In this document: one piece after another, positions 1-64,000 of the stretch
Numbering within the stretch: position 1 is the stretch's first letter
Layout: every line of letters starts with the position of its first letter
DNA from: Halobacterium sp. KA-4
GTDB lineage: Archaea; Halobacteriota; Halobacteria; Halobacteriales; Halobacteriaceae
Direction of reading: 5' to 3'
Length of the DNA stretch: 64,000 bases
Assembly (NCBI RefSeq): GCF_021028995.1
Contig: NZ_JAJJZG010000012.1
Location: 1-64,000, forward strand
Made by a program: the position numbers and the translations under genes
Notes under the pieces: model-generated
What the model saw: the letters and a program-made list of their open reading frames with translations, nothing else
Told to the model about the DNA's origin: nothing
The model's database searches: none

Positions 1-5
1 TACGT

Positions 6-34
6 GGCGACGCCCCGCCGAGGCGGGCGTCGCC
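6..34. repeat. GC-rich inverted repeat at window edge
   Basis: An inverted repeat GGCGACGCCCCGCC / GGCGGGCGTCGCC with a 2-base loop and one extra C on the left arm. It resembles the hairpins found before many minus-strand genes further right, but no minus-strand start is visible beside it. From about 40 to 332 I see no supportable gene. Confidence 0.5.
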
Positions 35-332
35 TCTGGTGGTGGCCTTTCGAGGAGTTCATCGATATGGTAACCCGAGCAGCGTGGACGGCCCTCGCGG
101 TGCGTCGGGCCGTCCCCGCAAATCGGCCACCTGATGATCGGTTCCACCGGTAATCAGTGACGGAGTTAGCCCCCCGCTCGGAGTGGCAACGCTGTCGAGT
201 CGGCGGCTGACCGCCGCCGACAGCGACAGCTCTCTATTGGTTCGTCCAAGATTCTCACATCGAGACCGCCGGTGCAACCGCTCCGCCACAGAATTCAGGC
301 TTCAGAAACAGCTAGCCGAGGATGCTTTGTGA

Positions 333-1469
333 GGTACTGAGTGTGAATTCGAGGTCGTCGCCTCCGTCGAACCGCGTGAGATCCGCCGGCGGTTGTTCGA
401 GAAAGCCAACGAGCGCTATCCGATCGTCCGGCAGCCGACGCTCGGCGAGGACACTCAGAAACTGGAGGTGTACAGCGCGGTCGCTGACGACCTTGGGGTG
501 TCGCTCGAGGAGTGCTATCGAGGGATGTACGCCGATCTCGAAGACAACAAGCGACTCGTCCGAATCGGCACGCGGACGGCCGACCAGTACGCCAGTGATG
601 AAGATGCGTCGACGTCGACGACCAACCTGACCGGCAGCAGCGACGCGGCGTACGAACACACGGACCTCACCGTGGACTGGCTGTTGACGCGCTACAACCT
701 CGCGCTCGCTCAGGCGGTGCTCTACGACGCCACAGAAATGCGGATTCGGGTGTGGGACCACTTCGGGACGGTGTTCAGCTACGTGAAGCTGTTCGGGTTG
801 ATGCATCGCATCTATCCGATCGACGCCGACGGTGAGCGCGTCGCGAGCACGGACCAGGCCGTAGGATATGAGGCCGTACTGGACGGCCCGGCGTCGCTGT
901 TCTCGAAGTCGCAGAAGTACGGGATCCGGATGGCGAACTTCCTGCCGGCGCTGCCCCTCTGTGACCGGTGGGGGATGACGGCGAAGATTCTCGTCGACGA
1001 AACGGCCGGCGCGACGCGACAGTTCGCACTCGATCACACAGAGGGCCTCGATTCGCACTACAGTGTTGGCAAGCGGTTCGATAGCGACGTGGAGCGGACG
1101 CTCGCCGATAAATGGGAGCGAGCGAATACGGACTGGGAGTTGGTGCGGGAAGACGACGTCTTCGATCTGGGTGCTGAGGTGATGATTCCCGACTTCGCGA
1201 TCGAGCATCCCGATGGCAGGCGTGCGATTCTCGAGATCGTCGGCTTCTGGACACCCGAGTATCTAGACGCGAAGCTGGAGAAGATTCGAAAGGTGGAGGC
1301 CGACAATTTCGTGCTGGCTGTCTCAGAGCGGCTGGATTGTGCAAGCGAGGAGTTCGGGAGCGCCGCCGATCGAGTGCTGTGGTTCAAAACTGGAATTCAC
1401 GTCTACGACGTAGTCGATTTAGCTGAACAATACGCGACAGAGATGCCACAGAGTCAAGAGCAGGCTTGA
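333..1469 (+). pseudogene. 5'-truncated DUF790/Bax1-type nuclease
   Basis: The reading frame is open from just after a TGA at 330-332, but the first possible start is TTG at 393. Homology-like sequence already begins before it (FEVVASVEPREIRRRLFEKA), so the N-terminal part of the protein is missing. The C-terminal half carries the PD-(D/E)XK-like nuclease core of DUF790: MIPDFAIEHPDG, then LEIVGFWTPEYLDAKLEK. This family includes Bax1, a partner nuclease of the XPB helicase in archaeal DNA repair (family knowledge). Full-length haloarchaeal members are, from memory, nearer 450-500 residues. The gene stops 3 bases before an IS element. It is probably a decaying remnant, although a shortened product from TTG 393 (358 residues) could still be made. 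Confidence 0.72.
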
Positions 1470-1472
1470 AAG

Positions 1473-2412
1473 GGCTGTGTTGAATCGCTGTAAGGCGGAG
1501 AGATTCACTGTTTGACGAAGCGTTTGATGTTATAGACGACACACATCAGCGCGATTTCGCGGAATTCACGGAACCATGACCGCGCTCGCACGGCGAAGCC
1601 GAGCGAGCGCTTCACAGCCGAGTTCACGGTTTCGGTCATAGAGCGTTGATTGTAGCGGTTATCGTCGATTCTGGCGTTGTGTGCGTGGTCGTACGGAGCG
1701 AAGATGCGGTGCTTGATCAGCGGTCTGATCCCGAGGTCGCGCAATCCTTCACGAAGCGATTGCTTGTCATAGCCTTTATCGGCCGCGAGAGACCGCAGAT
1801 CGCCCGCGTTCCGGCGGGCGATCTGCTCAGCGAGGTCTGCGTCGCTTCCTTCCCGATTCGTTGAGCAGTGAACGTCAAGGACAGCCTGAGACGCTGTATC
1901 GACGAGCTTCGTGACTTTCAGCTTCTGAACGCGGTAGCTGATTCGCTGGCAGTAGTGGCGGCTGGCTGGTGAGCGGTCGTAGAACGTAGCGTCGATGGCA
2001 GCGTGTTCAGAGAGACCGTGCAGCTGCGCCGACTGGCGCAGCAGCACTCGACAGACGCTCATGCTGATCCGGTCGAACGCCTTACACAACGTGGAGGACG
2101 CGGGGAGATCGGCCGCGTCGAGGCCGATCTCCCCAGTTATTTGTGGCATCTCTTTGAGCAGGTCGATCGTCATGCGGTACGATGTATCGAGGTAAATCCG
2201 CAGACAGTGGAGGGAAACGAGTGCGTAGTCGGCGAATCCACCGCCACCGTCCGGGGCGGCGGATTCGCCTCCATCGCCAGTAACTCTTTGAGCAACCGGC
2301 ACAACTTCCCCGATGAAGCGGGAGATTTGCGTCATAGACAACCGCACTCTCCCGCTTCAACTCCTTTGGTTTAGCGGCCTACCTCGCTGCTGTATGGCGA
2401 TTCAACACGGCC
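1473..2412. mobile_element. IS5-type insertion sequence, 940 bp
   Basis: The ends are imperfect inverted repeats: GGCTGTGTTGAATCGC at 1473-1488 and its complement (one mismatch, GGCCGTGTTGAATCGC) ending at 2412. They enclose a single transposase gene. The flanking bases (CTTGAAAG on the left, GATCGAAC on the right) do not match as a target duplication, so the element may have taken part in a deletion or recombination after insertion. That would fit with its position between a truncated gene and the replication origin. Confidence 0.8.
1505..2335 (-). CDS. IS5-family DDE transposase
   Basis: Cuts and joins IS ends with a DDE catalytic triad. The likely triad is D in AIDATFYDRS (middle), D in LAADKGYDKQSLR and E in SMTETVNSAVKRSLG (C-terminal third), the usual IS5 layout. 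About 276 residues from ATG 2335, which is normal for a compact single-ORF IS5 transposase; a GTG at 2347 would add four residues. No frameshift or stop interrupts it, so the element looks intact. It ends 32 bp inside the left terminal repeat. Confidence 0.85.
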   Translation of the reverse strand: MTQISRFIGEVVPVAQRVTGDGGESAAPDGGGGFADYALVSLHCLRIYLDTSYRMTIDLLKEMPQITGEIGLDAADLPASSTLCKAFDRISMSVCRVLLRQSAQLHGLSEHAAIDATFYDRSPASRHYCQRISYRVQKLKVTKLVDTASQAVLDVHCSTNREGSDADLAEQIARRNAGDLRSLAADKGYDKQSLREGLRDLGIRPLIKHRIFAPYDHAHNARIDDNRYNQRSMTETVNSAVKRSLGFAVRARSWFREFREIALMCVVYNIKRFVKQ

Positions 2413-2481
2413 GATCGAACCGATATTCGACGAGAACTCGATGAAACTCAGGTACGTGGTATCACGGTCTGGACCTGACCA

Positions 2482-2503
2482 GCCCCCGTTTTTCGAGTTG
2501 TAA
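2482..2503 (-). promoter_or_regulatory. ORB-like box 1 (origin recognition box)
   Basis: Reads TTACAACTCGAAAAACGGGGGC on the minus strand. It matches the haloarchaeal ORB pattern of a TTACA(A/C)YTCGAAA core followed by a G-string. Outermost left box of the cluster between the IS element and orc1. Confidence 0.7.
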
Positions 2504-2523
2504 ATGGGATAGGGGTGCGGTGG

Positions 2524-2545
2524 ACACCCCTATTTCGTGTTGTAA
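2524..2545 (-). promoter_or_regulatory. ORB-like box 2
   Basis: Minus-strand TTACAACACGAAATAGGGGTGT, with one core change (ACACGAAA). Lies 23 bp start-to-start from box 3, so two Orc1 molecules could bind on nearly the same helix face. Confidence 0.75.
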
Positions 2546-2546
2546 G

Positions 2547-2568
2547 ACACCCCTATTTCGAGATGTAA
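2547..2568 (-). promoter_or_regulatory. ORB-like box 3
   Basis: Minus-strand TTACATCTCGAAATAGGGGTGT. Tandem with box 2, same orientation. Confidence 0.75.
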
Positions 2569-2702
2569 ATATGCCGCCTACGCCCTCTACAGCCCATCTA
2601 TCCGGTATTCCAGCTTCAGGGACGATGTCCACAGTTGCCTACTCGAAATGAAGGCAGCTGCGGATCGCGATGAGCATCCACTTGTGAGTACATCGCAAAA
2701 AC

Positions 2703-2725
2703 ACACCCCCTATTTCGAGTTGTAA
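2703..2725 (-). promoter_or_regulatory. ORB-like box 4
   Basis: Minus-strand TTACAACTCGAAATAGGGGG followed by TGT; consensus core with one extra G in the G-string. Confidence 0.78.
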
Positions 2726-2766
2726 CGCGAACGGCCGCTCCCGTATCGAAGATCGATATCCGAGAC

Positions 2767-2788
2767 ACACCCCTATTTCGAGTTGTAA
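2767..2788 (-). promoter_or_regulatory. ORB-like box 5
   Basis: Minus-strand TTACAACTCGAAATAGGGGTGT, the consensus copy. It lies 39 bp beyond the orc1 stop codon. Confidence 0.8.
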
Positions 2789-2827
2789 ACGAAAGGGGGG
2801 GTCAAATCGGAAGCCTCAGTCGGGACT

Positions 2828-4261
2828 CTAGTTCAGAAACCCGTTCATTTTCGATTTCGCGATAGAGCGCATCATCTCTTCTTCTTGTTCCAGGTTAGCA
2901 AAACGATCGTCCTCCAGGATTCGTTCCATAATCGACTCAGGGTCTTCAGCGAGGTCGAAGTGCATGTGGATGCCTTTTCCCCGTCCTCGACCACGACGGT
3001 CGAACTCAAGGATGCCATAGGTCGCCTGTTCAGTAACATGGTTCACGAAGGTTTCTCGGCCATAGGAATCAGCTCCGAGAGTGTCACAGACGAACTGGTA
3101 GAGGCTGTAGGAGGGTCCGGCGGGAATCCAGTCCACACTGGCATTTGAGTAGTGGTCTGTCGCAGCAACGGCGAAGATACAGAGCTTCTTTTGCGTCGAG
3201 AGTCCACCGATATGCCGTAATTTCCGATCGGAGTCATATCGGTCCTGGGCAGTCCGGACGTGTGATTCTTCGACACGCTCGTCTCCTTGTTTATCGGCTA
3301 ATTCCCCGGACCACCGAAGCAGATCGATAGCCTTCCGTGCATCACCGTGTGTCTGAGAGCCGAACGCGGCGACGAGTGGGACGACGTCATCCGCGAGAGC
3401 CTCAGGCTTGAAGGCGTCTTCACGATTGCGGAGGATATGTCGAAGCTGCGTTGCGTCGTAATCCTCGAAGAAGATCTCGTCTGGATTGAATGAGCTATTC
3501 GCGCGGCTATTGAGATCAGACATGAAATCGACGTAGTTGGTTATCGCAGTGACGGAAACGGGGCCATCAAACCGGCCGAGGTCTCGAGCCCGCGAGAGTT
3601 GGTAAAGGAGTGAATTATATTCTGGTTCCGAGTATGGGCCGTCGAGCATGTCGACCTCGTCTAAGACGAAAATTACGCCGTCATAGTGTTCGCGCATGAT
3701 TTCCCACAGGCGCTCGAGTTTCTGATCTGTCGAGACCCCACTCTCGGGAACACCCGGTTCTTCATCGATATTTGCCGTCGCTTCTTGAATGAGACGATAG
3801 ACTGCACGACTGGTCGTACCTGGGCCCTCGCAGTTTATTGAAAACACACCGAACCGCATTCCCTGAGCCTCACTCAGCTCGACGATTTTCTTACAGACAG
3901 CATGGATAATCAGGGATTTCCCCGTTCCAGACGGCCCAGTCAGCAACATCTCCGGAATGCCGTGGTTCTGGAGAGCGGGTTTGAGATTTGTGATGACGGT
4001 CTTCAACTGCTCATCGCGACCAACGATCCGATCTTCGTCGATTATCGTATCCGGACGAACCAAATCCTTGTTTTCGAAGACAGTCTCAACAGATTCAGAT
4101 TGGAGCTCGTCCATAATCGAGATCCCGCTACCAGAATCGTCGAGCGTAGTTTGACTGCTGGTAGACTCCTCGGAGTTACTCTCTCCGTGCTCTCCGGGAA
4201 CCTCCGTTATAGATTCAGACTGTTCCGTCTGGTTATCTGTAACCGGCGATTCATCACCCAT
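2828..4261 (-). CDS. Orc1/Cdc6 replication initiator
   Basis: AAA+ initiator that binds ORB boxes and loads MCM at the origin. About 477 residues. An acidic, low-complexity N-terminal tail (about 60 residues) is followed by the AAA+ core with Walker A LLTGPSGTGKSLI and Walker B VIFVLDEVDML. The C-terminal part (RHIGGLSTQKKLCIFAVAA onward) is the winged helix that contacts DNA. I chose ATG 4261 over the TTG at 4267 because the TATA-like CTATAAATA at 4283-4291 then gives near-leaderless spacing. ORB boxes flank the gene on both sides (five below, five above), the classic haloarchaeal origin arrangement. An orc fragment at 5119-5205 suggests an earlier duplicate. No partition genes are visible beside it. 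Confidence 0.93.
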   Translation of the reverse strand: MGDESPVTDNQTEQSESITEVPGEHGESNSEESTSSQTTLDDSGSGISIMDELQSESVETVFENKDLVRPDTIIDEDRIVGRDEQLKTVITNLKPALQNHGIPEMLLTGPSGTGKSLIIHAVCKKIVELSEAQGMRFGVFSINCEGPGTTSRAVYRLIQEATANIDEEPGVPESGVSTDQKLERLWEIMREHYDGVIFVLDEVDMLDGPYSEPEYNSLLYQLSRARDLGRFDGPVSVTAITNYVDFMSDLNSRANSSFNPDEIFFEDYDATQLRHILRNREDAFKPEALADDVVPLVAAFGSQTHGDARKAIDLLRWSGELADKQGDERVEESHVRTAQDRYDSDRKLRHIGGLSTQKKLCIFAVAATDHYSNASVDWIPAGPSYSLYQFVCDTLGADSYGRETFVNHVTEQATYGILEFDRRGRGRGKGIHMHFDLAEDPESIMERILEDDRFANLEQEEEMMRSIAKSKMNGFLN

Positions 4262-4282
4262 ACCCAATCCTCTGTGGGCCTA

Positions 4283-4291
4283 CTATAAATA
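4283..4291 (-). promoter_or_regulatory. TATA box of orc1
   Basis: CTATAAATA (read on +) lies 22-30 bp upstream of ATG 4261, consistent with a leaderless transcript. ORB-like box 6 lies 10 bp further upstream, so initiator binding could repress its own promoter (inference). Confidence 0.6.
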
Positions 4292-4300
4292 GGTAAAGGC

Positions 4301-4319
4301 AACCTATTTCGATTTGTAA
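4301..4319 (-). promoter_or_regulatory. ORB-like box 6 (degenerate)
   Basis: Minus-strand TTACAAATCGAAATAGGTT. The core is kept but the G-string is lost. It sits directly upstream of the orc1 TATA box. Confidence 0.55.
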
Positions 4320-4398
4320 TCTCGAAGATTCACCCGGTGGAGTTACTGAGTCGGCAGTCTCCTCATTCTAAGTGTCGAACCGGTTTCGATACAGAGAC

Positions 4399-4420
4399 GC
4401 ACCCCTATTTCGAGTTGTAT
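4399..4420 (-). promoter_or_regulatory. ORB-like box 7
   Basis: Minus-strand ATACAACTCGAAATAGGGGTGC; consensus apart from the end bases. Confidence 0.72.
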
Positions 4421-4453
4421 AGTCGTGTCAAAGATTAAATTGAATCTAGCCAC

Positions 4454-4475
4454 ACACCCCTTTTTCGAGTTGTAA
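4454..4475 (-). promoter_or_regulatory. ORB-like box 8
   Basis: Minus-strand TTACAACTCGAAAAAGGGGTGT; A in place of T before the G-string, as in boxes 9 and 10. Confidence 0.78.
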
Positions 4476-4649
4476 CGGATTGGGAGCCTCTAACACGGTT
4501 TCGAGATATTCTTGACGCCCGGTCGTGTCATATCAATAGTATTGGTCGGAAGTAGTTCAGCCCACCCGTTGAGAACCCACCCAAGAGAAGTCACGAACCA
4601 TCCTCGAAGACCAGCTTGACCACTACTCCACGGGAGAGTCCTCACACCC

Positions 4650-4671
4650 CCACCCCTTTTTCGAGTTGTAA
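4650..4671 (-). promoter_or_regulatory. ORB-like box 9
   Basis: Minus-strand TTACAACTCGAAAAAGGGGTGG, followed by more G residues. It pairs as an inverted partner with box 10, about 330 bp away. Confidence 0.8.
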
Positions 4672-4795
4672 CGCACAACAGCGGGAGGGACAGATGAGCT
4701 GTTAGACGAGATCGAAACACCACGAAACTGCGGTAGAGAGCTTCAAACAGCGATTCTCACGGTGTTCCTCGAACAAACCCATGTCGATCCTACTA

Positions 4796-4834
4796 CTCAC
4801 GGATACGTAAGCTTCCTTACGTATCGTTCGTGAG
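4796..4834. repeat. Inverted repeat in putative unwinding region
   Basis: A perfect 10-bp inverted repeat GATACGTAAG / CTTACGTATC (4802-4811 and 4816-4825, 4-base loop) is extended by an outer CTCACG / CGTGAG pair. It lies between the two oppositely oriented ORB boxes 9 and 10, where the duplex unwinding element is expected. A second shorter repeat, ATGGGA / TCCCAT, follows at about 4865-4888. Confidence 0.65.
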
Positions 4835-4998
4835 AACCACCTAGTGCGGATGTTGTTTGCTACCATGGGACATAAAGGTTCCCATCTTATAGTCCTATGT
4901 AGAATTTCGGGGTAAGGAGGCGTGATACCTCTAAAAACCGGTTATTCGAGTTGTTTGAGCCTTCTTCGGCTTTCTCTCCCCACCCCACCCTTGTTCTG

Positions 4999-5020
4999 TT
5001 ACAACTCGAAAAAGGGGTGG
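4999..5020 (+). promoter_or_regulatory. ORB-like box 10 (inverted)
   Basis: Plus-strand TTACAACTCGAAAAAGGGGTGG, followed by GGGTGTC. It is the only box in this orientation, so it faces box 9 across the intervening segment, as in canonical archaeal origins. Confidence 0.8.
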
Positions 5021-5118
5021 GGGTGTCACCCACCTCTCGAGGCAGGACCTCGCTCGAGAATCCATTACCTACCTACGGCCTACACTCCAAGGGGATCGTC
5101 CACCAAATATGCTTCTAC

Positions 5119-5205
5119 AGCCCGTTAGGGACGGGGCAGTCACTCATCATCAACGCAGTTTGTCAGCAGGTTCTCGAACCCGCGAATCCACAGAGTGACC
5201 GATCT
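5119..5205 (+). pseudogene. Degenerate orc1/cdc6 fragment (Walker A region)
   Basis: The plus frame reads SPLGTGQSLIINAVCQQVLE. This closely parallels GPSGTGKSLIIHAVCKKIVE of the intact Orc1 at 2828-4261, but on the opposite strand. The essential Walker A lysine is replaced by Q and the rest of the gene is absent; on either side the similarity stops within a few codons. I read it as the relic of a second initiator gene that once faced this origin from the other side. Confidence 0.7.
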
Positions 5206-5231
5206 ACTACGAGATGTCGGCAGAGTTCGTC

Positions 5232-5555
5232 TTATTCGTCGGGATTGACTGGCGATTTATATTTTGACTTGATTTTTTCTCCCTCCCGCCACTGCCAGTA
5301 GTAGTACCGGTTGTCGTTGATCTCCTTGATCGTGATTGTGGCTTTCGACGGGACGTCGTCCGGGAGGTCATTCGGCCGATCCTCGACTTCGTCGTCATCT
5401 GATTGCTCCTCGAGGCGGGCCTCGCGAGCTTTGTGCTCTGCTAGCTCCTCGGCGTAGCGTGCGACCTGCTGGAGCTGATCTGGAGCGTACCCGTTGAGGG
5501 AATTGACGATGTCTGTCGGGAGTTCTGCCGGTGGCGTCGGTGGCTCGTAGGGCAT
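5232..5555 (-). CDS. Small acidic hypothetical protein with KSKYKSPV-type C-terminus
   Basis: About 107 residues from ATG 5555 (MPYEPPTPPAELPTDIV). The N-terminal half predicts helices rich in E, R and A; the C-terminal half is a basic beta-like segment, ATITIKEINDNRYYYWQWREGEKIKSKYKSP. This W/Y-rich strand pattern resembles small DNA-binding modules in haloarchaeal mobile DNA, but I cannot name a function. A longer TTG start at 5579 would run into the repeated palindrome at 5572-5612, so ATG 5555 is preferred. That palindrome lies 16 bp upstream and may control this gene. Confidence 0.65.
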   Translation of the reverse strand: MPYEPPTPPAELPTDIVNSLNGYAPDQLQQVARYAEELAEHKAREARLEEQSDDDEVEDRPNDLPDDVPSKATITIKEINDNRYYYWQWREGEKIKSKYKSPVNPDE

Positions 5556-5571
5556 TGGCTGTCGCCTCGTG

Positions 5572-5612
5572 TTAACCAACAGAAGCCATCAATTCATAGC
5601 TCTGTTGGTTAA
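5572..5612. repeat. Long-spacer palindrome copy 1
   Basis: TTAACCAACA at 5572-5581 and TGTTGGTTAA at 5603-5612, 21-base spacer. It directly follows the TAA stop of the SWIM gene and lies 16 bp before ATG 5555. Confidence 0.9.
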
Positions 5613-6440
5613 TTACGCCTGGTTCGATTCAGTCGGGAGTCGACCGTCCGGGCGAGGAACCCGTCTTTGCTTGATTTCGTGGTCTACCCGGCGGATGTGT
5701 TTGCAGCCGCCCTCGGGCTCTCGTTGCTGCCAGTCCGGACAGGTGCAGGATTCGCTAATTACGTCGACCTCGTACCACCTCCCCGAGGCTGACTGCACCT
5801 CGTACCGGCCACCCTTTTTGAGCAGCGAGACTGCCATTGTTTCGTCGACGGCCCGTCGAGTTCGCGGTTCGAGGTCTGCACACTGGTTCGAGTGCTTCGT
5901 GACGACCATCCGGTCGCGAACATCGCCAGTTCGTCCACCGTCCGACGCCACGGCGCCGGGAGGAGTCTGGAGCTGATCCTGCAGCAGGTCTTCAATCGGA
6001 TGACCCTCCGGCCACAGATAGTGGACTTCCCGCCGATCGCGATGGTCGTAGGAGCCACAGGCGGCAGCGCTCCCAGTCCAGACACACCACGCCCCGAGTG
6101 CTGCCATCACGTCGACGATGACTCGCGGAACAGCGTCGTATTCGTCGGGGTAGAATACCCGGAAGCGAGTACATGCCTCCTGCGGCGGAACCGTCTCCCA
6201 CCACTCGACGTCGTCGTCCCAGCTGTTGCACATCGCGTCGTCCTCTCCGTAGCCGACAGTCACGCCGTCAATCTGCGGTACCTCCACCGATGTGTCGTCA
6301 GCCTCGTCTTCGAGCAGCCGAAGGACGGCGTACCGGAGATACTCGTGTTCCGGATGGTCTGATGATTGGGCGACCTGCTCGTGGTGCTCTGCGACTCGCT
6401 CTGCCTCGTCGAGAACGGTCGTTAGATATCGGTCGGTCAT
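5613..6440 (-). CDS. SWIM zinc-finger protein
   Basis: About 275 residues. The C-terminus holds a SWIM finger: two Cys in CTCPDW, then C and H in GGCKHIRRV. SWIM domains bind DNA or proteins and are common in mobile elements of haloarchaea (family knowledge). The first ~200 residues have no motif I recognise: an acidic helical start, then a W- and C-containing beta-rich part. The gene is bracketed by two copies of the long-spacer palindrome (5572-5612 and 6492-6533) and has a hairpin at 6460-6483 just upstream of its ATG. Divergent from the HTH-NTase pair beginning at 6665. Confidence 0.82.
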   Translation of the reverse strand: MTDRYLTTVLDEAERVAEHHEQVAQSSDHPEHEYLRYAVLRLLEDEADDTSVEVPQIDGVTVGYGEDDAMCNSWDDDVEWWETVPPQEACTRFRVFYPDEYDAVPRVIVDVMAALGAWCVWTGSAAACGSYDHRDRREVHYLWPEGHPIEDLLQDQLQTPPGAVASDGGRTGDVRDRMVVTKHSNQCADLEPRTRRAVDETMAVSLLKKGGRYEVQSASGRWYEVDVISESCTCPDWQQREPEGGCKHIRRVDHEIKQRRVPRPDGRLPTESNQA

Positions 6441-6459
6441 AGTTCGTGGAGACGGGACT

Positions 6460-6483
6460 GCGCCTCCGCCCCTCGGCGGGCGC
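6460..6483 (-). repeat. Pre-start hairpin (GCGC-CCGCC family)
   Basis: GCGC at 6460-6463 pairs with 6480-6483 and CCGCC at 6466-6470 with 6475-6479. The loop is CCTC and CT is bulged. About 20 bp upstream of ATG 6440. Confidence 0.7.
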
Positions 6484-6491
6484 TGATAGAC

Positions 6492-6533
6492 TTAACCAAC
6501 AAATAGCGATCAGTCGTATCCTCTGTTGGTTAA
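6492..6533. repeat. Long-spacer palindrome copy 2
   Basis: TTAACCAACA at 6492-6501 and TGTTGGTTAA at 6524-6533, 22-base spacer. The only copy not at a gene 3' end: it lies in the divergent gap between the SWIM gene and the HTH gene at 6665. Confidence 0.9.
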
Positions 6534-6593
6534 TTCATTTCTGCTCGAATGCTGCGCCGGATCGGACTACCGGAGCCAAGAATTATATATCTG

Positions 6594-6611
6594 TATAGAG
6601 ATAACTCTATA
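6594..6611. promoter_or_regulatory. Operator-like palindrome upstream of HTH-NTase module 1
   Basis: A perfect TATAGAG-ATAA-CTCTATA inverted repeat in an A+T-rich patch that begins AATTATATATC at 6581. It is well placed to overlap a core promoter for the operon at 6665 and to bind the HTH protein encoded there (inference). Confidence 0.55.
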
Positions 6612-6664
6612 GGAAATACGGGGGACAAGACTAATACCGTTAGATGCGATACCGATAACTAGCA

Positions 6665-7339
6665 ATGATGGAGTACGTCGACGAGACCGCGGCGAAGATC
6701 ATGGTCGCGGCCCGGCCGGGCGACTCGATCCGTCGAATCGCCCAGAAGATCGACGGCTCCTACTCCTGGGTCTACGACTGGATCGAGCGGTTGGAGGACG
6801 CAGGCTTCATCCGGCGTGAGGACGGCGTCTACATCGAGAATTACGCTGTCAGGGATCGCTACTACGATCTCGTCGCCGCTATTTCTCGCGCTGTTCCCCC
6901 CTCGATCGACGACGGCTACGTCATTCCGCACTTCGCCGGGATGCCCTTTGCGTACACGAAAATCGACGGCGTCTACGTCTGGACCCACGGCGGCTATCAG
7001 ATCGCCCGGGGCCACGACGATTATCCGATCTTCATCCAGGTCGCCGACCGGGATGTTGAGCAGTGGACGGCATTCTTTGATGAGTTCGGGATTCCGAGCC
7101 GGATCGAAGAGCGGCCGGATGCGAGCGACTACGACGCGACCGTCTCGTACGTGTTGTTCCCGACGAGTGGGGGCATCACTCGCGAGTGGGTCGACGGCAA
7201 TCCGGTCATTCCGTTGGACGATGCAATCGAGCACATGTTGGAGTACCGGGTGAACTACGAGCCGGCGTTGGAGATGATCGCTGACGAGTACGACCGCGAT
7301 ATTGACGCGTCCCACGAGGATCCGCGTTTGAACGCATGA
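6665..7339 (+). CDS. Winged-HTH partner of nucleotidyltransferase, module 1 (AbiEi-like role)
   Basis: About 224 residues. The N-terminal 60 residues form a winged HTH (DSIRRIAQKIDGSYSWVYDWIERLEDAGFI). The remaining ~160 residues are a mixed alpha/beta domain with the conserved stretch VYVWTHGGYQIARG and VDGNPVIPLDDAI. The stop overlaps the start of the nucleotidyltransferase by four bases (ATGA), so the pair is translationally coupled. The layout, an HTH-plus-domain protein followed by an MNT-like nucleotidyltransferase, parallels AbiEi/AbiEii toxin-antitoxin systems. The homologue at 17042-17707 has the same partner and the same order. Two ATGs (6665, 6668) are possible starts. Confidence 0.78.
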   Translation: MMEYVDETAAKIMVAARPGDSIRRIAQKIDGSYSWVYDWIERLEDAGFIRREDGVYIENYAVRDRYYDLVAAISRAVPPSIDDGYVIPHFAGMPFAYTKIDGVYVWTHGGYQIARGHDDYPIFIQVADRDVEQWTAFFDEFGIPSRIEERPDASDYDATVSYVLFPTSGGITREWVDGNPVIPLDDAIEHMLEYRVNYEPALEMIADEYDRDIDASHEDPRLNA

Positions 7340-8031
7340 GTCTCGGTGAACGCGAAGACGAGCTGCTGGATACGCTGGAGGCCGTCATTGACGCTGACCT
7401 GCCATACGTCCTCGTCGGTGGGTGGGCGATCGCGGCGTTCAATCAGCGCTTCACCACGGACGTCGACGTCGTCATTCCGGCCCAAGCGGTCGACGACTAC
7501 ACGGACCTTCTCACCGACCGCGGCTACGAGAAAACGGCCGATGTCGAGCGAAACGAGCTCTACGAGGGCCGTACCATCCGGTTTGAGAAGGACATCGGGA
7601 ATCCGGTTCGGTTCGACGCGATGGTCGACGCGTTGGGCTGTCGCCAGACGGAAGCTGAATGGTCGTATCGCTATCTGACCCAGCACTCCGTCACCCAGGA
7701 ACTGCGAACCGGGCGCCCGGTAACAGCCAGGATTCCGGAACGGGAGTTGCTGTTTGCCGTGAAACTTCACAGTGGCCGCAAGGCAGACTCCCGGGATCTG
7801 GTGGTGCTGGCTGCTGGCGCGGATTTCGACCGGATCGCGACTCATCTGCATCGCGGAGAATCCGAGAAGCTCGCTGGTCGCATCGAGACTGTCCTCAACC
7901 GCCTCACGTCGGAGGATTTCGCAGATGCATTCAAAGGAGTCTTCGAACAGCAAACGGTTCCCGAACAGGATATCGATGCCGTCGTTGAGTTCCTTCGTGA
8001 CCAGCAGCGCCGAATCGATTCTGAACGATAA
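7336..8031 (+). CDS. Nucleotidyltransferase, module 1 (AbiEii/MNT-like)
   Basis: About 231 residues. The nucleotidyltransferase signature is near the N-terminus: VLVGGWAIAAFNQRFTTDVDVVIP, that is GG followed by the catalytic D-x-D. Family members transfer nucleotides to proteins or tRNA and act as toxins in AbiE-type systems (family knowledge; the substrate here is unknown). Paralogous and identical in length to the protein at 16344-17039. Expressed with the upstream HTH gene through a 4-base overlap. Its stop is followed by palindrome copy 3 and the convergent ArdC-like gene. Confidence 0.8.
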   Translation: MSLGEREDELLDTLEAVIDADLPYVLVGGWAIAAFNQRFTTDVDVVIPAQAVDDYTDLLTDRGYEKTADVERNELYEGRTIRFEKDIGNPVRFDAMVDALGCRQTEAEWSYRYLTQHSVTQELRTGRPVTARIPERELLFAVKLHSGRKADSRDLVVLAAGADFDRIATHLHRGESEKLAGRIETVLNRLTSEDFADAFKGVFEQQTVPEQDIDAVVEFLRDQQRRIDSER

Positions 8032-8096
8032 CATCGACTGTCGATGGGTATGTCTCGGGACCGATCGAAACACACGGGGTCGGGATGCCGAACGAA

Positions 8097-8138
8097 TTAA
8101 CCAACAATGTCGACAGAGTACCCTCCGGCGTTGGTTAA
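8097..8138. repeat. Long-spacer palindrome copy 3
   Basis: TTAACCAACA at 8097-8106 and CGTTGGTTAA at 8129-8138 (one outer mismatch), 22-base spacer. It lies in the convergent gap, 18 bp past the stop of the ArdC-like gene. Confidence 0.88.
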
Positions 8139-8156
8139 CAGCCGGGAAGGGGGTGT

Positions 8157-9086
8157 TCAGCCCTCTACAACTGTGTCGATGATTTCCTGAGCGGTCGAAC
8201 TGATCCGGCCGAGACGCTCCTGAATACTCTCCGCATCGTCGTCCTGCCACGCGGCAAGATAGAACGCTGACCCGCTCGTATCCAGGTTGAAATACCGCCC
8301 GACGATGTACGCAACGGCTTCCGCTTCGACCTCGCGTTTTGCGCGCTCGGGCTCGTCGTCGCCATCGAAATGAAGCAGCGCGTGGGCGTACTCGTGAACC
8401 AATGTCACCGCGAGATCGGCCTGATTTGAGCGGGCTTTCGCTTCGACGACGGGCTGGCCCTCGTGGAGAGTCCGGTGTTTGCAGACGCCTTTCGCGTCGC
8501 CATGCTCCCACTCGGCAGCGTCGACGACACGGACGTCGATATCGAGAGTAGTTGCCGCATGGAGGAGCGCTGGCACCAGGTCGTCGGCGTCACCAGCTGC
8601 CTCGGTTTCCAGCTCGGGTAGCGGTTCGCCCTCGGTTTGAGACACGTCGAAGACTGCCGTTGGTTTGAATCCAACCAGTCCTTTCGACCACTCCTCGGGC
8701 GATGTCTCGTCATAGTCACAGTCGCTTTGCTCGTGGTAGCTCGGTGAGTTCTCGCACTCGGGGCACTGCTTCGTAATAATGGGTGCCCAGATCCAGATCG
8801 CCTGTTCGCCCTCTTGGACGTGCCGGTCGAACTCCGATCTCCACGTATTGTAGCCCGCCACGCGGGTCGCCTCGGGACACTGGAGTTTGATCAGGAGGGT
8901 GTTACGATGAGAATAGTCGTGGAATCGGGACTGGACATCGAGCCACTCCTGGAACTGTTGGCTGGCTTTTGCCTCGTCGACGTCTGCGACGAGATCGTCG
9001 ATCCAGTCTTCGATCGTACTGTGCATCTTGTCGTGTCGGGTGTCGGTCTCCTCGAACGAGACCCCCGACTCACTGGCTGTCATCAT
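8157..9086 (-). CDS. ArdC-like antirestriction/metallopeptidase protein
   Basis: About 309 residues. The N-terminal part (IEDWIDDLVADVDEAKASQQFQEWLD, then YSHRNTLLIKLQCPEATRVAGY) resembles the ArdC ssDNA-binding domain. The C-terminal part has the zinc peptidase motif HEYAH followed by a downstream E-rich helix (EVEAEAVAYIVGRYF). This combination is typical of plasmid antirestriction proteins that protect incoming single-stranded DNA (family knowledge). Between them is an unusual Cys-rich insertion, QCPECENSPSYHEQSDC. I chose ATG 9086 because it follows a CAATCC leader seen before other genes here; a GTG at 9098 is also possible. Fits with the conjugation operon at 37-49 kb. Confidence 0.82.
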   Translation of the reverse strand: MMTASESGVSFEETDTRHDKMHSTIEDWIDDLVADVDEAKASQQFQEWLDVQSRFHDYSHRNTLLIKLQCPEATRVAGYNTWRSEFDRHVQEGEQAIWIWAPIITKQCPECENSPSYHEQSDCDYDETSPEEWSKGLVGFKPTAVFDVSQTEGEPLPELETEAAGDADDLVPALLHAATTLDIDVRVVDAAEWEHGDAKGVCKHRTLHEGQPVVEAKARSNQADLAVTLVHEYAHALLHFDGDDEPERAKREVEAEAVAYIVGRYFNLDTSGSAFYLAAWQDDDAESIQERLGRISSTAQEIIDTVVEG

Positions 9087-9132
9087 GGATTGCATCACAT
9101 CGAGTACGACGACGTCTCCGAGAAGTCAGGAC

Positions 9133-9154
9133 GCGCCGCACCCCTCGGGGGCGC
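9133..9154 (-). repeat. Pre-start hairpin
   Basis: GCGC at 9133-9136 pairs with GCGC at 9151-9154, and CCCC at 9141-9144 with GGGG at 9147-9150. It contains the family's GCACCCC segment. About 47 bp upstream of ATG 9086. Confidence 0.7.
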
Positions 9155-9198
9155 ACGATAAACATCGGCGCGACTTCGGGGGGTTTAGATCGGAGCTG

Positions 9199-9546
9199 CT
9201 ATCGGAGCGCTGCTTTCTCGTCAGCGAAGCCGACCGTGACGAGGTACTCAAGGAACGCGTCGAACTGGTCGACATCGCTCGGCGTGTCCGTCGCGAGGTG
9301 TCGTGCCCACTCGATGGCCCACTGGAACGCAGGATCGGTCCCGCCCTTACCATGTATATACCACCAGCGGGCGGCCTTCAGGACGACGAGCGGATTCGTC
9401 GGCGGTTGCTCGCTTGCGAGTCCACGAGTGATCGACCGAATCTCCTCGGGTACCTCGGCGGGGTCGACCTCGCCTGATTGGGTGTTCGATACGTCGACTG
9501 GAATGTCGTCAATCGAGACATCGTTCGGACGCTGTTGTTGACTCAC
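9199..9546 (-). CDS. Hypothetical protein, 115 residues
   Basis: GTG start at 9546. Acidic, hydrophilic first third, followed by a helical region with the run VVLKAARWWYIHGKGGTD and a helical C-terminus ending FADEKAALR. No motif that gives a function. Hairpins lie before it (9587-9602) and between it and the ArdC-like gene (9133-9154). It may be co-transcribed with the genes on either side. Confidence 0.62.
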   Translation of the reverse strand: MSQQQRPNDVSIDDIPVDVSNTQSGEVDPAEVPEEIRSITRGLASEQPPTNPLVVLKAARWWYIHGKGGTDPAFQWAIEWARHLATDTPSDVDQFDAFLEYLVTVGFADEKAALR

Positions 9547-9586
9547 GGAAAATCACCTTCTCGGAGGACTTTTTGGATCGAGCCCT

Positions 9587-9602
9587 CGCCCCCTCCGGGG
9601 CG
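9587..9602 (-). repeat. Pre-start hairpin
   Basis: CGCCCC / GGGGCG with a CTCC loop, perfect 6-bp stem. A T-run lies on its far side when read on the minus strand (GGTTTTTCG). About 41 bp upstream of GTG 9546. Confidence 0.72.
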
Positions 9603-9621
9603 CGAAAAACCACTCGTAGCG

Positions 9622-10623
9622 TCACGCCGGTGGAATGTACACGCTCTGCTCGCTGGCGATCTCCTCCAGGTTGTTCCGATGGCGATGTGAGAAGTAGCAC
9701 TCGTAGCTGCAGTAGCCACAGAGCACGCCGGTATCATACTCAGCGATGAAGGGACCGCGTCGAGTCGTCCAGACGTTCGCTTCGCATTCGGTACACACAG
9801 CGCTATCGAGATTGGTCGGTGACGGACCCTCGTACTCGATTTCGAGGATGTCGCTATGTGGCGTTGAGTCGGGCCAGACGCCGTGAGACTGCCAGAAGGC
9901 CTTGATGCGGGCGAGACTGTGTCGGACTGTCTTCCGAACTGTGACGTGGGAGGCGTCACGACCGCTATCATCCCAGCCGTCAGCCGTCCAGAACTCCCCG
10001 AACTGCGCGCCGCGATGCAGCCCGTTCCAGTCGAGGCCGACGATGTCGGCCGGTGGGTCGTCCGTGAGTGTCGGTCGGGTCAACTGCTGGATGACGTCCC
10101 ACTGTTTCGGTGGGCTGCCCCCCAAGATGTGAACACGACGGCCACGCCAGTCGGTCGGCTCGGAGAACTCGTGGGCCAATCGGTCGGCGTACCCCCGCGA
10201 GTAGCCGAGCACGAGGTCGTTCGGGATCGTGTCGATCACCTCGCGGCACTTTGGGACGATGACGAGTTCTGCGTCGGGATAGCTCGCCTGGATTTCGCGA
10301 GCCGCGGCCACGTACTCGTAGACGTCGTCGGGCTCGTATGCATCCCCAATCACGCCGACTCGGGGCTCGTGTTCGAAAAATCGGGAGACGTACCGGTCAA
10401 GATCGGGATTCCGAAAATCGTTATCGAGCATCCCGACGGGGATGTTCAAGTGCTGAAACTGCGTCTGCTGATAACTACAATCTTCCCGAAAGCCGGGCAA
10501 GAAGCCGAGTTTGAAGGCGTCAAACACAAACGGAGCGCGATGCAGGAACGCCACGACGTCGGCTTGTCTGGCAGCTGCAATCTCTCGTGCAGTGCTGCTG
10601 CTAGTGCTGGTATCAAGCGACAT
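9622..10623 (-). CDS. DUF6610-type hypothetical protein
   Basis: About 333 residues from ATG 10623. The N-terminal two thirds read like a queuine/archaeosine tRNA-guanine transglycosylase-like barrel region (VPKCREVIDTIPNDLVLGYSRGYADR, then GRRVHILGGSPPKQWD, PADIVGLDWNGLHRGA). The C-terminus has a CxxC pair (VCTECE) and a CGYCSYECYFSHRH cluster likely to bind zinc. I recall haloarchaeal plasmid and virus proteins of this kind as DUF6610, but this is from memory. A nucleic-acid role is plausible because of the barrel motifs and zinc cluster; the substrate is unknown. Confidence 0.7.
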   Translation of the reverse strand: MSLDTSTSSSTAREIAAARQADVVAFLHRAPFVFDAFKLGFLPGFREDCSYQQTQFQHLNIPVGMLDNDFRNPDLDRYVSRFFEHEPRVGVIGDAYEPDDVYEYVAAAREIQASYPDAELVIVPKCREVIDTIPNDLVLGYSRGYADRLAHEFSEPTDWRGRRVHILGGSPPKQWDVIQQLTRPTLTDDPPADIVGLDWNGLHRGAQFGEFWTADGWDDSGRDASHVTVRKTVRHSLARIKAFWQSHGVWPDSTPHSDILEIEYEGPSPTNLDSAVCTECEANVWTTRRGPFIAEYDTGVLCGYCSYECYFSHRHRNNLEEIASEQSVYIPPA

Positions 10624-10654
10624 GAGTAGGGCCTGGCGCGACCGTCTCTGGCCG

Positions 10655-10674
10655 CCCCGCACCCTCTCCGGGGG
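10655..10674 (-). repeat. Pre-start hairpin
   Basis: CCCC / GGGG stem around GCACCCTCTCC, flanked by AGAAAAAA on the + strand (a T-run on the minus strand). About 31 bp upstream of ATG 10623. Confidence 0.65.
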
Positions 10675-10699
10675 AGAAAAAACGACCGGCGGTCAGCTG

Positions 10700-10740
10700 T
10701 TAACCAACGATAACTAACGATACAGTGCTGTGTTGGTTAA
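10700..10740. repeat. Long-spacer palindrome copy 4
   Basis: TTAACCAACG at 10700-10709 and TGTTGGTTAA at 10731-10740, 21-base spacer. This copy is inside the coding end of the next gene: its left edge supplies that gene's TAA stop. Confidence 0.88.
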
Positions 10741-10969
10741 CGGGGCACTCATTCAAGTCTTCTCGTAACTCGGCCGCCTTCCACTCGAATCGTTTCAGTA
10801 TCTGTGTCCGATTCTGGTGGGCGTTCTCATAGGCGACACACTCTCGGGGCATCACCATGTCTGGGATAGTGGCGATGGCTGCGTTGATAAGTGGGTATTC
10901 GGTGCTTTGAGCCGTTTTCTCCGGTAGACCCTCATCTGCTGATTCGGATTGGCTTGACGAGTCACCCAT
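10700..10969 (-). CDS. Small protein with VAYENA motif, copy A
   Basis: About 89 residues from ATG 10969 (MGDSSSQSES). The middle reads INAAIATIPDMVMPRECVAYENAHQNRTQILKRF, which is matched closely by the protein at 16001-16222 (INAGIVTINDMETLRACVAYENANQQRVQILRRL). The two are clear paralogues with a disordered acidic N-terminus and one helical core. The last 15 or so codons and the stop are made of palindrome copy 4, so the C-terminus was probably rewritten when that element arrived, or the element is tolerated as coding DNA. Function unknown. Confidence 0.7.
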   Translation of the reverse strand: MGDSSSQSESADEGLPEKTAQSTEYPLINAAIATIPDMVMPRECVAYENAHQNRTQILKRFEWKAAELREDLNECPVNQHSTVSLVIVG

Positions 10970-11020
10970 TGTGGGCGCCTCACCGTTTGATGGAGCAAAA
11001 AAGGGACGCGATCCAGACAC

Positions 11021-11641
11021 TTACTGGTCTTGAGATGCAGCTACGACCATATCCATAGTTGGATAGAAGAGGCGGCGTTGAAGAACTTCAATCGGCCCTC
11101 GATCTCTGGTTTCTTCAAATAATTCGTGCCGGCGGCGAAACTCCTCAGTGCCTAACTCGTGAACAACGTTCAGCTCCGCGTGTAGCTCTTCGTTCCGAAT
11201 AACGCGAAGATATCCTTTTCCGGTTAGCGTGGCGAAAACGATGCCGATTAAGACTGCAATGGCACCCTGAACCAATGAATAAATCGGATCCAGTACGCCG
11301 ATCACACCGACGGCGATGGTGAGACAGATGAAACCTACAGTGAGCGACGCGAGGCTGACTGTGAGGACTATGAATTTGAGTCGGGCGGTAGGGCTTCGGC
11401 TGGCGTGGCCGTGTTCGTGGAGGAATAGATACTCAACAAGCTCGGTCGACAGGTCGCATTTAACCCGCTCGTTTAGCCAAATTGTATTGAATATTGTCGT
11501 TTTCCCGGGGGCGCCGATAACTTCGTCTGGCATCCAGCAAACAGTCGCCGATGTTCCACCAACGCTGTATTCATCGGTGTCGCCGACAGACTGTCCTGGA
11601 ACCGGAAACAGCCTTATGAGGGACCTTGTAACAAGATTCAC
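11021..11641 (-). CDS. Membrane zinc metallopeptidase (HEHGH)
   Basis: About 206 residues, GTG start at 11641. The zinc motif HEHGH is at residues 75-79 in the helix LVEYLFLHEHGHASRSP. Two strongly hydrophobic segments follow (about residues 90-115 and 120-145). Further on, NEELHAELNV could supply the third zinc ligand, as in M48-type peptidases. Clearly A+T-richer than the genes on its left, like the two genes upstream of it on the same strand (12164-14047), so the three may have arrived together. It may be a protease effector or a processing enzyme for that cassette; this is inference. Confidence 0.7.
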   Translation of the reverse strand: MNLVTRSLIRLFPVPGQSVGDTDEYSVGGTSATVCWMPDEVIGAPGKTTIFNTIWLNERVKCDLSTELVEYLFLHEHGHASRSPTARLKFIVLTVSLASLTVGFICLTIAVGVIGVLDPIYSLVQGAIAVLIGIVFATLTGKGYLRVIRNEELHAELNVVHELGTEEFRRRHELFEETRDRGPIEVLQRRLFYPTMDMVVAASQDQ

Positions 11642-12163
11642 GGACTTATGGGGTTGGAGGCAGGCCGGTGGAATAAATCAGATGGTAGCAGGTGCGGTAT
11701 CGTTGTGTCCAGCCTAGCGCAAGGTCCTTGAATCCCATACTAACGCACTTGTGAACCTCTTGGCGAGGTGCACTCGTAACAGTTCAAATATCTTAATCGA
11801 ATCGGTATCGGACTCGTCCGCCGTCACTTACCCACGACCTCTGGCTGGCTTGATTAGGAAGTTGAATTGCCCCGTTTCGACCCACTTGCCGGTGTCGAAA
11901 GTTTGGCTCTTTCATTGTGATTACCTCGAATTGGATTCATCATCGACTTTATGCTCTCATCACGTTCCTTGCGCTCCTTTTACAGACTCAAAAATAGCTT
12001 ACGCTCATCTCGATAGGTCGTAACATCTGGTTTTGCGATGGATTTTCGTTCCAGAGGACGGCTCTCACGGCTATCGAGTTGCTTCAGCGGTCGCAGAGAA
12101 TCTCATCGTCTCCCGTGTTACGAAGTATTGGGATAAGCCAATAGCTTATTGGGAGACCTGGAA
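11642..12163. other. 522-bp gap without a supportable gene
   Basis: A+T-rich, with only short frames that lack recognisable protein character. It separates the HEHGH membrane protein from the cyclase-like gene. It could hold a decayed gene or a long 5' region; I see no clear promoter, repeat or RNA. Confidence 0.4.
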
Positions 12164-12862
12164 TCACTCCCTATTTTTCAATTTGACCTCTGGGAGGTAT
12201 AGCTCCATCATGTCCTTATGTTGCTCGATTTTTTCTTCTGGGTAATTTGTAATATGGGAGTTCCTCTTGCTATATTCAAAGTAGGACTCCAGTTTCTTAC
12301 GGAGCTCGTTCGCCAATTCCCTATTGCTTGGATTGAACCATTTGTACCACTGGTATTGGAAATCATTAGGGGTGAAAGAACGGGCAGAATCATGGATTGC
12401 AATTCCAAATGGTGGCGCATCTTCTTCAACACCATATGCTTCCACCATTGGCGGACCAATTAGGAGAGACTCAATATTTTGGCTGTACTCCTCGTCGTCA
12501 AATTCAATCGGAAAATCTTTACCCTCAACTATCGGACCAAATGAGATTCCTCCACGGATAATGAACATACCCTCTGTGTCCCTTTCAAGTACCTGATGTG
12601 CTGCATTTTCGAAAGCAACCTCGATAAATTCAGTTAGATCTTGAATGTCCTCTGAAACTATATAAACTCCGTCCATCATTGGGTATATCGTGAGCCCATC
12701 GCTCTCAACCTCTTTAGCTAAAATTTGGAAATTCAAAATCTTCTGTGCGGCTACAGAGATATTCTGATACATATTATTACCAGTACCCATGATATCCATC
12801 CAACAAACATAGGAATATTTGGGCTCAGGTGACGGTAAACTGTCGTCGTAGCTATTGGTCAT
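12164..12862 (-). CDS. Class III nucleotide-cyclase-like protein (Pycsar-type candidate)
   Basis: About 232 residues. It carries the three landmark stretches of class III cyclase catalytic domains. YVCWMDIMGTG holds the first metal-binding Asp at residue 23 (compare F.D..GFT). MMDGVYIVS holds the second Asp at residue 64 (compare GD....). RGGISFGPIVEG at 103-114 matches the family's RIGIHTGPVVAG strand. There are no other domains, as in the stand-alone uridylate/cytidylate cyclases of Pycsar antiphage systems (family knowledge). Strongly A+T-rich against the G+C-rich replicon, indicating recent transfer. It lies 132 bp downstream of a DUF3800-like gene on the same strand. The nucleotide product cannot be told from sequence. 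Confidence 0.68.
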   Translation of the reverse strand: MTNSYDDSLPSPEPKYSYVCWMDIMGTGNNMYQNISVAAQKILNFQILAKEVESDGLTIYPMMDGVYIVSEDIQDLTEFIEVAFENAAHQVLERDTEGMFIIRGGISFGPIVEGKDFPIEFDDEEYSQNIESLLIGPPMVEAYGVEEDAPPFGIAIHDSARSFTPNDFQYQWYKWFNPSNRELANELRKKLESYFEYSKRNSHITNYPEEKIEQHKDMMELYLPEVKLKNRE

Positions 12863-12994
12863 AAGTTCTCCCCATTAACTGGGTCTCGTTGAGTTGTACA
12901 GGTGTGCATAGCTTGTATTGTCATCCAAAGTTTCTTATTCCCTCCTAAAGTTACTCTAGATAGGGCGGTGCCCCACAGGGGCGCTTCCTGGTTC

Positions 12995-14047
12995 CTATTC
13001 ATACTCCATTTCCTCCAAGAAGTCATCGCTACTCAGTATGTGAATATCCTTGGAGGGATTAAGATCCCTGAGCAGTTTTGGGACGTCGGCATCGGTTCCC
13101 CTAGTATAGACAATATGGTCACCGCTCCTAACGACAGAGGGCAACCGATGTGGTTCCATTTTCACCACACAGCCTGCATTGTCTTGAGCCCATTTTCGGG
13201 CGTAAGCATGGAAATCTGTTTGAGGCAGTACACGTTGATCAAAGCCTGAGAAAATATCGTCATATATGAACATAGCTGGATGAGGGAAATGAAGTTCGCT
13301 CTGGATCGAATAACGATGGGTAGGGACAATATGATCTGAGTTTTCATGATTTTCGCTAACAGACTCCGCATTTACCCTTGGCCCTGAACTGTCGATATAT
13401 TCGCCAGTGACTGTACCATGTGCGGCCGAGGGCAATTCATCGTAATCTTTGTTCTTAGGCAGAGTTCTAGCTAAGTTGTTAGAAATGAGATCAGCTGTAG
13501 ACAATGATGGGTAGGTTGAGTCGCCATGAGGCACGATTTTCAGATCAAATTGGTTTCCAACATATTTCCACGCCTTCGTAATCTTCCCTTGAACATTGTC
13601 TAACCAAGCCTCATCAGGGACATCATCCCAATCAGCAGTATTTCGGTGGAAATCCCATAACGTAATTATGGGGAAAAATTGGCTTAGATAATCGTCGGTA
13701 TAACGAATACCCGATATTTCTTTTCCACCTTCTCCAATAACCACATCATCTTTGAACCATCCGACGGTAATGTGGATATTCTTTATTGCTGGATTGTTCG
13801 CTAACCGTTCTATAATATCATCTACGGCTTTAGTAATCTCGAAAGTGGGCACTCTGTTTTGAACATCACTTGATTTAATAGTATTATGACCTAGCTCTAT
13901 ATCATATTCATCTACGAAATCAGAGACTTGTTCAAAATAATACTCGTCGAAATTAGAACCGCTACTTACCTCTAATGCAACGCCAACGAGATAGACTCCA
14001 TCATCATCTTGATGTTTTGAGGCATCGACTGCCACGAACTCCGCCAT
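12995..14047 (-). CDS. DUF3800/RNase H-fold-like protein
   Basis: About 350 residues. The N-terminus FVAVDASKHQDDDGVYLVGVAL resembles the first acidic strand of DUF3800/RNase H-like proteins. A later PSLSTADLISNNLAR matches the family's helix with a conserved Asp (compare ..lqlADliay..). The C-terminal 100 residues (LPSVVRSGDHIVYTRGTDADVPKLLRDL) look like a separate small domain. A TATA-like ATTTTTATCC at 14061-14070 sits at leaderless distance from ATG 14047, so this is probably the first gene of the cassette. A+T-rich like the cyclase gene. Nuclease activity is an inference from the fold. Confidence 0.6.
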   Translation of the reverse strand: MAEFVAVDASKHQDDDGVYLVGVALEVSSGSNFDEYYFEQVSDFVDEYDIELGHNTIKSSDVQNRVPTFEITKAVDDIIERLANNPAIKNIHITVGWFKDDVVIGEGGKEISGIRYTDDYLSQFFPIITLWDFHRNTADWDDVPDEAWLDNVQGKITKAWKYVGNQFDLKIVPHGDSTYPSLSTADLISNNLARTLPKNKDYDELPSAAHGTVTGEYIDSSGPRVNAESVSENHENSDHIVPTHRYSIQSELHFPHPAMFIYDDIFSGFDQRVLPQTDFHAYARKWAQDNAGCVVKMEPHRLPSVVRSGDHIVYTRGTDADVPKLLRDLNPSKDIHILSSDDFLEEMEYE

Positions 14048-14060
14048 TGTTGAAAGTCGT

Positions 14061-14070
14061 ATTTTTATCC
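14061..14070 (-). promoter_or_regulatory. TATA-like element for the cyclase cassette
   Basis: GGATAAAAAT on the minus strand, 14-23 bp before ATG 14047, suggesting a leaderless transcript. Confidence 0.45.
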
Positions 14071-14139
14071 CGCAGCATTATACTTTCCGTTATATTGAGT
14101 TTGAGCACCGCGAAAACGTCGCCTACTCCTGATCCCGAT

Positions 14140-14841
14140 CTATCTGACATCCCCCTCTTTGGGATCAACGAGGTCGTTGCTCTCAGCCACGAGTTCCTGA
14201 ACAGCGGGCGCAGGGTCATCCTCGACCGGGAGCGTTCGCACGTCGAGCGGGGCGGGATACGCTCGGTCGCCCTGAGCGCAGAGTAGAATGAGCCATTCCT
14301 CGCTCCCGTCGCCGAGAACGACGTAGTGGTCGATGTCCCGGCGTTGGAAGACCGTCTGGACTGACCGGCTCACGGCGCTCCAATTCGCCGGCAGCGATGG
14401 CGACGGTTCCCCACCATCTGGAGTGAGGGGATGGTTGTCCTGGAACTCGGCACGTGCGGCTTCAATGTCGTCGCCGGTGAGATGCCAGCAGTCAGCCGGG
14501 CCATCGCACGCTAGTTGGCTCACCACCGCGTTGCGGAACTGGATGTAGTGCTGGTGGGCGCCGCTCTCGTAGTAGTAGTAGTAGTAGTAGTCGAGCAGGA
14601 GCGCGCAGGCGAGTTGCGCCGGACCGCTCCCTGTGTAGCCCCAGTCGAATCCTGATGGGCTATGTCGCGCGAGCTCGAGGCTTCGGTCGGGGGAGAGGCG
14701 CTCGTGCTCTGTGAGCTTCAGCACCACCGGAGTTCCGTCGACGCGCATGCCTACGTACTCGACGTGGTCTGCGTTTGCCTGGCACCGTTCACTATCATCC
14801 TGTACTGCCGCTCGTGGGTGGTTGGTCGAATTCGTCTTCAT
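14140..14841 (-). CDS. DUF6166-type protein with extra C-terminal domain
   Basis: About 233 residues. The first ~120 residues carry the DUF6166 pattern: LARHSPSGFDWGYTGSGPAQLACALLLDY, then FRNAVVSQLACDGPADCWHLTGDDIEAAR. The paralogue at 18049-18450 has only this part. The C-terminal ~100 residues (TVFQRRDIDHYVVLGDGSEEWLILLCAQGDRAYPAPLDVRTLPVEDD) are an added domain that I do not recognise. A run of seven Tyr follows the conserved DY and is encoded by an uninterrupted TAC repeat. A hairpin lies upstream at 14866-14885. Function of the family is unknown. Confidence 0.72.
   Translation of the reverse strand: MKTNSTNHPRAAVQDDSERCQANADHVEYVGMRVDGTPVVLKLTEHERLSPDRSLELARHSPSGFDWGYTGSGPAQLACALLLDYYYYYYYESGAHQHYIQFRNAVVSQLACDGPADCWHLTGDDIEAARAEFQDNHPLTPDGGEPSPSLPANWSAVSRSVQTVFQRRDIDHYVVLGDGSEEWLILLCAQGDRAYPAPLDVRTLPVEDDPAPAVQELVAESNDLVDPKEGDVR
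14569..14589 (-). repeat. (TAC)7 trinucleotide repeat in coding sequence
   Basis: Seven uninterrupted GTA units on + (TAC on the coding strand) encode a run of seven Tyr. The paralogue at 18049-18450 has a different, non-repetitive sequence here (DYTDDED), so the run probably arose by slippage. Confidence 0.9.
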
Positions 14842-14865
14842 AGGTCGAACGCGGGTCTTCGAATT

Positions 14866-14885
14866 CCCCGCACCCCTCTGTGGGG
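14866..14885 (-). repeat. Pre-start hairpin
   Basis: CCCC / GGGG stem around GCACCCCTCTGT, followed on + by TCGAAAAAC. About 25 bp upstream of ATG 14841. Confidence 0.68.
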
Positions 14886-14944
14886 TCGAAAAACCCATGC
14901 CAGACGAGCGTACTCGAGGAGACTAATGCGCTCTCGCTGAATGT

Positions 14945-15226
14945 TCAGTGGATATAGAAGATTATCTTGTCCGGGCTCTCACCCATACTGAGGCCTGTAC
15001 CGACGCAGTAGCTATCCGCATCTTCGATGGCTTTGATGATGGGCAAGAGGTCTTCGGTGCCGTTCTTCGCCTCGACGTGTTCCTTAATCTCATCCGCGTA
15101 CTGATCCAACTGGGTGACCTTGGACTTTGATGGGTCAACCTTCGCTGTTCCGTGCTCAAGGATTGTTTCAGGAACATCGAGATCCTTTGTTTCGTCGACC
15201 GGTTCACCGCACTCTGTACAATCCAT
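14945..15226 (-). CDS. Small zinc-ribbon protein
   Basis: About 93 residues from ATG 15226 (MDCTECGEPVDE); an in-frame ATG at 15238 would add four residues. It has one N-terminal CxxC and an isolated Cys near the C-terminus, so any zinc site is incomplete unless it dimerises. The rest is acidic and helical (YADEIKEHVEAKNGTEDLLPIIKAIEDA), with a beta-like end, DKIIFYIH. Function unknown. It sits downstream of the zinc-ribbon gene 15280-15645 on the same strand. Confidence 0.58.
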   Translation of the reverse strand: MDCTECGEPVDETKDLDVPETILEHGTAKVDPSKSKVTQLDQYADEIKEHVEAKNGTEDLLPIIKAIEDADSYCVGTGLSMGESPDKIIFYIH

Positions 15227-15279
15227 GGTGGATCTCACGACGCCGGTTTTCTAAGGCTTTGTCTGTTCTACTAGGGGAA

Positions 15280-15645
15280 TTAGCGCTCGGCGCCGTAGAC
15301 GATTGCTGAGCGGCTTTCGTAGCCGCAGTCTCGACACTCGAACCACCGTTGTACCTTCGCGCCGTCAGCACTCTTCTGGACGACGACGACGTCTTCGTTA
15401 GGACACTCTGGACAGGGTAGTTCAGGCTGAGGGCGCTTTCGGAGTTCGTCACGAAGTGATGTGGCTTCCTTCGTCGCGAATCCGCGCGACCATACGGGAT
15501 AGCCGTCGACGAGAATCGCGGCCCGCCACTTATGCACGTACGAGTCCGGCGCTCGGTGCAGGGCTGCTCGAACGTTGATCTCTGTATTTCGGTACGCCAG
15601 GATTGGAGTACGGCTCTCTCGCGTCCAATTGGTGAGTCGTGTCAT
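15280..15645 (-). CDS. CxxC zinc-ribbon plasmid protein, copy A
   Basis: About 121 residues. N-terminal beta-rich part (SRTPILAYRNTEINVRAALHRAPDSYVHKWRAAILVDGYPVWSRGF), then two Cys pairs, CPECPNEDVVVV and FECRDCGYES, forming a zinc ribbon. Nearly the whole length is matched by the protein at 21536-21901, so the two are recent paralogues. The first four bases overlap the end of the upstream gene (ATGA), indicating translational coupling. Possibly a nucleic-acid-binding accessory protein. Confidence 0.75.
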   Translation of the reverse strand: MTRLTNWTRESRTPILAYRNTEINVRAALHRAPDSYVHKWRAAILVDGYPVWSRGFATKEATSLRDELRKRPQPELPCPECPNEDVVVVQKSADGAKVQRWFECRDCGYESRSAIVYGAER

Positions 15646-15947
15646 CGTTGTTCCTCGAAAAGACAGCGAGCGGCCGCATCGTCGCCGGCGAGCGTCTGCT
15701 GGTCCTCGGCTGTATCGGCGAAGAGACTGGACTGTTCACCCTCGGATGGTTGCTCAACTTCAGGCCGGTCGTCGACGCCGAACTCACTCGACTCGGGCCG
15801 ATCGAGACGTGAATCCCGGTCGCGATGATCCACGTCAGCGCCGAAGTCCTCGAGTGAGGTTTCGACGCTCGTCTCTGTGACTTCGAGCTGGCCATCATCA
15901 CCGAACGCGGTCTGCTGTTGAATCTCGATTTCGGGTCGCTCGCTCAT
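15642..15947 (-). CDS. Acidic low-complexity hypothetical protein
   Basis: About 101 residues from ATG 15947. Very rich in E, D, S and Q, with no hydrophobic core apart from the last 25 residues (FADTAEDQQTLAGDDAAARCLFEEQR). Probably disordered, with a C-terminal helix that could bind a partner such as the coupled zinc-ribbon protein downstream (ATGA overlap). A hairpin lies just upstream at 15955-15976. Confidence 0.6.
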   Translation of the reverse strand: MSERPEIEIQQQTAFGDDGQLEVTETSVETSLEDFGADVDHRDRDSRLDRPESSEFGVDDRPEVEQPSEGEQSSLFADTAEDQQTLAGDDAAARCLFEEQR

Positions 15948-15954
15948 TTGGATT

Positions 15955-15976
15955 GAGCCTCCACCCACCGAGGCTC
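15955..15976 (-). repeat. Pre-start hairpin
   Basis: GAGCCT / AGGCTC, perfect 6-bp stem, with loop CCACCCACCG. Only 8 bp upstream of ATG 15947, so it would mask the start region in mRNA. Confidence 0.72.
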
Positions 15977-16000
15977 CGACAGACACCTCCGAGTGTCGCG

Positions 16001-16222
16001 TCAGTCGCCCTGGGAGCGGATCTCGGTAGCCCGCTGTTTGAGTCGGCGGAGGATCTGGACCCGTTGCTGATTCGCGTTCTCGTAGGCGACGCAGGCTCGC
16101 AGCGTCTCCATGTCGTTGATCGTCACGATACCGGCGTTGATGAGTCGCGTGCTTGGTGGGTCGAGCCGTTGCTCCGGTGTGAGACCATCTGGTTCTGCAG
16201 CTTGGTCTGACGAGTCACTCAC
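16001..16222 (-). CDS. Small protein with VAYENA motif, copy B
   Basis: About 73 residues from GTG 16222 (VSDSSDQAAEP), a start that aligns with MGDSSSQ of the paralogue at 10700-10969. The core INAGIVTINDMETLRACVAYENANQQRVQILRRL is shared. Its C-terminus ends naturally, without a palindrome. A hairpin lies 13 bp upstream. Function unknown. Confidence 0.66.
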   Translation of the reverse strand: MSDSSDQAAEPDGLTPEQRLDPPSTRLINAGIVTINDMETLRACVAYENANQQRVQILRRLKQRATEIRSQGD

Positions 16223-16234
16223 GTATGTTCGCCT

Positions 16235-16251
16235 CCGCCTTTTCAAGGCGG
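16235..16251 (-). repeat. Pre-start hairpin
   Basis: CCGCCTT / AAGGCGG, perfect 7-bp stem, TTC loop, with GCAACAAACC on its right. It lies 13 bp upstream of GTG 16222. Confidence 0.72.
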
Positions 16252-16343
16252 CAACAAACCGCTCTAACTCGCTTTCCGTCTTCCGTAGCTACGGGAACGG
16301 ATTCGCAGCTACCGGTACTGCTGCTGTCGCGGTGACCGCTGTC

Positions 16344-17039
16344 TCACTTCTGTTGTCGCTTGAGAAACTCGAGGAGGATCTCGATGTCCTCAGCCGATGC
16401 CGACGATTGGCCGAACAAGCTCTTGAATCGGTGATCGAGTCCGCCCTCTTCGATGAACGCTTGTGCGTCACTGAGCTGTTCCCGAAGGGCATCAGCATCG
16501 CCGCGATGCAGATGTGTCTCGACTAGATCTAAGTCGATCGAGGGGATCGCAGCAAGGACATCTGCGAGATCCGTTTTCCGGCCACTATGGAGCTTGGCGG
16601 CAACGAGCACTTCCCCATCAGCGGCTCGTGCAGTCGTCGACCGAGTCCCGCCTGAAATCGTCGTCGGGGAGCTGTGCGTGCATAGATAGTCGAACGACCA
16701 CTCTGCTTCGGTTTGTCGACACCCAAGTCCGTTCACGAGAATGTCCACACCGACCGGATGGGGCAGTCCTTCGGTTCGTTCGAAGCAGTCGATTTCCCGG
16801 TTGTAGATTGTCTCTTCTGCTGGGACTTCGAACTCGGTTGTCCGTTCGAAGCCATGTTGTTCCAGAAACGCCACGACGTCCTTGTAGTCATCTGGTGCAA
16901 TGACGAGGTCGAGGTCGGTCGAGAACCGCGTCTCGAACTGACTGATCGCGTATCCACCAACGAGGACGAATCCAATGTTTGACTGCTCCAGTTCATCGAG
17001 GACTTGGATGAGCGCGTCACTGCGGTCTTCCTGGCTCAT
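16344..17039 (-). CDS. Nucleotidyltransferase, module 2 (AbiEii/MNT-like)
   Basis: About 231 residues from ATG 17039 (MSQEDRSDAL), the same length as the module 1 protein. Signature VLVGGYAISQFETRFSTDLDLVIA (GG then D-x-D). The following region, HGFERTTEFEVPAEETIYNREIDCFERTEG, corresponds to the module 1 segment with GYEKTADVERNELYEG. The C-terminal helical part carries LHSGRKTDLADVLA, shared with LHSGRKADSRDLVV. Starts 2 bp after the stop of its HTH partner. Probably a toxin-like enzyme; substrate unknown. Confidence 0.8.
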   Translation of the reverse strand: MSQEDRSDALIQVLDELEQSNIGFVLVGGYAISQFETRFSTDLDLVIAPDDYKDVVAFLEQHGFERTTEFEVPAEETIYNREIDCFERTEGLPHPVGVDILVNGLGCRQTEAEWSFDYLCTHSSPTTISGGTRSTTARAADGEVLVAAKLHSGRKTDLADVLAAIPSIDLDLVETHLHRGDADALREQLSDAQAFIEEGGLDHRFKSLFGQSSASAEDIEILLEFLKRQQK

Positions 17040-17041
17040 GC

Positions 17042-17707
17042 TCAGGCGGGCTCTCGGCGATAATTCGCATCGGTGTCGACGTCGTCGTACATTCGGCCGA
17101 GCATGTCGAGGGCAGACTGAAAGGTTGCGTAGTACTCGTTCGCGAATGCCACGGTTTCCTGAAGCGGAATGACAGGCCGTCCGTCGACCATCTCGGCATC
17201 GATCTGTGGCCGGGGCTCGAGGACAACCTGAATGGCGCAATCAAGGTCTTCAGCGGGCTGGCGTTCTTCCGCAGTCGGGATTCCGAACCGATCGAAGAAT
17301 GTCTCCCAGGCGTCGACGTCCTGCTCGCGAACAGCGATGAACAGGGGATAATCCTCCGGGTCGCGAGCGACTTGGTAGCCGCCCTGGGTCCAGACGTATA
17401 CTGCATCGATGGATGTGAATGCATAGTCCAGGCCGGCGAACTGCGGGATGACGTACGCCTCCGAGATGGATGGTGGTGAGATGTCTGCTGCCGTCGTCAG
17501 GAACTCGAGACCGGCGTCTCGGAGCGTCTGATCGACGAGCTGGAGGCCATCATCGTACGCGACGTATCCCGCTTCTTCGATGCGGTTCATGACGCGCCGA
17601 ATCGTCTCTCGGTTCTCGTCGATCTTTCGCGCGACGCCGGAGATGGAATCGCCTTGGTCAAGCGCGAGGATGACCTTGAGTTCCTTCTCACCGCATACTT
17701 CGTACAT
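17042..17707 (-). CDS. Winged-HTH partner, module 2 (AbiEi-like role)
   Basis: About 221 residues from ATG 17707 (MYEVCGEKELKVIL). N-terminal winged HTH DSISGVARKIDENRETIRRVMNRIEEAGYV; C-terminal domain with VYVWTQGGYQVARDPEDYPLF and VDGRPVIPLQETV, matching module 1 along the whole length. The chosen start aligns with the module 1 start. A near-palindrome at 17714-17733 directly upstream could be its own operator. Confidence 0.78.
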   Translation of the reverse strand: MYEVCGEKELKVILALDQGDSISGVARKIDENRETIRRVMNRIEEAGYVAYDDGLQLVDQTLRDAGLEFLTTAADISPPSISEAYVIPQFAGLDYAFTSIDAVYVWTQGGYQVARDPEDYPLFIAVREQDVDAWETFFDRFGIPTAEERQPAEDLDCAIQVVLEPRPQIDAEMVDGRPVIPLQETVAFANEYYATFQSALDMLGRMYDDVDTDANYRREPA

Positions 17708-17713
17708 CCTATG

Positions 17714-17733
17714 GTTACACAATTCTGTGCAAC
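17714..17733. promoter_or_regulatory. Operator-like near-palindrome before module 2
   Basis: GTTACACAATTCTGTGCAAC, matching its reverse complement in most positions (GTT.CACA and TGTG.AAC arms). It ends 7 bp upstream of ATG 17707. Confidence 0.5.
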
Positions 17734-17744
17734 ACCTAAAAGAA

Positions 17745-18026
17745 TTACTCTTCGTGTGGGGCTGCTGGCTGGATCTGGCGAGCGTCCTCAGCGAGATCGT
17801 GAATGTACTCCCGGAGGATTTCCATGTCCTCGCGGGCATCTTCGAGCGTCTTGCCTTTCGCTTTGGCCACGATTTTGTCCTGATCGCGGGTGCCAGTGCC
17901 GCGAGTGAGCTTCACGGTGAGTGAGACGCCGACGTCGCTTCGCTCGACGTACTCGGTTGGTGCCTGTCGCTCAGTGTTCTCCGTCGATTCGGCGGACATG
18001 TGCGACTGCTGAGTGGGTTCTGCCAT
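17745..18026 (-). CDS. Small helical hypothetical protein
   Basis: About 93 residues from ATG 18026, preceded by the CAATCC leader also seen at 9086 and 27722. Disordered Q/S/T/E-rich N-terminus, then a beta-hairpin-like VGVSLTVKLTRGTGTRDQDKIVAKAKG and a long acidic helix LEDAREDMEILREYIHDLAEDARQI. Lies between module 2 and the DUF6166 gene on the same strand. I recognise no function; the helix could mediate dimerisation. Confidence 0.62.
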   Translation of the reverse strand: MAEPTQQSHMSAESTENTERQAPTEYVERSDVGVSLTVKLTRGTGTRDQDKIVAKAKGKTLEDAREDMEILREYIHDLAEDARQIQPAAPHEE

Positions 18027-18048
18027 GGATTGCTCTCTAGAATGGATT

Positions 18049-18450
18049 TCAGGCGGACAGCGCAACCGGTTCGTCGGCGAGCTCGCGACGGGCTGCGTCG
18101 ATCTCGCGTCCAGTGAGCCGCCAGCACCCATCGGGTCCTGTACACTCTAGCTGGCTCACGACGTCTGTCTTGAATTCCATGTATTCAGCGAGGGCGACGT
18201 CCTCGTCGTCGGTGTAATCGAGCAGGAGTGCAAGCGCGAGTTGGGCCGGTCCACTGCCACAATACCCAACCTCGAATCCGCTTGGACTGTGATTTACTAG
18301 TTCAAGACTTCGCTCCGGTGTCAGCTGTTCTTCGCCGGGTCGTTTCTCGACGATAACGCGGCCTTGACGACGGTAACCGACGTAGACGACATCGGAATTA
18401 TCCGAGATCCGTGACTGTTCGTGCGAGTGTGGGTTGCTTATTCCACTCAT
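18049..18450 (-). CDS. DUF6166-type protein, short form
   Basis: About 133 residues from ATG 18450. Contains the family core ERSLELVNHSPSGFEVGYCGSGPAQLALALLLDY and FKTDVVSQLECTGPDGCWRLTGREIDAAR. It is the shorter paralogue of the protein at 14140-14841, lacking that protein's second domain and its Tyr run. DUF6166 is widespread in phages and plasmids with no assigned activity (family knowledge). A hairpin lies 30 bp upstream. Confidence 0.76.
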   Translation of the reverse strand: MSGISNPHSHEQSRISDNSDVVYVGYRRQGRVIVEKRPGEEQLTPERSLELVNHSPSGFEVGYCGSGPAQLALALLLDYTDDEDVALAEYMEFKTDVVSQLECTGPDGCWRLTGREIDAARRELADEPVALSA

Positions 18451-18479
18451 CGGTTGGTCCGCGGAGGCTCCTTCGAACA

Positions 18480-18500
18480 CCCCCCGCACCCCTCGGGGGG
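18480..18500 (-). repeat. Pre-start hairpin
   Basis: CCCCCC / GGGGGG, perfect 6-bp stem around GCACCCCTC, followed on + by CGACAAACAAC. About 30 bp upstream of ATG 18450. Confidence 0.74.
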
Positions 18501-18532
18501 CGACAAACAACAACTGCGGACGAAGTACCAGT

Positions 18533-19402
18533 TCACCGGCGTCGAACCGTCTCGCCGTCGCGCTCGAGAATCTGCTTGGTGACCAGTCGGTCAATTGCGT
18601 CATCGACGGCATTTTCCTGGTGGTCCGACAGCGCCCGCACATTCGCGAGGACGCGCTCTCGGATCGTGTCGACGTCGTCGATCCCATCGTCCACTGCTCC
18701 AAGAACGGTGTATTCGATTTCGAATTCTGTCGCAAATTCTTCGATACGGGCGGTGAACGTGTTTGGGAGTCCCGAGAGGGAGTTCACCGCCATCTCGATT
18801 GCGAACAGCGGATGCGAGCGGTCGCGGATCTGCTGTGCTTCAGTCGCGCCGGTGTTGAACGGTCGCTGCTCGTTGATCTCGTTCAGAATCACCTCGTAGT
18901 TTACCCCTCGCTGGGCGTACGTCCGTATATCCTCGATGTCGCGTCGCCGGCCACTTGCTAGGTCACCACCGGAAACCGCTTTGAGCAAGAACATATCCTC
19001 ATCGGAGAGGACGAATGCTGTCGCGTGGGTCCCGACCCAGAACTCCGCGGCCCGGTCGTGCATCCGGTCGGTGATCCAGACTTTTCCGACGATCTGCCGT
19101 TCGAAGAGATCGATCCGAAACCCGCGATCTTCGTGATGTAGTTCGACGGTTTTTCCGACGCCCTCGAACGACTCCGTCGGTTCATCGACAACCGTGAATC
19201 CCTGCGACGTGAGCGTCTGGTGGACGTGCTCGAACTCGGACACCACACCCACTGCGAGATCGATATCTTCGGTCTGGTCTTTCAATCCCCGCACTGTCAT
19301 CGCAGATCCGCCGAGGAGATACACCGTCACGGACTCCGAGAGCCAACTGTCGAACTCCTCGAGGAACGCTTTGATCGCCTCGCCACCCTTGAATACAGTC
19401 AT
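18533..19402 (-). CDS. DUF6036-type nucleotidyltransferase, module 3
   Basis: About 289 residues. N-terminal signature VYLLGGSAMTVRGLKDQTEDIDLAVG (GG then D-x-D). RIDLFERQIVGKVWITDRM holds a further conserved acidic strand, and HATAFVLSDEDMFLLKAVSGG is the helix typical of the family. The C-terminal part (DGIDDVDTIRERVLANVRALSDHQENAVDDAIDRLVTKQILERDGETVRR) is a winged-helix-like tail. Homologous to 32857-33669. Starts inside the stop of its HTH partner (ATGA). I assign DUF6036 from memory. Probably the enzymatic half of a toxin-antitoxin-like pair. Confidence 0.78.
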   Translation of the reverse strand: MTVFKGGEAIKAFLEEFDSWLSESVTVYLLGGSAMTVRGLKDQTEDIDLAVGVVSEFEHVHQTLTSQGFTVVDEPTESFEGVGKTVELHHEDRGFRIDLFERQIVGKVWITDRMHDRAAEFWVGTHATAFVLSDEDMFLLKAVSGGDLASGRRRDIEDIRTYAQRGVNYEVILNEINEQRPFNTGATEAQQIRDRSHPLFAIEMAVNSLSGLPNTFTARIEEFATEFEIEYTVLGAVDDGIDDVDTIRERVLANVRALSDHQENAVDDAIDRLVTKQILERDGETVRRR

Positions 19403-20349
19403 ACGACTCCGTACTGCTCTTTGAGCGCCATAAATTCTGATTCACTTGGAAGGACGACAGGGAGCTCGTCCGCGTCCTCAACCCCTTCCTGCAGTGCCTG
19501 GTACATCGCAGCGATCGTGGATTCCAGATCGTACCACGCTGCAGTGTCTGTGAGCGTCTCTTGGTCGATGTCCAACTTTTCGATCAACAGCATTGCATAG
19601 CTAACGCGACGGGAGCCGCTATCGAGAACGAGCGTGTGACACACTACGTCGGCGGGCGTGAGTTCCTCGTCGGGTGCATACCAGAACGCGGGTTCGCCCG
19701 CGAGGAAGAACTGTAGCCCGTATTCCTCGAATCGACCGAGTCCAGTAACCTGCCACTCAGGGGCGTCCAGGAGCGTGTCCGCATCCTCGGTGGTCTGCAC
19801 GCGGACGAGTGCGCGTTTCGGGTCGCACCACTCGACGGTTGCACTCGGCGCGAGCTCCCGGGCTCGTGTTCGGTGCTCGTGGGTCACGACGGCCTGCGCG
19901 AACGCCAGCAGCGGTGCGAGGTCCTCGCTCACCGCATACTCGGGGCCGGACGGGGACAGCATCACCCGATGTTTGAGCGGCGACAGCGCCTTATGAACGC
20001 CTTGTCGAGTAATCTCGAGTCGCTCTGCAATCTCGGATACTCGGCGGGGCTCGTCGAGAAACCAGCACACCTGGAGGGTAGCAGGCGAGAGGAGGTCGGC
20101 CCATTCAACGTGGCTGAGTTCCGACTGCAACGTCCGGTATGCTTCAATGACCGGGTGGTCCGCGACACGGACTTGCCGCTGGTTGTTGGGCCCGCGGCGT
20201 TCGACCAAGAGCCCCGCGTCCAGCAAGTCATCGAGCACCTCGTAGATGTGTGCCTGTGAATACCCGGTTTCCGTTGCGAGGTCTACTGGCGTCGCCTCGC
20301 GACCGGTACTCAGCGCGTCAATCACGGCGAGTCCGGCCTTTGAAATCAT
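19399..20349 (-). CDS. Tandem winged-HTH partner, module 3
   Basis: About 316 residues from ATG 20349. First winged HTH at about residues 3-60 (DLATETGYSQAHIYEVLDDLLDAGLLVERRG), second at about 85-135 (RRVSEIAERLEITRQGVHKALSPLKHRVML). A C-terminal domain follows, with FFLAGEPAFWYAPDEELTPADVVCHTLVLDSGSRRVSYAMLLI. It matches 31937-32860 along its length, including the partner and gene overlap. A TATA box at 20374-20383 gives a leaderless transcript. Likely antitoxin and autorepressor (inference from layout). Confidence 0.78.
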   Translation of the reverse strand: MISKAGLAVIDALSTGREATPVDLATETGYSQAHIYEVLDDLLDAGLLVERRGPNNQRQVRVADHPVIEAYRTLQSELSHVEWADLLSPATLQVCWFLDEPRRVSEIAERLEITRQGVHKALSPLKHRVMLSPSGPEYAVSEDLAPLLAFAQAVVTHEHRTRARELAPSATVEWCDPKRALVRVQTTEDADTLLDAPEWQVTGLGRFEEYGLQFFLAGEPAFWYAPDEELTPADVVCHTLVLDSGSRRVSYAMLLIEKLDIDQETLTDTAAWYDLESTIAAMYQALQEGVEDADELPVVLPSESEFMALKEQYGVV

Positions 20350-20373
20350 CTGTGTATACCCTAACACCCACTC

Positions 20374-20383
20374 GTATAAATAC
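20374..20383 (-). promoter_or_regulatory. TATA box of module 3
   Basis: GTATTTATAC on the minus strand, 25-34 bp upstream of ATG 20349; near-perfect haloarchaeal TATA placement for a leaderless mRNA. Confidence 0.65.
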
Positions 20384-20410
20384 GCTTCTGGATTTAGGTT
20401 GACGAACTAG

Positions 20411-20980
20411 CTATCCAGTAACCAGGTTTGTGAGTGCATCCTCGAGCGACCCGTGGAACTGCCAGCTCGCCCGCTCGAAGGCCTCGTCGGTCGGACCGTC
20501 CCAGCGGGGGAACGCGGAGTGACCGCTCACTTTGACGGTCCACTCGGTCGGCTCGTCGAACGGGTTCTCTGTCGGGAGTTCCACGACGTAGAGGTATTCC
20601 TCGTCGCCGTGGATGCCGTCGGCCGGATTCTCGACGCCGTGGCCCAGCAGGAACAGCGGCTGGTCCAAGTGCTCCATATTGGACGGCTCAAGGAGATCCG
20701 CTGGCTGAGCCGCGTCGATCGTTCGCTCTGGGTCGCCATCCAGATAGAGGTCGACCGTCGAGAGCTTGTCGAGGAACACGAACGTCGCCGCCGTGTAGCC
20801 CGGTCCCCGCTCTGCGCGGGTCGCATCGAGAAGCTCTTTCAGCTGTACGAGCTCCCGGAGGACGCTCCCCGGGTAGCCGTCCGAATGCCGGTACACCTGC
20901 GCGACGCGGTCGGCGCTGCCATCTGTCTCACCGGTCTGTTCGACTCGTTGGACGAATCGGAGTTGGCTCCGTGTCGACAT
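20411..20980 (-). CDS. Hypothetical protein, 189 residues
   Basis: ATG start at 20980. Mixed alpha/beta protein with a charged start (SQLRFVQRVEQTGETDGSADRVAQVYRHSDGYPGSVLRELVQL). The middle strands are YTAATFVFLDKLSTVDLYLDG and QPLFLLGHGVENPADGIHGDEEYLYVVELP. The pattern RVAQVYRHSDGYPGSVL is one I have seen in haloarchaeal plasmid proteins, but I know no function. A pair of competing hairpins lies just upstream (20989-21023). Confidence 0.66.
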   Translation of the reverse strand: MSTRSQLRFVQRVEQTGETDGSADRVAQVYRHSDGYPGSVLRELVQLKELLDATRAERGPGYTAATFVFLDKLSTVDLYLDGDPERTIDAAQPADLLEPSNMEHLDQPLFLLGHGVENPADGIHGDEEYLYVVELPTENPFDEPTEWTVKVSGHSAFPRWDGPTDEAFERASWQFHGSLEDALTNLVTG

Positions 20981-20988
20981 CGGTACTC

Positions 20989-21023
20989 GCCGGCGCGTGT
21001 GCGCCGGCACCCATCGCCGGCGC
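20989..21023 (-). repeat. Tandem alternative hairpins before a start
   Basis: GCCGGCGC (20989-20996), GTGT, GCGCCGGC (21001-21008), ACCCATC, GCCGGCGC (21016-21023). The middle arm can pair perfectly with either neighbour, giving two mutually exclusive 8-bp hairpins, as in attenuators or riboswitch-like controls. It ends 9 bp upstream of ATG 20980. The right-hand 23 bp are identical to 22452-22474. Confidence 0.8.
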
Positions 21024-21062
21024 TGAAACAACACCACACAGTCGTAGCGGGATTGCAATCCG

Positions 21063-21458
21063 CTACGCGAGATGTGACACCTCGTCTGGTTCCTCCATGT
21101 CGTCGAATTCACCACGCTCGACCGGCTCCCAATCCTCCCCAGGTGCTGGACTCCACCAGTCGGTTTTGTAGGCCCCCGGTGCACCGAGGATTTTCACCCG
21201 TGCCGAGCCGTCAGGCAGGTCGCGACGGAGCTTCTCGTCGACGTGGAGGTTCCACGTCGAGTGGGTGTCGAAGCAGGCGAGGACGGCCTCCTCGTAGCCG
21301 CGTGTCTCCCGTGACTCTTGCAGTTTGACCTGCGTATTGCAATTCTTGCAGAACACCCCCTCAAAGGGAATGTGACTGAATACCTCGTGCCCGCAGACGG
21401 GGCACCAGAGGAACTCGAACAGTGCTTCGCTGTGACGGTCGATGCCTTCCAGACTCAT
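21063..21458 (-). CDS. Zinc-ribbon plasmid protein
   Basis: About 131 residues from ATG 21458 (MSLEGIDRHSEALFEFLW). A four-Cys zinc ribbon follows: CPVCGHEVFSHIPFEGVFCKNC. The rest includes YEEAVLACFDTHSTWNLHVDEKLRRDL and a conserved-looking ILGAPGAYKTDWWSPAPGEDW. Lies immediately downstream of the other zinc-ribbon gene (21536-21901) on the same strand; the two probably act together. Function unknown. Confidence 0.7.
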   Translation of the reverse strand: MSLEGIDRHSEALFEFLWCPVCGHEVFSHIPFEGVFCKNCNTQVKLQESRETRGYEEAVLACFDTHSTWNLHVDEKLRRDLPDGSARVKILGAPGAYKTDWWSPAPGEDWEPVERGEFDDMEEPDEVSHLA

Positions 21459-21535
21459 CTGTGGATCTGGCCCGATTGAGACGGGCCACCCATCCCGGCC
21501 CAAAATAAACGTCACCGCAGATACGTTCCAATCAA

Positions 21536-21901
21536 TCAGCGCTCGGCGCCGTACACGATTCTCGAGGATGCTTCGTACCCACAGCTCCGACACTCGAACC
21601 AGCGCTGAACCTTCGCGCCGTCAGCCGTTTTTCCACCGATTGCTATATCGCTGTTCGGACACTCGGGACAACTCAGTTCGGGCGCTGGCCGGTCACGGAG
21701 CTCGTCACGGAACGATTTCGCGTCCTTCGTCTCGTACCCCCGCGACCACACTGGGTAGCCGTCGACGAGGATTACGCCACGCCACTTGTAGCGGTATGAA
21801 TCCGGCGCTCGGTGTAAGACCGCCCGAGCGCCGGTCTCGGTATTCCGGTATGCGAGTGTGGGCGTGCGGCTCTCGCGCTTCCAGTTTGTGATCCGGGACA
21901 T
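21536..21901 (-). CDS. CxxC zinc-ribbon plasmid protein, copy B
   Basis: About 121 residues, paralogue of 15280-15645 over its full length: same start (M(S/T)R.TNW.RESRTP), same HRAPDSY..KWR..ILVDGYPVWSRG core, and Cys pairs CPECPNSD and FECRSCGYE. The C-terminal IVYGAER is identical. Stop and next start are close to 21905, so it follows that gene in one transcript. Likely nucleic-acid or protein binding. Confidence 0.75.
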   Translation of the reverse strand: MSRITNWKRESRTPTLAYRNTETGARAVLHRAPDSYRYKWRGVILVDGYPVWSRGYETKDAKSFRDELRDRPAPELSCPECPNSDIAIGGKTADGAKVQRWFECRSCGYEASSRIVYGAER

Positions 21902-21904
21902 CTG

Positions 21905-22396
21905 TTAGAAGTGGACGTCGGCGGGCACGATCCAGAGCTCCTCGCTCTCCTCCAGCACTCGATCCAGCTGCTCACGGTGACGGATCCCGTTCGCATATTC
22001 GTTGTACAGGAAGATCGTTGGCCCGTCGTAGGCGCCAACCTGGTGGAAGGCGTGCCGAGCGAGATCTTCGTCGCGCATGATCTCCTCATCGGAGAGCTCG
22101 TCGATGGCCTCTTTCACCCGGTCGAGATTCCGCTCGAACTCCTCTTTCGTCGCCTCCCAGCCACGCTCAAGCAGGTCTTGGCCGGCATCGGAGTCGACGG
22201 GGGCTGCAGTCGGCAATTCACCCCATCGCGCCTTCCCCGCAACGGACGTGTCCTCCTCATCGAACGTCACGTGGTAGTCGAAGACTGCGCCGGCGTGTGG
22301 GTCCGCGCCGACCAGGCGGTCGAACACCGACTTTCCGCTGGCCAGTGCGTCGTCGTGGGTCGATTCTTCTACCAGAGCGTAAATTACCATGTGCAT
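21905..22396 (-). CDS. Hypothetical acidic protein, about 163 residues
   Basis: Starts at ATG 22396 (MHMVIYALVEEST) or ATG 22390. A ferredoxin-like fold is suggested by alternating strands and helices: VIYALVEESTHDDALASGKSVFDRLVG, then a long acidic helical region RVKEAIDELSDEEIMRDEDLARHAFHQVGAYDGPTIFLYNEY. Ends with SEELWIVPADVHF. Function unknown. A hairpin identical to the one at 21001-21023 lies upstream. Confidence 0.65.
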   Translation of the reverse strand: MHMVIYALVEESTHDDALASGKSVFDRLVGADPHAGAVFDYHVTFDEEDTSVAGKARWGELPTAAPVDSDAGQDLLERGWEATKEEFERNLDRVKEAIDELSDEEIMRDEDLARHAFHQVGAYDGPTIFLYNEYANGIRHREQLDRVLEESEELWIVPADVHF

Positions 22397-22451
22397 CTCG
22401 AACACCTCGAAACGCCGACGCACCGGGAGTGGTTGATCGTTCGCTCCTGCT

Positions 22452-22474
22452 GCGCCGGCACCCATCGCCGGCGC
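22452..22474 (-). repeat. Pre-start hairpin, identical to 21001-21023
   Basis: GCGCCGGC-ACCCATC-GCCGGCGC, perfect 8-bp stem, followed on + by TCGAAAAAC. About 56-62 bp upstream of the next start (22390 or 22396). Confidence 0.78.
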
Positions 22475-22503
22475 TCGAAAAACCCTGATCTAGCGGTCGA
22501 TTC

Positions 22504-22926
22504 TTAGGACTCGTTCGTTCGATCGACTGTGATGGTCAGGTTTCCGGACTCGTAGTCAGCTTCGAAGTCGACGGTGAACGCATCCGAGTCATATGCGGCG
22601 TGGTAGGCGCGGTGACGCCTTAGCGAGCCCGTCGCCTTGAAGTGGAAGAACGCAGCCGACGTGTAGGGCTTACTCTGCGTCTCGATTTGCGTCTCAACTG
22701 ACGCCGGAAGTGCAATCTGTGGCGTGTCGGTGTCAATACTCGCAGCGAACTCCTTCGCTTCCTCGACGGTCGCCTGTGAATGTGCGGGCGTCTCGCCAGT
22801 GAGCACGTTCACCGGTGTCTCCGTCTCATCGGTGAACAGGACATCGTGGAAGGTGCGCGTCCCGAGGACTGCGTCGGGATCTAACTCGCAATCGTGGAAT
22901 GGATCGTCGTCTGAATTCTCGGGCAT
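22504..22926 (-). CDS. Hypothetical protein, 140 residues
   Basis: ATG start at 22926 (MPENSDDDPF). Acidic N-terminus, then LGTRTFHDVLFTDETETPVNVLTGETPAHSQATVEEAKEFA and a beta-rich C-terminus with VDFEADYESGNLTITVDRTNES. Looks like a small globular protein conserved in haloarchaeal plasmids; I cannot assign a role. It follows the ATPase gene on the same strand with about 120 bp between them. Confidence 0.6.
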   Translation of the reverse strand: MPENSDDDPFHDCELDPDAVLGTRTFHDVLFTDETETPVNVLTGETPAHSQATVEEAKEFAASIDTDTPQIALPASVETQIETQSKPYTSAAFFHFKATGSLRRHRAYHAAYDSDAFTVDFEADYESGNLTITVDRTNES

Positions 22927-23047
22927 CAAATCACGAGCCAACGGTGGGGCTCAGTCCTTTCTGCCCCAGACAAACCACAACTAGTCTCGATGTAGCGGAG
23001 GTAAGTCCCGAAAGAAGAGCGTCCTGCCCGCACTTCCCGCCGCAGAA

Positions 23048-25420
23048 TCAGGCGTCGATGATTCGATCGGGCTCGATTCGTGACAACCGCATCGCGTTCC
23101 CGGTGACGCCGAGGCTCATCCCCATATCTCCGACAACGACTGCCAGCGCAACGCTGACCAGGCCCAGCGGCACGCCTAACGCGAGCAGAAGCTTCACGCC
23201 GAGGCTCGCCCAGATGTTCTGCCGGATCACGCCGTTGGCCGTATGCGACAGGTCGTACAGGTACGGGAGTTTCCCGATGTCGTCGCCCATCAACGCAATA
23301 TCAGCCGTTTCGAGGGCGGTGTCGGTGCCCGCCGCGCCCATCGCGATGCCGACCTCCGCAGTGGCCAGCGCGGGGGCGTCATTGATGCCGTCGCCGACCA
23401 TCGCGACCTCCCCGTACTCCGCCTGTAACTCCTCGACTGCGTCGACCTTCTCGTCGGGTAGGAGTTCGGCGCGATATTCATCGACACCGACCTGCTCGGC
23501 GATGGCGCGGGCGGTGCCCTCGTTGTCCCCGGTCAGCATCACCACGCGCTCGACGCCCAGCTCGTGCAGGCGTTCGACAGCCCGCTTCGAGGCCGGGCGC
23601 ACCTCGTCGGCGATGGCGATTGCACCCAGCAGTTCCGACTCCGTCCCGACGATAACGACCGTCTTGCCCTCCCGCTCCAGTGAGGTGAGCGCGTCCTCGG
23701 CGAACGCCCCGTCGTCGGCCTCGGTCGCCTCTTCCGCCACGACGCCGCCGTCTGTCTCGCGGCGTGCTCGAGCGAGGTCGAAGCCCAGCTCCTCGAAGAG
23801 CGCGGGCTTGCCCGCATAGTACGTCTCGCCGTCGATCTCGCCCCGGATGCCCTTCCCCGTGAGGCTCTCGAAGCCACTCGGGTCGGGCAGGTCGCCCACG
23901 CCCGCCTCCTCAGCACGGGCGAGAATCGCCGCAGCGATGGGGTGCTCACTGCGCCGCTCCAGCCCGGCGGCGCGACGGAGCAGATCATCCTCAGTGGTGT
24001 CGCCGACCGGGACGACATCGGTGACGGCGAGTTCGCCCTTCGTGAGCGTCCCCGTCTTGTCGAGCGCGACGGCATCGACTTCGCCCATCGCTTCGAGGTA
24101 GTTGCCGCCCTTGATCAGGACGCCGTTCTTCGCGGCGCTGGTGATGCCCGACACCACCGAGACGGGTGTGGAGATGACGAACGCACAGGGGCAGGCGATT
24201 ACCAGCAGGGTGAGCCCGCGGATGAACCAGGTCTGCCAGTCGCCGGCGAAAGTGAACCCGTACCCGGCCACGTCCACCGAGATGGGGTCGGCGATAACCA
24301 GCGGCGGGATAGCGGCGGTCAGGATTGCCAGCACGACGACGAGGGGTGTGTAGTAGCCGGAGAAGCGGTCGACGAACTGCTCAGACTCGGTCTTCTTCGC
24401 CTGTGCGCCCTGTACCATCTCGATGATGCGCGAGAGCGTCGAATCGCCAGCGGTCGAGGTGACCTCTACCTCGAGGTACCCCTCTTCGTTGATCGCGCCG
24501 GCGTAGACCTCGTCGCCGGCAGTCTTGTCGACGGGGACGCTCTCGCCCGTGATCGGCGACTGGTCGACTGCACTCTCGCCGTCGATGACCGTTCCGTCGA
24601 GCGGAATCTTGTCGCCGGGGCGGACGACGACGGTCTCGCCAACGTCGACCTCCTCGGCGGGAACGGTCACTTCCTCACCATCGCGAAGGACGGTCGCCTC
24701 GTCGGGCGAGAGTTCCATCAGCTCGCGCAGGGAGTCCCGTGCCCTGTCCATCGCGTAGTCCTCGAGCAGCTCGGCGATGCTGAATAGGACGGCCAGCGTG
24801 GCGGCCTCGACGAAGTAGCCGATACCGGTCGCCGCGATGATCGCCGTCCCCATCAGCAGGTCGATGTCGAGGCTTCGGTTCTTCGCGGAGTAGTACCCGC
24901 TACGGACGACGGGGATGCCGCTGGCGGCGACGGCGCCGAGGAACAGGACATCTGCGATGTGGAGCGGGTACTCGAGGACGCTCGCCACCGTGACGTTCTG
25001 TCCGGTGAGGAGGAATTCGAAGAGGAGGCCGAGCGTGACGAACGCCGCGCCGAGCCACGTCTTCTTCGCGCGAGGACTCGTCCAGACCTCCGATGGTGGC
25101 GCGATGTCGACGCCGTCGGTCGCCTGGTTGTCCTCATCATCGCCCTCAGCGTCCGAGCCCCCGACGACCTCGTAGCCGGCGCCTTCAATCGCCTTGATTA
25201 CGTCGGCTTCGCTAGTCCGATCAGGGTCGTACGTGACGTTGGCCGTGCCGGTGGTCGGCTGGAGCGTGGCGTCAGTAATGCCGTCGACACGCTGGAGGCT
25301 CTTGTCCACCTTTTGGGCGCAAGAGGGACAGTCCATCTCGGGAACGGCGAGGCGGGCGGTCAGCTCACGTCGCTGTCCGCCGCCGCTCGTTCCTCCTGCT
25401 GCGTCCGGATTCTCTGTCAT
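23048..25420 (-). CDS. Zn/Cd-transporting P1B-type ATPase, one HMA domain
   Basis: About 790 residues from ATG 25420. Exports heavy-metal ions at the cost of ATP. An N-terminal HMA domain (MDCPSCAQKVD) is followed by eight membrane segments with the ion-path motif CPC (VIACPCAFVIS), the phosphorylation site DKTGTLTKGE, TGDN and the hinge GDGINDAPAL. The last membrane segment has GDMGMSLGVTGNAMRL, whose Asp is the mark of the Zn/Cd/Pb subgroup (family knowledge). The longer start at 25471 would run through a palindromic operator, so ATG 25420 is preferred. Next to an HTH-10 regulator. The second ATPase at 51359-53974 is a paralogue with two HMA domains. Confidence 0.92.
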   Translation of the reverse strand: MTENPDAAGGTSGGGQRRELTARLAVPEMDCPSCAQKVDKSLQRVDGITDATLQPTTGTANVTYDPDRTSEADVIKAIEGAGYEVVGGSDAEGDDEDNQATDGVDIAPPSEVWTSPRAKKTWLGAAFVTLGLLFEFLLTGQNVTVASVLEYPLHIADVLFLGAVAASGIPVVRSGYYSAKNRSLDIDLLMGTAIIAATGIGYFVEAATLAVLFSIAELLEDYAMDRARDSLRELMELSPDEATVLRDGEEVTVPAEEVDVGETVVVRPGDKIPLDGTVIDGESAVDQSPITGESVPVDKTAGDEVYAGAINEEGYLEVEVTSTAGDSTLSRIIEMVQGAQAKKTESEQFVDRFSGYYTPLVVVLAILTAAIPPLVIADPISVDVAGYGFTFAGDWQTWFIRGLTLLVIACPCAFVISTPVSVVSGITSAAKNGVLIKGGNYLEAMGEVDAVALDKTGTLTKGELAVTDVVPVGDTTEDDLLRRAAGLERRSEHPIAAAILARAEEAGVGDLPDPSGFESLTGKGIRGEIDGETYYAGKPALFEELGFDLARARRETDGGVVAEEATEADDGAFAEDALTSLEREGKTVVIVGTESELLGAIAIADEVRPASKRAVERLHELGVERVVMLTGDNEGTARAIAEQVGVDEYRAELLPDEKVDAVEELQAEYGEVAMVGDGINDAPALATAEVGIAMGAAGTDTALETADIALMGDDIGKLPYLYDLSHTANGVIRQNIWASLGVKLLLALGVPLGLVSVALAVVVGDMGMSLGVTGNAMRLSRIEPDRIIDA

Positions 25421-25456
25421 CACGTCACGGTAGGAGCGGGAGTTCGATATGTCTTT

Positions 25457-25472
25457 GTTGGAATATTCCAAC
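25457..25472. promoter_or_regulatory. Operator palindrome before the metal ATPase
   Basis: Perfect 16-bp palindrome GTTGGAATATTCCAAC, 36 bp upstream of ATG 25420 and 8 bp past the end of the regulator gene. A likely binding site for a metal-responsive regulator. Confidence 0.7.
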
Positions 25473-25480
25473 TACGGCCC

Positions 25481-26227
25481 TCAGTGGGATGCCAGCCGTT
25501 CTTCCGCTACCCGCTCGCCGGCGACATGTTGCTTCGCCAAATGTTCTTCCGCCCGACGGAGTCGGTAGGTGAGTGTTGACCGTGGCACGTCGAGATGCTC
25601 TGCGAGTTCTCCAACATCGACCTCGCGGGGTGATTCGTAGTAGCCGTGTTCGACGGCGGCCTGGAGAGCAGCCTCTTGGGCTGGAGGCAATCCACTTGGT
25701 GTTCCGTCGCTTCCCCTAGCTGATGTTGTGTCCGCTGTGCGGAGCATCTCCATCTGGGCGCACTCCCCGACGGCGACTTTGAGAGCGTCGAAGAACGCCG
25801 CCACGTCGCCATCGCCGGAGTGGATGAGTCGCCACGTGTAGTGGCGGCCCTCGTGACGAGTCTCGAACAGCACGCCGTCGCCGAGGTGGTCGCGAGCGAT
25901 GTGGGGGACTGAGGCGCAGGTCGGAGTGCGCTCCCAATCTGAGTAGAGGATGAGCGCGTCGTCCGTGCGGTCGAGGACGCGGGTGGTCTGTGTGGCGTTG
26001 CAGTCCTCGGTGGCGAGACAGTCAGCGTAGTAGTCGCCGTTGAGAAAGGCGTCCTCGATGGCGTTGAGCGCCTCAGGCGTACCGGTGGCATGGTCGACCC
26101 GCCAGAGACGCTCGGCAGTGGCGTGCAGCGAGAGCGAGCGAACGCGAGCGTCGGGGTGGTCGGCGAGGGCGTCCGCCACCCTGTTGCAGCCGGGCTCGTA
26201 TTCGAGAGCGAAGACGAGTTCGCGCAT
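25481..26227 (-). CDS. HTH-10 (Bat-type) regulator of metal ATPase
   Basis: About 248 residues from ATG 26227 (MRELVFALEY). The C-terminal HTH-10 domain reads YYESPREVDVGELAEHLDVPRSTLTYRLRRAEEHL, the bacterioopsin-activator type common in haloarchaea. The N-terminal 180 residues form a sensor domain with Cys residues (CLATEDC, GECAQM) that could bind metal. It lies directly upstream of the P-type ATPase on the same strand, so control of metal export is the natural guess. The palindrome at 25457-25472 between the two genes is a candidate target. Confidence 0.82.
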   Translation of the reverse strand: MRELVFALEYEPGCNRVADALADHPDARVRSLSLHATAERLWRVDHATGTPEALNAIEDAFLNGDYYADCLATEDCNATQTTRVLDRTDDALILYSDWERTPTCASVPHIARDHLGDGVLFETRHEGRHYTWRLIHSGDGDVAAFFDALKVAVGECAQMEMLRTADTTSARGSDGTPSGLPPAQEAALQAAVEHGYYESPREVDVGELAEHLDVPRSTLTYRLRRAEEHLAKQHVAGERVAEERLASH

Positions 26228-26288
26228 ACCCCGTCTAAGGCCTGCTACGACATAACCCATGGCCTGCAGCGTTGTCGACCAGTAGATC

Positions 26289-26573
26289 TCAGATTACGTC
26301 GTCAGGGTCGTGAACTTCCTGCATTCGCTGTGCTTCGGCCGCGTATTGCTCCTGGAGGTCGGGGTCATCGACCATGCCAAGATTGCCGGGTTCAGCATCG
26401 ACTGCTGCTGTCGTATCTCGGACGTCGGTGAAGGACGTGAGTGCGCGTTCCTTCCGATAGTACTGTTCTCCATCGGGTGTTGCGTAGGTGAGGATGATCA
26501 GGTTCTGCTCGTCATCGGAGTACGTCCGTTCGACAAGCCAAACACGAACGTCATCTTCAGACTGATTTGACAT
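26289..26573 (-). CDS. Small hypothetical protein, 94 residues
   Basis: ATG start at 26573 (MSNQSEDDVRVWLVERTYSDDEQN). Alternating strands VRVWLVERTYS and LIILTYATPDGEQYYRKERALTSF suggest a small beta-sheet domain; the acidic C-terminus (LQEQYAAEAQRMQEVHDPDDVI) is helical. Upstream neighbour of the HTH-10 gene on the same strand. I know no function. Confidence 0.62.
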   Translation of the reverse strand: MSNQSEDDVRVWLVERTYSDDEQNLIILTYATPDGEQYYRKERALTSFTDVRDTTAAVDAEPGNLGMVDDPDLQEQYAAEAQRMQEVHDPDDVI

Positions 26574-26610
26574 ACTTAGACATCCCCCGATATCCACTAA
26601 GGGATTGGTG

Positions 26611-27273
26611 TTACGGCTTGCCGAGACTCGCTGTCTCGAAGGGTGATTCTCCGGTCGGAATGAGCAGCTCCTGTCGGTCTCCGACCCGCTCAGCGAGCTT
26701 CCGTTTCAGATACTGTATCGCCGTTGACGGCGTGAAGACGCCCTTATCGAGCATGTCGCCGACGACGTCTTTGAGGGCCGCGAACTGTCCCTGTAGGTGG
26801 CCGTCGCCGACCGGCTTGCCGTCGTACCAGCGCACCGTCGCGAGCGCGCCGTTCCCGACCGTCTCTCCCTGTTCGACCGTCTCCGAGTCGTACTGCAGCC
26901 CGAACCACAGCGTCCGATAGGCGGTCACCTCGAAGGTGGGTGACACCACGAAGATCGCCTCGTGGTGGAGATAGTCGAGGTGGTCCGCGACGATCTCGTC
27001 GAGGGTGAGCCCGGTGGCACGGGGCTTCGGCTTGACGACCGACGACGGACGATCCTCGCCGGCGAGGTAGCCGTCGACGCCATCTGCTTCGAGGCCATCG
27101 GCCAGTTCCGCCAGCAGCTGTTTCGCCCACTTCGAGTCGGTGTCGTCGCCACCGAACGGTGTTTCGGCCGAGATTCGGTGCTTGAGCTTGAGATTCGCTG
27201 CACCCCAATGGCTGTAGTGGAGCGTGTACTGTCCGTCTGTGCGTTCGTACGCAACGAGTGCGCGGTGGCCCAT
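26611..27273 (-). CDS. DUF6735-type hypothetical protein
   Basis: About 220 residues from ATG 27273. The N-terminus MGHRALVAYERTDGQYTLHYSHWG is highly characteristic of a haloarchaeal family I remember as DUF6735. Its role is unknown. The centre holds LTLDEIVADHLDYLHHEAIFVVSPTFEVTAYRTLWFGLQYDSE, and the C-terminal part predicts helices. The start is supported by the hairpin about 39 bp upstream and by the family N-terminus. Confidence 0.74.
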   Translation of the reverse strand: MGHRALVAYERTDGQYTLHYSHWGAANLKLKHRISAETPFGGDDTDSKWAKQLLAELADGLEADGVDGYLAGEDRPSSVVKPKPRATGLTLDEIVADHLDYLHHEAIFVVSPTFEVTAYRTLWFGLQYDSETVEQGETVGNGALATVRWYDGKPVGDGHLQGQFAALKDVVGDMLDKGVFTPSTAIQYLKRKLAERVGDRQELLIPTGESPFETASLGKP

Positions 27274-27311
27274 TGAACAATCTCCTTGCAGGACGACCCA
27301 CGACTGGATCG

Positions 27312-27330
27312 CCCCGCACCCCTCCCGGGG
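27312..27330 (-). repeat. Pre-start hairpin
   Basis: CCCC / GGGG arms around GCACCCCTCCC, with a CCCGGG core and a GACGAACAAC tail on +. Upstream of ATG 27273. Confidence 0.65.
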
Positions 27331-27341
27331 GACGAACAACG

Positions 27342-27722
27342 CTACTCGTCGATCGGGTCGGGGGAACTGAGGTCCGCGTGGAGGACTTCGCCGTCGCGAA
27401 CGACGTACCGTTTCGCCAGCACGGGAAACCGGCACTTGGTAAATCCGGCTGTCTGGATGTCGAATTCTTCGTTCGGTTCGAGATACTCCGCGAGCGACCG
27501 GAGGAACTCGTGAGTGACGATGCCACCGTCGTAGTCAGGAAGACCGTTCTCACGGGCCTCGTACACTTCGAAGCTGTCGTAGCCCCAGATAACGAGTTCG
27601 CCGTCGTCGTCCACTTCCCAGTTGAGCGTCCCGAAGCAGTGGTTCTCACAGAGCTCGCGGACTGCCTGTGGATCCGATACGAGCGCGCCGGTCGATGTCG
27701 TTGCGGCTTGCAATGTTGCCAT
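27342..27722 (-). CDS. Hypothetical protein, 126 residues
   Basis: ATG 27722 follows the recurrent CAATCC leader. Reads as a small alpha/beta domain: AVRELCENHCFGTLNWEVDDDGELVIWGYDSFEVYEAREN, then VTHEFLRSLAEYLEPNEEFDIQTAGFTKCRFPVLAKRYVVRDGEV. One C-x3-C-like pair near the start is unlikely to form a full zinc site. Lies between two hairpins and is probably part of the long minus-strand unit. Function unknown. Confidence 0.66.
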   Translation of the reverse strand: MATLQAATTSTGALVSDPQAVRELCENHCFGTLNWEVDDDGELVIWGYDSFEVYEARENGLPDYDGGIVTHEFLRSLAEYLEPNEEFDIQTAGFTKCRFPVLAKRYVVRDGEVLHADLSSPDPIDE

Positions 27723-27747
27723 GGATTGTTCTCGGGAGCGGTCTCGC

Positions 27748-27770
27748 GCCCCCGCACCCTTTCAGGGGGC
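27748..27770 (-). repeat. Pre-start hairpin
   Basis: GCCCCC / GGGGGC, perfect 6-bp stem around GCACCCTTTCA. About 26 bp upstream of ATG 27722. Confidence 0.75.
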
Positions 27771-27828
27771 GAGCAACTGCTCACGCTGTGACGGCCACAT
27801 GACGTTGCGCTGCCGATGCGTCGAGCTG

Positions 27829-28017
27829 TCAGGATTCTCTGTTGATGTCACCGTCCCTCGTCGTATTCGGTTGGGTGAGAAAATCTACCTGCTCGAGGAG
27901 CGTCGTCGCGGTGCTAATTCGCTCTCGATCAGCGGGCTCCAATTGGTCGCTGTCGATACTGGTGAGGCTACTGAGCGCGCGGTGGAGTCGATAGCCGGGG
28001 GTGTCTCGTGGATCCAT
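27829..28017 (-). CDS. Short hypothetical protein, 62 residues
   Basis: ATG start at 28017 (MDPRDTPGYRLHRALSSLTSI). Mostly helical and acidic: LEPADRERISTATTLLEQVDFL. It is kept as a gene because it occupies the expected place between two pre-start hairpins on the coding strand and has normal codon usage for the region. No family recognised. Confidence 0.5.
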   Translation of the reverse strand: MDPRDTPGYRLHRALSSLTSIDSDQLEPADRERISTATTLLEQVDFLTQPNTTRDGDINRES

Positions 28018-28021
28018 GTGT

Positions 28022-28045
28022 GCGCCTCCGCCAATTCTCGGCGCC
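28022..28045 (-). repeat. Pre-start hairpin
   Basis: GCGCC at 28022-28026 pairs with GGCGC at 28040-28044; the loop is TCCGCCAATTCTC; GAAAAAC follows on +. It lies 4 bp upstream of ATG 28017. Confidence 0.6.
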
Positions 28046-28107
28046 GAAAAACACCGGCGGGCAGTCAGCAGGTGTGGTATCGTCGGGTGGTCGCGAGCTG
28101 GCTTCTG

Positions 28108-28148
28108 TTAACCAACAACTCCGAGCCGACACCAGAATTGTTGGTTAA
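28108..28148. repeat. Long-spacer palindrome copy 5
   Basis: TTAACCAACA at 28108-28117 and TGTTGGTTAA at 28139-28148, 21-base spacer. It begins 13 bp past the stop of the zinc-finger gene at 28162-29049. Confidence 0.9.
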
Positions 28149-28161
28149 TTTGACGTCGTCT

Positions 28162-29049
28162 TTACTGATCGGCTTCGGGTTCGGGCCCGTAGCGTGGCGT
28201 GCCGCACCGCTGACAGCCCCACATTGGCTGCCCGGTCCACTCGTCATCGGGGACAGCCTCGAATTCGCGGAATCGATGCTTAGTCTCCCGATCACACTCT
28301 CGACACTCGAGGTGAGTTCTGTTTGGGCGCTCGCGTCGTGGCTGTTCGGTATCGGTCTTGTCAACGGATTTCTGGAGCGCAATCGCTGGCACCAGCCAGA
28401 GGTCGTTGTCTGCGTCCTCACGTAGGCTTGCAAGACGAGCTTCGGTGCGAACCTCGCTCCCGGTTTCGTCGTAGAGGAACGTCGTGTGCTCGCCGTCGTG
28501 ACAGGACTGCGTCGTCTCTGTCCACGCCGTCCGCTCACGAGCAGCCGCGAGCAGCTGATTACCACATTCAGACGTGACCCGTGTCGCCGAGGGGAGCGAG
28601 GGCCACTGATCGACAAGCTGTGGGGCCGGTTCCTCGTCGAGATCATAGATTAGCTTGCAGTCATCGACTACTGGGTCATCGTCTGCCTTCGCGAGGAGGG
28701 TGGCCGCAGCAGATCCCTTCCCGACGGCGCCGTAGAACGTCGACGCCTCAACGAGCAGCTGGATGACGTGGCGGTGAGTCCGTTCGGCAGTCGATGTGTC
28801 CTGATCGTCGGCTGCTTCGAGATGGTTCGTGAGACAGAACCGGCACTTCGACTGGCCAGCGGGGATCGACGCTCCACAGGAATCGCACTCGGTCTCACCT
28901 TCTGTCGGGTCGTCTGGATAGCCCGCGTCGACGCCACCAGAGCGTTGCCGCCGGGGCTCGCCACTACTACTGGCGAGTTGATCGTCGGGAACGTGGGTCG
29001 CTTCGCCGAGCGGTCGGAGGGCTTCGTAGTCGGCGTACTGGTCGGTCAT
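28162..29049 (-). CDS. Two-zinc-ribbon protein
   Basis: About 295 residues from ATG 29049 (MTDQYADYEALRPLGEATHVPDDQ). Zinc ribbon 1 near residue 65: CDSCGASIPAGQSKCRFC. Zinc ribbon 2 at the C-terminus: CRECDRETKHRF, then GCQRCGTPRYG. Between them is a helical region (RTHRHVIQLLVEASTFYGAVGKGSAAATLLAKADD) with a beta segment. The ribbons suggest binding to nucleic acid or to the transcription machinery. A TATA box at 29086-29095 drives it. Confidence 0.72.
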   Translation of the reverse strand: MTDQYADYEALRPLGEATHVPDDQLASSSGEPRRQRSGGVDAGYPDDPTEGETECDSCGASIPAGQSKCRFCLTNHLEAADDQDTSTAERTHRHVIQLLVEASTFYGAVGKGSAAATLLAKADDDPVVDDCKLIYDLDEEPAPQLVDQWPSLPSATRVTSECGNQLLAAARERTAWTETTQSCHDGEHTTFLYDETGSEVRTEARLASLREDADNDLWLVPAIALQKSVDKTDTEQPRRERPNRTHLECRECDRETKHRFREFEAVPDDEWTGQPMWGCQRCGTPRYGPEPEADQ

Positions 29050-29085
29050 AGAGTGATCTGGCCGTATCATGCTTCGTCTTCGGGT

Positions 29086-29095
29086 TTAAATAATG
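29086..29095 (-). promoter_or_regulatory. TATA box upstream of 28162-29049
   Basis: ATTATTTAAA on the minus strand, about 37-46 bp upstream of ATG 29049, leaving a short leader of 10-15 bases. Confidence 0.6.
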
Positions 29096-29149
29096 GCTCT
29101 CACATCAATCAGCCTACAGACATACAATCGAAAATCAGCAGTGTGGGCG

Positions 29150-30076
29150 TTAGACAGCCAGTTCGTCCAGTGTGTCGCGGTGGGTCCGCACGGTGACCAC
29201 CGAGACGTTCGCAACGTCAGCGACGTCCGACTGGGTGAGCCATTGCCCGTCTTCGCGTCCGGCTTTGTACAGACAGGCTGCAGCGAACCCGGACGGCCGA
29301 ACCCCGGTGGTTGCCCCAGTCGATTCGGATGCTTCCGCCAACTGCCGAGCCCGCTGCCGGATTTGATCGGAGACGTCGAGCTCCGAGGCCAACCGCGGAA
29401 CGAACGCACTGGGCGTCACGGGTTGGGCTGGCAGGCCAAGTTCCGTATTCAGCGTCGTGTATGCGTTCGTCACCCGCGATTGCTCGACGCGCGCCGACTC
29501 GGTGATGTCGTCGAGCGTTCGTGGTCGCCCGTTACACCGACACGCTCCGTAGACACTCGCGGCGGCCATCGCCTCAATCGACCGGCCCTGCAGGAGTTCC
29601 TCGTTCTGAGCGCTGCGGAAGAGCTGGCAGGCCTGGTCACGGATCGTCTCGGATAGTTCGAGCGTACTACTGATCCGGCGGACTTCACTAAGCCCGTGTG
29701 CGAGGTTGCGTTCGGCTTTCGACTGAAACCGCCCACGCGTCTGTTCACGGCGCATCCGAGCGAGCCGCCGTCGCTTCTGTCCTGAGAGTTCGTTCCCGTT
29801 CGCATCGGTCCCGTGGCCGATCTCCGTCGACAACCCACGATCGTGCCGCGCCGCTGTCAACGGAGCACCCGTGCGCTCCCGTTCGTCTTCGTCGAACCCT
29901 CGCCACTCTGGCCCGTGGTCGATCCGCTGCTCGTCGACGACGAGTCCACAGTCCTCGCAGACGGTTTCAACCGCGTTGGTTGTAACTTGCCCGTTACACT
30001 CGGGACACTGCGTAGCATTCGAGTCGGTCTGGACGTCTTCGTCGAACGTCGTTTCGTAGATCTCTCTGGTTGCCAT
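29150..30076 (-). CDS. Transcription initiation factor TFB (first copy)
   Basis: About 308 residues from ATG 30076. The TFIIB homologue bridges TBP-bound promoter DNA and RNA polymerase. N-terminal zinc ribbon CPECNGQVTTNAVETVCEDCG, B-finger region EWRGFDEDERERTGAPLTAARHDRGLSTEIG, then two cyclin repeats (ISSTLELSETIRDQACQLFRSAQ and SELDVSDQIRQRARQLAEAS). Haloarchaea use multiple TFBs as selective promoter factors (family knowledge). A hairpin lies upstream at 30119-30140. A second TFB is at 56914-57843. Confidence 0.93.
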   Translation of the reverse strand: MATREIYETTFDEDVQTDSNATQCPECNGQVTTNAVETVCEDCGLVVDEQRIDHGPEWRGFDEDERERTGAPLTAARHDRGLSTEIGHGTDANGNELSGQKRRRLARMRREQTRGRFQSKAERNLAHGLSEVRRISSTLELSETIRDQACQLFRSAQNEELLQGRSIEAMAAASVYGACRCNGRPRTLDDITESARVEQSRVTNAYTTLNTELGLPAQPVTPSAFVPRLASELDVSDQIRQRARQLAEASESTGATTGVRPSGFAAACLYKAGREDGQWLTQSDVADVANVSVVTVRTHRDTLDELAV

Positions 30077-30118
30077 GGATACTCACGAGGGGACTCACGC
30101 GGATCGCGTCTCTCGGAG

Positions 30119-30140
30119 TGCCCCTCACCCATCAGGGGCA
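30119..30140 (-). repeat. Pre-start hairpin of tfb
   Basis: TGCCCCT / AGGGGCA, perfect 7-bp stem, loop CACCCATC. About 43 bp upstream of ATG 30076. Confidence 0.74.
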
Positions 30141-30300
30141 CATACACACCACACGGAACAGCGCTGACACTGGAGGGCTGCGGTGGCGAAAGCCCGGCCG
30201 CGAAACGGCGCGTGAGCGCCGTGAGCAGCCCGGACCGTGGAGGTGGTGGGAGGTGGCGGTGACCGCGTACACACCAGCAAAAAAGGGGTGCGCCGACCGG

Positions 30301-31197
30301 CTATTCCCACCACCGACCGCGCTCAGGGAACATAATGGTGCTCCACCCAGTGACAGCCAGTGAGACGCGCCCCTCGTACCAGTTCCGGGCTACCTTGTGA
30401 ATACGCACCTGCTCGCCCTCTTCAATCCACGGCGCATCTGATTTCTCCCAGATCGTCACCTTCGTTTTTCCACTGTCGTCTGCGATCAGCCCGACTTGAG
30501 CGATGGCCGGCGAGTCCGCATCCCAGAGTACTTCGACTCGACCCTCGATGCTCACCTCTTTGCGATTGACGTCCTCGAGCTTCCCAATGGGGATCACCGT
30601 CCCAGGCGCCGTCTGCAACTCCTCGAACACCCCGACGACTGCACTCGTTAGGTCTTTCCCACCGACGACGGCTTCACCCAACCGCCGGCCAATCGCTGCT
30701 CGCGACCAGCCATCCAGTTTTTCCGCCAACCGCATCGACTGCTTGTTCACCGCCGCCAACTGCTCCTGCGTGAGCTCTGCACGAGGATCGTCTCGCTCCG
30801 GGTCAGCCATCGGATTCACGCTCGCTGCCCGCTTCTGGAACTTCACACGCCGCTCAGCGCTTCGCTTCGCTGCGATGTCTCGCGTCCGCTTCGCACGCCC
30901 CTCCTGCTGACTGAGTTCTGCCTGGGCACTGATGTGTTCCAACTCGGCCTCTCGTGCCTTGATGCGCTCTTCCTGTTCGAGGGTCTTCCCGAACAGGTGA
31001 TCCGGGCCTTCCTCGACGCGCGCGTCTGGGTGGTTGGAATCGACTTTGGCCTGGACTTCCATGTCGACCGTCGCCCGGAACTCCGGGGTCTCGTCGACGA
31101 CTTCGAAGCCATCCTCGTCGACCTCGCCTTCATCGTGTTTCTCGAAAGCCTGTTCATCGACCGAAACTACATCCGTGGTGACGTTGTTACTAGACAT
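30301..31197 (-). CDS. RPA-like OB-fold ssDNA-binding protein
   Basis: About 298 residues. A long charged, coiled-coil-like N-terminal half (EERIKAREAELEHISAQAELSQQEGRAKRTRDIAAKRSAERRVKFQ) precedes a helical segment. The C-terminal OB fold reads VSIEGRVEVLWDADSPAIAQVGLIADDSGKTKVTIWEKSDAPWIEEGEQVRIHKVARNWYEGRVSLAVTG. This is the classic RPA strand order, with DDSGKTKVTIW as strands 2-3. Single-stranded DNA binding in replication or conjugation is the likely role. No zinc finger, unlike many RPA41-type proteins. Confidence 0.82.
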   Translation of the reverse strand: MSSNNVTTDVVSVDEQAFEKHDEGEVDEDGFEVVDETPEFRATVDMEVQAKVDSNHPDARVEEGPDHLFGKTLEQEERIKAREAELEHISAQAELSQQEGRAKRTRDIAAKRSAERRVKFQKRAASVNPMADPERDDPRAELTQEQLAAVNKQSMRLAEKLDGWSRAAIGRRLGEAVVGGKDLTSAVVGVFEELQTAPGTVIPIGKLEDVNRKEVSIEGRVEVLWDADSPAIAQVGLIADDSGKTKVTIWEKSDAPWIEEGEQVRIHKVARNWYEGRVSLAVTGWSTIMFPERGRWWE

Positions 31198-31294
31198 TGG
31201 AATCTACCCTGATTCCTGAAGGCGCTCAGCGCCCGACACCGCGATGCTACAACATCGCGGATTTCCTCGACGACAACGACCGACAGACTCGTCT

Positions 31295-31350
31295 GCGCGC
31301 TCTCGCTCGCGCCTTCGCGAGCGCCCCTTGGGGCGCGAGCGAGAGCGCGC
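31295..31350. repeat. 19-bp inverted repeat with nested hairpin
   Basis: Outer arms 31295-31313 and 31332-31350 are perfectly complementary, with an 18-base loop. The loop plus right arm can instead form the inner GCGCCCC / GGGGCGC stem, so two exclusive structures are possible. Confidence 0.8.
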
Positions 31351-31804
31351 CATAGGGAGGCCACTCAACCAGCACCGCGCGCCGACCCGCCCGGAGCGAG
31401 CGGCCAGCGGGATATGCCCGCTCGTGTCCGGCCCGATGTGCGGGTCCGTGTCCAGGGCGACTGTCGCCGAGAACGCGCGCCGCGGTGTGGCGCGCGACAG
31501 CGCAGGCGGCACCAAGCGCTGGAACGCGAAAGCCCGCAAGGGGCGCAACCGACGGGGATACCCGCTGGCGCCGAGGGCACATGCATTTTAGCCCGGAACG
31601 GGCGCGGGCGGTGCGGAGAGCGCCCGCACGCCCGGAATGGTCGGTCGCGAGCGACGCGGAGGGCGGAACGCGGCGAGCGGTGCGGGCCATAACGGACACA
31701 CCTGTCCACCCAGCCGCGACACTCAGCGACCCAACTACTGCCCTGGCGGACTCAGAAAGGGCGAGGCCGTCTCGGTCACCGGGAAAGCAGGCTCTCCCGA
31801 GCTA

Positions 31805-31824
31805 ACGGGCGGCGCGCCGCCCGT
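31805..31824. repeat. 20-bp perfect palindrome
   Basis: ACGGGCGGCGCGCCGCCCGT, self-complementary with no spacer. Located 80 bp before the TATA box of module 4. Confidence 0.8.
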
Positions 31825-31903
31825 GAACGGCCGAGGGCCTTCATCGTGTTGCTCACCCAGCAACCTCAGCTGAGTCAGTCATACTCGTTGCGAGATAGCG
31901 AAG

Positions 31904-31913
31904 TTATTTAAAT
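31904..31913 (+). promoter_or_regulatory. TATA box of module 4
   Basis: TTATTTAAAT ends 24 bp upstream of ATG 31937, indicating a leaderless transcript. Confidence 0.65.
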
Positions 31914-31936
31914 ATCGGTTCGTATCTACGCAACAG

Positions 31937-32860
31937 ATGCTTACCGAAGGCGAGGTTCGCGCGCTCACCGTCCTTCACGGTGAGCAGACAGTCTCCGAAT
32001 TTGCGACCCAGCTGGACCGCAGTCTCAGCTACACGTCTGAACTTGTCGATCGTCTCGAAGCGACCGGACTCGTCGAGACGCGTCGACAAGGGAAAACAAA
32101 GCAGATCCGGCCATCGGACGCGAAAGCACTCGAACTCCTCGCAGACATCACCCAAGAGTATTCGCACATCGACTGGCCTGAACTGTTGTCGGGTGCGACG
32201 CTCCGCGTTCTCTACTATCTTGAAACACCGCGGGTCGTAATGGAGCTCGCACGCCGGGCCAACATTCACAGGAGTACCGTCCATCGCGCCCTCGATCCAC
32301 TTCAGCATCGAGGGATCATCTACGAAACTGACGAGGATGCATATGTGCTGAACGAGGGATTCGAACAACTGAGTACGCTTGCTCGGGAACTCGTTCACCA
32401 CGACCATCGCCAGACCGTCGAACAACACACCGACACCTACACGATTCTCTGGGAGTCACTCGACGAGTTCCTCGTCCAGACCGCAGATGAGATTACCGCC
32501 GAGGACTTCCTTTCGACGGGGCCAGAGCGTTTCCAGACCTACGACCTGCCCCTTCTGGCCCGCGACCGTCGGTACTATTTCCATTCAGAGACGATGAATG
32601 ATCTCTCGCCGGCGATGCTGTGCTGTCATATGCTCGTAATCGATTCGGGCGCACGTACCCAGTCATACTGTCTGCTCCTGCTCAGCCACGTTGACGTCGA
32701 CCGTGACGAACTGCGTGACCAGGCCACAAAGTACGGCGTCGACGATCTCGTCGAGGACTTGCTCACGTATCTCGACACGAGTGGCGAGGAGCGGGCATCT
32801 CGACTTCCCGAGTGGGAAGAGTTCCAAGAATTGGCTGCGGACTACGGGGTGTCAGCATGA
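31937..32860 (+). CDS. Tandem winged-HTH partner, module 4
   Basis: About 307 residues. First winged HTH: TVSEFATQLDRSLSYTSELVDRLEATGLVETRRQG. Second: PRVVMELARRANIHRSTVHRALDPLQHRGII. The C-terminal domain, with YYFHSETMNDLSPAMLCCHMLVIDSGARTQSYCLLLLSHVDVD, parallels module 3 (HTLVLDSGSRRVSYAMLLIEKLDID). Four-base overlap with the nucleotidyltransferase. Likely antitoxin/autoregulator (inference). Confidence 0.78.
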   Translation: MLTEGEVRALTVLHGEQTVSEFATQLDRSLSYTSELVDRLEATGLVETRRQGKTKQIRPSDAKALELLADITQEYSHIDWPELLSGATLRVLYYLETPRVVMELARRANIHRSTVHRALDPLQHRGIIYETDEDAYVLNEGFEQLSTLARELVHHDHRQTVEQHTDTYTILWESLDEFLVQTADEITAEDFLSTGPERFQTYDLPLLARDRRYYFHSETMNDLSPAMLCCHMLVIDSGARTQSYCLLLLSHVDVDRDELRDQATKYGVDDLVEDLLTYLDTSGEERASRLPEWEEFQELAADYGVSA

Positions 32861-33669
32861 GGGCGCGATTCGACAGTTCGTACATTCGGTCGGAACTCGA
32901 GCGCATCGGCGAGCAGCTAGACGACCCACTCACTGTCTTCTTGATCGGCGGTGGGGCAATGGCGTTCCAGGATCTCAAGACCACTACCAAGGATATCGAT
33001 CTCATCGTCGCATCCGGTGATGACCTCGGGCAGCTCCAAGCAGTACTGCTCGAACTTGGTTACGATATCGTTCGGGAACCGGACGAAGAATACGAAGCGC
33101 TCGGTGCTCAGCGAATCCTCGAGAACGATGATGGGTGTCGAATCGACATCTTTCACCAGCAGGTAATCGATAAACTGGTTCTTTCTGACGGGATTCGGAA
33201 GCGTAGCGAGCGGTACCTCAACCCCAGCAACTTGGTGGTCGAACTCGTGAGCCCAGAGGACATCTTCCTATTCAAGGCGGTCGCCGGACGGGTGGACGAT
33301 ATCGAAGATATGTTTTCGCTGCTGCAGACTGACCTCGATTTCGACGTCGTCGAAGCAGAACTCGCCGCGCAGATCGACCTCTTGGATCAAGAGCTATTCG
33401 TAACATACGTGAACGAGGCGTTGGCCGATCTCACCGAGCAACACAACGTGAGGACACCCCTGCATGAGCCGGTCGCGGAGATTACAGAGCGCGTATACGA
33501 GGAACTCGAAGTGCTTCACGCCCTCGACGAACCGAAATCTATGCCTGCCCTCCAGCAGGAACTCGATTACACCACGGTTGAATTACAGGATATCGTGAGT
33601 CGTCTCGAGGAGAAAGACGCAGTCAAGGAAACCGCTGATCGCATCGAGCGTCTTTCGACGACGATCTGA
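32857..33669 (+). CDS. DUF6036-type nucleotidyltransferase, module 4
   Basis: About 270 residues from ATG 32857, homologous to 18533-19402. Signature VFLIGGGAMAFQDLKTTTKDIDLIVA (GG then D-x-D), RIDIFHQQVIDKLVLSDGIRKRS, and LVSPEDIFLFKAVAGRVDDIEDM. The C-terminal tail ends in a winged-helix-like MPALQQELDYTTVELQDIVSRLEEKDAV. Probable enzyme of the toxin-antitoxin-like pair. Confidence 0.8.
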   Translation: MRARFDSSYIRSELERIGEQLDDPLTVFLIGGGAMAFQDLKTTTKDIDLIVASGDDLGQLQAVLLELGYDIVREPDEEYEALGAQRILENDDGCRIDIFHQQVIDKLVLSDGIRKRSERYLNPSNLVVELVSPEDIFLFKAVAGRVDDIEDMFSLLQTDLDFDVVEAELAAQIDLLDQELFVTYVNEALADLTEQHNVRTPLHEPVAEITERVYEELEVLHALDEPKSMPALQQELDYTTVELQDIVSRLEEKDAVKETADRIERLSTTI

Positions 33670-33729
33670 CGGCGAGGGATACCGGAATCTATGGCGTAAT
33701 GCCAAGCGGTGCGGCTTATTGGATACTTT

Positions 33730-33747
33730 CCCTATCCATGGATAGGG
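33730..33747. terminator. Palindrome between convergent genes
   Basis: Perfect 18-bp palindrome CCCTATCCATGGATAGGG, 60 bp past module 4 and before the 3' end of the minus-strand gene at 33835. Its place suggests a bidirectional terminator or an insulator; I cannot exclude an operator. Confidence 0.5.
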
Positions 33748-33834
33748 AGACTCCCCATTAGTCGCGGTCAAGCGCGACGTCGACTTCGTCAACGAGGTCC
33801 TCCATGGAAACGGTGTAAGCGTCGGCAACATGTC

Positions 33835-34158
33835 TCACTCAACGAGATGCTCATCGAGGTCGTGCGTCCAGTACGTCGCGGGCCCGCCAGGACTACATCG
33901 CGCACACAGCTGCAGCGGCCCCTCGAGATGGCCGAGTTCCACACGGAAGCGCGTGAGCGCCGCGAGAGCGTCGACGACGAGCCCACAGCCATCGCAGGCG
34001 TCGCGATCGCGCTCGTCGGGATCCGGCTCCATCTGGATCGCGCAGTCGACGCAGATAGGGTGGGTGACCCGCTCATCTTCCCCCCAGGTGTGGGCGTCGC
34101 CAGTCTCGGTGCTGGGCGGAGCGTCGCAGAACGCACACCCTGTAAGCGTCTGCTGCAT
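33835..34158 (-). CDS. Small Cys-rich zinc protein
   Basis: About 107 residues. It has four Cys-pair units: CAFC, HPICVDC, CDGCG and CARC, enough for two zinc sites. The order, a ribbon, an acidic linker (MEPDPDERDRDACDGCGLVVDALAAL) and a second ribbon, suggests nucleic-acid or protein binding. Stop and start of neighbouring genes overlap by one base (TAATG) with 34158-34448, so the two are coupled. Function unknown. Confidence 0.7.
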   Translation of the reverse strand: MQQTLTGCAFCDAPPSTETGDAHTWGEDERVTHPICVDCAIQMEPDPDERDRDACDGCGLVVDALAALTRFRVELGHLEGPLQLCARCSPGGPATYWTHDLDEHLVE

Positions 34159-34448
34159 TACTCCGCCTCCGCGTCGGCGTCGCGGCCGGCCGTCCAGCCA
34201 CGGTGGAAGACGGCCAATTGCGTCGTCGAGTCGAAGGTAGTAACACTCGGCTCGTGAACGAGAACGCGATCCTCGGGAACGGGTGTGACGACGTCCGCGT
34301 CGATGAGGTCGTCGACTAGGCTGCGGGCCGTTGCGTCGTCGACGTCCGCGGTCGCGACGCTCGCGGCGTCACGGTCCTGTGCGAGGAGTTCGGTTTCGAG
34401 CTGTTCGTGGTCGGCACTCGTGTCGTCGTGAGGATCGGGACCAGCCAT
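34158..34448 (-). CDS. Small acidic hypothetical protein
   Basis: About 96 residues from ATG 34448. Very acidic, with helix-rich segments LETELLAQDRDAASVATADVDDATARSLVDDLIDADVVTPVPEDRVLVHEPSVTTF, a layout compatible with a degenerate winged-helix fold. Coupled to the zinc protein downstream through TAATG. A weak GC hairpin lies upstream at about 34482-34502. Confidence 0.62.
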   Translation of the reverse strand: MAGPDPHDDTSADHEQLETELLAQDRDAASVATADVDDATARSLVDDLIDADVVTPVPEDRVLVHEPSVTTFDSTTQLAVFHRGWTAGRDADAEAE

Positions 34449-34617
34449 GGTGAATCACGCCGCGCACGCTCTCGCGCGCTGCACGCCTCCCGGCGCCGAT
34501 AAACAGCCCAGTCGGAGGGCGTCAGTCCGACCCTGGGTCGCGATACTCGAAAACGGCAACGTCGCGGAGGGATAGGGCGGTGGGCGGGGGTTGAGGGCAT
34601 GAATTCTGGCAACGTCG

Positions 34618-34659
34618 TTAACCAACACTTCGACAGAACTGGTCCCGAGTGTTGGTTAA
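34618..34659. repeat. Long-spacer palindrome copy 6
   Basis: TTAACCAACA at 34618-34627 and TGTTGGTTAA at 34650-34659, 22-base spacer. It starts 9 bp past the stop of the gene at 34669-35109. Confidence 0.9.
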
Positions 34660-34668
34660 GAGTGTGGC

Positions 34669-35109
34669 CTATGGAGTCCGGAGTTCCTGAACCGGCTTCA
34701 CGTTGAACGTGTCCGGCTCGCTGGCTGCTGCTTCTCGTGTGCGTTCCGCTTGTGAGGCTGCCGACCGGGTGAGCTGGGTGACGAGTTCGTCGCGAACGAT
34801 CTCCCGAGGAACGGTTGTCTCGTGCCAGCCCAGCCGGGCGTCGAAGTGCCGCTTTTGGAACTGCTCGCTGACGTCGTCGACGGCGACGTACTGCGTGCGG
34901 TTTGTCCCCCGGACCTGGTGGGTGACGACGACTGCCCCCACGTGCTCGTGCGTCAGCTCGATTAGGGCACACTCCACGAGCGCGACGAGCGACGCGTGAT
35001 CGCGGTCGTTCGGGATCGCCACCTCGAGGTCTGCCCACGGAGCCTCCCCGTCGGAGTTGGTTGCTGCTTGCTGTACCGTCTGCGTTTGGGTCGTACGTTC
35101 CGAAGCCAT
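34669..35109 (-). CDS. Hypothetical protein, 146 residues
   Basis: ATG start at 35109. Disordered N-terminus (SERTTQTQTVQQAATNSDGEAPW), then an alpha/beta core LEVAIPNDRDHASLVALVECALIELTHEHVGAVVVTHQVRGTNRTQYVAVDDVSEQF and a helical C-terminus. A structural protein with a small globular domain; no function known to me. Hairpin at 35134-35154 upstream, palindrome copy 6 downstream. Confidence 0.66.
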   Translation of the reverse strand: MASERTTQTQTVQQAATNSDGEAPWADLEVAIPNDRDHASLVALVECALIELTHEHVGAVVVTHQVRGTNRTQYVAVDDVSEQFQKRHFDARLGWHETTVPREIVRDELVTQLTRSAASQAERTREAAASEPDTFNVKPVQELRTP

Positions 35110-35133
35110 CGTCTATCGGGGGCACGTGATGTA

Positions 35134-35154
35134 CCCCGCCGCCCCCTGGCGGGG
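35134..35154 (-). repeat. Pre-start hairpin
   Basis: CCCCGCC / GGCGGGG, perfect 7-bp stem, loop GCCCCCT. About 25 bp upstream of ATG 35109. Confidence 0.75.
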
Positions 35155-35183
35155 GTGACAGACGTGCCGCTGCGGTCGCAACG

Positions 35184-36437
35184 CTACTTGGACCGACCGC
35201 CGAATAACCGACCCAACAGTGAGGATGACTCTGACTCACTACTGTTCTCACTCGTAGTAGCGGCGTGCTCGCCCTGGCACTCCTCCTCCTGGCCACGGGT
35301 GGCGAGTTCGTCAGTGAGTCGCTTGACCTCCGCTTCGAGAGCGTCGATGCGCTCGGTTTTCTCCGTGAGTGTCGCCTCGAGCTCGTCGACGCGGTCGCTC
35401 AAGATCTGGTTCTTCTCGGCGAGATACGCGCGACTCCGCTCCGAGTCAGCAGCGCCGACGTCTGGCGACGATGTGGCGGGGATCTCGTCCGCGGTATCGT
35501 CGCCGGCGTCCGGGTCGTAGAACTCCGAAGTAGTCGCAATTGCTCGCTCGATGGTCTTCTCCCCATACGTCGACCCATCAGCGTAGTGGACCTCGTCCCA
35601 CTTCTCCCGAAGCAATCCTGACTGGCGAAACAGGTGATCCATCTGCGTCCGGTCGCCGCCGGTCCAGAACGCCAGCAGACAGCACAGCGCCATGTCGGCC
35701 TCGGACTGGCTGTCGTAGCCGGCTGTGTTCCCGTTCCAGAGCCGCTCGAACTTCTCGCCGTTCGATGCATTCCGCGCTTTCTCGAGGAGGTCCTCGTCTT
35801 CGAGGTCGACGTCAACGCCGGCTGCACCGGTCGTCGGTGACTCGTCGTCAGCGCTACCACGCTGTTCGGACTCTGCTGCCGTGTCACGCTCTGTCTCCTG
35901 AACGTACTCACGGTGAATCGCTCTGAGCGCGTCCTGTCGACGTGCGACGCACGTTGGTGTCCGCTCGACGTGATCGCCAGTGACGGTGAAAAATCGTGCC
36001 GTGTCGTACAGTTCGATGCTCCCGCGACGGTTCCGCCCCTCGGGAAGTTCGCCCCTGATGAGGACGTGATAGCCGGTGCCGGACGGTGACACCTCCGTAT
36101 AGGAGTCGAGGCGCTCGATGATGTCTAGTGCCGCGTCGTCGACGTCGCCGGTTTCAGGATCACGGCAGTCGTCCAGGTCGACACCGACGATGGGATCGTC
36201 GTCGGTAAACACGAACCCAACGCCATCGGCGTGTGCCGTCTCGGTGTAGTCGAGCGCTGTCTCGAAGCTCGCCCAGGTCTCCGACTCTGTTGATGACGCG
36301 AACCCCCCACCTCCCGGCGTCACCGGAATCTTCGTCGACTTGCCGTCCCGCTCCTCTTCGCGCCAGCACACCCACTGGTCCCGTTCGCGTAGCGTCTCCG
36401 GAATCGCCTCCGATTCGTCGATACTACTCTCACTCAT
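35184..36437 (-). CDS. PrimPol-like replication protein (NrS-1 polymerase-type)
   Basis: About 417 residues from ATG 36437 (MSESSIDESEAI). The N-terminal half has a primase-polymerase-like core: DPIVGVDLDDCRDPETGDV with clustered metal-ligand Asp, then EVSPSGTGYHVLIRG and SIELYDTARFFTVTGDH. The middle has the helix bundle typical of NrS-1 polymerase-like proteins (EDLLEKARNASNGEKFERLWNGN, then ADMALCCLLAFWTGGDRTQMDHLFRQSGLLREKWDE). The C-terminal part is a coiled coil (DRVDELEATLTEKTERIDALEAEVKRLTDEL) with a Ser-rich end. No helicase motif follows, unlike full phage primase-helicases. Likely primes plasmid replication or transfer. Confidence 0.8.
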   Translation of the reverse strand: MSESSIDESEAIPETLRERDQWVCWREEERDGKSTKIPVTPGGGGFASSTESETWASFETALDYTETAHADGVGFVFTDDDPIVGVDLDDCRDPETGDVDDAALDIIERLDSYTEVSPSGTGYHVLIRGELPEGRNRRGSIELYDTARFFTVTGDHVERTPTCVARRQDALRAIHREYVQETERDTAAESEQRGSADDESPTTGAAGVDVDLEDEDLLEKARNASNGEKFERLWNGNTAGYDSQSEADMALCCLLAFWTGGDRTQMDHLFRQSGLLREKWDEVHYADGSTYGEKTIERAIATTSEFYDPDAGDDTADEIPATSSPDVGAADSERSRAYLAEKNQILSDRVDELEATLTEKTERIDALEAEVKRLTDELATRGQEEECQGEHAATTSENSSESESSSLLGRLFGGRSK

Positions 36438-36444
36438 CCTCACA

Positions 36445-36825
36445 TAGCACCTCGCATGGCTCTCACTGGCTCTGAGCCAGCACAGACTTCACGCTGCTCT
36501 GCGTGTCGATCCAATCCCTTGGTCCCAACGGGGAACCCCCGTTCTATCCTAGTTGGTTTTTGCCGTAACAGATCATTCAAATCAGTGAAATCCTGGGTCT
36601 GAGGCTCCCGATACGTGCATACAGCAAAATCTCTCCAGAATGCTTGTGTTACGGCATTTCGGTTGGTTGCCGTAACCCCTCTCCGTCTGCTGATTTCGGT
36701 GCTGCGGAGACGATATGCCTCGATGTTTCCGTAACGCGAGAGGCATTTCCTGTTATGCAAACTCAAATTTACATTTACGATATATTTGGCGCTGAGTGTG
36801 GATTGCATTGTATTCCCCTCCAGAT
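36445..36825. other. A+T-rich intergenic region with repeated TGCCGTAAC boxes
   Basis: About 380 bp between the PrimPol-like gene and the VirD4-like gene, clearly richer in A+T than the surroundings. It contains four copies of a 9-base box, TGCCGTAAC or TTCCGTAAC: 36561-36569 (+), 36648-36656 (-), 36668-36676 (+) and 36727-36735 (+). They could be iterons or regulator sites. No coding frame is convincing. Confidence 0.55.
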
Positions 36826-39800
36826 CTATTCTGATTTGAGTGCAAGCCCCTCGTAGTATCGAACAGAGTCGCCGTTCTCATTGTCTGTGTTCCGCTCGAA
36901 CGTGACATAGTTCCCGAGGCGACGGCCGAACCAGGGTTTGCTATCTGTATCAATCCCGTGAGCCTCAGCCCACTGCTCGTAGATTTCGTAGACATCTCCG
37001 GCGGCTACTCTGCTTTCCGGATCTTCGACGAGGTGTGTCTCTGCGAATCGCTCAACAACCGCCTCTGGATCCTCAGCAATATCGTCAATCGATGGCTGAG
37101 GCGCCTGCTGAATATGGTCTGCCTGTTCTCCTGTCGTTTCTTCGCACCCACTTGTGGTGACGGTATCGAGTAAGGTGTCCATCGAGTACGTACCGTCAGT
37201 ATCGTACACGACCGGGTTGCCTTCTTCAGGGAGAATGACGATAGCGTACGACGTGGGGCTATAATCGGGTGTCTGGAGTTCGGCTTCGGGGACGAATGGC
37301 TTCTTGATACGCACCCAGTCGCCCTCGAACGCCGATTTCGTCTCGTAGATGTGTTGCTCACCGTGCTCGTATACGACGTACTCGTCGGCAGCGTGGTCGT
37401 AGCTGTAGATGGCCGGAACACGATCTTTCGAGAGTTTTCCAAGCGACGGGAGGCGGATGTGTTCCGTCCCGCTGGCATCACGAAGGATGATCTCATCGCC
37501 ATCACGCTGCCAGATGTTCTGAGTCCCGTTCTCGTCGTCGGTCGCCGGTCGGACGGCCGTCACTCCACCTTCTTCGGTCGCTCCACCGTTGAACGTGAGA
37601 TTCGAGTCAGTCGTGTAGAACCGTGTCTCACCATTCTGGAGTGTGCGAACGGGTGGTGTGAGAATGCCGTCGACACGCTCGGCCCACTCAGTTTCGTCGT
37701 TTCCTGGTCGAACGACAAACAGCGGGATATCCCCTGCTTCTTGGGCTTTCCGGAGATTCGTGAGCACCTTCGCGGGATTCTCGGGTGTCGTCGTTTCGAC
37801 TTCGATGGCGAATCGGTCGGAAACGTCGGGGTGGCTCGCCCTCGCGTCAGGTTTCTCGCTGCCATCCTGTGCGAGGATCGAGACGGTGAAACCGAGTGCA
37901 GTGAGTTCTTCTTCGATCTGAAGGAGTGCTGCGTCGTGGGCACTCCCACCGGCGGCCTGCACGCCACCAGTATCGGGTGTCGCGACCTTTTCTCCGGCGT
38001 CAGTGAGCCGGATGCGGAGCTCGTCGGCGTCGATATCGACGGTCGTATCGAGGTATCGTGATCGTTCGCGAATGTCCGCGAGTGCATCATACGATGGCGG
38101 CTCGGCGTCGACGTCGTCAAAGAGGCGTCTGAGTTCGTCGTCAACCGCTTCAACGGCCACCCAACCGTTCTCCTCACGGCATCCTTCTCGAAGCTGGAGA
38201 CTCCGGACCACCGTCGCAATCGCGACGTCCAGGTCGTCGCTCGCGATATCGAGCACTCCGTGTCCGTCGGTCGGTGTTCTCGTTGTTGAGGCGTCTGTTG
38301 CAGCCGGCACGCCGTGTTCCTCGCTGATGTTCTCGTGCATCGAGGAGAGTGTCTCAGTGAACTGCTCCTCTTCACGCTCTGTGAGCGGAGATTCGCTCTC
38401 GGGGTGGCCCGGTGGAATCGGGAGTGGTTCGAGACTGAACGGATACGGCCCCGTTTCACCGAACGTCGGGCTTGGCAGGCTGGCGATCCACTCCCCTCGT
38501 GGCAACGAACGAATCCGATTGGCGAAATCCGCGGGGTCCATCTCTTCGTGGGCCATCGCTCGCGCCAGTTCCCGGTCGACGTTGATTTTCCCGATGAGTG
38601 AACTGCCGATGTTGTTCAGAGCATTCAGGTAGATCTTCCGCCCACCTTCAGCCTCCATCTGTTCGGGGAACTGCATCGACAGGCCAACAGAGAGCCGGAA
38701 TCCCCGGCCTTTCTCGAGGAGATCATTCATGATGTCGGAGACTACGACCGACGCTGCCTCGTCGACGAGCAAGTTCACGACGTAGTCGTCCGAGTGCTGG
38801 GAGAGGGCCTGTTTGCGGTCCTTGAGAGCTGCATCGAGATTGGTCAGGATCACACCAGTCATGATCCGGGCAGCGTCGTCGCGGAGATCTCCGAGGTCGA
38901 AGAGGATGACCGTATCCTCGTCGAGGACATCCCGAAAGTCGAACTGGTTCTCGGTATTGTTGAAGATCTGCCGCAGGTGCGTATCCTGTGAGATGTAGGC
39001 GAGACGGTTTCCGACACCCCCCATCACGTTCGCGAAGGTGTTCGAATCTAACTGGAGTTGCCGTCGAATCGTCCGCGTGACTTCCTCGTCGCTCGACCGT
39101 GGGGCGTCGCCGATGTTCTCGTTCGGTGGCCCGGCCTCCCAGAGCTGGTCGACGACGTGTTCGAGCTGTCGGTGGGCAAAGTAATCCGTCGACGCTCGGT
39201 AGAGCCCGTTCTCACGCCCGTATTCCTCGTCGAACAGTGTCTTGATGAGTGTCTTGATGAGAGTTGGGGCCACAGTCGCCCGCTCGTAGCGGTCGGTTCC
39301 CATCACGAGCTTCAAAATCTCTTCGTAGTGGTCGGCCTTCCGTTGGACGGCGTCTTCGCGGCGCCGTCCGCTCTCCATCGACGGTTCGAGATCGAAAAAC
39401 GAGAACCCGGGGAGGACGTCCGGGATCGGGAAGTGGACGACGTTCTCTTGGAGGTCGGTCATTCCGAACCGACGCGCGTGAGCCCGCATATAATTCTGGG
39501 CCATGTCGTCGTTCTTCGGGATGATGAGGATCGTCGGCCCCTCGGTGTTGGCGTACAGCGACAGCATATCGTTGATGAGGGCTTTCGACTTCCCAGAGCC
39601 GGTTGTTCCGAACCGGCCGTAATGAGTGGGCAGCAGTCCGGGTGGAATGTGTGTCGGCTCGTCTTCGGCCTCGCCGGTGTCGTCGAGGGCATACCCGATT
39701 GCCATCCCGTCGCGGAATTCACTCATGAGGTCCTGGTGGGGGCGTGGCAATGGATTCCGACTCTGCTGTTCCGCACGCGTCCCACGTGCCCCCTCGACAG

Positions 39801-41121
39801 TCAGCTGTTCCGAGGAGGGCACGAGTACGAAATTCGCGAGTTCTCGGCCACTCAGGACGAACTCGGGTCGGGTCGTCCCACGGCCGGTCGTGATCTCACG
39901 ATCCAAGAGCCGCTGCAGCGCCGCTCGTGCGTTCCGTTCTTTCGTGGCTGCCCGGAAGCCGCTGTCGCGTACCCGTTCGGCCGCAACCTCGTAGTACGGT
40001 CCGTCAAGCGGGTCGAATACCGGGACAAGTGATTGCATCCGATCATCGAGATCATCGCGACCGTCGTCCCCGGACGGAATCCCGATCGCTCGGATGTTCG
40101 CGGTGAACGACCGCTTCGGATTTTTCGCCTCGATTGCCGCGACACGTTTTGCAACGGCGTCGCTCAGCTGGTTTCTGTCCCGGCTCTCCGACTGATCGTC
40201 GAGTTCGAAAAGGGAGCCAATAATCTCCTGAGCGAGTGTGTCTCGGCCGTCGATGACGTCCTCCTTGCGAAGGTCGGCATCGGACTGCCAGCTCTCGCGT
40301 CGCTGGAAGACGGCCTGGAACGCTACTGGTGCTGTCGCCTCCATCAGGTGGTCGACAAGCGACGCGAGCGCACCACCTGGCTGATCGACGGCTGGGAGTT
40401 CTGCTTCGTCGTCGGCAGTGAATGGCGAGAGTGAGGTCATCCAGTCCTGTTTCCGAGTGGCCGACCCCTGCCACCGCACGCCGAGTGGGGAGACGGTCTT
40501 GGTCGCTGGCCGGGCGAGTATCGTCCCCTCTGTTGTCACCGTTGGTTTGGCAAGCGTCGTGAGTGGCTCATCCTCGGGAATCGCATCTGGTGGGGCGAGT
40601 TCGAGGGCGGTGTCTCCGATCTCGATGATGTGGTCGGCAGACAGGTCGCCGACCGTCCCTCCTTCCGCGACTGATTGGGCGTCTGCTTGCCTCGCTTGAC
40701 TGTCTTCGTCAGTCCCACGTTCGTATTGCTCGTCAGGACCGAACTCGTACGTGAGATCGCCCGACTCATAGTGATCGACGAATGTCTCTCGGTCGAATTC
40801 CACAGGCTGCACGAGTCGGGATGCGACGTCGACTTTGGTACGCTCGATGTCGAACGTCTCGGGATAGATCGACCGGAGACGTTTCTCAAGCGTATCCAGA
40901 TGGTCGTCAGCACCGTAGTAGAATTCGACGGGGTCGTCTGCACCCTCGCTGAGCGCGAGGAATTCGAATCGTAGCGGTGTTTTGCTGTGTAGCGGATTGA
41001 GTTTGTCAGCTAGCCCTGTCGAGTTCGTTAAGGTCAGTTTGTGGAGACTCTCCAGTGCCTGCGGCAGCCGCTCCGGATTGAGGCGTTCGGAGGTAGGCGT
41101 CACGCGGAGGTACTCACGCAT
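36826..41121 (-). CDS. VirD4/TraD-like conjugation ATPase fused to nuclease-like and wHTH domains
   Basis: About 1431 residues from ATG 41121 (MREYLRVTPTSERL). Longer in-frame starts upstream overlap the VirB4 gene and are unlikely. An N-terminal region of about 480 residues is unassigned. The ATPase core has Walker A FGTTGSGKSKALI near residue 505 and Walker B VNLLVDEAASVVV near 785, as in type IV coupling proteins. Near residue 1100, DRFAIEVETTTPENPAKVLTNLRKAQEAG looks like a PD-(D/E)XK-type nuclease strand. The last 65 residues (DVYEIYEQWAEAHGID, then FGRRLGNYVTFERN) resemble the DNA-binding wHTH at the end of phage primase-helicases. Overlaps VirB4 by 8 bases. Last gene of the conjugation operon. 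Confidence 0.82.
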   Translation of the reverse strand: MREYLRVTPTSERLNPERLPQALESLHKLTLTNSTGLADKLNPLHSKTPLRFEFLALSEGADDPVEFYYGADDHLDTLEKRLRSIYPETFDIERTKVDVASRLVQPVEFDRETFVDHYESGDLTYEFGPDEQYERGTDEDSQARQADAQSVAEGGTVGDLSADHIIEIGDTALELAPPDAIPEDEPLTTLAKPTVTTEGTILARPATKTVSPLGVRWQGSATRKQDWMTSLSPFTADDEAELPAVDQPGGALASLVDHLMEATAPVAFQAVFQRRESWQSDADLRKEDVIDGRDTLAQEIIGSLFELDDQSESRDRNQLSDAVAKRVAAIEAKNPKRSFTANIRAIGIPSGDDGRDDLDDRMQSLVPVFDPLDGPYYEVAAERVRDSGFRAATKERNARAALQRLLDREITTGRGTTRPEFVLSGRELANFVLVPSSEQLTVEGARGTRAEQQSRNPLPRPHQDLMSEFRDGMAIGYALDDTGEAEDEPTHIPPGLLPTHYGRFGTTGSGKSKALINDMLSLYANTEGPTILIIPKNDDMAQNYMRAHARRFGMTDLQENVVHFPIPDVLPGFSFFDLEPSMESGRRREDAVQRKADHYEEILKLVMGTDRYERATVAPTLIKTLIKTLFDEEYGRENGLYRASTDYFAHRQLEHVVDQLWEAGPPNENIGDAPRSSDEEVTRTIRRQLQLDSNTFANVMGGVGNRLAYISQDTHLRQIFNNTENQFDFRDVLDEDTVILFDLGDLRDDAARIMTGVILTNLDAALKDRKQALSQHSDDYVVNLLVDEAASVVVSDIMNDLLEKGRGFRLSVGLSMQFPEQMEAEGGRKIYLNALNNIGSSLIGKINVDRELARAMAHEEMDPADFANRIRSLPRGEWIASLPSPTFGETGPYPFSLEPLPIPPGHPESESPLTEREEEQFTETLSSMHENISEEHGVPAATDASTTRTPTDGHGVLDIASDDLDVAIATVVRSLQLREGCREENGWVAVEAVDDELRRLFDDVDAEPPSYDALADIRERSRYLDTTVDIDADELRIRLTDAGEKVATPDTGGVQAAGGSAHDAALLQIEEELTALGFTVSILAQDGSEKPDARASHPDVSDRFAIEVETTTPENPAKVLTNLRKAQEAGDIPLFVVRPGNDETEWAERVDGILTPPVRTLQNGETRFYTTDSNLTFNGGATEEGGVTAVRPATDDENGTQNIWQRDGDEIILRDASGTEHIRLPSLGKLSKDRVPAIYSYDHAADEYVVYEHGEQHIYETKSAFEGDWVRIKKPFVPEAELQTPDYSPTSYAIVILPEEGNPVVYDTDGTYSMDTLLDTVTTSGCEETTGEQADHIQQAPQPSIDDIAEDPEAVVERFAETHLVEDPESRVAAGDVYEIYEQWAEAHGIDTDSKPWFGRRLGNYVTFERNTDNENGDSVRYYEGLALKSE

Positions 41122-43321
41122 CGTCGTCACCTCCCGCTGCGCCACCATCAGTCTCTGCTGGCGTCTGCTCAGGTGGGCGTTGTCCATTGTCGGTCGCTCG
41201 GCTTTCAATATCGTCTTGGAACGCCTGCACGTCCGCGTCCACGGCGTTCTCACCAGTCCCGGGGAGTGAGGCTCGCCGTTGCTCGGTTGGCTCGAAGTCG
41301 ATGACCTGCTTCTCCTTGGGCATCGCTTTGACCTGGATCCCACGCCACTCGCCGTCGACGCCAACCAGTGCTTCGGAGAAGCCGGCGTCCTCGTTGCCGG
41401 GGACGGCGTCCTGGACGAACCGCATCTGTGCGTAGTTCAGCCCGAACTCGTCGGCCCACTCCTTGTCCATCCCGTCGAGGCGGTGGAACTGCTTGACGGC
41501 ACACTGATCGAGGATCGCCTCGCTTTCGGCGTGCTCGAAGAACTCGTCGACGGTCTGGGTGACCAGCCGGATCGAGAGGTCGTGGTGGCGGTGGTGCCGG
41601 AACACCGTCTCGAGGAACGCCAGACTTGCGGCGTCCTGCATGATGTAGCGCGCCTCGTCGATGTAGAACACGACCTCCTTCTCCGAGACCTTCGCCCGTT
41701 CGTACACCAGCGAGATGAGTAGCTGCATCGTCAGTGCCGTGCTGCTGTCGACGCTGCCCTCCTGCTGGGCCAGATCGAGGTAGATGACCTTCTCGTCCCG
41801 GATGTCGAAATCCGATTCTTGGCCGAGGTTGGCGTGGCGACCGTCGTCCTCGAAGGGGCGCAGCTGATCGAGGAGCCACGTCGCGTCCTCTTTGATCTTC
41901 CCTGCCTCTTCGTCGGATCGAACGACGAACTCCTCAGGGTCGTCGACCATGTCCTCGAAGACGTCCATCATATCACGGATGGTCGGACTCGGATTGCTGT
42001 GCGTCGAGATGTCGTCGGTGATGCCGTTGCGCTGGTAGGCACGTTTGAGGGCGAGTTCGAGCGTAGTGCGCCGGTCTCCCAGTGAGATGCCCCGGAGGGC
42101 AAAGAAGTTCGTCAGGAAGCTCATCGCGTCGTCGAGTTTCTCGTTGAACGGGCTCGCGTCCTCGCCCATCGCCCGCTGGACGTGTTCGGGCGTCTCCCGA
42201 ATCTCCAAGGGGTTCAGCCCGAGCGTCCCGCCGACTGTGATCCGCTTGGCGTCGAGCGCCTCCGAGACACCGGCCCAGTTGTTCAGCGGCTCGAGGATGA
42301 TGCCGATACGGTCCTTACTCTGCTCGATGGAGCGGATGAAGTTCTGCTTCGAACTGAACGACTTCCCCGACCCCGTGTCGCCCACGGTGAACATCGCGTA
42401 CCCGTTGTCCCGCGCGAACGGGTCGATGACCACGGGACTCTGGTTATCTTTGTGAATCCCGAACTCGACGCCGCCCTCCTCGAGAATCGTCGCGTTGTGC
42501 GGCGAGGACAGCAACGCGCCGACGGCGCCGCCGAGCGCAATCGATGTCCGCCCGAATTCGTTGTCACCAATGGGCGCGGCGGATTGGAGGGCGAGATCCT
42601 GCCGACAGATAGCCGTCTTCGGCGTGAGGTTCGCCGGGTCGTCGCGGAGCGCGCTCTTGACCGTCTGGACGGCATCTCTGAGTTCGTCTTTCTCGTCGGC
42701 CCGCACGGTGATGAACATCCCTTGGTCGAAGACGTTCGCGCCGTTCTCGACGGCCTTGTACGTCGCTGCGGCCTCGTTGGCGCGCTCTTGGAGATAGGCG
42801 CTCCGGATACTCTGTTCGAGGTCAGCATCGACCTGGAGGTCGTCAGCGATGTCCTGCAGTTCGTTCCGGGCCCGCTCCTGATTTTTCGGCGTGATGTGGG
42901 CCGTCAAATCGAACTGGACATCGGTCATCTCGAAGAGGTCGCTCAGATACCCGTCGTTGGGATAGTCGGCATAGTTAGCGATGTAGAGTGTCGTCGTCCA
43001 CTGTTCGCCGACCCGTGCGGCTCGCGTTTCCCACTCGACAGCTCCGGGAGCGGTGACGGTCTTGTGCGACTCGGAGATGTCGTCGAGGAGCTTGCGTTCG
43101 GCCTCGCCTTCTTCGAGTGTCTCCTCGTCGAGGACATCGGTAAAGTCCACGTCTGGTTCATCATCCGCAGTGAAGCGGTCCCAGAGGTACATACTCCCGA
43201 CGCCAAGGCCGAGACCCACCACAAGGGCAAGTACTGCACTCTCTGCTGGTGTCAGGTTCTGAAGCCACCCGGCGACGGAGCCAAGCCCGCCACCACCAGT
43301 CTGGAGGATCACGTTACGCAT
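41114..43321 (-). CDS. VirB4/TraC-like conjugation ATPase
   Basis: About 735 residues from ATG 43321. Energy-supplying ATPase of type IV secretion. An N-terminal membrane segment (ESAVLALVVGLGLGVGSMYLW) is an archaeal feature. Walker A is AMFTVGDTGSGKSFSS, Walker B is EKEVVFYIDEARYIM, followed by the FRHHRHHDLSIRLVTQTVDEF sensor-like motif. Overlaps both neighbours by 8 bases, showing an operon with translational coupling. A disordered, Gly/Asp-rich C-terminus. Confidence 0.88.
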   Translation of the reverse strand: MRNVILQTGGGGLGSVAGWLQNLTPAESAVLALVVGLGLGVGSMYLWDRFTADDEPDVDFTDVLDEETLEEGEAERKLLDDISESHKTVTAPGAVEWETRAARVGEQWTTTLYIANYADYPNDGYLSDLFEMTDVQFDLTAHITPKNQERARNELQDIADDLQVDADLEQSIRSAYLQERANEAAATYKAVENGANVFDQGMFITVRADEKDELRDAVQTVKSALRDDPANLTPKTAICRQDLALQSAAPIGDNEFGRTSIALGGAVGALLSSPHNATILEEGGVEFGIHKDNQSPVVIDPFARDNGYAMFTVGDTGSGKSFSSKQNFIRSIEQSKDRIGIILEPLNNWAGVSEALDAKRITVGGTLGLNPLEIRETPEHVQRAMGEDASPFNEKLDDAMSFLTNFFALRGISLGDRRTTLELALKRAYQRNGITDDISTHSNPSPTIRDMMDVFEDMVDDPEEFVVRSDEEAGKIKEDATWLLDQLRPFEDDGRHANLGQESDFDIRDEKVIYLDLAQQEGSVDSSTALTMQLLISLVYERAKVSEKEVVFYIDEARYIMQDAASLAFLETVFRHHRHHDLSIRLVTQTVDEFFEHAESEAILDQCAVKQFHRLDGMDKEWADEFGLNYAQMRFVQDAVPGNEDAGFSEALVGVDGEWRGIQVKAMPKEKQVIDFEPTEQRRASLPGTGENAVDADVQAFQDDIESRATDNGQRPPEQTPAETDGGAAGGDDDA

Positions 43322-44435
43322 CGTGTGGGTCCTCCCGGCGCGAGTGGCCGATGATCGATTGGTCGCGAACGACACGTTCCGCCTCGTCGTAGTCATGTTC
43401 GCGGCCGTTCCAGAAGTCCATATTCAGGACGAACAGCTCGACCGTGCTGAGTCGACGTGCGGACCACCCCGACGCCTGCTGGATGAACTCGGAGCGAACA
43501 TCATTCACGCGACTGTCGAGCTTCTCGAACATCTGCGCACGACGTTCGACGTCGGTGAGGTCCTCGCGGCGGGTGACGAACGGGTTGAACAGGAATCCGA
43601 TGACCGGGAACTGGGTCAGCTTCTCGGCGGGGGTGCCCTCGTCACGGAAGCGGTCGTACACTTCTATCGGGCTGACTTCAACGCCGATGTAGTACCGGAC
43701 CTGCTGAATGCCCCGGTCACGCATCTCCTTCGGCCGTGTTTCCCGATATTCTTCGAGGAGTTCCCGGAAGATCGGGTTCTCCGTGACGTCTTCGTCAGTG
43801 AGGCGCTCCTCAATGGTCTCGGTGATCTGCTCGACCGGGAAGGAACGGGTTGTGGCGTGGAGTTTGAGCTTCGAGTCCAGCTCTTTGTTGGCGAACTCTT
43901 CGCCAGCATCCTGGAGCTGCGCCCAGTCGTCGGACATCGCGAAGTCCATGTTGGCCGGATCGATCTCGATGAATGCCTCCATCGCGCCGTCTTCACGCTG
44001 GATAGCACCAGCGCCCGGCCACGCCCGCTTGATGTTCGTGAGGTCCTGTGTCCGCTCGTCCGGCTTGAACGGCGTGTAGTTCGCGAGTCCGCCTTCGTTC
44101 CGCTCCGACTCGTTGGTACTCGTGTCGGCGTCGGCGGGCGCACTGAACGTGACCTGAGGTCGTTTGAGGTACCGATAGACGTCTTTCGTCCACGTCCAGG
44201 CGTTCAGGTGGGTTGGTGAGACGTAGATGACGGCGACGCCAAAGCCAAGCCCGCCAGCAACGAACGGGAGGGCCAGTGATTCGATCCCGGTGAGGCCCGC
44301 GATAAACAGCCCAATAATGGGGAAGGCGATGACCATGCCAACGTCTCCTTCCTCGATATTGAGATACGGGATGCGGCTCTCCTCGCCGAACTGATCCATG
44401 ATACGCCGTGCGGCTGCGTCTTGATCTGCTGACAT
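43314..44435 (-). CDS. VirB3/PrgI-like membrane protein with extended cytoplasmic domain
   Basis: About 373 residues. Two adjacent N-terminal membrane segments (MVIAFPIIGLFIAGLTG and LALPFVAGGLGFGVAVIYV), then a basic WTWTKDVYRYLKRP stretch, as in PrgI/VirB3-type proteins. The remaining 270 residues (starting ERTQDLTNIKRAWPGAGAIQREDGAMEAFIEIDPANMDFA) resemble the N-terminal domain of VirB4-family ATPases, so it may form a complex with the VirB4-like protein encoded just downstream. 8-base overlap with that gene. Confidence 0.75.
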   Translation of the reverse strand: MSADQDAAARRIMDQFGEESRIPYLNIEEGDVGMVIAFPIIGLFIAGLTGIESLALPFVAGGLGFGVAVIYVSPTHLNAWTWTKDVYRYLKRPQVTFSAPADADTSTNESERNEGGLANYTPFKPDERTQDLTNIKRAWPGAGAIQREDGAMEAFIEIDPANMDFAMSDDWAQLQDAGEEFANKELDSKLKLHATTRSFPVEQITETIEERLTDEDVTENPIFRELLEEYRETRPKEMRDRGIQQVRYYIGVEVSPIEVYDRFRDEGTPAEKLTQFPVIGFLFNPFVTRREDLTDVERRAQMFEKLDSRVNDVRSEFIQQASGWSARRLSTVELFVLNMDFWNGREHDYDEAERVVRDQSIIGHSRREDPHDA

Positions 44436-44437
44436 TG

Positions 44438-45553
44438 TTAGTGGATTCCTCGATCAAACTCCATCCCACGGTCGTCACTCGCCGATTCCGCTGTCGCTCC
44501 ACCAGGGTCATTCTCTGTTCGACGGTACGATGGCGTCCCGCCATCGTCTCCTCCATGCCCACCGCGGGCAGCCGCTTTTTGCGCGACGGCGTGGCCAGCG
44601 GCGGCTTTCGGCCCCCACCGAGCGGCGGTCGTCGCGACGCCGGCGCCACCGACGTAGGCTCCAGCGGCGACACCGCCAACGAGTGCTGCGCCTTTCGTTG
44701 CACCGCCGACGACTTTGGCCGTCAACGGGGTCGCGTATTTGAACGTCTTCCACGTGATGTAGAGGGCGACCAGCGGGAGGGACGCAGCAACGAGATATTT
44801 GAGAAACGCTGTTCCTGGTGTGAGAGTCCCACCGCCGTAGATCAAGTCGTACCCCTTGAGGACCATCGCTGCCGGGAGCGGGAGGACAGCCAACGGGACA
44901 AACCGTTTGCAGAACCCCATCGCGATATCGGATACGACCGGAATATTTCCGTAGGCCAGTGCAAATGCAATCGGCATTCCGTACAGGTAGACATACAGCA
45001 GAATCATCCGGATGTAGAACAGCGCCTCCAGCGCCCACATCGAGATTCCACCAATCACGGCAAACAATAGCCCCAGTCCGGGGTTTGTGATAGATACCTC
45101 CAAGAATCCAATCATCGCCTCCGTAACCGAGGAAAGCTCCGGCATCAGGGCGATAGTGAATCCGTCAACGAGGTAGAGTGCAAGAGTTCCAACCCAATAC
45201 CACGTAATGATTAGAAAAGCACCGACCCAGGCCGTCTTCTTCGTTTTTCGGGCTTCGTAGGTACTTCCAATATTGAAGATCCGAACCGTGTGACGGCCCT
45301 GAACGCTCATCACGAGGAGCAAGAGGGCAACCAGCATGATTTCGCCGCCGATGAGAGCATCGTGAATCGCTGGCCAGGGTGCATTGGTTGGTTCACCGAA
45401 GACAAAAGCTCCGTTCGTCTCTGGAGTAGGTGTCCCGAACATTCCCTCAGTCAGAGTTTCATACCCTGATCTGAGACCGTCCATGAACAGCCCAATGAAC
45501 CACTCAACGACGCCCTTGATACCCTCAAGGACGACATCAATGAGATCGACCAT
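44438..45553 (-). CDS. VirB6/TrbL-like polytopic membrane protein
   Basis: About 371 residues with around seven hydrophobic segments (for example EIMLVALLLLVMSVQ, AFLIITWYWVGTLALYLV, LFAVIGGISMWALEALFYIRMILLYVYLYGMPIAFALAYG). It ends in a hydrophilic Gly/Ala/Arg-rich tail. This is the profile of the channel component VirB6/TrbL in type IV secretion. Gap of two bases to the next gene, so operonic. Assigned by topology and context rather than by a signature motif. Confidence 0.75.
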   Translation of the reverse strand: MVDLIDVVLEGIKGVVEWFIGLFMDGLRSGYETLTEGMFGTPTPETNGAFVFGEPTNAPWPAIHDALIGGEIMLVALLLLVMSVQGRHTVRIFNIGSTYEARKTKKTAWVGAFLIITWYWVGTLALYLVDGFTIALMPELSSVTEAMIGFLEVSITNPGLGLLFAVIGGISMWALEALFYIRMILLYVYLYGMPIAFALAYGNIPVVSDIAMGFCKRFVPLAVLPLPAAMVLKGYDLIYGGGTLTPGTAFLKYLVAASLPLVALYITWKTFKYATPLTAKVVGGATKGAALVGGVAAGAYVGGAGVATTAARWGPKAAAGHAVAQKAAARGGHGGDDGGTPSYRRTENDPGGATAESASDDRGMEFDRGIH

Positions 45554-45555
45554 CG

Positions 45556-46392
45556 TTATACCTCAGTGATCGTGACCTCACAATCAGTCATATCGCCGGA
45601 ACCAGTGTATTGAACGTTGTAGGTGCTTGAGACCTGATTTCCACCGACCCCTGTCTCAACGATAACAGTAAACTGGCCACTATTCCCGTCTGGGGAGCAT
45701 CCCATCCCGTCCTCAGTTTCTGTACCGAACGGAAACGAACTACTGAACAGGTCGGCCGTCTCACCAGGGGAGACTACTACCCGGTCGGTTTCGTGCATTC
45801 CACTGCCTCTGGGGTTCTCAATTGGATTGGGAACGTCCCCGGAGAAGATTAGTTCAGTTATCGCTTCCGGACCGCTTCCTGTGTTCTCTACCGTGACGAA
45901 TGCCTCGCCATTCTTGATCCGGTCTGTCTCGGATTCACCATAGACTTCGTCCCACGGCTTATCTGGATTATTCCGATAAAGTCCAACATCCTGTATCTGA
46001 ATCTCGGGATGGAGTTCAGTCGTGATCTCAACTACTGTCTCCTCGCCTTTCAACGCGAGTACGCGGTACTCACCGGGGGCATACGCGGTGCCAATCTCGA
46101 ATGAGACCTGCTGAGCACCTGCGGCTACGTCACGCTTTCCGAATAGCTCGCCGTTCGGCTGGATGAGGTTGACTTGGTCGATGTCGGTCTCTTCGGAGAG
46201 TTCGACGACGAGTGTTGTCCCCTCGACAGCGACACGTGTGAGTGGGCCGTTGCCATCTGGAGAGGTCGTTCCGTCACTAGGCGTCCCAGAACCGCCATTG
46301 TCGTTCAGACAGCCAGCGACGCTCACGAGGGCGGCACCTGCGACTGTTCGGAGGGCGGTTCGCCGACTGATGTGTGGGTGGTTTCTAGTCAT
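45556..46392 (-). CDS. Tat-exported lipoprotein of the conjugation operon
   Basis: About 278 residues. A twin-arginine signal (SRRTALRTVAGAALVSVAGC) ends in a lipobox Cys, so the protein is exported folded and anchored to the membrane by lipid. The mature part begins with a Gly/Ser/Thr-rich linker, followed by two beta-sandwich-like regions with FTVIVETGVGGNQVSSTYNVQY near the end. Probably an extracellular part of the secretion apparatus or an adhesin. Confidence 0.82.
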   Translation of the reverse strand: MTRNHPHISRRTALRTVAGAALVSVAGCLNDNGGSGTPSDGTTSPDGNGPLTRVAVEGTTLVVELSEETDIDQVNLIQPNGELFGKRDVAAGAQQVSFEIGTAYAPGEYRVLALKGEETVVEITTELHPEIQIQDVGLYRNNPDKPWDEVYGESETDRIKNGEAFVTVENTGSGPEAITELIFSGDVPNPIENPRGSGMHETDRVVVSPGETADLFSSSFPFGTETEDGMGCSPDGNSGQFTVIVETGVGGNQVSSTYNVQYTGSGDMTDCEVTITEV

Positions 46393-46394
46393 GA

Positions 46395-48131
46395 CTATGG
46401 GTTCCGTTGGAAGATGTCTTCTGGACCAAGCATTCGGAGGAGTCGCTTGCCTGCGTAGAACATCACAATAAACGGGATGAGCTGCCAGCCGACCTCGAAA
46501 ATGAACGCGAACCAACCGTCAATGGTGCCGAGCGGATGCCACCGAGCAGTTGCCGTCGCACTCACATACGCGGGGTCGTGCCCGAGCCACGAACCCGGAT
46601 GGTACCGAGCCGTGTAGATACCCGGCTTGTCGATCGTCACAATCGCTACCCCGGAGGCGTTGGTCTCAACACGTTGCTCCGCGATGGTGATGTACCCGTT
46701 GCGAGTGTTCCCGCCGATTGGATATCGTCGGTCGGGATCGCTGAGCACGATTGGTGCGCCGGTCTCGTTATCCCGGAGCTCGATGCGGAGTGTGGCCTGG
46801 CTTTCGTTCTGCTGGAGCACCTCAACAGTCAGATTACTGCGCCGGAGCTGCCGCTCTGAGCCAGCGTCAGGTGCCACAATCGAGGCGTTCACACCCCGCA
46901 CGATCCCCGCTACTTGGAGGGCGTTGCGGTCGACGTTCTCCGCGCGAACCGCAACACCGTACGTTGTCGTGTACGACTGGTTGACGATGTCGATGTTGAT
47001 GTTCTCACCGAGCGTGCCGACCGGAGACGGTCGGTCAGTGCCCCAGGTGTCGATGATCTCTGGGCCATCGCGAACTGGTTCAGCACGCGGGCCGATTCGC
47101 GACGGATACGCGTGAACATAGACCGGAATCGCGTCAGACTCGACGGTGGCGCTGTCGGTCCGGTTCGACCTGACGAGTGTATCCCAGTTGGTGTTCCGAG
47201 CGGTGTAGAACCGCCAGACGCCACGCACTCGTGCGCTTCCATTCTCCGTGAGCGTGTACCCCTGCCACGGTCTGGACTGGAAGATAGCCACACCAGCGTC
47301 ACCATTGGGGTACTCGGCGTAGTAGGGGTACGCCGAGAGGTCGTAAATCTCGACGGCGATCGAATCCGAGACGTTGAGCGATTCGGTTCGGTACGTGACC
47401 TCGACATCGGTCTCGTCGCCTCGGTCGATTCGCGTGGTCTTCTTCAACCGGACGCTGATCTCGGCTTCGAGCGTGAGGTTTGCACTCCAGTCGTCCTCGA
47501 TCTGGTAGTCGAGGGCCGGCGTGTGCGAGCCGTCGCTCTCGACGATGGTTTCGCCGTCCTTCTGCAATCGAACCTCCTCGACCTCGTTGCTCGTGAGCGA
47601 CCACTCGATCGTCGTGTTCCCCGAAGAGCTTCCGTTCGGGACGCGAACACGATAGTCAACGAACCCCCGCATCGTGCCGTTCGGCGCGATATAGAGCGGG
47701 GTTTCACCCGACTCCAAGTGACCTCGCGTCGACGGCTGCACTGCGAACACCGTGGCGTGGGCGTCCTCGATGAACACCCCGTCTTCGAGCGACGCGTGGC
47801 GCGGATACACGGACGTATCCGACCCACCGGCTTCGAGATCAGCGAAGTCGTTTTGCGTCCACGTTGCAGCTGTCGCCGGCGGGCGCGTGAACGTGATGTC
47901 CGTCCCGTTTGCGAGTTGGTGCATCGCGGTCCGGCTCTCGCCGTAGCGCTGCTGATACTCCTCCTGGCTGATGTATTTGTCCGCGTCGCGAGACCACAGC
48001 GTCGCTGATTCATTCTCAGTGAGCCCATTCCCCTCCGTGCCTGGCCGTGGCGGGCTTGCAGTGACGAGACCCGTGACTAAACTCGTCACGAACAGGGCGG
48101 CCATTAGCACGGAGAGCTCTCGTTGTTTCAT
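46395..48131 (-). CDS. Large exported surface protein with C-terminal membrane anchor
   Basis: About 578 residues. Sec signal peptide ELSVLMAALFVTSLVTGLVTASPP, a large extracellular beta-rich part with many N-x-S/T sites (glycosylation is likely in haloarchaea), an Ig-like domain near the end (ASGVAIVTIDKPGIYTARYHPGSW), and a C-terminal membrane segment WQLIPFIVMFYAGKRLLRML. In the conjugation operon this fits a cell-contact or mating-pair surface protein. No enzymatic motif. Confidence 0.75.
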   Translation of the reverse strand: MKQRELSVLMAALFVTSLVTGLVTASPPRPGTEGNGLTENESATLWSRDADKYISQEEYQQRYGESRTAMHQLANGTDITFTRPPATAATWTQNDFADLEAGGSDTSVYPRHASLEDGVFIEDAHATVFAVQPSTRGHLESGETPLYIAPNGTMRGFVDYRVRVPNGSSSGNTTIEWSLTSNEVEEVRLQKDGETIVESDGSHTPALDYQIEDDWSANLTLEAEISVRLKKTTRIDRGDETDVEVTYRTESLNVSDSIAVEIYDLSAYPYYAEYPNGDAGVAIFQSRPWQGYTLTENGSARVRGVWRFYTARNTNWDTLVRSNRTDSATVESDAIPVYVHAYPSRIGPRAEPVRDGPEIIDTWGTDRPSPVGTLGENINIDIVNQSYTTTYGVAVRAENVDRNALQVAGIVRGVNASIVAPDAGSERQLRRSNLTVEVLQQNESQATLRIELRDNETGAPIVLSDPDRRYPIGGNTRNGYITIAEQRVETNASGVAIVTIDKPGIYTARYHPGSWLGHDPAYVSATATARWHPLGTIDGWFAFIFEVGWQLIPFIVMFYAGKRLLRMLGPEDIFQRNP

Positions 48132-48159
48132 GGGGGCTCGCGACGGGGGTGGTAGTCAC

Positions 48160-48582
48160 CTACCAAGGGGCGAGGTCGACGCACTGCGCCAGCGGGAGGT
48201 TCATCATCGACCCAGCGACGGTGTAGAGTGGTCCGAGGGCGACGAGGACGACCGCGGACTTCATCGCCGACCGTTTGTGGCGCTTGAGGCCCTTCTTCTG
48301 CTCGGGCGTAATCGTGAACATCTCGATAAGGGAGTCGGCCTGCCACACGACTGCGAGGCCGACAATGCCCAGCGCCGTGGTAAGCTGGAAGAAGCCCTCG
48401 ATCATGCTGGGGAGGTTGTCCGCACTACAGACGGCATTCGTCTGTGCGGCGGCGGGTTCCACAGCGAACAGGCTCAGGGCGACGACGATGAACATAGCTT
48501 GCCTGGGAAGCCTACTCGATGCCGTGGACTGGCTGTCGGGGCGATTCGAAGCCGTCTCGGAGGGCGTATTGTCCTGTGACAT
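48160..48582 (-). CDS. Pilin-like (VirB2/TrbC-type) small membrane protein
   Basis: About 140 residues. A hydrophilic N-terminus, then a hydrophobic signal-like segment AMFIVVALSLFAVEPAAAQ, then two membrane segments: FFQLTTALGIVGLAVVWQA and SAVVLVALGPLYTVAGSMM, with a basic loop KKGLKRHKRS between them. This length and topology match VirB2/TrbC pilins, and the position at the head of the T4SS gene order supports it. Assignment by topology and context. Confidence 0.65.
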   Translation of the reverse strand: MSQDNTPSETASNRPDSQSTASSRLPRQAMFIVVALSLFAVEPAAAQTNAVCSADNLPSMIEGFFQLTTALGIVGLAVVWQADSLIEMFTITPEQKKGLKRHKRSAMKSAVVLVALGPLYTVAGSMMNLPLAQCVDLAPW

Positions 48583-48588
48583 AGCGGG

Positions 48589-48876
48589 TTACTCCTCTGC
48601 GTCGTCGACGAGTGCTTTCAGATCAGCGTAGCGGTTGGTCTCGTCGACGAGTGCTTTCAGATCAGCGTAGCGGTTGGTCTCGTCGACGATCTCGTCTTTC
48701 GTGTAGCCCTGTTCGCGGGCCCGTTCGAAGAGATCTCGAAGCTCGTCGGGGTCGACGTCGCGAAGCTCCATCTCATCTCGGAGGGCGCGGCGATAGAGGG
48801 CGGAACCGTTGATATGGCTGTTCCACGTCAGGTACAGATCATCGATGTCTTCGATGGTGACTGCCCGTGTGATCAT
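48589..48876 (-). CDS. Small helical protein with C-terminal tandem repeat
   Basis: About 95 residues from ATG 48876 (MITRAVTIEDID). Mainly helical and acidic. The last part repeats DETNRYADLKALV twice, encoded by an exact 39-bp duplication (48602-48679). First gene of the conjugation operon, 6 bp before the pilin-like gene; it may regulate or chaperone that system. Confidence 0.65.
   Translation of the reverse strand: MITRAVTIEDIDDLYLTWNSHINGSALYRRALRDEMELRDVDPDELRDLFERAREQGYTKDEIVDETNRYADLKALVDETNRYADLKALVDDAEE
48602..48679. repeat. Exact 39-bp tandem duplication, in frame
   Basis: Two identical 39-bp units (48602-48640 and 48641-48679), a multiple of three, so the reading frame is preserved. 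A further partial match (TCGTCGACGA) follows. Confidence 0.93.
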
Positions 48877-48941
48877 ATGTGCGGGGTGGGTATGCACCGG
48901 TTGAGCCCCGGTCCATGGTGGTGCGTTAGCTAGAAGATCGG

Positions 48942-48991
48942 TATATGCTTTCTGGCCACCAACTGGCGCAAAAATCTAAAGTAAATTATAA
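48942..48991 (-). promoter_or_regulatory. Candidate promoters of the conjugation operon
   Basis: Two A+T-rich TATA-like sites read on the minus strand: GCATATACC near 48942-48950 and TTATAATTTACTTTA near 48977-48991. The nearer one gives a leader of about 40 bases to ATG 48876. Confidence 0.45.
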
Positions 48992-49023
48992 CCGGAGAGC
49001 TCGTTCACCTCGCAAGGGCACAG

Positions 49024-49064
49024 TTAACCAACAATGGGGCTAGATACCGTTGTCTGTTGGTTAA
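49024..49064. repeat. Long-spacer palindrome copy 7
   Basis: TTAACCAACA at 49024-49033 and TGTTGGTTAA at 49055-49064, 21-base spacer. It begins 15 bp past the stop of xseB and lies upstream of the conjugation operon promoters. Confidence 0.9.
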
Positions 49065-49079
49065 GGTTAGGATGGCACT

Positions 49080-49262
49080 CTACTCGAGTTCCACGACCTC
49101 TCCACGCCCGTTGTCGAGGATTTCTCGCACCTCGGCCAAGAGTTCCTGACCCTCCTCGTGGAGCCTTGTCCCTTCATCAAGGTCACACTCGTCCGCATCG
49201 AGCTGTTTAATGATTTCTTCGACACGGGCCAGCCGGTCGTGGATCTCTTGGTCGTTTGCCAC
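49080..49262 (-). CDS. xseB: Exodeoxyribonuclease VII small subunit
   Basis: About 60 residues from GTG 49262 (VANDQEIHDRLARVEEIIKQLD). The single helix-turn-helix pattern, LARVEEIIKQLDADECDLDEGTRLHEEGQELLAEVREIL, matches XseB (LE.IV..LE....LEE.L...E.G..L...C...L). Two bases after xseA, so the two subunits are made together. Binds the XseA coiled coil in the bacterial enzyme (family knowledge). Confidence 0.85.
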   Translation of the reverse strand: MANDQEIHDRLARVEEIIKQLDADECDLDEGTRLHEEGQELLAEVREILDNGRGEVVELE

Positions 49263-49264
49263 GC

Positions 49265-50308
49265 TTAGATCACCCCCAACCAAAGCCCAGTGATGGCCAA
49301 CAACAGCAACAGCAGCACAGCGATTGCGGCCTTGTAGTAGACCGGCGGGAGCCCCTCGGGTGCGGCCGCCTCGTCGACTGCTTCGGCAAGTTCTTGTTCG
49401 TGTTCGTGCTCCTGCTGGAAGGTTTCGTACGCGGCGTCGAGTTGCTGGGCCAGCGGCTTGACCTCGCCCGCGAAGAACTCCTCGCGGGAATTCACGATAT
49501 ACTCGCCAGCGGCCGTCGGCGTGATCGTCGCCACATCCGCGACTTGATCGGCGATTAACCGGTCGTCAGTATGCCCGATCGCCGTGACGGTCGGGGTGTT
49601 CGCGGTGAAGATAGCTTCCGCGACCCGCTCGGTGTTGAACGCCTGGAGGTTCGAATCACTCCCGCCACCGCGACCGACGATAATCGCGTCAACGTCCTCG
49701 GAGCGGTCCAGATGGTGGATGCCGTTCGCGATGGACGTGGGTGCCTCCGACCCCTGGACGGTGGCGTCCTTCACCAGGATGTCGACGGTAGGGTCCTGTT
49801 CGTGGATCGCGTTCTGGATGTCATAGCGGGCATCGCCACGGAGGGAGGTTACGACACCAACCCGCTCTGGGAACGCCGGCGGGCGCTGTTTCTGCTCGTC
49901 GTCGAACCAACCACGTTCTTCGAGTTCGCTTCGCAGTCGCTCGACGGCGGCCGCCTGGTCGCCGTCGCCGACGACGATCACCTCCCACGGCTTGAGATCG
50001 ATTTTCCCACCCTCAGTCCAGTAGTCGATATCGCCTTCGAGGATGACTTCGGTGCCGTCCTCAAGGTCGGCGTCCATTCCCCGGTAGCGGTTCGCCCAGA
50101 GCATACAGGGGAGCTCGGCGTCGCCGTCGGTCAGGGTGAAATAGAGGGCGGTACTGTTCTGATGGAGATCCGTGACCTCGCCAATACAGCGGACGCCGTT
50201 GAGGGCAGGCGTGTCCTGGACGACTGATGCAATTCGGTCGTTCAGCTCTTGGACTGAAAGAACATTCCCGGACAGGGCATCATCTACCTCCCGTTCGGCA
50301 TCAGCCAT
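49265..50308 (-). CDS. xseA: Exodeoxyribonuclease VII large subunit with C-terminal membrane segment
   Basis: About 347 residues. Degrades single-stranded DNA. An N-terminal OB fold (VRCIGEVTDLHQNSTALYFTLTDGDAELPCMLWANRYRGM) and the catalytic domain with GVVTSLRGDARYDI, IIVGRGGGSDSNLQAFN and AIGHTDDRLIADQVAD (the conserved GRGGGS and GH.....D motifs). The normal long coiled coil is shortened to about 50 residues, and the protein ends in a hydrophobic segment AIAVLLLLLLAITGLWLGVI. This suggests membrane anchoring, perhaps near the conjugation channel. Coupled to xseB. Confidence 0.86.
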   Translation of the reverse strand: MADAEREVDDALSGNVLSVQELNDRIASVVQDTPALNGVRCIGEVTDLHQNSTALYFTLTDGDAELPCMLWANRYRGMDADLEDGTEVILEGDIDYWTEGGKIDLKPWEVIVVGDGDQAAAVERLRSELEERGWFDDEQKQRPPAFPERVGVVTSLRGDARYDIQNAIHEQDPTVDILVKDATVQGSEAPTSIANGIHHLDRSEDVDAIIVGRGGGSDSNLQAFNTERVAEAIFTANTPTVTAIGHTDDRLIADQVADVATITPTAAGEYIVNSREEFFAGEVKPLAQQLDAAYETFQQEHEHEQELAEAVDEAAAPEGLPPVYYKAAIAVLLLLLLAITGLWLGVI

Positions 50309-50393
50309 CGCACTAACTTAAGACGGGGAGAGCAGATTCAAAAATGTACCCCTCAGTGCCAGTGTACCCTGCCAACTGTTCTGTGTCCTTGAA

Positions 50394-50954
50394 TTACTCT
50401 AGTAACCCGAGATCAGTAAGCCGATTTTCGATCACTGTAAGCGCTTGTTCAGCATCGTCAAGCTGTTTTCCGCCCGTGATGACGAGCTTGCCACTCCCGA
50501 AGAGGAGTGCGACGACGTCCGGGTCGTCAAGCCGGTAGACGAGCCCCGGGAACTGCTCCGGTTCGTATTCGATGTGTTCGAGACCTAGGCCGATCGCAAT
50601 CGCATTCAAATTGAGTGTGTGGTCGAGGTCCCCACTTGAGACAATATTTTGGATTTCGATATCTGGGGTGGTAGCGACATCGACACCCAATTCACGGAGC
50701 TCGTCGAAGACGTATTCCAACGCAGTCGTCACATTGTCGACGCTTTTTGCACCCGTACAGACGACTTTCCCCGAGCGGAAAATGAGCGCTGCGGCTTTGG
50801 GATCATGCATCCGATACACGAGTCCAGGGAAGTTATCGGGATCGTAGTCGGTGGCCCCTAAATCCTCAGAAAGTGTTTCGAGATCGAGTTCTTGACCGAT
50901 ATCGGACGACGCAACCACATTCTCGACTTGAATTGATTCGGCTGTGACACTCAT
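50394..50954 (-). CDS. TATA-binding protein TBP
   Basis: About 186 residues. Two direct repeats of the saddle fold, each with the hallmark FPGLVYR.{2}DP and an F.SGK(V/L)V.TG(A/G)K stretch. Binds TATA boxes and recruits TFB. Haloarchaea often carry extra tbp genes on plasmids, giving TBP/TFB combinations (family knowledge). The window also has two TFBs. A TATA-like TTTTAAGG lies upstream of ATG 50954. Confidence 0.95.
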   Translation of the reverse strand: MSVTAESIQVENVVASSDIGQELDLETLSEDLGATDYDPDNFPGLVYRMHDPKAAALIFRSGKVVCTGAKSVDNVTTALEYVFDELRELGVDVATTPDIEIQNIVSSGDLDHTLNLNAIAIGLGLEHIEYEPEQFPGLVYRLDDPDVVALLFGSGKLVITGGKQLDDAEQALTVIENRLTDLGLLE

Positions 50955-51025
50955 GGGAGTACCTTCCTGTCACAACCCCCTTAAAACGGGGAGTGACTTC
51001 GAGCGTTGGTGTAGTTCCTTCCGAA

Positions 51026-51193
51026 TTAGAGGTCGCGGGGCTGGACCGTCTTCCGGTCGTTGGCCTCAGCACGCTTTGCGGCGTCGTCGAGCAGTTCGGC
51101 GACCTCTTCGTTGAGGGCGTCGTAGAAATCTGCCGAGACGTTGTGGTCCGAGAGCGCATCCTTCACGGCTGCTTTGACGATCAGGTCAGACAT
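51026..51193 (-). CDS. DUF1931-type histone-fold protein, 55 residues
   Basis: Not obvious because of its small size: ATG 51193 to TAA 51026. Sequence begins MSDLIVKAAVKDAL and continues with NVSADFYDALNEEVAELLDDAAKRAEANDRKTVQPRDL. The pattern of a helix, a loop with F/Y, a long helix and a final R-K-T-V-x-P-R-D motif is that of the small archaeal histone-fold proteins (the K-T-V-x-P-x-D end is diagnostic). Probably DNA-binding and involved in chromatin or gene control. A clear TATA box lies upstream. Between TBP and the second ATPase, on the TBP strand. Confidence 0.82.
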   Translation of the reverse strand: MSDLIVKAAVKDALSDHNVSADFYDALNEEVAELLDDAAKRAEANDRKTVQPRDL

Positions 51194-51219
51194 TCCATCG
51201 CGGAGTTCTCCTGTCCGCC

Positions 51220-51227
51220 ATATAAAG
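51220..51227 (-). promoter_or_regulatory. TATA box of the histone-fold gene
   Basis: TTTATATG on the minus strand (ATATAAA on +), about 27-34 bp upstream of ATG 51193; leaderless spacing. Confidence 0.65.
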
Positions 51228-51310
51228 GTTCGAAGCCCTCACTGCAATATAGCCGGCCGTAGCTATTATCCTATCCAACAGATTTTAATAACTATTGTTA
51301 ATAAATTGCC

Positions 51311-51336
51311 GCTATATAGCAGTCGATTTAATAAGT
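51311..51336 (+). promoter_or_regulatory. Promoter and palindrome of the second metal ATPase
   Basis: A perfect GCTATATAGC palindrome (51311-51320) followed by a TATA-like ATTTAATAAG (51327-51336), which ends 22 bp before ATG 51359. The region from 51230 to here is A+T-rich with repeated TTAATAA runs, suggesting a regulated, leaderless promoter. Confidence 0.6.
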
Positions 51337-51358
51337 CTGTGGAGCTACGACCTACATA

Positions 51359-53974
51359 ATGACTCCACCACCAGAAGACGGTGGGCATGACCACGAGCAC
51401 GACCATGACCAGGACCATGATACCAATGAACAAGAAACTGAGAACGTAACCACGGATTCATCGAGTCGTGGCGACGTCGCCCAGTTCTCTGTGCCCGAAA
51501 TGGACTGTCCGTCGTGCGCGGGGAAGGTCGAAAACAGTGTGCAGAAACTCGACGGCGTCGAGACTATCGACCCACAGGTGACGACAGGAACGCTCTCCGT
51601 CTCCTACGAGGGAGACCAGACCTCCCTGGACGAGATTGCAGAACGCGTCGAGAAAGCCGGATACACTGTCGAAGATCGAGCCGAGAGGACAGCATCGTTC
51701 GCCGTCCCAGACATGGACTGTGCGTCCTGTGCGGGGAAAGTCGAAAACGCACTGGACGACGTCCCGGGCATCAGAAGCTACGAAACGCGACCCACGACAG
51801 GGGAGGTCGTCGCGACGTACGACGATGCGACGACGTCGTCGGAGGTCGTCGCTGCGATCGAAGGTGCAGGCTACGATGTGACAGACTCCCCAGCGGACGA
51901 AACGGACGCTGCCGCAAGCGCTACCGAGGAGCGCGAGAGTGTCTGGCGGAGTTCGCGCGCTATCAAGACGTGGATCAGCGGCGGGTTCGTCGCACTCGGC
52001 CTACTCTTCGAGTTCTTCCTCACGAGCCAGAACGTCCTCGTGGCCGAGCTCGTCGGCCGCGAATTACTCGCTGCTGATATCCTCTTCCTCGTCGCAGTCG
52101 GGGTTGCTGGCCAAATCATCTTCCGGAACGGCTACTACTCCGCGCTGAATCGCAACCTCGACATCGACCTGTTGATGAGCATCGCCATCAGTGGCGCGAT
52201 TATCGCCAGCCTCGTCTTCGGAGAAGCGCTATACTTCGAGGCCGCCACGCTCGCGTTCCTGTTCAGCATCGCCGAGCTCCTCGAGCGCTACTCGATGGAC
52301 CGGGCGCGGAACTCACTCCAGGAGCTGATGGACCTCTCGCCGGACGAGGCGACGGTCAAACGCGACGGCGAAGAGGTGACCGTTCCCGTCGACGACGTGA
52401 CCGTCGGCGACATCGTCGTCGTGCGGCCGGGCGAGAAGATCCCCATGGACGGCGAGGTTCTCGACGGTGAGAGTGCCGTCAATCAGGCCCCGATTACGGG
52501 CGAGAGCGTCCCCGTGGACAAGACACCGGGCGACGAGGTGTACGCCGGCACAATCAACGAGCAAGGCTACCTTGAAATCGAGGTCACCTCCGAAGCGGGC
52601 GACAACACGCTCTCGCGCATCGTCCAGATGGTCGAAGACGCCCAGTCCAACAAGACCGAGCGCGAGCAGTTCGTCAACCGCTTCTCCTCGTACTACACGC
52701 CGATCGTCGTCGGCTTCGCGGTCCTGGTAGCGGGTGTCCCGCCGCTGGTGCTCGGGGCGTCCTGGCCGACGTTCATCGTCTACGGGCTCACGCTACTCGT
52801 CCTCGCCTGCCCGTGTGCGTTCGTCATCTCGACGCCGGTGTCCGTGGTGTCGGGAATCACCAGCGCCGCGAAGAACGGCGTCCTCATCAAGGGCGGCAAC
52901 CACCTCGAAGCGATGGGGGCGGTCGAGGCTATCGCGATGGACAAGACCGGCACAATCACCAAGGGCGAACTCACGGTCACGGATGTCGTCCCGCTGAACG
53001 ACAACAGCGAGGACGACGTCCTCCGGTGCGCACGCGGGTTGGAGTTGCGGTCCGAACACCCCATCGGCGACGCAATCGTCGAATACGCGGAGGAGATCGA
53101 CATTGGGGCACCGACCGTCGATGACTTCGAGAGTGTCACCGGGAAAGGCGTCGAGGCCTCTCTCGACGGCAAGAAACACTACGCAGGAAAACCCGGATTC
53201 TTCTCAGAACTCGGGTTCAATCTCGAACACGTCCACGCGACGACCGACGGCGGTATCGTCACGACGAAGAGCCGGCAGATGTGCGAACGCAACGACTGCC
53301 TCGACCTCCTCGAGGGAACGGTTCCCGACCTCCAGTCCGAGGGGAAGACTGTCGTCCTCGTCGGTACGGAGGACGAGATCGAGGGTGTGATCGCCGTGGC
53401 CGACGAGATTCGGCCCGGGGCGAAGCAGGCGATCCAGCAGCTCCACGATCTCGGTGTCGAGCAGATCGTCATGCTCACGGGTGACAACGAGCGGACCGCC
53501 CGAGCGATTGCCGAGCAGGTCGGCGTCGACGAGTATCGCGCCGAACTCCTGCCGGACGAGAAGGTCGAGGCGATCAAAGAACTCGACGAACAGCACGACG
53601 GGGTCGCGATGATCGGTGACGGCGTCAACGACGCACCCGCGCTCGCGACTGCGACTGTGGGAATCGCGATGGGCGCCGCTGGGACAGATACCGCCCTCGA
53701 AACCGCCGACATCGCACTGATGAGTGACGATCTGTCGAAGCTGCCGTATCTCTACGAACTCTCGCACGACGCGAACAGCGTCATCCAGCAGAACATCTGG
53801 ACGAGTCTAGGTGCGAAGGCCGTACTCGCACTCGGCGTGCCGTTCGGATTCGTCCCGATTTGGATGGCTGTCCTCGTTGGCGACGCCGGCATGACGCTCG
53901 GCGTCACCGGAAACGCCATGCGGCTCTCCCGCATCACGCCAGCTGAGATAGATACTGACGAGGTGGCCCCATGA
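51359..53974 (+). CDS. Zn/Cd-transporting P1B-type ATPase, two HMA domains
   Basis: About 871 residues. A His/Asp-rich N-terminal metal-binding tail (GGHDHEHDHDQDHD) and two HMA domains (MDCPSCAGKVE and MDCASCAGKVE) precede the eight-segment ATPase: CPC in LACPCAFVIS, DKTGTITKG, TGDN, GDGVNDAPAL, and a final GDAGMTLGVTGNAMRL with the Zn/Cd-type Asp. It has a Cys-containing insertion in the nucleotide domain (SRQMCERNDC) that the first ATPase lacks. The next gene overlaps by four bases. Confidence 0.92.
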   Translation: MTPPPEDGGHDHEHDHDQDHDTNEQETENVTTDSSSRGDVAQFSVPEMDCPSCAGKVENSVQKLDGVETIDPQVTTGTLSVSYEGDQTSLDEIAERVEKAGYTVEDRAERTASFAVPDMDCASCAGKVENALDDVPGIRSYETRPTTGEVVATYDDATTSSEVVAAIEGAGYDVTDSPADETDAAASATEERESVWRSSRAIKTWISGGFVALGLLFEFFLTSQNVLVAELVGRELLAADILFLVAVGVAGQIIFRNGYYSALNRNLDIDLLMSIAISGAIIASLVFGEALYFEAATLAFLFSIAELLERYSMDRARNSLQELMDLSPDEATVKRDGEEVTVPVDDVTVGDIVVVRPGEKIPMDGEVLDGESAVNQAPITGESVPVDKTPGDEVYAGTINEQGYLEIEVTSEAGDNTLSRIVQMVEDAQSNKTEREQFVNRFSSYYTPIVVGFAVLVAGVPPLVLGASWPTFIVYGLTLLVLACPCAFVISTPVSVVSGITSAAKNGVLIKGGNHLEAMGAVEAIAMDKTGTITKGELTVTDVVPLNDNSEDDVLRCARGLELRSEHPIGDAIVEYAEEIDIGAPTVDDFESVTGKGVEASLDGKKHYAGKPGFFSELGFNLEHVHATTDGGIVTTKSRQMCERNDCLDLLEGTVPDLQSEGKTVVLVGTEDEIEGVIAVADEIRPGAKQAIQQLHDLGVEQIVMLTGDNERTARAIAEQVGVDEYRAELLPDEKVEAIKELDEQHDGVAMIGDGVNDAPALATATVGIAMGAAGTDTALETADIALMSDDLSKLPYLYELSHDANSVIQQNIWTSLGAKAVLALGVPFGFVPIWMAVLVGDAGMTLGVTGNAMRLSRITPAEIDTDEVAP

Positions 53975-54324
53975 GTGACGCCGGCTTGAGTGACGCCTAT
54001 CCCCGCGCGAGCCCCTGGCCACCACTGGTAGCGCTCGCGCTCGTTACGTCCGAGATCGGTGTCGTGTTCGGACTACGACCGGTAACTATCGGCGGCCTGC
54101 TACTGTTTATTGGCTCTGTTGCAGGAATTCTCACAGAGTCCCAACACGTTACGCGACCACTTCGTGTGATTGCTGTGCTGAGTACACTCGCAGCGGTGGG
54201 CGGACTGCTTCTCCTTCGCTACGAAGCGAGCTTCCGCGGTGTTTCACTGTTGATAGCTGGTGGTATCGGCATTACAACCGGGATTGTTGGCCGTCAACTG
54301 GTTCGATGGCGAGGTGTCGCCTAA
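53971..54324 (+). CDS. Small membrane protein downstream of ATPase
   Basis: About 117 residues, three or four hydrophobic segments (PLVALALVTSEIGVVFGL, GGLLLFIGSVAGIL, VIAVLSTLAAVGGLLLL, GVSLLIAGGIGITTGIV). It resembles small membrane proteins I associate with haloarchaeal cytochrome-oxidase clusters. ATGA overlap with the ATPase gene indicates coupled translation, so a role in metal handling is possible. Identity uncertain. Confidence 0.68.
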   Translation: MSDAGLSDAYPRASPWPPLVALALVTSEIGVVFGLRPVTIGGLLLFIGSVAGILTESQHVTRPLRVIAVLSTLAAVGGLLLLRYEASFRGVSLLIAGGIGITTGIVGRQLVRWRGVA

Positions 54325-54518
54325 TGGACCTCGACGACCGGGTCGTATTCGGAGCGATCGTCTTCGCGGGTATCGCTATCCCCGGGGTGACTAGCTACTT
54401 CCTCTCTGAGATGGGTGCAGATACGCTCGGCCAGGTTGTCTGGGCAGCGGGATACGGTGGGATGGTACTGTTTGTGTGGTATCATTGGCTCCGGCCAATG
54501 GACATGCAAGGAGCGTAA
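54324..54518 (+). CDS. Small two-segment membrane protein
   Basis: About 64 residues from ATG 54324 (MDLDDRVVFGAIVFAGIAIPGVTSYFL), overlapping the upstream stop by one base (TAATG). Two membrane helices: FGAIVFAGIAIPGVTSYFL and QVVWAAGYGGMVLFVWYHWL. A longer frame start at 54306 exists but lies within the preceding gene. Together with 53971-54324 it seems to form a small membrane unit attached to the ATPase operon. Function unknown. Confidence 0.66.
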   Translation: MDLDDRVVFGAIVFAGIAIPGVTSYFLSEMGADTLGQVVWAAGYGGMVLFVWYHWLRPMDMQGA

Positions 54519-54646
54519 CACACCAACGCCGTACCTTCGAACGCGAACCGTGCGCAGCAAACTTCAGCGTAGTTAGTACGGGAAGGAAACCAGTCGTGTG
54601 GAGGTGTGGTTTTCTCGCAAGGCTACCGTTCCCGTGGACATCGTGG

Positions 54647-55864
54647 TTACGTCGCTGACGGCACCAGCTCTTCAGTCGAATAGATGAGTGTTGCAGTGAA
54701 GATGACCACCGTCGCCACTATAAACAACACGCTGAGTGGGGAAGATGAATCGACGAAGACCCAGTATAGTGGAGCTGCAACGGACGGGCCGGCTGCGAGT
54801 ACAGCGATCTTCGCGACGAGCGGCCCGCAGCAACCACACGTGCAAGCACCAATTACAGACCCTGTGCCGGCTGTTCCTTGCATCATCCCCGCCTTCTCCT
54901 CAAGCCGCCACTGCCAAGCAATTAGTAGGGCGTTCACTCCAATTAGGACACTCAGCAGCCCTACTATCGTGACGACACCAATTGAGAGTGCAACGGTCAA
55001 GGGAAACTGCGGGAGCACAATTTCGAGCGTATCCCACTGGACAAGCTGATAATTGACTGGTAGAACTGTGACAACGCGCTCACGTGGCAGCCCCTCTTCC
55101 CAGAAGAAGGAGAGATACCCGCTCGACGTGAGGAAAAACAGCCCAGAGAGAAGCGTGACGGTCGCCCCGAACCGTCGCGCAACACGGTCCCGGAACGCTG
55201 TCCGGACGACGTCTCCTCGGTCCGTCCAGACAATATATCCGACGAGAATCGGCGTGCCTAGTACGATGAGATACCCCAGCGGGTGGGTGTAGCTTGCGGA
55301 TCCGCGGATTATGTATGGGTACGAGATCCACAAGCCCATGAGAATACCGAGGAATGTGTATCGTGGGCGAGTCGGCCACCGACGTAATCCGATACCAAAA
55401 CTCGCTACCACAACACTGACCCCGATACCGAGCCCGAACAATTCGTACCACGACCGGGGGAACGGCATCGAACTGGCTGCATAGGCCGGATCTGGTGTAA
55501 CCCCGTCAAAAATGATGATGCCGAGGATAGCGACGAATAATCCCACTCCAATTCCATACAGTGCCGTTGTCGGTGAGACGTATTCCCGACGCTTCAATAA
55601 TGCACAGCCAGCGACGAGGCCAACTCCGCCGAGAAATACGGCGATACTCGCCTGTTTGGAGATGACAAGAGGTCCGTCGCCGCCATGGGCTGACGCAACC
55701 GGAACCTGTGCGAGAACCACGACTACGACCAACACGAGAAGGAAGTCGAAGCGAGCACTCCCACGATTGCCTTTGCTTTGTGCGGGAATTGAGATGCGTT
55801 CGTTCAGGTTTTGTACGGCTGCGGCGGTTCGTCCGATTTGATGTCGGGGATATCCTTGGAGCAT
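54647..55864 (-). CDS. Polytopic membrane protein with CTCGCC cluster
   Basis: About 405 residues, around ten membrane segments (FLLVLVVVVVLAQVPVASAHGG at the start, then TTALYGIGVGLFVAILGIIIF, ELFGLGIGVSVVVASFGIGL and others). A Cys-rich GACTCGCCGPL motif lies in a loop before the last two segments, and HGGDG follows the first. The Cys cluster, next to metal ATPase genes, hints at metal or thiol chemistry (inference). I recognise no family. Confidence 0.7.
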   Translation of the reverse strand: MLQGYPRHQIGRTAAAVQNLNERISIPAQSKGNRGSARFDFLLVLVVVVVLAQVPVASAHGGDGPLVISKQASIAVFLGGVGLVAGCALLKRREYVSPTTALYGIGVGLFVAILGIIIFDGVTPDPAYAASSMPFPRSWYELFGLGIGVSVVVASFGIGLRRWPTRPRYTFLGILMGLWISYPYIIRGSASYTHPLGYLIVLGTPILVGYIVWTDRGDVVRTAFRDRVARRFGATVTLLSGLFFLTSSGYLSFFWEEGLPRERVVTVLPVNYQLVQWDTLEIVLPQFPLTVALSIGVVTIVGLLSVLIGVNALLIAWQWRLEEKAGMMQGTAGTGSVIGACTCGCCGPLVAKIAVLAAGPSVAAPLYWVFVDSSSPLSVLFIVATVVIFTATLIYSTEELVPSAT

Positions 55865-55884
55865 GAGTGTGTGTGAACGTGTTG

Positions 55885-56163
55885 TCAGTCTTGTACATAC
55901 AGCGAATACAGAATCACCGCGAGACCAGCGGCCACGAAGGTGCTGTTAACGAGGACGCCGAGAGGGAGCGATACGGAATAGAACATATTGATAGCACCAG
56001 TGAACAGTGCACCGAACGTCACAATCCCGAAGCCAACCCGCAGCAGTCCGAGTGAGGGGTCGCCCGTCCGATGATACGCTCTGTGCGCGATATACGTAAT
56101 TCCCCCGCCAAGCCCCAGTATGAGGGCTTTCACAGCGACAATCGCAGCCATGATCTCATTCAT
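55885..56163 (-). CDS. DUF7521-like small membrane protein
   Basis: About 92 residues with three hydrophobic segments (VAVKALILGLGGGITYIA, LLRVGFGIVTFGALFTGAINMF, LVNSTFVAAGLAVILYSLYV). The YIAHRAYHRTGDPSLGLLRVGFGIVTFG pattern is typical of a haloarchaeal membrane family that is regularly paired with an ArsR-like HTH gene, as here. Four-base overlap with that gene. Confidence 0.7.
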   Translation of the reverse strand: MNEIMAAIVAVKALILGLGGGITYIAHRAYHRTGDPSLGLLRVGFGIVTFGALFTGAINMFYSVSLPLGVLVNSTFVAAGLAVILYSLYVQD

Positions 56164-56537
56164 AGTTCGTCACCCATCTTCGACCAGATATCTCGAAGCC
56201 GCTCATCAGTTCCTTGCTGTCTGTGGTCGATTGTCACTGAAAACGTGTCATCCTCGTCAATCGTGATGTTCACGTTCTCAAAATTCCGCTGATAGTACGC
56301 CGTTCGCCCACCGTCGGGGTTTATCTTGTCGTGTTCTCGCAGGAGTGCGGCATCACTGAGTTGGTCAAGCTTTCGGTACAGCGTCGAACGAGGAATGTCA
56401 CACGCTTCAGTGAGTTCGGTAGCAGTCATTGGCTCGGCGGTTTTGCGGAGTATTGATTGGCAATCGGGGTCATCTAGCGCGTCAAGGACAAGTTCCGGGG
56501 GCGGCTGGTCGTCCGGCGTCGTTGCATCATCCGCCAT
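56160..56537 (-). CDS. ArsR-like winged-HTH regulator
   Basis: About 125 residues from ATG 56537. Winged HTH: ILRKTAEPMTATELTEACDIPRSTLYRKLDQLSDAALLREHDKINPDGGRTAYYQRNFENVNI. A beta-hairpin wing and an acidic C-terminal strand region follow. Coupled through ATGA to the small membrane protein downstream; such pairs are common in haloarchaea and the HTH probably controls its own operon. Confidence 0.82.
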   Translation of the reverse strand: MADDATTPDDQPPPELVLDALDDPDCQSILRKTAEPMTATELTEACDIPRSTLYRKLDQLSDAALLREHDKINPDGGRTAYYQRNFENVNITIDEDDTFSVTIDHRQQGTDERLRDIWSKMGDEL

Positions 56538-56695
56538 GTTGCACGCCTCGGTTTTTCGCGGGATACTTCGTGTGATTCCTGCCTGTCATTCCAGGTGACA
56601 ACGTTCAGCTGTTCGCCGAGTGTTGGCTGTTGGGCCTCTTCGTCGGAGTCTGGTTGATACGCCTTCTGGTGGTGCACCTTCAATTGAAATCTGAG

Positions 56696-56914
56696 TCACT
56701 GCCATCTGAACTGCTGGGGGCTATCATCGGCGAGTTCGTAGAATCCGCGTCGGCTCGAGTTGAGGATTCCTTGTTCGCAAAGCTGGATGCATACTCGTTC
56801 AACGTGTACTGGATGTCGATGTATTGTGGCCGCAATCTCGACCGTGTGAATCGGTGATTCGCCGGCGAGTGCCTCTAGAATGTCTCTTTCGATCTGGCTC
56901 GGGTACTGGTACAT
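56696..56914 (-). CDS. Small winged-HTH protein coupled to TFB
   Basis: About 72 residues from ATG 56914 (MYQYPSQIERDILEALAGESPIHTVEIAATIHRHPVHVERVCIQLCEQGILNSSRRGFYEL). A stand-alone winged helix of MarR-like style. Its ATG overlaps the TGA of the tfb gene by one base pattern (ATGA), so it is made together with TFB and could modulate promoter choice. Too small to assign further. Confidence 0.7.
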   Translation of the reverse strand: MYQYPSQIERDILEALAGESPIHTVEIAATIHRHPVHVERVCIQLCEQGILNSSRRGFYELADDSPQQFRWQ

Positions 56915-57843
56915 CACTTGTGCTCAGCGTATACGTCCAACAGTTCCTGATAGCGAGTTCGAATCGTGACCTTGCTCACGCTTGCCGCTGAACTCACGGT
57001 CTCCTGGGTGAGTTTCTCGTTCGTCAAATACGTCGCCGCATACAGCGCGGATGCCGCCATTCCGACCGGGCTTTTGCCACTATGGATGCCGTTCTGCTGG
57101 GCAACGTCGAGCAGGTCTCGCGCACGGCGAAGTGCCTCGTCAGTTACGTCAAGTGTTGATGCGAGCCGCGGTAGATGCTGGTCCGGAGATTCCGGTTCGA
57201 TTTCAAGCTTGAGCTCCCGAGAGAGATACCGGTATGCCCGCTGAAAGCGTTTCTTTTCGACTCTGCTTACCGTCTCGACTACGAACGGAGATCTCGGTGT
57301 TTGATGTTGCCGCGCGCTCGCGTACAGTGCAGCCGTTGCCATCCCTTCGATAGAACGACCCGGAAGTAACCCTTCCTCGACGGCACACCGATAGAGGACC
57401 CCCGCTGTCTCACGGACTGCCTCAGGCAAGCCCAGTGCCGACGCCATCCGATCAATCTCGTCGAATGCCTGTTTGAGGTTCCGCTCTGCGGCATCTTTCG
57501 TGCGGAATCGTTCGTCCCACCGGCGGAGCCGTCGTAGTCGCTCCCGTTTTCTGCTTGACAGATGTTGGCCGCGCGCATCCTTGTCCTGCCAGCTGATAGT
57601 CGTGCTGAGTCCCTTATCGTGCATCAGTGGCGTCGTCGGTGCGCCGACTCGGCTCTTTTTCTGGCGTTGTTCGTCAGTAAACGACCGCCACTCTGGCCCA
57701 TGGTCGATAGTTTCCTCTTCGATGACCAACCCACACTGTTGACATGCTGCCTCACTCTGTGAATTATTGTACCGAATCTGTCCCCCACACTCCGGGCAAT
57801 TTGTTCGATCTTTTGGACTGCGGTTTTCTTGTGGTTCCGTCAT
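56914..57843 (-). CDS. Transcription initiation factor TFB (second copy)
   Basis: About 309 residues from ATG 57843. Zinc ribbon CPECGGQIRYNNSQSEAACQQCG, B-finger region EWRSFTDEQRQKKSRVGAPTTPLMHDKGLSTTI, and two cyclin repeats (SALGLPEAVRETAGVLYRCA and STLDVTDEALRRARDLLDVA). Sequence differs substantially from the TFB at 29150-30076, so it is not a recent duplicate. Probably directs TBP/RNA polymerase to a subset of promoters on this replicon. The coupled wHTH gene follows. Confidence 0.93.
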   Translation of the reverse strand: MTEPQENRSPKDRTNCPECGGQIRYNNSQSEAACQQCGLVIEEETIDHGPEWRSFTDEQRQKKSRVGAPTTPLMHDKGLSTTISWQDKDARGQHLSSRKRERLRRLRRWDERFRTKDAAERNLKQAFDEIDRMASALGLPEAVRETAGVLYRCAVEEGLLPGRSIEGMATAALYASARQHQTPRSPFVVETVSRVEKKRFQRAYRYLSRELKLEIEPESPDQHLPRLASTLDVTDEALRRARDLLDVAQQNGIHSGKSPVGMAASALYAATYLTNEKLTQETVSSAASVSKVTIRTRYQELLDVYAEHK

Positions 57844-58011
57844 ATATTTTTGAGGATTCGGCTCTACACTACCACACGGATAGCCCGGTTGACAATCGGG
57901 TGGCTCTGATTTAGAAGCAAGCAGTCCCAGCTAATGAGTTTGAAGCGGATTCCCAAAATTCGGGACACCGGCTCAGACATTTCCACCCCTCTTCCCAATC
58001 GGCATTTGAAT

Positions 58012-58227
58012 ATGAGAAAGAGGCTGGGAGATGCGATGGTCGTCACGATGTTGGTTCTACTCGTAGCAATTACGATTATACATATCGTGAACCCCGGATA
58101 CACCGAAGGTGGGTTGGCCAGTATGTTCGTCGTGGCCAGCATCGTCGCAATACTGGGTTTGCTTGTCGCTCTGCTAGTGATGGTGACTCGGGATTTAGCT
58201 ACGAAATCGACCGGTCGCCAAGCGTAA
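58012..58227 (+). CDS. Small two-segment membrane protein
   Basis: About 71 residues from ATG 58012 (MRKRLGDAMVVTM); an in-frame ATG at 57934 would add 26 polar residues. Two membrane helices: AMVVTMLVLLVAITIIHIV and ASMFVVASIVAILGLLVALLVMV. First of a row of short plus-strand membrane genes leading to the nos genes. Function unknown. Confidence 0.6.
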   Translation: MRKRLGDAMVVTMLVLLVAITIIHIVNPGYTEGGLASMFVVASIVAILGLLVALLVMVTRDLATKSTGRQA

Positions 58228-58272
58228 CTACGACAGTTCTGCTTCATTCTTCGAGACTGCGGAAGCCACTGA

Positions 58273-58689
58273 ATGCCTGAATTACCGGAAAAAACAGAGT
58301 TCTTCCGACGGCGACCGACGGTGGAGGTCCTCCTGGTCACTACGCCGACCACGGGATTACTCGTAGCTGGCTGGATGCTCTTCGCGAGTCCAATTCGACT
58401 GCTCGGGTGGGCAGTTGTCGCGGTAGCAGGGCTTATTGGTGTACTAAGGTTCGGTCAGAACAACAGTCAGCGGTTTGACGTGGTCATTTGGCCGCGGGAG
58501 CAGATGGGAATTGTCGTCAGCACCATTGCGTATAATGGTGTGTTGTTCCCGAGTATCGCTATCGCGGAGGTCGCTTGGGGTGGGACCGGCAGTCCCGCAG
58601 TTGGCGCGTTGCTTGCATTACTCATCCCGATTTGGTTCCTCAAGCACATCGCTTTCGTCCTTACGCTACCGACGCGTGCGACACGGTAA
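58273..58689 (+). CDS. Four-segment membrane protein
   Basis: About 138 residues, four hydrophobic segments (LLVTTPTTGLLVAGWMLF, LLGWAVVAVAGLIGVLRF, GIVVSTIAYNGVLFPSIAIAEVAW, VGALLALLIPIWFLKHIAFV). No catalytic motif or metal ligand. Position between small membrane proteins suggests a respiratory-chain accessory role, but this is only inference. Confidence 0.66.
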   Translation: MPELPEKTEFFRRRPTVEVLLVTTPTTGLLVAGWMLFASPIRLLGWAVVAVAGLIGVLRFGQNNSQRFDVVIWPREQMGIVVSTIAYNGVLFPSIAIAEVAWGGTGSPAVGALLALLIPIWFLKHIAFVLTLPTRATR

Positions 58690-58809
58690 TATCCGGCTTT
58701 CGGAGAGGGTGAATGTCCCCGGAGACCCTTTGCGCTTGGTATCTGTGGCTGAGCGATATTGGAAAACGAGCGATTGTTGCATCTGGAGTTCACTGATACG
58801 CCTAGACGA

Positions 58810-59109
58810 ATGACAGACAGACAGGTGACCAACGGGCGCGGAGTCGTACTATGGATGTATCTCAGCGCCGTTGCTGTCGCAGGCATCTTCGGGTACGTGC
58901 TGGGAATTATTGTCTATGGAAACGGTGGGCCGTCGGGGCCGCTTACCGACGGTGGGCCGGCAGTGCAGTACGGTAAAATCGGCCCAATCGTTTTCGAACT
59001 GAATCCGCCAAATTTAGCGATTTTCGGCTTAGTGGCAGTAGGTGGACTTCTCGGACTCGGATTGCTCGCCATTTCGCATGCCAGCCGATACGACGACGCT
59101 ACCGCCTGA
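58810..59109 (+). CDS. cox-cluster-type small membrane protein (DUF7520-like)
   Basis: About 99 residues from ATG 58810 (MTDRQVTNGRGVVLWMYLSAVAVAGIFGYVLGIIVYG). Two membrane helices with a Gly/Pro loop containing YGKIGPIVFELNPPNLAIFG. This matches, from memory, a small haloarchaeal protein encoded in cytochrome-oxidase (cox) clusters. Here it is separated from any oxidase subunit gene. Confidence 0.7.
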   Translation: MTDRQVTNGRGVVLWMYLSAVAVAGIFGYVLGIIVYGNGGPSGPLTDGGPAVQYGKIGPIVFELNPPNLAIFGLVAVGGLLGLGLLAISHASRYDDATA

Positions 59110-59188
59110 CAACGACAGAATTACGAGCCGATATCAGTAGTTACCAATCTAGGTTAACGACTTAATCCGTCCAGTCACAACGTGGCGT

Positions 59189-59365
59189 ATGGAGTTTGAC
59201 TTCCCGCGCTCGGTAGTCCCGCTCGTCGCGATCGCTACGGTCGCCCTTACGTCAGTGATGACTACCTCGACAGTCTTCATGATGGTTCTTCCTTCGATGA
59301 TTGCCTTCTCGGTCATCGCGTTCTTCTTCGGGATGAAACACGGCGAATACCGTACTAGTTTGTAG
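59189..59365 (+). CDS. 58-residue membrane protein
   Basis: ATG 59189 to TAG 59365; begins MEFDFPRSVVPLVAIATVAL and ends GMKHGEYRTSL. Two short hydrophobic segments: VVPLVAIATVALTSVMT and MIAFSVIAFFFGM. The start (MEFD.PR) and end (.KHGEYR) look like a conserved haloarchaeal small membrane family found near cox and metal genes. Too short for most gene callers. It is in the same orientation as its neighbours. Confidence 0.68.
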   Translation: MEFDFPRSVVPLVAIATVALTSVMTTSTVFMMVLPSMIAFSVIAFFFGMKHGEYRTSL

Positions 59366-59544
59366 TGTTCCGGCTCTTCTCTAAACGGATCAGGAATGAG
59401 CTCTATTCCTCGCCGCGTCGATAGGCGGTTTCCCTGCGCACATCTTTGCAAGCCGCTTTAGCGATTCCCCTCGTACAACAGCAAAAACGGCTCGGTTTTC
59501 ACCATTTCGGAAGGAAGAGATACATGGAGACCTAACCACCGGCT

Positions 59545-59631
59545 GTGAATGATAAATTCCTCATGATGGTGGTTCTCGGAGGGATCGTCTTCGCACTATT
59601 CCTCACCGGATTCGTCCTCCGACTCGCCTGA
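59545..59631 (+). CDS. 28-residue single-helix membrane peptide (tentative)
   Basis: GTG 59545 to TGA 59631; encodes MNDKFLMMVVLGGIVFALFL and TGFVLRLA. One membrane helix with a charged start. Plausible as a respiratory-complex mini-subunit given the neighbours, but such a short frame could be chance. Confidence 0.35.
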   Translation: MNDKFLMMVVLGGIVFALFLTGFVLRLA

Positions 59632-59695
59632 CGAAGAATGAGTGAAATGAATACTGAGCGGAAGTGCTACCGGAAAACGAGGTAGCCCTCGTCTT

Positions 59696-60730
59696 GTGAA
59701 ACGACAGTACGCGCACTCAGTTGGGGTTGTACTTGCTGGGATCGGACTAATCGGGACGTTCCTCTCGTGGCCTGCACCAACAGACTTCACGGCACAAGCT
59801 ACTCGTGTGTTCGGAGTGGTCGCCGTTCTGGCTTTCACTGTCCGACGTCACGGACTTGCTCCGCCGTGGGTCGACACTGCCGCAACGGCGGCCACCGCTG
59901 GACTGACGATCGGAGCAGCGGCTGCGGTCATCGAGCTTCAAACAGCAACAGTACTCGGACCGATTGTCTCGCTGCTGGCTGGCTTCAGTGCGCTGGGAGT
60001 GGGTGGTGCTGTCATCACCGAATTGAACCAGTCGGGAGGCAAAATACGGGAGCGTCGAACTCTCCTCGCACTCGCCGTCTCCGCGCTCGCACTCCTTATT
60101 GGGGGCCTCCTCAATAGTATAGCCGTCTCTCTTGTCCCCTCAACACCAATAGTCCGCGTTTCAGTGTCCACTGCTGTCGCCAGTATCGCCTATGCGATAG
60201 TTGGTGTCGTGTTCATTAAATCCACCAACAGTAGTATCGACGTGAGTACGGTAACCCGCCGCGACCTTATCGTGGCAGCAGCGGGAATTCTCGCGATTTT
60301 CACGCTCCACGTACTGATGGCTGCCGCGGTCGCTGTATTCTCACTGCCACAAACGTCGCACTCTCTCATCGAGGCAGCCAAAACAACTCCCGAGATCCTG
60401 CTTCCGCTAATCGTCCTTTCGTTCGTCGTTGTCGCCCCGGGTGAGGAACTACTCGCGCGAAATGCGCTCCAGAAGTACCTATACGGTGCGTATTCGCGTC
60501 GGAGTGCTGTGATCACCGCGTCGTTCGTGTTTGCTGCCAGCCACATCCTCGCGTACGGCGGGACGGGTGCCACACCGGGCGCTATCCTCGTCACGCTCGC
60601 CCGAGTTTTCGGAGTCGCACTCGTACTCGGAGCTACGTACGAGCAGACAGACGACCTCTTCGCGCCGGTCGTCGTTCACGGCACGTACAACGCTGTTCAG
60701 TTCGCTATCGCGTATCTCACGTTCACATGA
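59696..60730 (+). CDS. CPBP-family intramembrane metalloprotease
   Basis: About 344 residues, GTG start at 59696. Around eight to ten membrane segments. The CPBP/CAAX-protease motifs are in the C-terminal third: EELLAR near residue 250 (EExxxR), SFVFAASHILAYGG (H in motif 2) and APVVVHGTYNAVQF (H...N, motif 3). The family includes eukaryotic CAAX processing enzymes and bacterial immunity proteins. The N-terminal half is an extra set of membrane helices. Confidence 0.85.
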   Translation: MKRQYAHSVGVVLAGIGLIGTFLSWPAPTDFTAQATRVFGVVAVLAFTVRRHGLAPPWVDTAATAATAGLTIGAAAAVIELQTATVLGPIVSLLAGFSALGVGGAVITELNQSGGKIRERRTLLALAVSALALLIGGLLNSIAVSLVPSTPIVRVSVSTAVASIAYAIVGVVFIKSTNSSIDVSTVTRRDLIVAAAGILAIFTLHVLMAAAVAVFSLPQTSHSLIEAAKTTPEILLPLIVLSFVVVAPGEELLARNALQKYLYGAYSRRSAVITASFVFAASHILAYGGTGATPGAILVTLARVFGVALVLGATYEQTDDLFAPVVVHGTYNAVQFAIAYLTFT

Positions 60731-60792
60731 CCCCACCACAGCTACTGCTCACGAAGGCTTTGTTGACGCGACTTCGTACAACAGTTCGGCGG

Positions 60793-61602
60793 TCACTCAA
60801 TCCCAGTCAGACCTGCGGCAGTGAGGAGGGAAAGCGACGTCCATACAGCCAGCGAAAACACGCTTGCAATTGGTGAGGCTGCACGAACCGGCATCGTCAC
60901 TGCCGGTTCGACAGCGGACGTCATCACAAGGCCACGGTAGGCGCTTAATGGACTCGCGGCAAGCGCTTCGCTTAGCCCTCGTTCGACAATCCAGCCCTGT
61001 CCAACTCCGGCAATTATCACGAGGTCGAATCCGACCACAAGCACGAGTAATAGGCCGACCGCCGACACGAGCCCGCGACGCGCAGACCGAGCCACCGACG
61101 AGATCAATAGCGTGATGGCGAGGACGACGCCTGTGAAGAGAATTGTCAACGCGACAAACCGCGCGTAGTATACCGGTGAGTCTAGTCCGCCCGGTTGTGC
61201 GAGCACGTTCGGCGTCCCCCCCGAGAGTGGTACAACGAACCCTGCTGCGAGCAGCGTCACGACGAGAATCCCGAGTGCGACTGCGAGTCGGCCACAGTAG
61301 ACGCCGAGCCCGTACCGAATGGGCGTTATCGGGAACGTATCGAGGACTTTCAGTTCGCCTCGTAACCGGTCGCCGAGAATCGCCCGATACCCGAGTGCAA
61401 CCACCAGTACCGGTACTAAAACCTCGATTGGCGTAAGGAGCGCCAGCACGAGCGGGACGTAGCCGGCCTGCCCGCCGAGCGCCGCAATCGCCACAACCAG
61501 TGCGAAGAACCCGATTGCGAGCAGCCAAACTGACCGAGACCGAGAGAGTGCTCGCACCTCCCGTTCGACGACGGCAGTAAACTGCTGGGTGGCGTCACTC
61601 AC
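60793..61602 (-). CDS. nosY: NosY-like ABC permease
   Basis: About 269 residues, six membrane segments (WLLAIGFFALVVAIAALGG, LVLALLTPIEVLVPVLVVALGYRAIL, and so on), with the EREVRALSRSRSVW start and LGDRLRGELKVLDTFPI loop typical of NosY. Works with NosF and NosD to assemble the copper-sulfide centre of nitrous oxide reductase (family knowledge). Overlaps the ATPase gene by eight bases. Confidence 0.83.
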   Translation of the reverse strand: MSDATQQFTAVVEREVRALSRSRSVWLLAIGFFALVVAIAALGGQAGYVPLVLALLTPIEVLVPVLVVALGYRAILGDRLRGELKVLDTFPITPIRYGLGVYCGRLAVALGILVVTLLAAGFVVPLSGGTPNVLAQPGGLDSPVYYARFVALTILFTGVVLAITLLISSVARSARRGLVSAVGLLLVLVVGFDLVIIAGVGQGWIVERGLSEALAASPLSAYRGLVMTSAVEPAVTMPVRAASPIASVFSLAVWTSLSLLTAAGLTGIE

Positions 61603-62365
61603 GATTACCGCCTCCCGCGGATGTGACCGTACGACCGCTTACTGCTGTCTCGAACGCGTCCTCTAGGGTCTCCGTCTCCGTGTCTGCAAGCACAGCGGCC
61701 GGGGACCCGGCCGAGACGATGTTGCCATCAGACATTACAAGGATGTAATCGGCGTCTGCTGCGCGCGAAAGGTCGTGGGTCGTCAACACGACGGCTTGGT
61801 CGCGCTCGGTCAACCCCGCGATCACGTCATACACGTGGCGAGTCATCTCCGGGTCGAGACCGCTCGTCGGTTCGTCGAGCACGACTAGGTCTGGTGCCCC
61901 CAGAAGGCTCACCGCAATTCCCAGGAGGCGGCGCATACCTCCGGAGAGTGCGTCCGTTCGGCGGTCGGCCGCGGCTTCGAGGCCGACCCGAGCGAGTGCG
62001 GCGTCGACATCGGTCTCGCTAGTGAGCAGTGCTGCGTAGAACGCAACCGTCTCTCGGACCGTGGCCGAGGGCTGGAACCGCGGGTCTTGGGGAAGATACC
62101 CGACAGGTCGCTCACCCTCAGCATGGAGCGCGAGTTCGCCAGCTGTCGGGCTCTCTACGCCCGTAACGAGTTCTGCGAGCGTGGTCTTTCCGGAGCCATT
62201 CGGCCCAATAATCGCCGTAACTGCATCATCTGGAATTGAGAAGGAGAGTTCCGAGAGAACCTCGACGTCACCGAATGATTTCGAGAGTTCCGACGCTTCG
62301 ACGACGGCTGACGCGGCCGTCGCAGCATCGTTGTCACCGCGGTTAGGAGCCTCACGACTACCCAT
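61595..62365 (-). CDS. nosF: NosF-like ABC transporter ATPase
   Basis: About 256 residues. Walker A GPNGSGKTTLAEL, signature LSGGMRRLLG, Walker B LVVLDEPTSGLDPEMT and H-loop VVLTTHDLS. Energises NosY. Disordered charged ends. Divergent from nosD, with 78 bp between the two starts that must hold both promoters. Confidence 0.85.
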   Translation of the reverse strand: MGSREAPNRGDNDAATAASAVVEASELSKSFGDVEVLSELSFSIPDDAVTAIIGPNGSGKTTLAELVTGVESPTAGELALHAEGERPVGYLPQDPRFQPSATVRETVAFYAALLTSETDVDAALARVGLEAAADRRTDALSGGMRRLLGIAVSLLGAPDLVVLDEPTSGLDPEMTRHVYDVIAGLTERDQAVVLTTHDLSRAADADYILVMSDGNIVSAGSPAAVLADTETETLEDAFETAVSGRTVTSAGGGNRE

Positions 62366-62443
62366 TACGTATTATGGTTTCCGTGCCACTCGAAAAAGTG
62401 TACTGCCCCAGCATTCTTTGTGGCTCCTCCCGTATCGCCATCT

Positions 62444-64000
62444 ATGGAATTCTGGCACGTGGCTGCTGCTGGCCTCCTCGTGTTCGCGGCGGTCGTCGGG
62501 CCATTCGCCGTGAGCGGGGGTGGCCAGCAGGCGGCTGCGGTCCCGATGTCAGATACGAAGTCAACGGGTGTTCCAGAAAGCGTCGTCGTCCAAGCCGCCG
62601 ACTCGACGATTGCGTTGCCGACCGGGCAGGTATCGTTCTCTCAGTTCAAATTCACCGTTGGCTACTACGGCATCACGTCCATGGTCGCGGGATTGCAAGA
62701 GAGCACGGAACGTGAATTTGGGCGGGCGATGGCAGTGTACGTCTCGGATTTCTCTGGCACCGGCGTCTACGTTGGCGACGATGGATTACTCAGAACACCG
62801 CAAGACGCAGATCCAGAGTGGGTACCAGCTGATGCGGCGTACTTCGTCGTCAACAGTACGGCCAGTATCCCCACGCGGAAGCAAGCAATCGTGCCGTTCT
62901 CGAACCGGAACGATGCAACGGCATTCGCTCAACAGTACGGTGGTCGCATCGAACAATGGGACGCAGTCAAACAACTCGATGTCCGAAGTGCGGCCCGGAC
63001 GACCGCTGAATGGGAGCGCACCAGTGATGCACGAAGCGAGCAGGCGAACGAGACGAGCGCACGTGCCCGCTCGCTACTCGAACGCCCAGTTTCGACGACG
63101 GTAGAACCGAACGAGTCACTGACCGCAGCAATCCAGCGCGCCCCGCCCAATACGACCATCCAGCTGGCAGCCGGGAACCATACTATCTCCGACGTCACGG
63201 TAGACAAGCCCCTGACGATCAGCGGCAGTGGCGTAAACCAGACGCGCATCATCGGTGACGGGAATCGCAGCGTCGTCTCCGTGAACGCCTCACGCGTCGC
63301 AATTACGGACGTTTCGCTGTCCGGTATCGGTACAGTGCGAACTCGCGGCCAAGCGAACATTACGAGTGTCCCCGTCCGCAACGGGTCGTTCCGGGAACGC
63401 TACTGGACGACGCACGGCTACGGCGACGCAGGTATCGTCTTCGAGGCGTCCACGCGGTCGCTGGTTGCCGACGTTCAAATCCAAACGCGCGCGAATGGAA
63501 TTATCGCGCGGAATAGCCCGAATCTCACCGTCACGAACCTCACAGTTCGGGGAACGCGAGACTGGGAGGATGGATTCCTCGGGGTCTCGATTCTCGGCGC
63601 GCCCGCACTAGTTCAGAACTCGACGTTCTACGGCGGGAAAGTTGGTGTCTTCGCACACGACACGCAGTCGTTCACCGTCCGCGACTCCTCGATGGAGGGG
63701 ATGATGATCGGCGTGTTCAGCGTGTTCGCTCAGGGCGCGTTCGCCGCTGACAACGATATCGAGGACACGTACGTTGGCGTCTACATCCACGACCGATCGA
63801 ACCGAAACATTGTGACAGGGAATACCGTCACGAACAGCAAGAACGGCGTTCTTGTGTTCGGGCGGTCGAGCTACGTCGCGGAGAATGTTGTGACGCATAA
63901 CCAGCACGGCGTCGTCGTGCAAGGCCAATATTCAGTGTATGAGGAAAACGTCGCGGCATTCAACCGGGTCGGCATTCGAGCGATGTCGTTGTTCCCGACG
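62444..64000 (+). CDS. nosD: NosL-NosD fusion-like protein, incomplete at window end
   Basis: ATG 62444, open to the last base (519 codons) and continuing beyond the window. Signal-like N-terminus WHVAAAGLLVFAAVVGPFAV. Residues about 80-190 resemble NosL: AMAVYVSDFSG, AAYFVVNSTAS, then IVPFSNRNDATAFAQQYGGRI and WDAVK. From about residue 230 a NosD-type right-handed beta-helix begins with LTAAIQRAPPNTTIQLAAGNHTI and repeats such as NGIIARNSPNLTV and VGVYIHDRSNRNIVTGNTVTNSKNGVLVFGRSSYVAENVV. NosD is the periplasmic partner of NosFY in copper-site assembly. Full length not known. Confidence 0.82.
   Translation, partial: MEFWHVAAAGLLVFAAVVGPFAVSGGGQQAAAVPMSDTKSTGVPESVVVQAADSTIALPTGQVSFSQFKFTVGYYGITSMVAGLQESTEREFGRAMAVYVSDFSGTGVYVGDDGLLRTPQDADPEWVPADAAYFVVNSTASIPTRKQAIVPFSNRNDATAFAQQYGGRIEQWDAVKQLDVRSAARTTAEWERTSDARSEQANETSARARSLLERPVSTTVEPNESLTAAIQRAPPNTTIQLAAGNHTISDVTVDKPLTISGSGVNQTRIIGDGNRSVVSVNASRVAITDVSLSGIGTVRTRGQANITSVPVRNGSFRERYWTTHGYGDAGIVFEASTRSLVADVQIQTRANGIIARNSPNLTVTNLTVRGTRDWEDGFLGVSILGAPALVQNSTFYGGKVGVFAHDTQSFTVRDSSMEGMMIGVFSVFAQGAFAADNDIEDTYVGVYIHDRSNRNIVTGNTVTNSKNGVLVFGRSSYVAENVVTHNQHGVVVQGQYSVYEENVAAFNRVGIRAMSLFPT

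Follow-up and report, generated by a model that had tools for sequence, protein, structure and literature searches.

Does the orc1 gene near one end of a contig from Halobacterium sp. KA-4, with repeated G-tract boxes on either side, form part of a replication origin, and which parts of the locus other than the boxes would take part in its function? The window considered here is a stretch of 64,000 nucleotides that begins at a contig end of a 55-contig draft genome, and the identity of the replicon is one that we infer.

Box array, initiator gene and relatives

An earlier note had placed ten boxes around orc1, five on each side, with nine in one orientation and only box 10 inverted; a mismatch search, a profile match for the gene and the resulting box positions bear this out (Table 1). 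Nine boxes lie within 3 mismatches of TTACAACTCGAAAWAGGGGTGT (eight on the minus strand and one on the plus strand), where the maximum in any of 100 shuffles was 0. The tenth, box 6 (TTACAAATCGAAATAGGTT), is degenerate and is picked up at 3 mismatches by a 19-base pattern. Across the whole draft genome (G000; 3,336,915 bases), a search allowing up to 3 mismatches returned 10 box matches, all in this stretch, and the backward pattern used as a control returned 0. A degenerate eleventh box at 4938-4954 was dropped because alignment showed that it is not kept in relatives. The common direction of 9 of the 10 boxes is weak evidence by itself (two-sided p = 0.02) and becomes meaningful because it is conserved in relatives.

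Table 1. Features of the probable origin and their positions in the window
Feature	Position	Strand	Remarks
Box 1	2482-2503	-	downstream of orc1; 3 mismatches; G-tract broken (AAACGGGGGC)
Box 2	2524-2545	-	downstream of orc1
Box 3	2547-2568	-	downstream of orc1
Box 4	2704-2725	-	downstream of orc1
Box 5	2767-2788	-	downstream of orc1; perfect match
orc1/cdc6 initiator gene	2828-4267	-	likely start ATG 4261
Box 6	4298-4319	-	degenerate; just upstream of orc1 TATA-like TATTTATA
Box 7	4399-4420	-	upstream of orc1
Box 8	4454-4475	-	upstream of orc1
Box 9	4650-4671	-	with flanks (4644-4672), left arm of 29-bp inverted repeat
Origin core	4673-4997		segment bounded by boxes 9 and 10; opposite orientation in Halobaculum plasmid L063
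Palindrome	4796-4834		10-bp stem 4802-4811/4816-4825 and 6-bp outer arm 4796-4801/4829-4834
Core element	4839-4900	-	GAACCTTTAT 4881-4872, 15 bp, ACAACATCCG 4856-4847, CACTAG 4846-4841
Box 10	4999-5020	+	only inverted box; with flanks (4998-5026), right arm

The orc1 gene is intact, scoring 359.5 bits with TIGR02928 (cut-off 181.3); the Cdc6 lid and winged-helix domains score above their cut-offs, and an AAA+ domain is also present. A Halobaculum homologue annotated at 1434 nt agrees with the start given in Table 1. The features by which an origin is recognized, G-tract boxes repeated beside orc1 and at least one inverted pair, are found together here, boxes 9 and 10 with their flanks making a perfect repeat. 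The earlier note had also put a degenerate box on the orc1 promoter: the box is present, but it lies just upstream of TATTTATA and not over the start codon. A box of the form TTACAAATCGAAAT(A/C)GGT directly 5' of TATTTATA occurs in the window and in all 5 close relatives inspected, and none was seen at the promoter position in the more distant relatives of group B. Autoregulation of orc1 through this box is plausible.

We picked 20 relatives by Orc1 protein similarity alone (66-100% identity). In 20 of 21 loci, namely the window together with 19 of the 20 relatives, a box array is accompanied by an intact orc1 next to it and by the inverted pair. On sequence, this supports the origin reading of the earlier note; the box consensus, suggested there as a way to match relatives, did retrieve them. 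Directly downstream of orc1, the 20 relatives, L032 included, carry 3-6 boxes of the same class, compared with five (2482-2788) in the window. Among 46 distinct cores, the inverted box pair is 332-357 bp apart, and AAAAAGGGG is present in both inner boxes of all 46, although the search pattern left the fifth A open; unlike this inner pair, the outer boxes drift among relatives. The core lies upstream of orc1 in 44 of 44 cores with an orc1 in reach. Four plasmids with an Orc1 of about 52% identity have no such box at up to 2 mismatches and carry another box instead, so box and initiator go as a pair; L082 and L083 have one 3-mismatch site each for the window's box. The exact box pattern had no match in viral contigs, and five phage records hold distant Orc1 relatives (about 24% identity).

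The pair spacing clusters near 333, 345 and 356 bp. Rayleigh tests of helical phasing, with a period chosen post hoc, gave p of about 2e-5 (period 11) and 4e-5 (period 10.5) when 20 clusters were used, and 1.5e-3 to 2e-3 when 10 were used; all periods of 9.5-12 were raised. A spacing limit of 329-359 bp applied to the genome pattern but not to the set selected by Orc1. This is suggestive only of a box spacing held to whole helical turns. The conserved plan makes it very probable that the locus serves a family of haloarchaeal plasmids as their replicator-initiator module.

Palindrome and directional element of the core

The 10-bp perfect hairpin that the earlier note described between boxes 9 and 10 is real by sequence, hairpin search and fold; its covariation, the invertibility of the segment and an element common to other origin classes were absent from that note. 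The hairpin (GATACGTAAG-cttc-CTTACGTATC, 4802-4825) is extended by an outer arm pairing CTCACG with CGTGAG. It covaries, with 31 cells changed on both sides versus 11.4 ± 3.0 in shuffles and 3-5 in slid controls, while 2 of 5 covariation measures were no higher than in shuffles. The core is not strongly AT-rich (GC 0.49), though it has a stretch of lower stability, its weakest 31 bp having -1.17 kcal per step versus a core mean of -1.39.

The core also contains a directional element of about 50 bp, GAAA-n-TTTAT-n15-ACCATAACCGTACTAG. Five further orc1 genes in this genome have the same element next to them, and none of these five has the window's box; all 6 matches in the genome at E ≤ 10 adjoin orc1 genes. 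Since a model that includes the palindrome (R1) finds other classes weakly (E 0.06-0.54), we derived a second model (R2) from sequence only; its training set was five rows aligned by hand, all from this genome and outside the window's box class. The training bias is removed only by a leave-one-class-out test, in which, with at most 2 loci per class, the element was the best place at every one of the 11 loci tested, which represent 8 classes, with 0 of 200 shuffles for each. L079 was omitted from A1, A3 and R1, and L143, which has an inserted base, from the weight matrix. Two other searches were set aside: a search with only the 16-base second block, allowing 2 mismatches, was nonspecific (3 matches versus 3 backward controls), and an A/B-only profile search was insufficient alone, ranking the stray L032 (E 4.8) above the true L083 (5.9) and L019 (7.6).

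Across 40 genomes, this one included, R2 gave 40 matches at E ≤ 1e-3, at least 34 of them within 1.5 kb of orc1, where orc1-to-element distances are upper bounds and near-counts lower bounds. Of the 6 other matches, 4 were examined, and tblastn identified an orc1 at 3 of them. At E ≤ 1 there were 73 matches, with 21 not within 1.5 kb of orc1 among those listed, and 101 genomes outside the order gave 0 element matches at E ≤ 0.01. In this genome, the element occurs within 1.5 kb of 6 of the 16 distinct orc1 loci and not of the other 10; the element-free loci L012, L013 and L017 carry box-like inverted arrays. The proven oriP of Haloarcula hispanica pHH400 had no significant element match. An inverted repeat spans the element in 24 of 35 matched loci versus 1 of 67 control centers, and is present around it in 7 of 8 classes, none being found in class E (L016/L164). 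In the oriC1-like class, 2 of 3 group C loci and class D, the element is not followed by the palindrome. By its recurrence across box classes, the core element may mark a common, so far undescribed part of origin function.

The element could instead be a promoter, with GAAA-n-TTTAT as BRE/TATA and ACCATAACCG as the start region. On this view, transcription across the core would open the DNA or supply a primer for replication, and the palindrome would function within the RNA made. GCGAAAGTTTATG of the element fits a haloarchaeal BRE/TATA, a start about 25 bp downstream would land in ACCATAACCG, and the second block sits at a constant 15 bp from it in all 20 aligned rows. However, the TATA position reads ACTAA, CTTAA and AGTAA in the oriC1-like, F and G classes, and the direction of the element relative to orc1 flips. 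G-U pairs are rare in the palindrome (14 of 442 cells), which points to symmetry in DNA rather than RNA, and Rfam gave no match at E ≤ 1 over window positions 1-9000. A promoter is a possible but unlikely explanation.

Maintenance and inversion of the module

The locus might also be a dormant or secondary origin, its boxes serving chiefly to sequester Orc1 and to determine incompatibility, with replication of the plasmid left to a different orc1 of this genome. Dormant origins are known in haloarchaea, according to the available part of PMC4595724, and at least 12 orc1 places in the genome score above the cut-off. Yet this orc1 is the sole such place on its 108-kb contig, and a module kept across families on many plasmids would be hard to explain if it were useless, leaving dormancy improbable.

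In Halobaculum plasmid L063, which has an identical Orc1, the core lies in the opposite orientation, with the boxes as the exact limits of the inversion (315 of 326 bases); the flanks are colinear with those of the window (129/138 and 146/150). Three further inversions were verified by their flanks (L150/L149, L152/L116 and L132/L131), giving four pairs in all. Inverted cores make up 9 of 44, and the other 35 have the predominant orientation; this count leaves out L123 and L140, with no orc1 in the retrieved stretch, and takes L079 (alignment 16 versus 15) as inverted from its minus-strand R1 match. An apparent inversion in L123 was merely the strand of the database record. The orientation of the core relative to orc1 is probably not essential, and because its frame is symmetric the core could flip without losing function.

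Exact inversion is also what would be expected if the box 9/10 repeat were primarily a phase-variation switch regulating the origin or orc1. But its arms are ordinary initiator boxes, the orc1 promoter-like site sits outside the segment, and one orientation dominates. To the right of the pair, the frames at 5232-5579 and 5613-6440 have no Pfam or NCBIfam match and no recombinase was recognized there, and plain homologous recombination accounts for the inversion; we find a switch highly improbable. Least probable is that the element is a functionless relic of common descent: all these are orc1 origins of one order with partly common ancestry, but the spacing of the element's blocks is constant apart from one inserted base in 20 rows, whereas the boxes, the palindrome and the flanks all vary between classes.

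Proposed function and comparison with known origins

We consider it likely that a haloarchaeal megaplasmid has its origin and initiator module here, with a core element and titrating boxes. In the scheme that we infer for its activity, the Orc1 encoded here would bind its own boxes, and the outward-pointing boxes 9 and 10 would frame a core of about 325 bp where the DNA would open and into which MCM hexamers would be loaded from both sides. The directional element is distinct from the initiator boxes and probably acts through a general factor, in a role like that of the Sulfolobales ucm motif. The core would flip by recombination between boxes with its function kept. Titration of Orc1 is the probable role of the boxes behind orc1, as genetics has proposed for H. 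hispanica oriC2, and the weak promoter box probably limits orc1 transcription.

In H. hispanica, the oriC2-cdc6E origin is under negative control by a set of 11 ORBs lying immediately downstream of cdc6E, which probably act through titration, and oriC2 shows plasmid-like incompatibility (PMC3936714, available part). As described there, oriC2-cdc6E/oriC2D resembles our locus in having boxes on both sides of the initiator gene; unlike the 11 ORBs there, the downstream boxes here number five and lie on a probable plasmid. A palindrome, an invertible core and a shared element are not mentioned for oriC2 in that part of PMC3936714. The locus is also similar by description to the origins of Wu et al. 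2012, in which inverted G-string ORBs surround an AT-rich stretch beside orc/cdc6, ORB class is tied to Orc class and ORBs sometimes occur in both flanks (PMC3528665, available part); the core of our locus is not strongly AT-rich. The motif search in that part concerned ORBs, and it mentions neither an ORB-independent element nor core inversion.

The Sulfolobales ucm lies between inverted ORBs of oriC and is required in vivo (PMC12141716, available part). It resembles our element as a non-ORB motif between inverted ORBs that is common to origins with different initiators; the likeness is one of position and logic, and Sulfolobales belong to another phylum. ORB3-DUE-ORB2 spans about 130 bp in the same available part, versus about 345 bp here, and the main text of PMC12141716 has no word beginning 'euryarch' or 'haloarch'. 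A ucm-type element would be expected in all origins of a cell, unlike the 6 of 16 orc1 loci (1.5-kb flanks) observed here. Plasmids pNRC200 (L083) and pHALXA02 (L082) have one core element match each and inverted arms at similar spacing (361 and 352 bp), a pair that rests on a repeat search, as the regular expression gave no match. They differ from our locus in an Orc1 of about 51% identity, the box TTACACATCGATGACGGGG and a core downstream of orc1.

Only tentatively, and as somewhat short of probable, we suggest a wider reading in which a common haloarchaeal core element is read by a shared host factor to load or release MCM, as a euryarchaeal counterpart of ucm. Origins would plug the same core into differing boxes and Orc1 proteins, and the core here would be an invertible cassette with spacing in whole helical turns. 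A short element that recurs in several classes of origin within the same cell offers a handle on how one machinery serves different initiators, and it is a direct target for mutation and for finding its binding protein. The flipping core is a natural experiment that constrains models of MCM loading, and the box consensus, pair spacing and element ease the annotation of these plasmid origins.

Box array of the window and its conservation in relatives

The earlier note had described ten boxes around orc1, five on either side and all but box 10 in one orientation, and this description holds: the ten boxes are confined to this locus, five lie before the orc1 start and five about 40–343 bp behind its stop, and boxes 1–9 run in the direction of orc1 while box 10 is opposed. 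Together with their flanks, boxes 9 and 10 form a perfect 29-bp inverted repeat; they point outwards, their G-tracts directed away from the intervening ~325-bp core. Among solved structures, those closest to Orc1 in sequence are archaeal Cdc6 homologues, 2qby_A and 2v1u_A among them. The degenerate box claimed at the orc1 promoter was also found: box 6, conserved as a degenerate box, adjoins a TATA-like site, and it would suit a weak, putative autoregulatory site of the gene. The probable origin belongs to the known orc1-ORB kind, as a variant.

Features of the window and related loci
Feature	Record	Position	Strand	Remark
DUF790/Bax1-like endonuclease gene	window	393-1469		beyond the IS5-family transposase gene
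IS5-family transposase gene	window	1505-2347	minus	near the downstream box cluster
orc1	window	2828-4267	minus	intact; exceeds TIGR02928 cut-off
Plasmid backbone	window	5635-25000		common to many haloarchaeal plasmids; matching records annotate merA, cation P-type ATPase
Origin-core copies, identical	Salinirubellus plasmid NZ_CP104004.1	~28.9 kb and ~222.0 kb
Origin fragment, 93%	Halobacterium salinarum plasmid NZ_CP146626.1	327540-328308		downstream box side and 3' part of orc1
Origin fragment, 89%	Halobacterium salinarum plasmid NC_010368.1	240080-240476		downstream box side
GGAAAAGTTTATAATACTATGCTGAGAGCTAGACCGTAGTGC	L196 (H. hispanica pHH400)	2803-2855	minus	upstream of cdc6K

The window opens a 108,202-base contig, one of 55 in the draft genome. 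The Orc1 encoded here shares 100% identity with the protein of a 271-kb Halobaculum magnesiiphilum plasmid, 89–92% with those of three other plasmids and 60–80% with those in 22 plasmid records, and genes to the right of the origin, such as an ArdC-like and a helix-turn-helix gene, are found again on such plasmids. We infer that the replicon is a megaplasmid.

Of the 26 plasmid records with Orc1 identity of at least 60%, 18 were fetched; L031 and L032 were added from named genomes, giving with the window 21 loci selected without regard to boxes. Upstream direct boxes, a distal inverted pair and three to six boxes behind orc1 were present in 20 of them. The exception, L032 of Haloquadratum walsbyi J07HQW2, has downstream boxes and none upstream, and its orc1 matches from residue 19 onward only (98% identity, on a 3.6-Mb scaffold). 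A second orc1 piece of this genome (L033, residues 21–226) lies ~2.8 Mb away without boxes; the locus is a captured, altered copy.

As the earlier note had anticipated, the box consensus serves to find relatives, with the box-pair pattern matching at 39 places in 37 of 392 genomes of the order. The 38 places outside the window were fetched, and after removal of 12 duplicates all loci taken together comprised 46 distinct cores. Both inner boxes read AAAAAGGGG in all 46, yet the search pattern had left their fifth A open; outer boxes differ among loci (AAAACGGGG, AAATAGGGG, AAAATGGGG). The core lies upstream of orc1 in all 44 cases with orc1 in reach. Spacings of the pair (332–357 bp) group near 333, 345 and 356, which suggests helical phasing in a test made post hoc on the same data. 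The two fragments on H. salinarum plasmids (see table) are possibly relics or decoys.

Inversion and palindrome of the core

In the Halobaculum plasmid locus L063, the flanks match the window at 129/138 and 146/150 bases, and the core matches at 315/326 when reversed versus 192/270 as it stands. Reversed cores with matching flanks were further found in L150 versus L149, L152 versus L116 and L132 versus L131. Once orc1 direction is taken into account, nine of the 44 cores have the orientation opposite to that of the window (L063, L073, L076, L079, L126, L132, L139, L150 and L152), with L123 and L140 not usable for orientation and left out of the 44. Recombination between the inverted boxes would explain these arrangements.

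The related cores form two groups. In group A (seven sequences) the hairpin stem keeps at least 10 bp in six and 8 bp in L031, and two pairs are changed on both sides. In group B, a palindrome occupies the same place as that of the window but differs in sequence; it is at most 12 bp long and imperfect in some cores (38 cores, 37 distinct rows; L079 omitted). There, 90.3% of cells pair, and two-sided changes affect 31 cells versus 11.4 ± 3.0 after shuffling (reached in 0 of 500) and 3–5 in slid structures. Pairs with two-sided changes (4) and further pair types (10) show no excess over shuffles, and the unguided consensus fold of the group-B alignment is weak (6 pairs, −0.26 kcal/mol). G-U pairing is scarce (14 of 442 cells), and we therefore favor symmetry at the DNA level, as a cruciform, a single-strand hairpin or a dimer site, over an RNA as the likely nature of the palindrome. 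It is not general, with fold z < −1.5 behind the shared element described below in seven of 22 representatives.

A non-box element shared among origin classes

Before the palindrome, in the reading direction adopted for these cores, both groups carry an element of GAAA-n-TTTAT, 15 bp, ACCATAACCG and YACTAG. A profile built from groups A and B only matches other orc1 loci, namely L082 of pHALXA02 (E 2.4e-4), L081 (0.013), L084 (0.021), L014 (0.046) and L021 (0.16), and more weakly L020 (2.9), L016 (3.2), L083 of pNRC200 (5.9) and L019 (7.6). One stray match, in L032 (4.8), is among the weakest, and the reversed control starts at E 8.2. The matched places align side by side with identical 15-bp spacing; in L143, one base is inserted further left. 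With each of eight origin classes successively left out, a weight matrix from the remaining classes had the element as its single best place in all 11 loci tested (scores 14–39), scores reached by none of 200 dinucleotide shuffles.

In the own genome, 25 orc1 matches were taken as 16 distinct loci (three neighbors merged, six weak matches omitted). Six score 40–53, training rows included, and the other ten at most 3.6; 58 kb of the window as control scores at most 8.4. The element is absent from three box-bearing orc1 loci of this genome. Contigs C5, C6, C14, C15, C19 and C20 (L012–L014, L017, L020, L021) hold orc1 origins of clearly distinct box classes, for example GAACATTTGGGCAAGTGGGGGGTGGGGGT on C6, whose 29-bp inverted pair at 343 bp is perfect.

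A sequence-only model (R2) searched over 40 genomes, own included, gave 40 matches at E ≤ 1e-3, at least 34 of them within 1.5 kb of orc1 (at least 28 of 34 with the own genome excluded, and at least 52 of 73 at E ≤ 1). At E ≤ 1, R2 matches once each in pNRC200, pHALXA02 and the Halobaculum plasmid. Among 35 fetched match loci, six from the own genome, orc1 is present in 34, and an inverted repeat with arms of at least 12 spans the element in 24 versus one of 67 other centers. The arms represent several box types, including CCCCCACCCCTTCGTTTCG, which we take to be the oriC1 box; the label ‘oriC1-like’ depends on that identification.

The element is not present in all origins. In a phylum-wide search with stricter filters (120 genomes), none of the 101 genomes outside the order match at E ≤ 0.01, nor do eight of the 19 within it, six of which belong to one genus, apparently Halorubrum. 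In H. hispanica pHH400, the proven oriP shows a half match only (E 0.56, not significant). By eye, GGAAAAGTTTATAATACTATGCTGAGAGCTAGACCGTAGTGC on this plasmid contains similar blocks, with spacing one base shorter and one half of its second block missing.

Proposed roles of boxes and element

Neither a shared non-ORB element nor a flipping core in haloarchaeal origins was found described in the searched passages of open-licence papers, including PMC3528665, PMC3936714, PMC4010727 and PMC7776575; an earlier description elsewhere is possible. According to PMC7776575, Orc1 takes its polarity from the ORBs, and one MCM ring is loaded from each side by an inverted pair; by position, boxes 9 and 10 would be such a pair, loading MCM from both sides. 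Downstream boxes of H. hispanica oriC2 exert negative control, probably as a sink (PMC3936714), and the same arrangement suggests that those of the window may act likewise as negative control or an Orc1 sink. In PMC12141716, a Sulfolobus motif (ucm) between inverted ORBs is common to origins with different initiators; oriC1 activity requires it, and UBP, an interactor of MCM, binds it. The haloarchaeal element resembles it in place and logic, and on this basis we propose that the element may have a role comparable to that of ucm.
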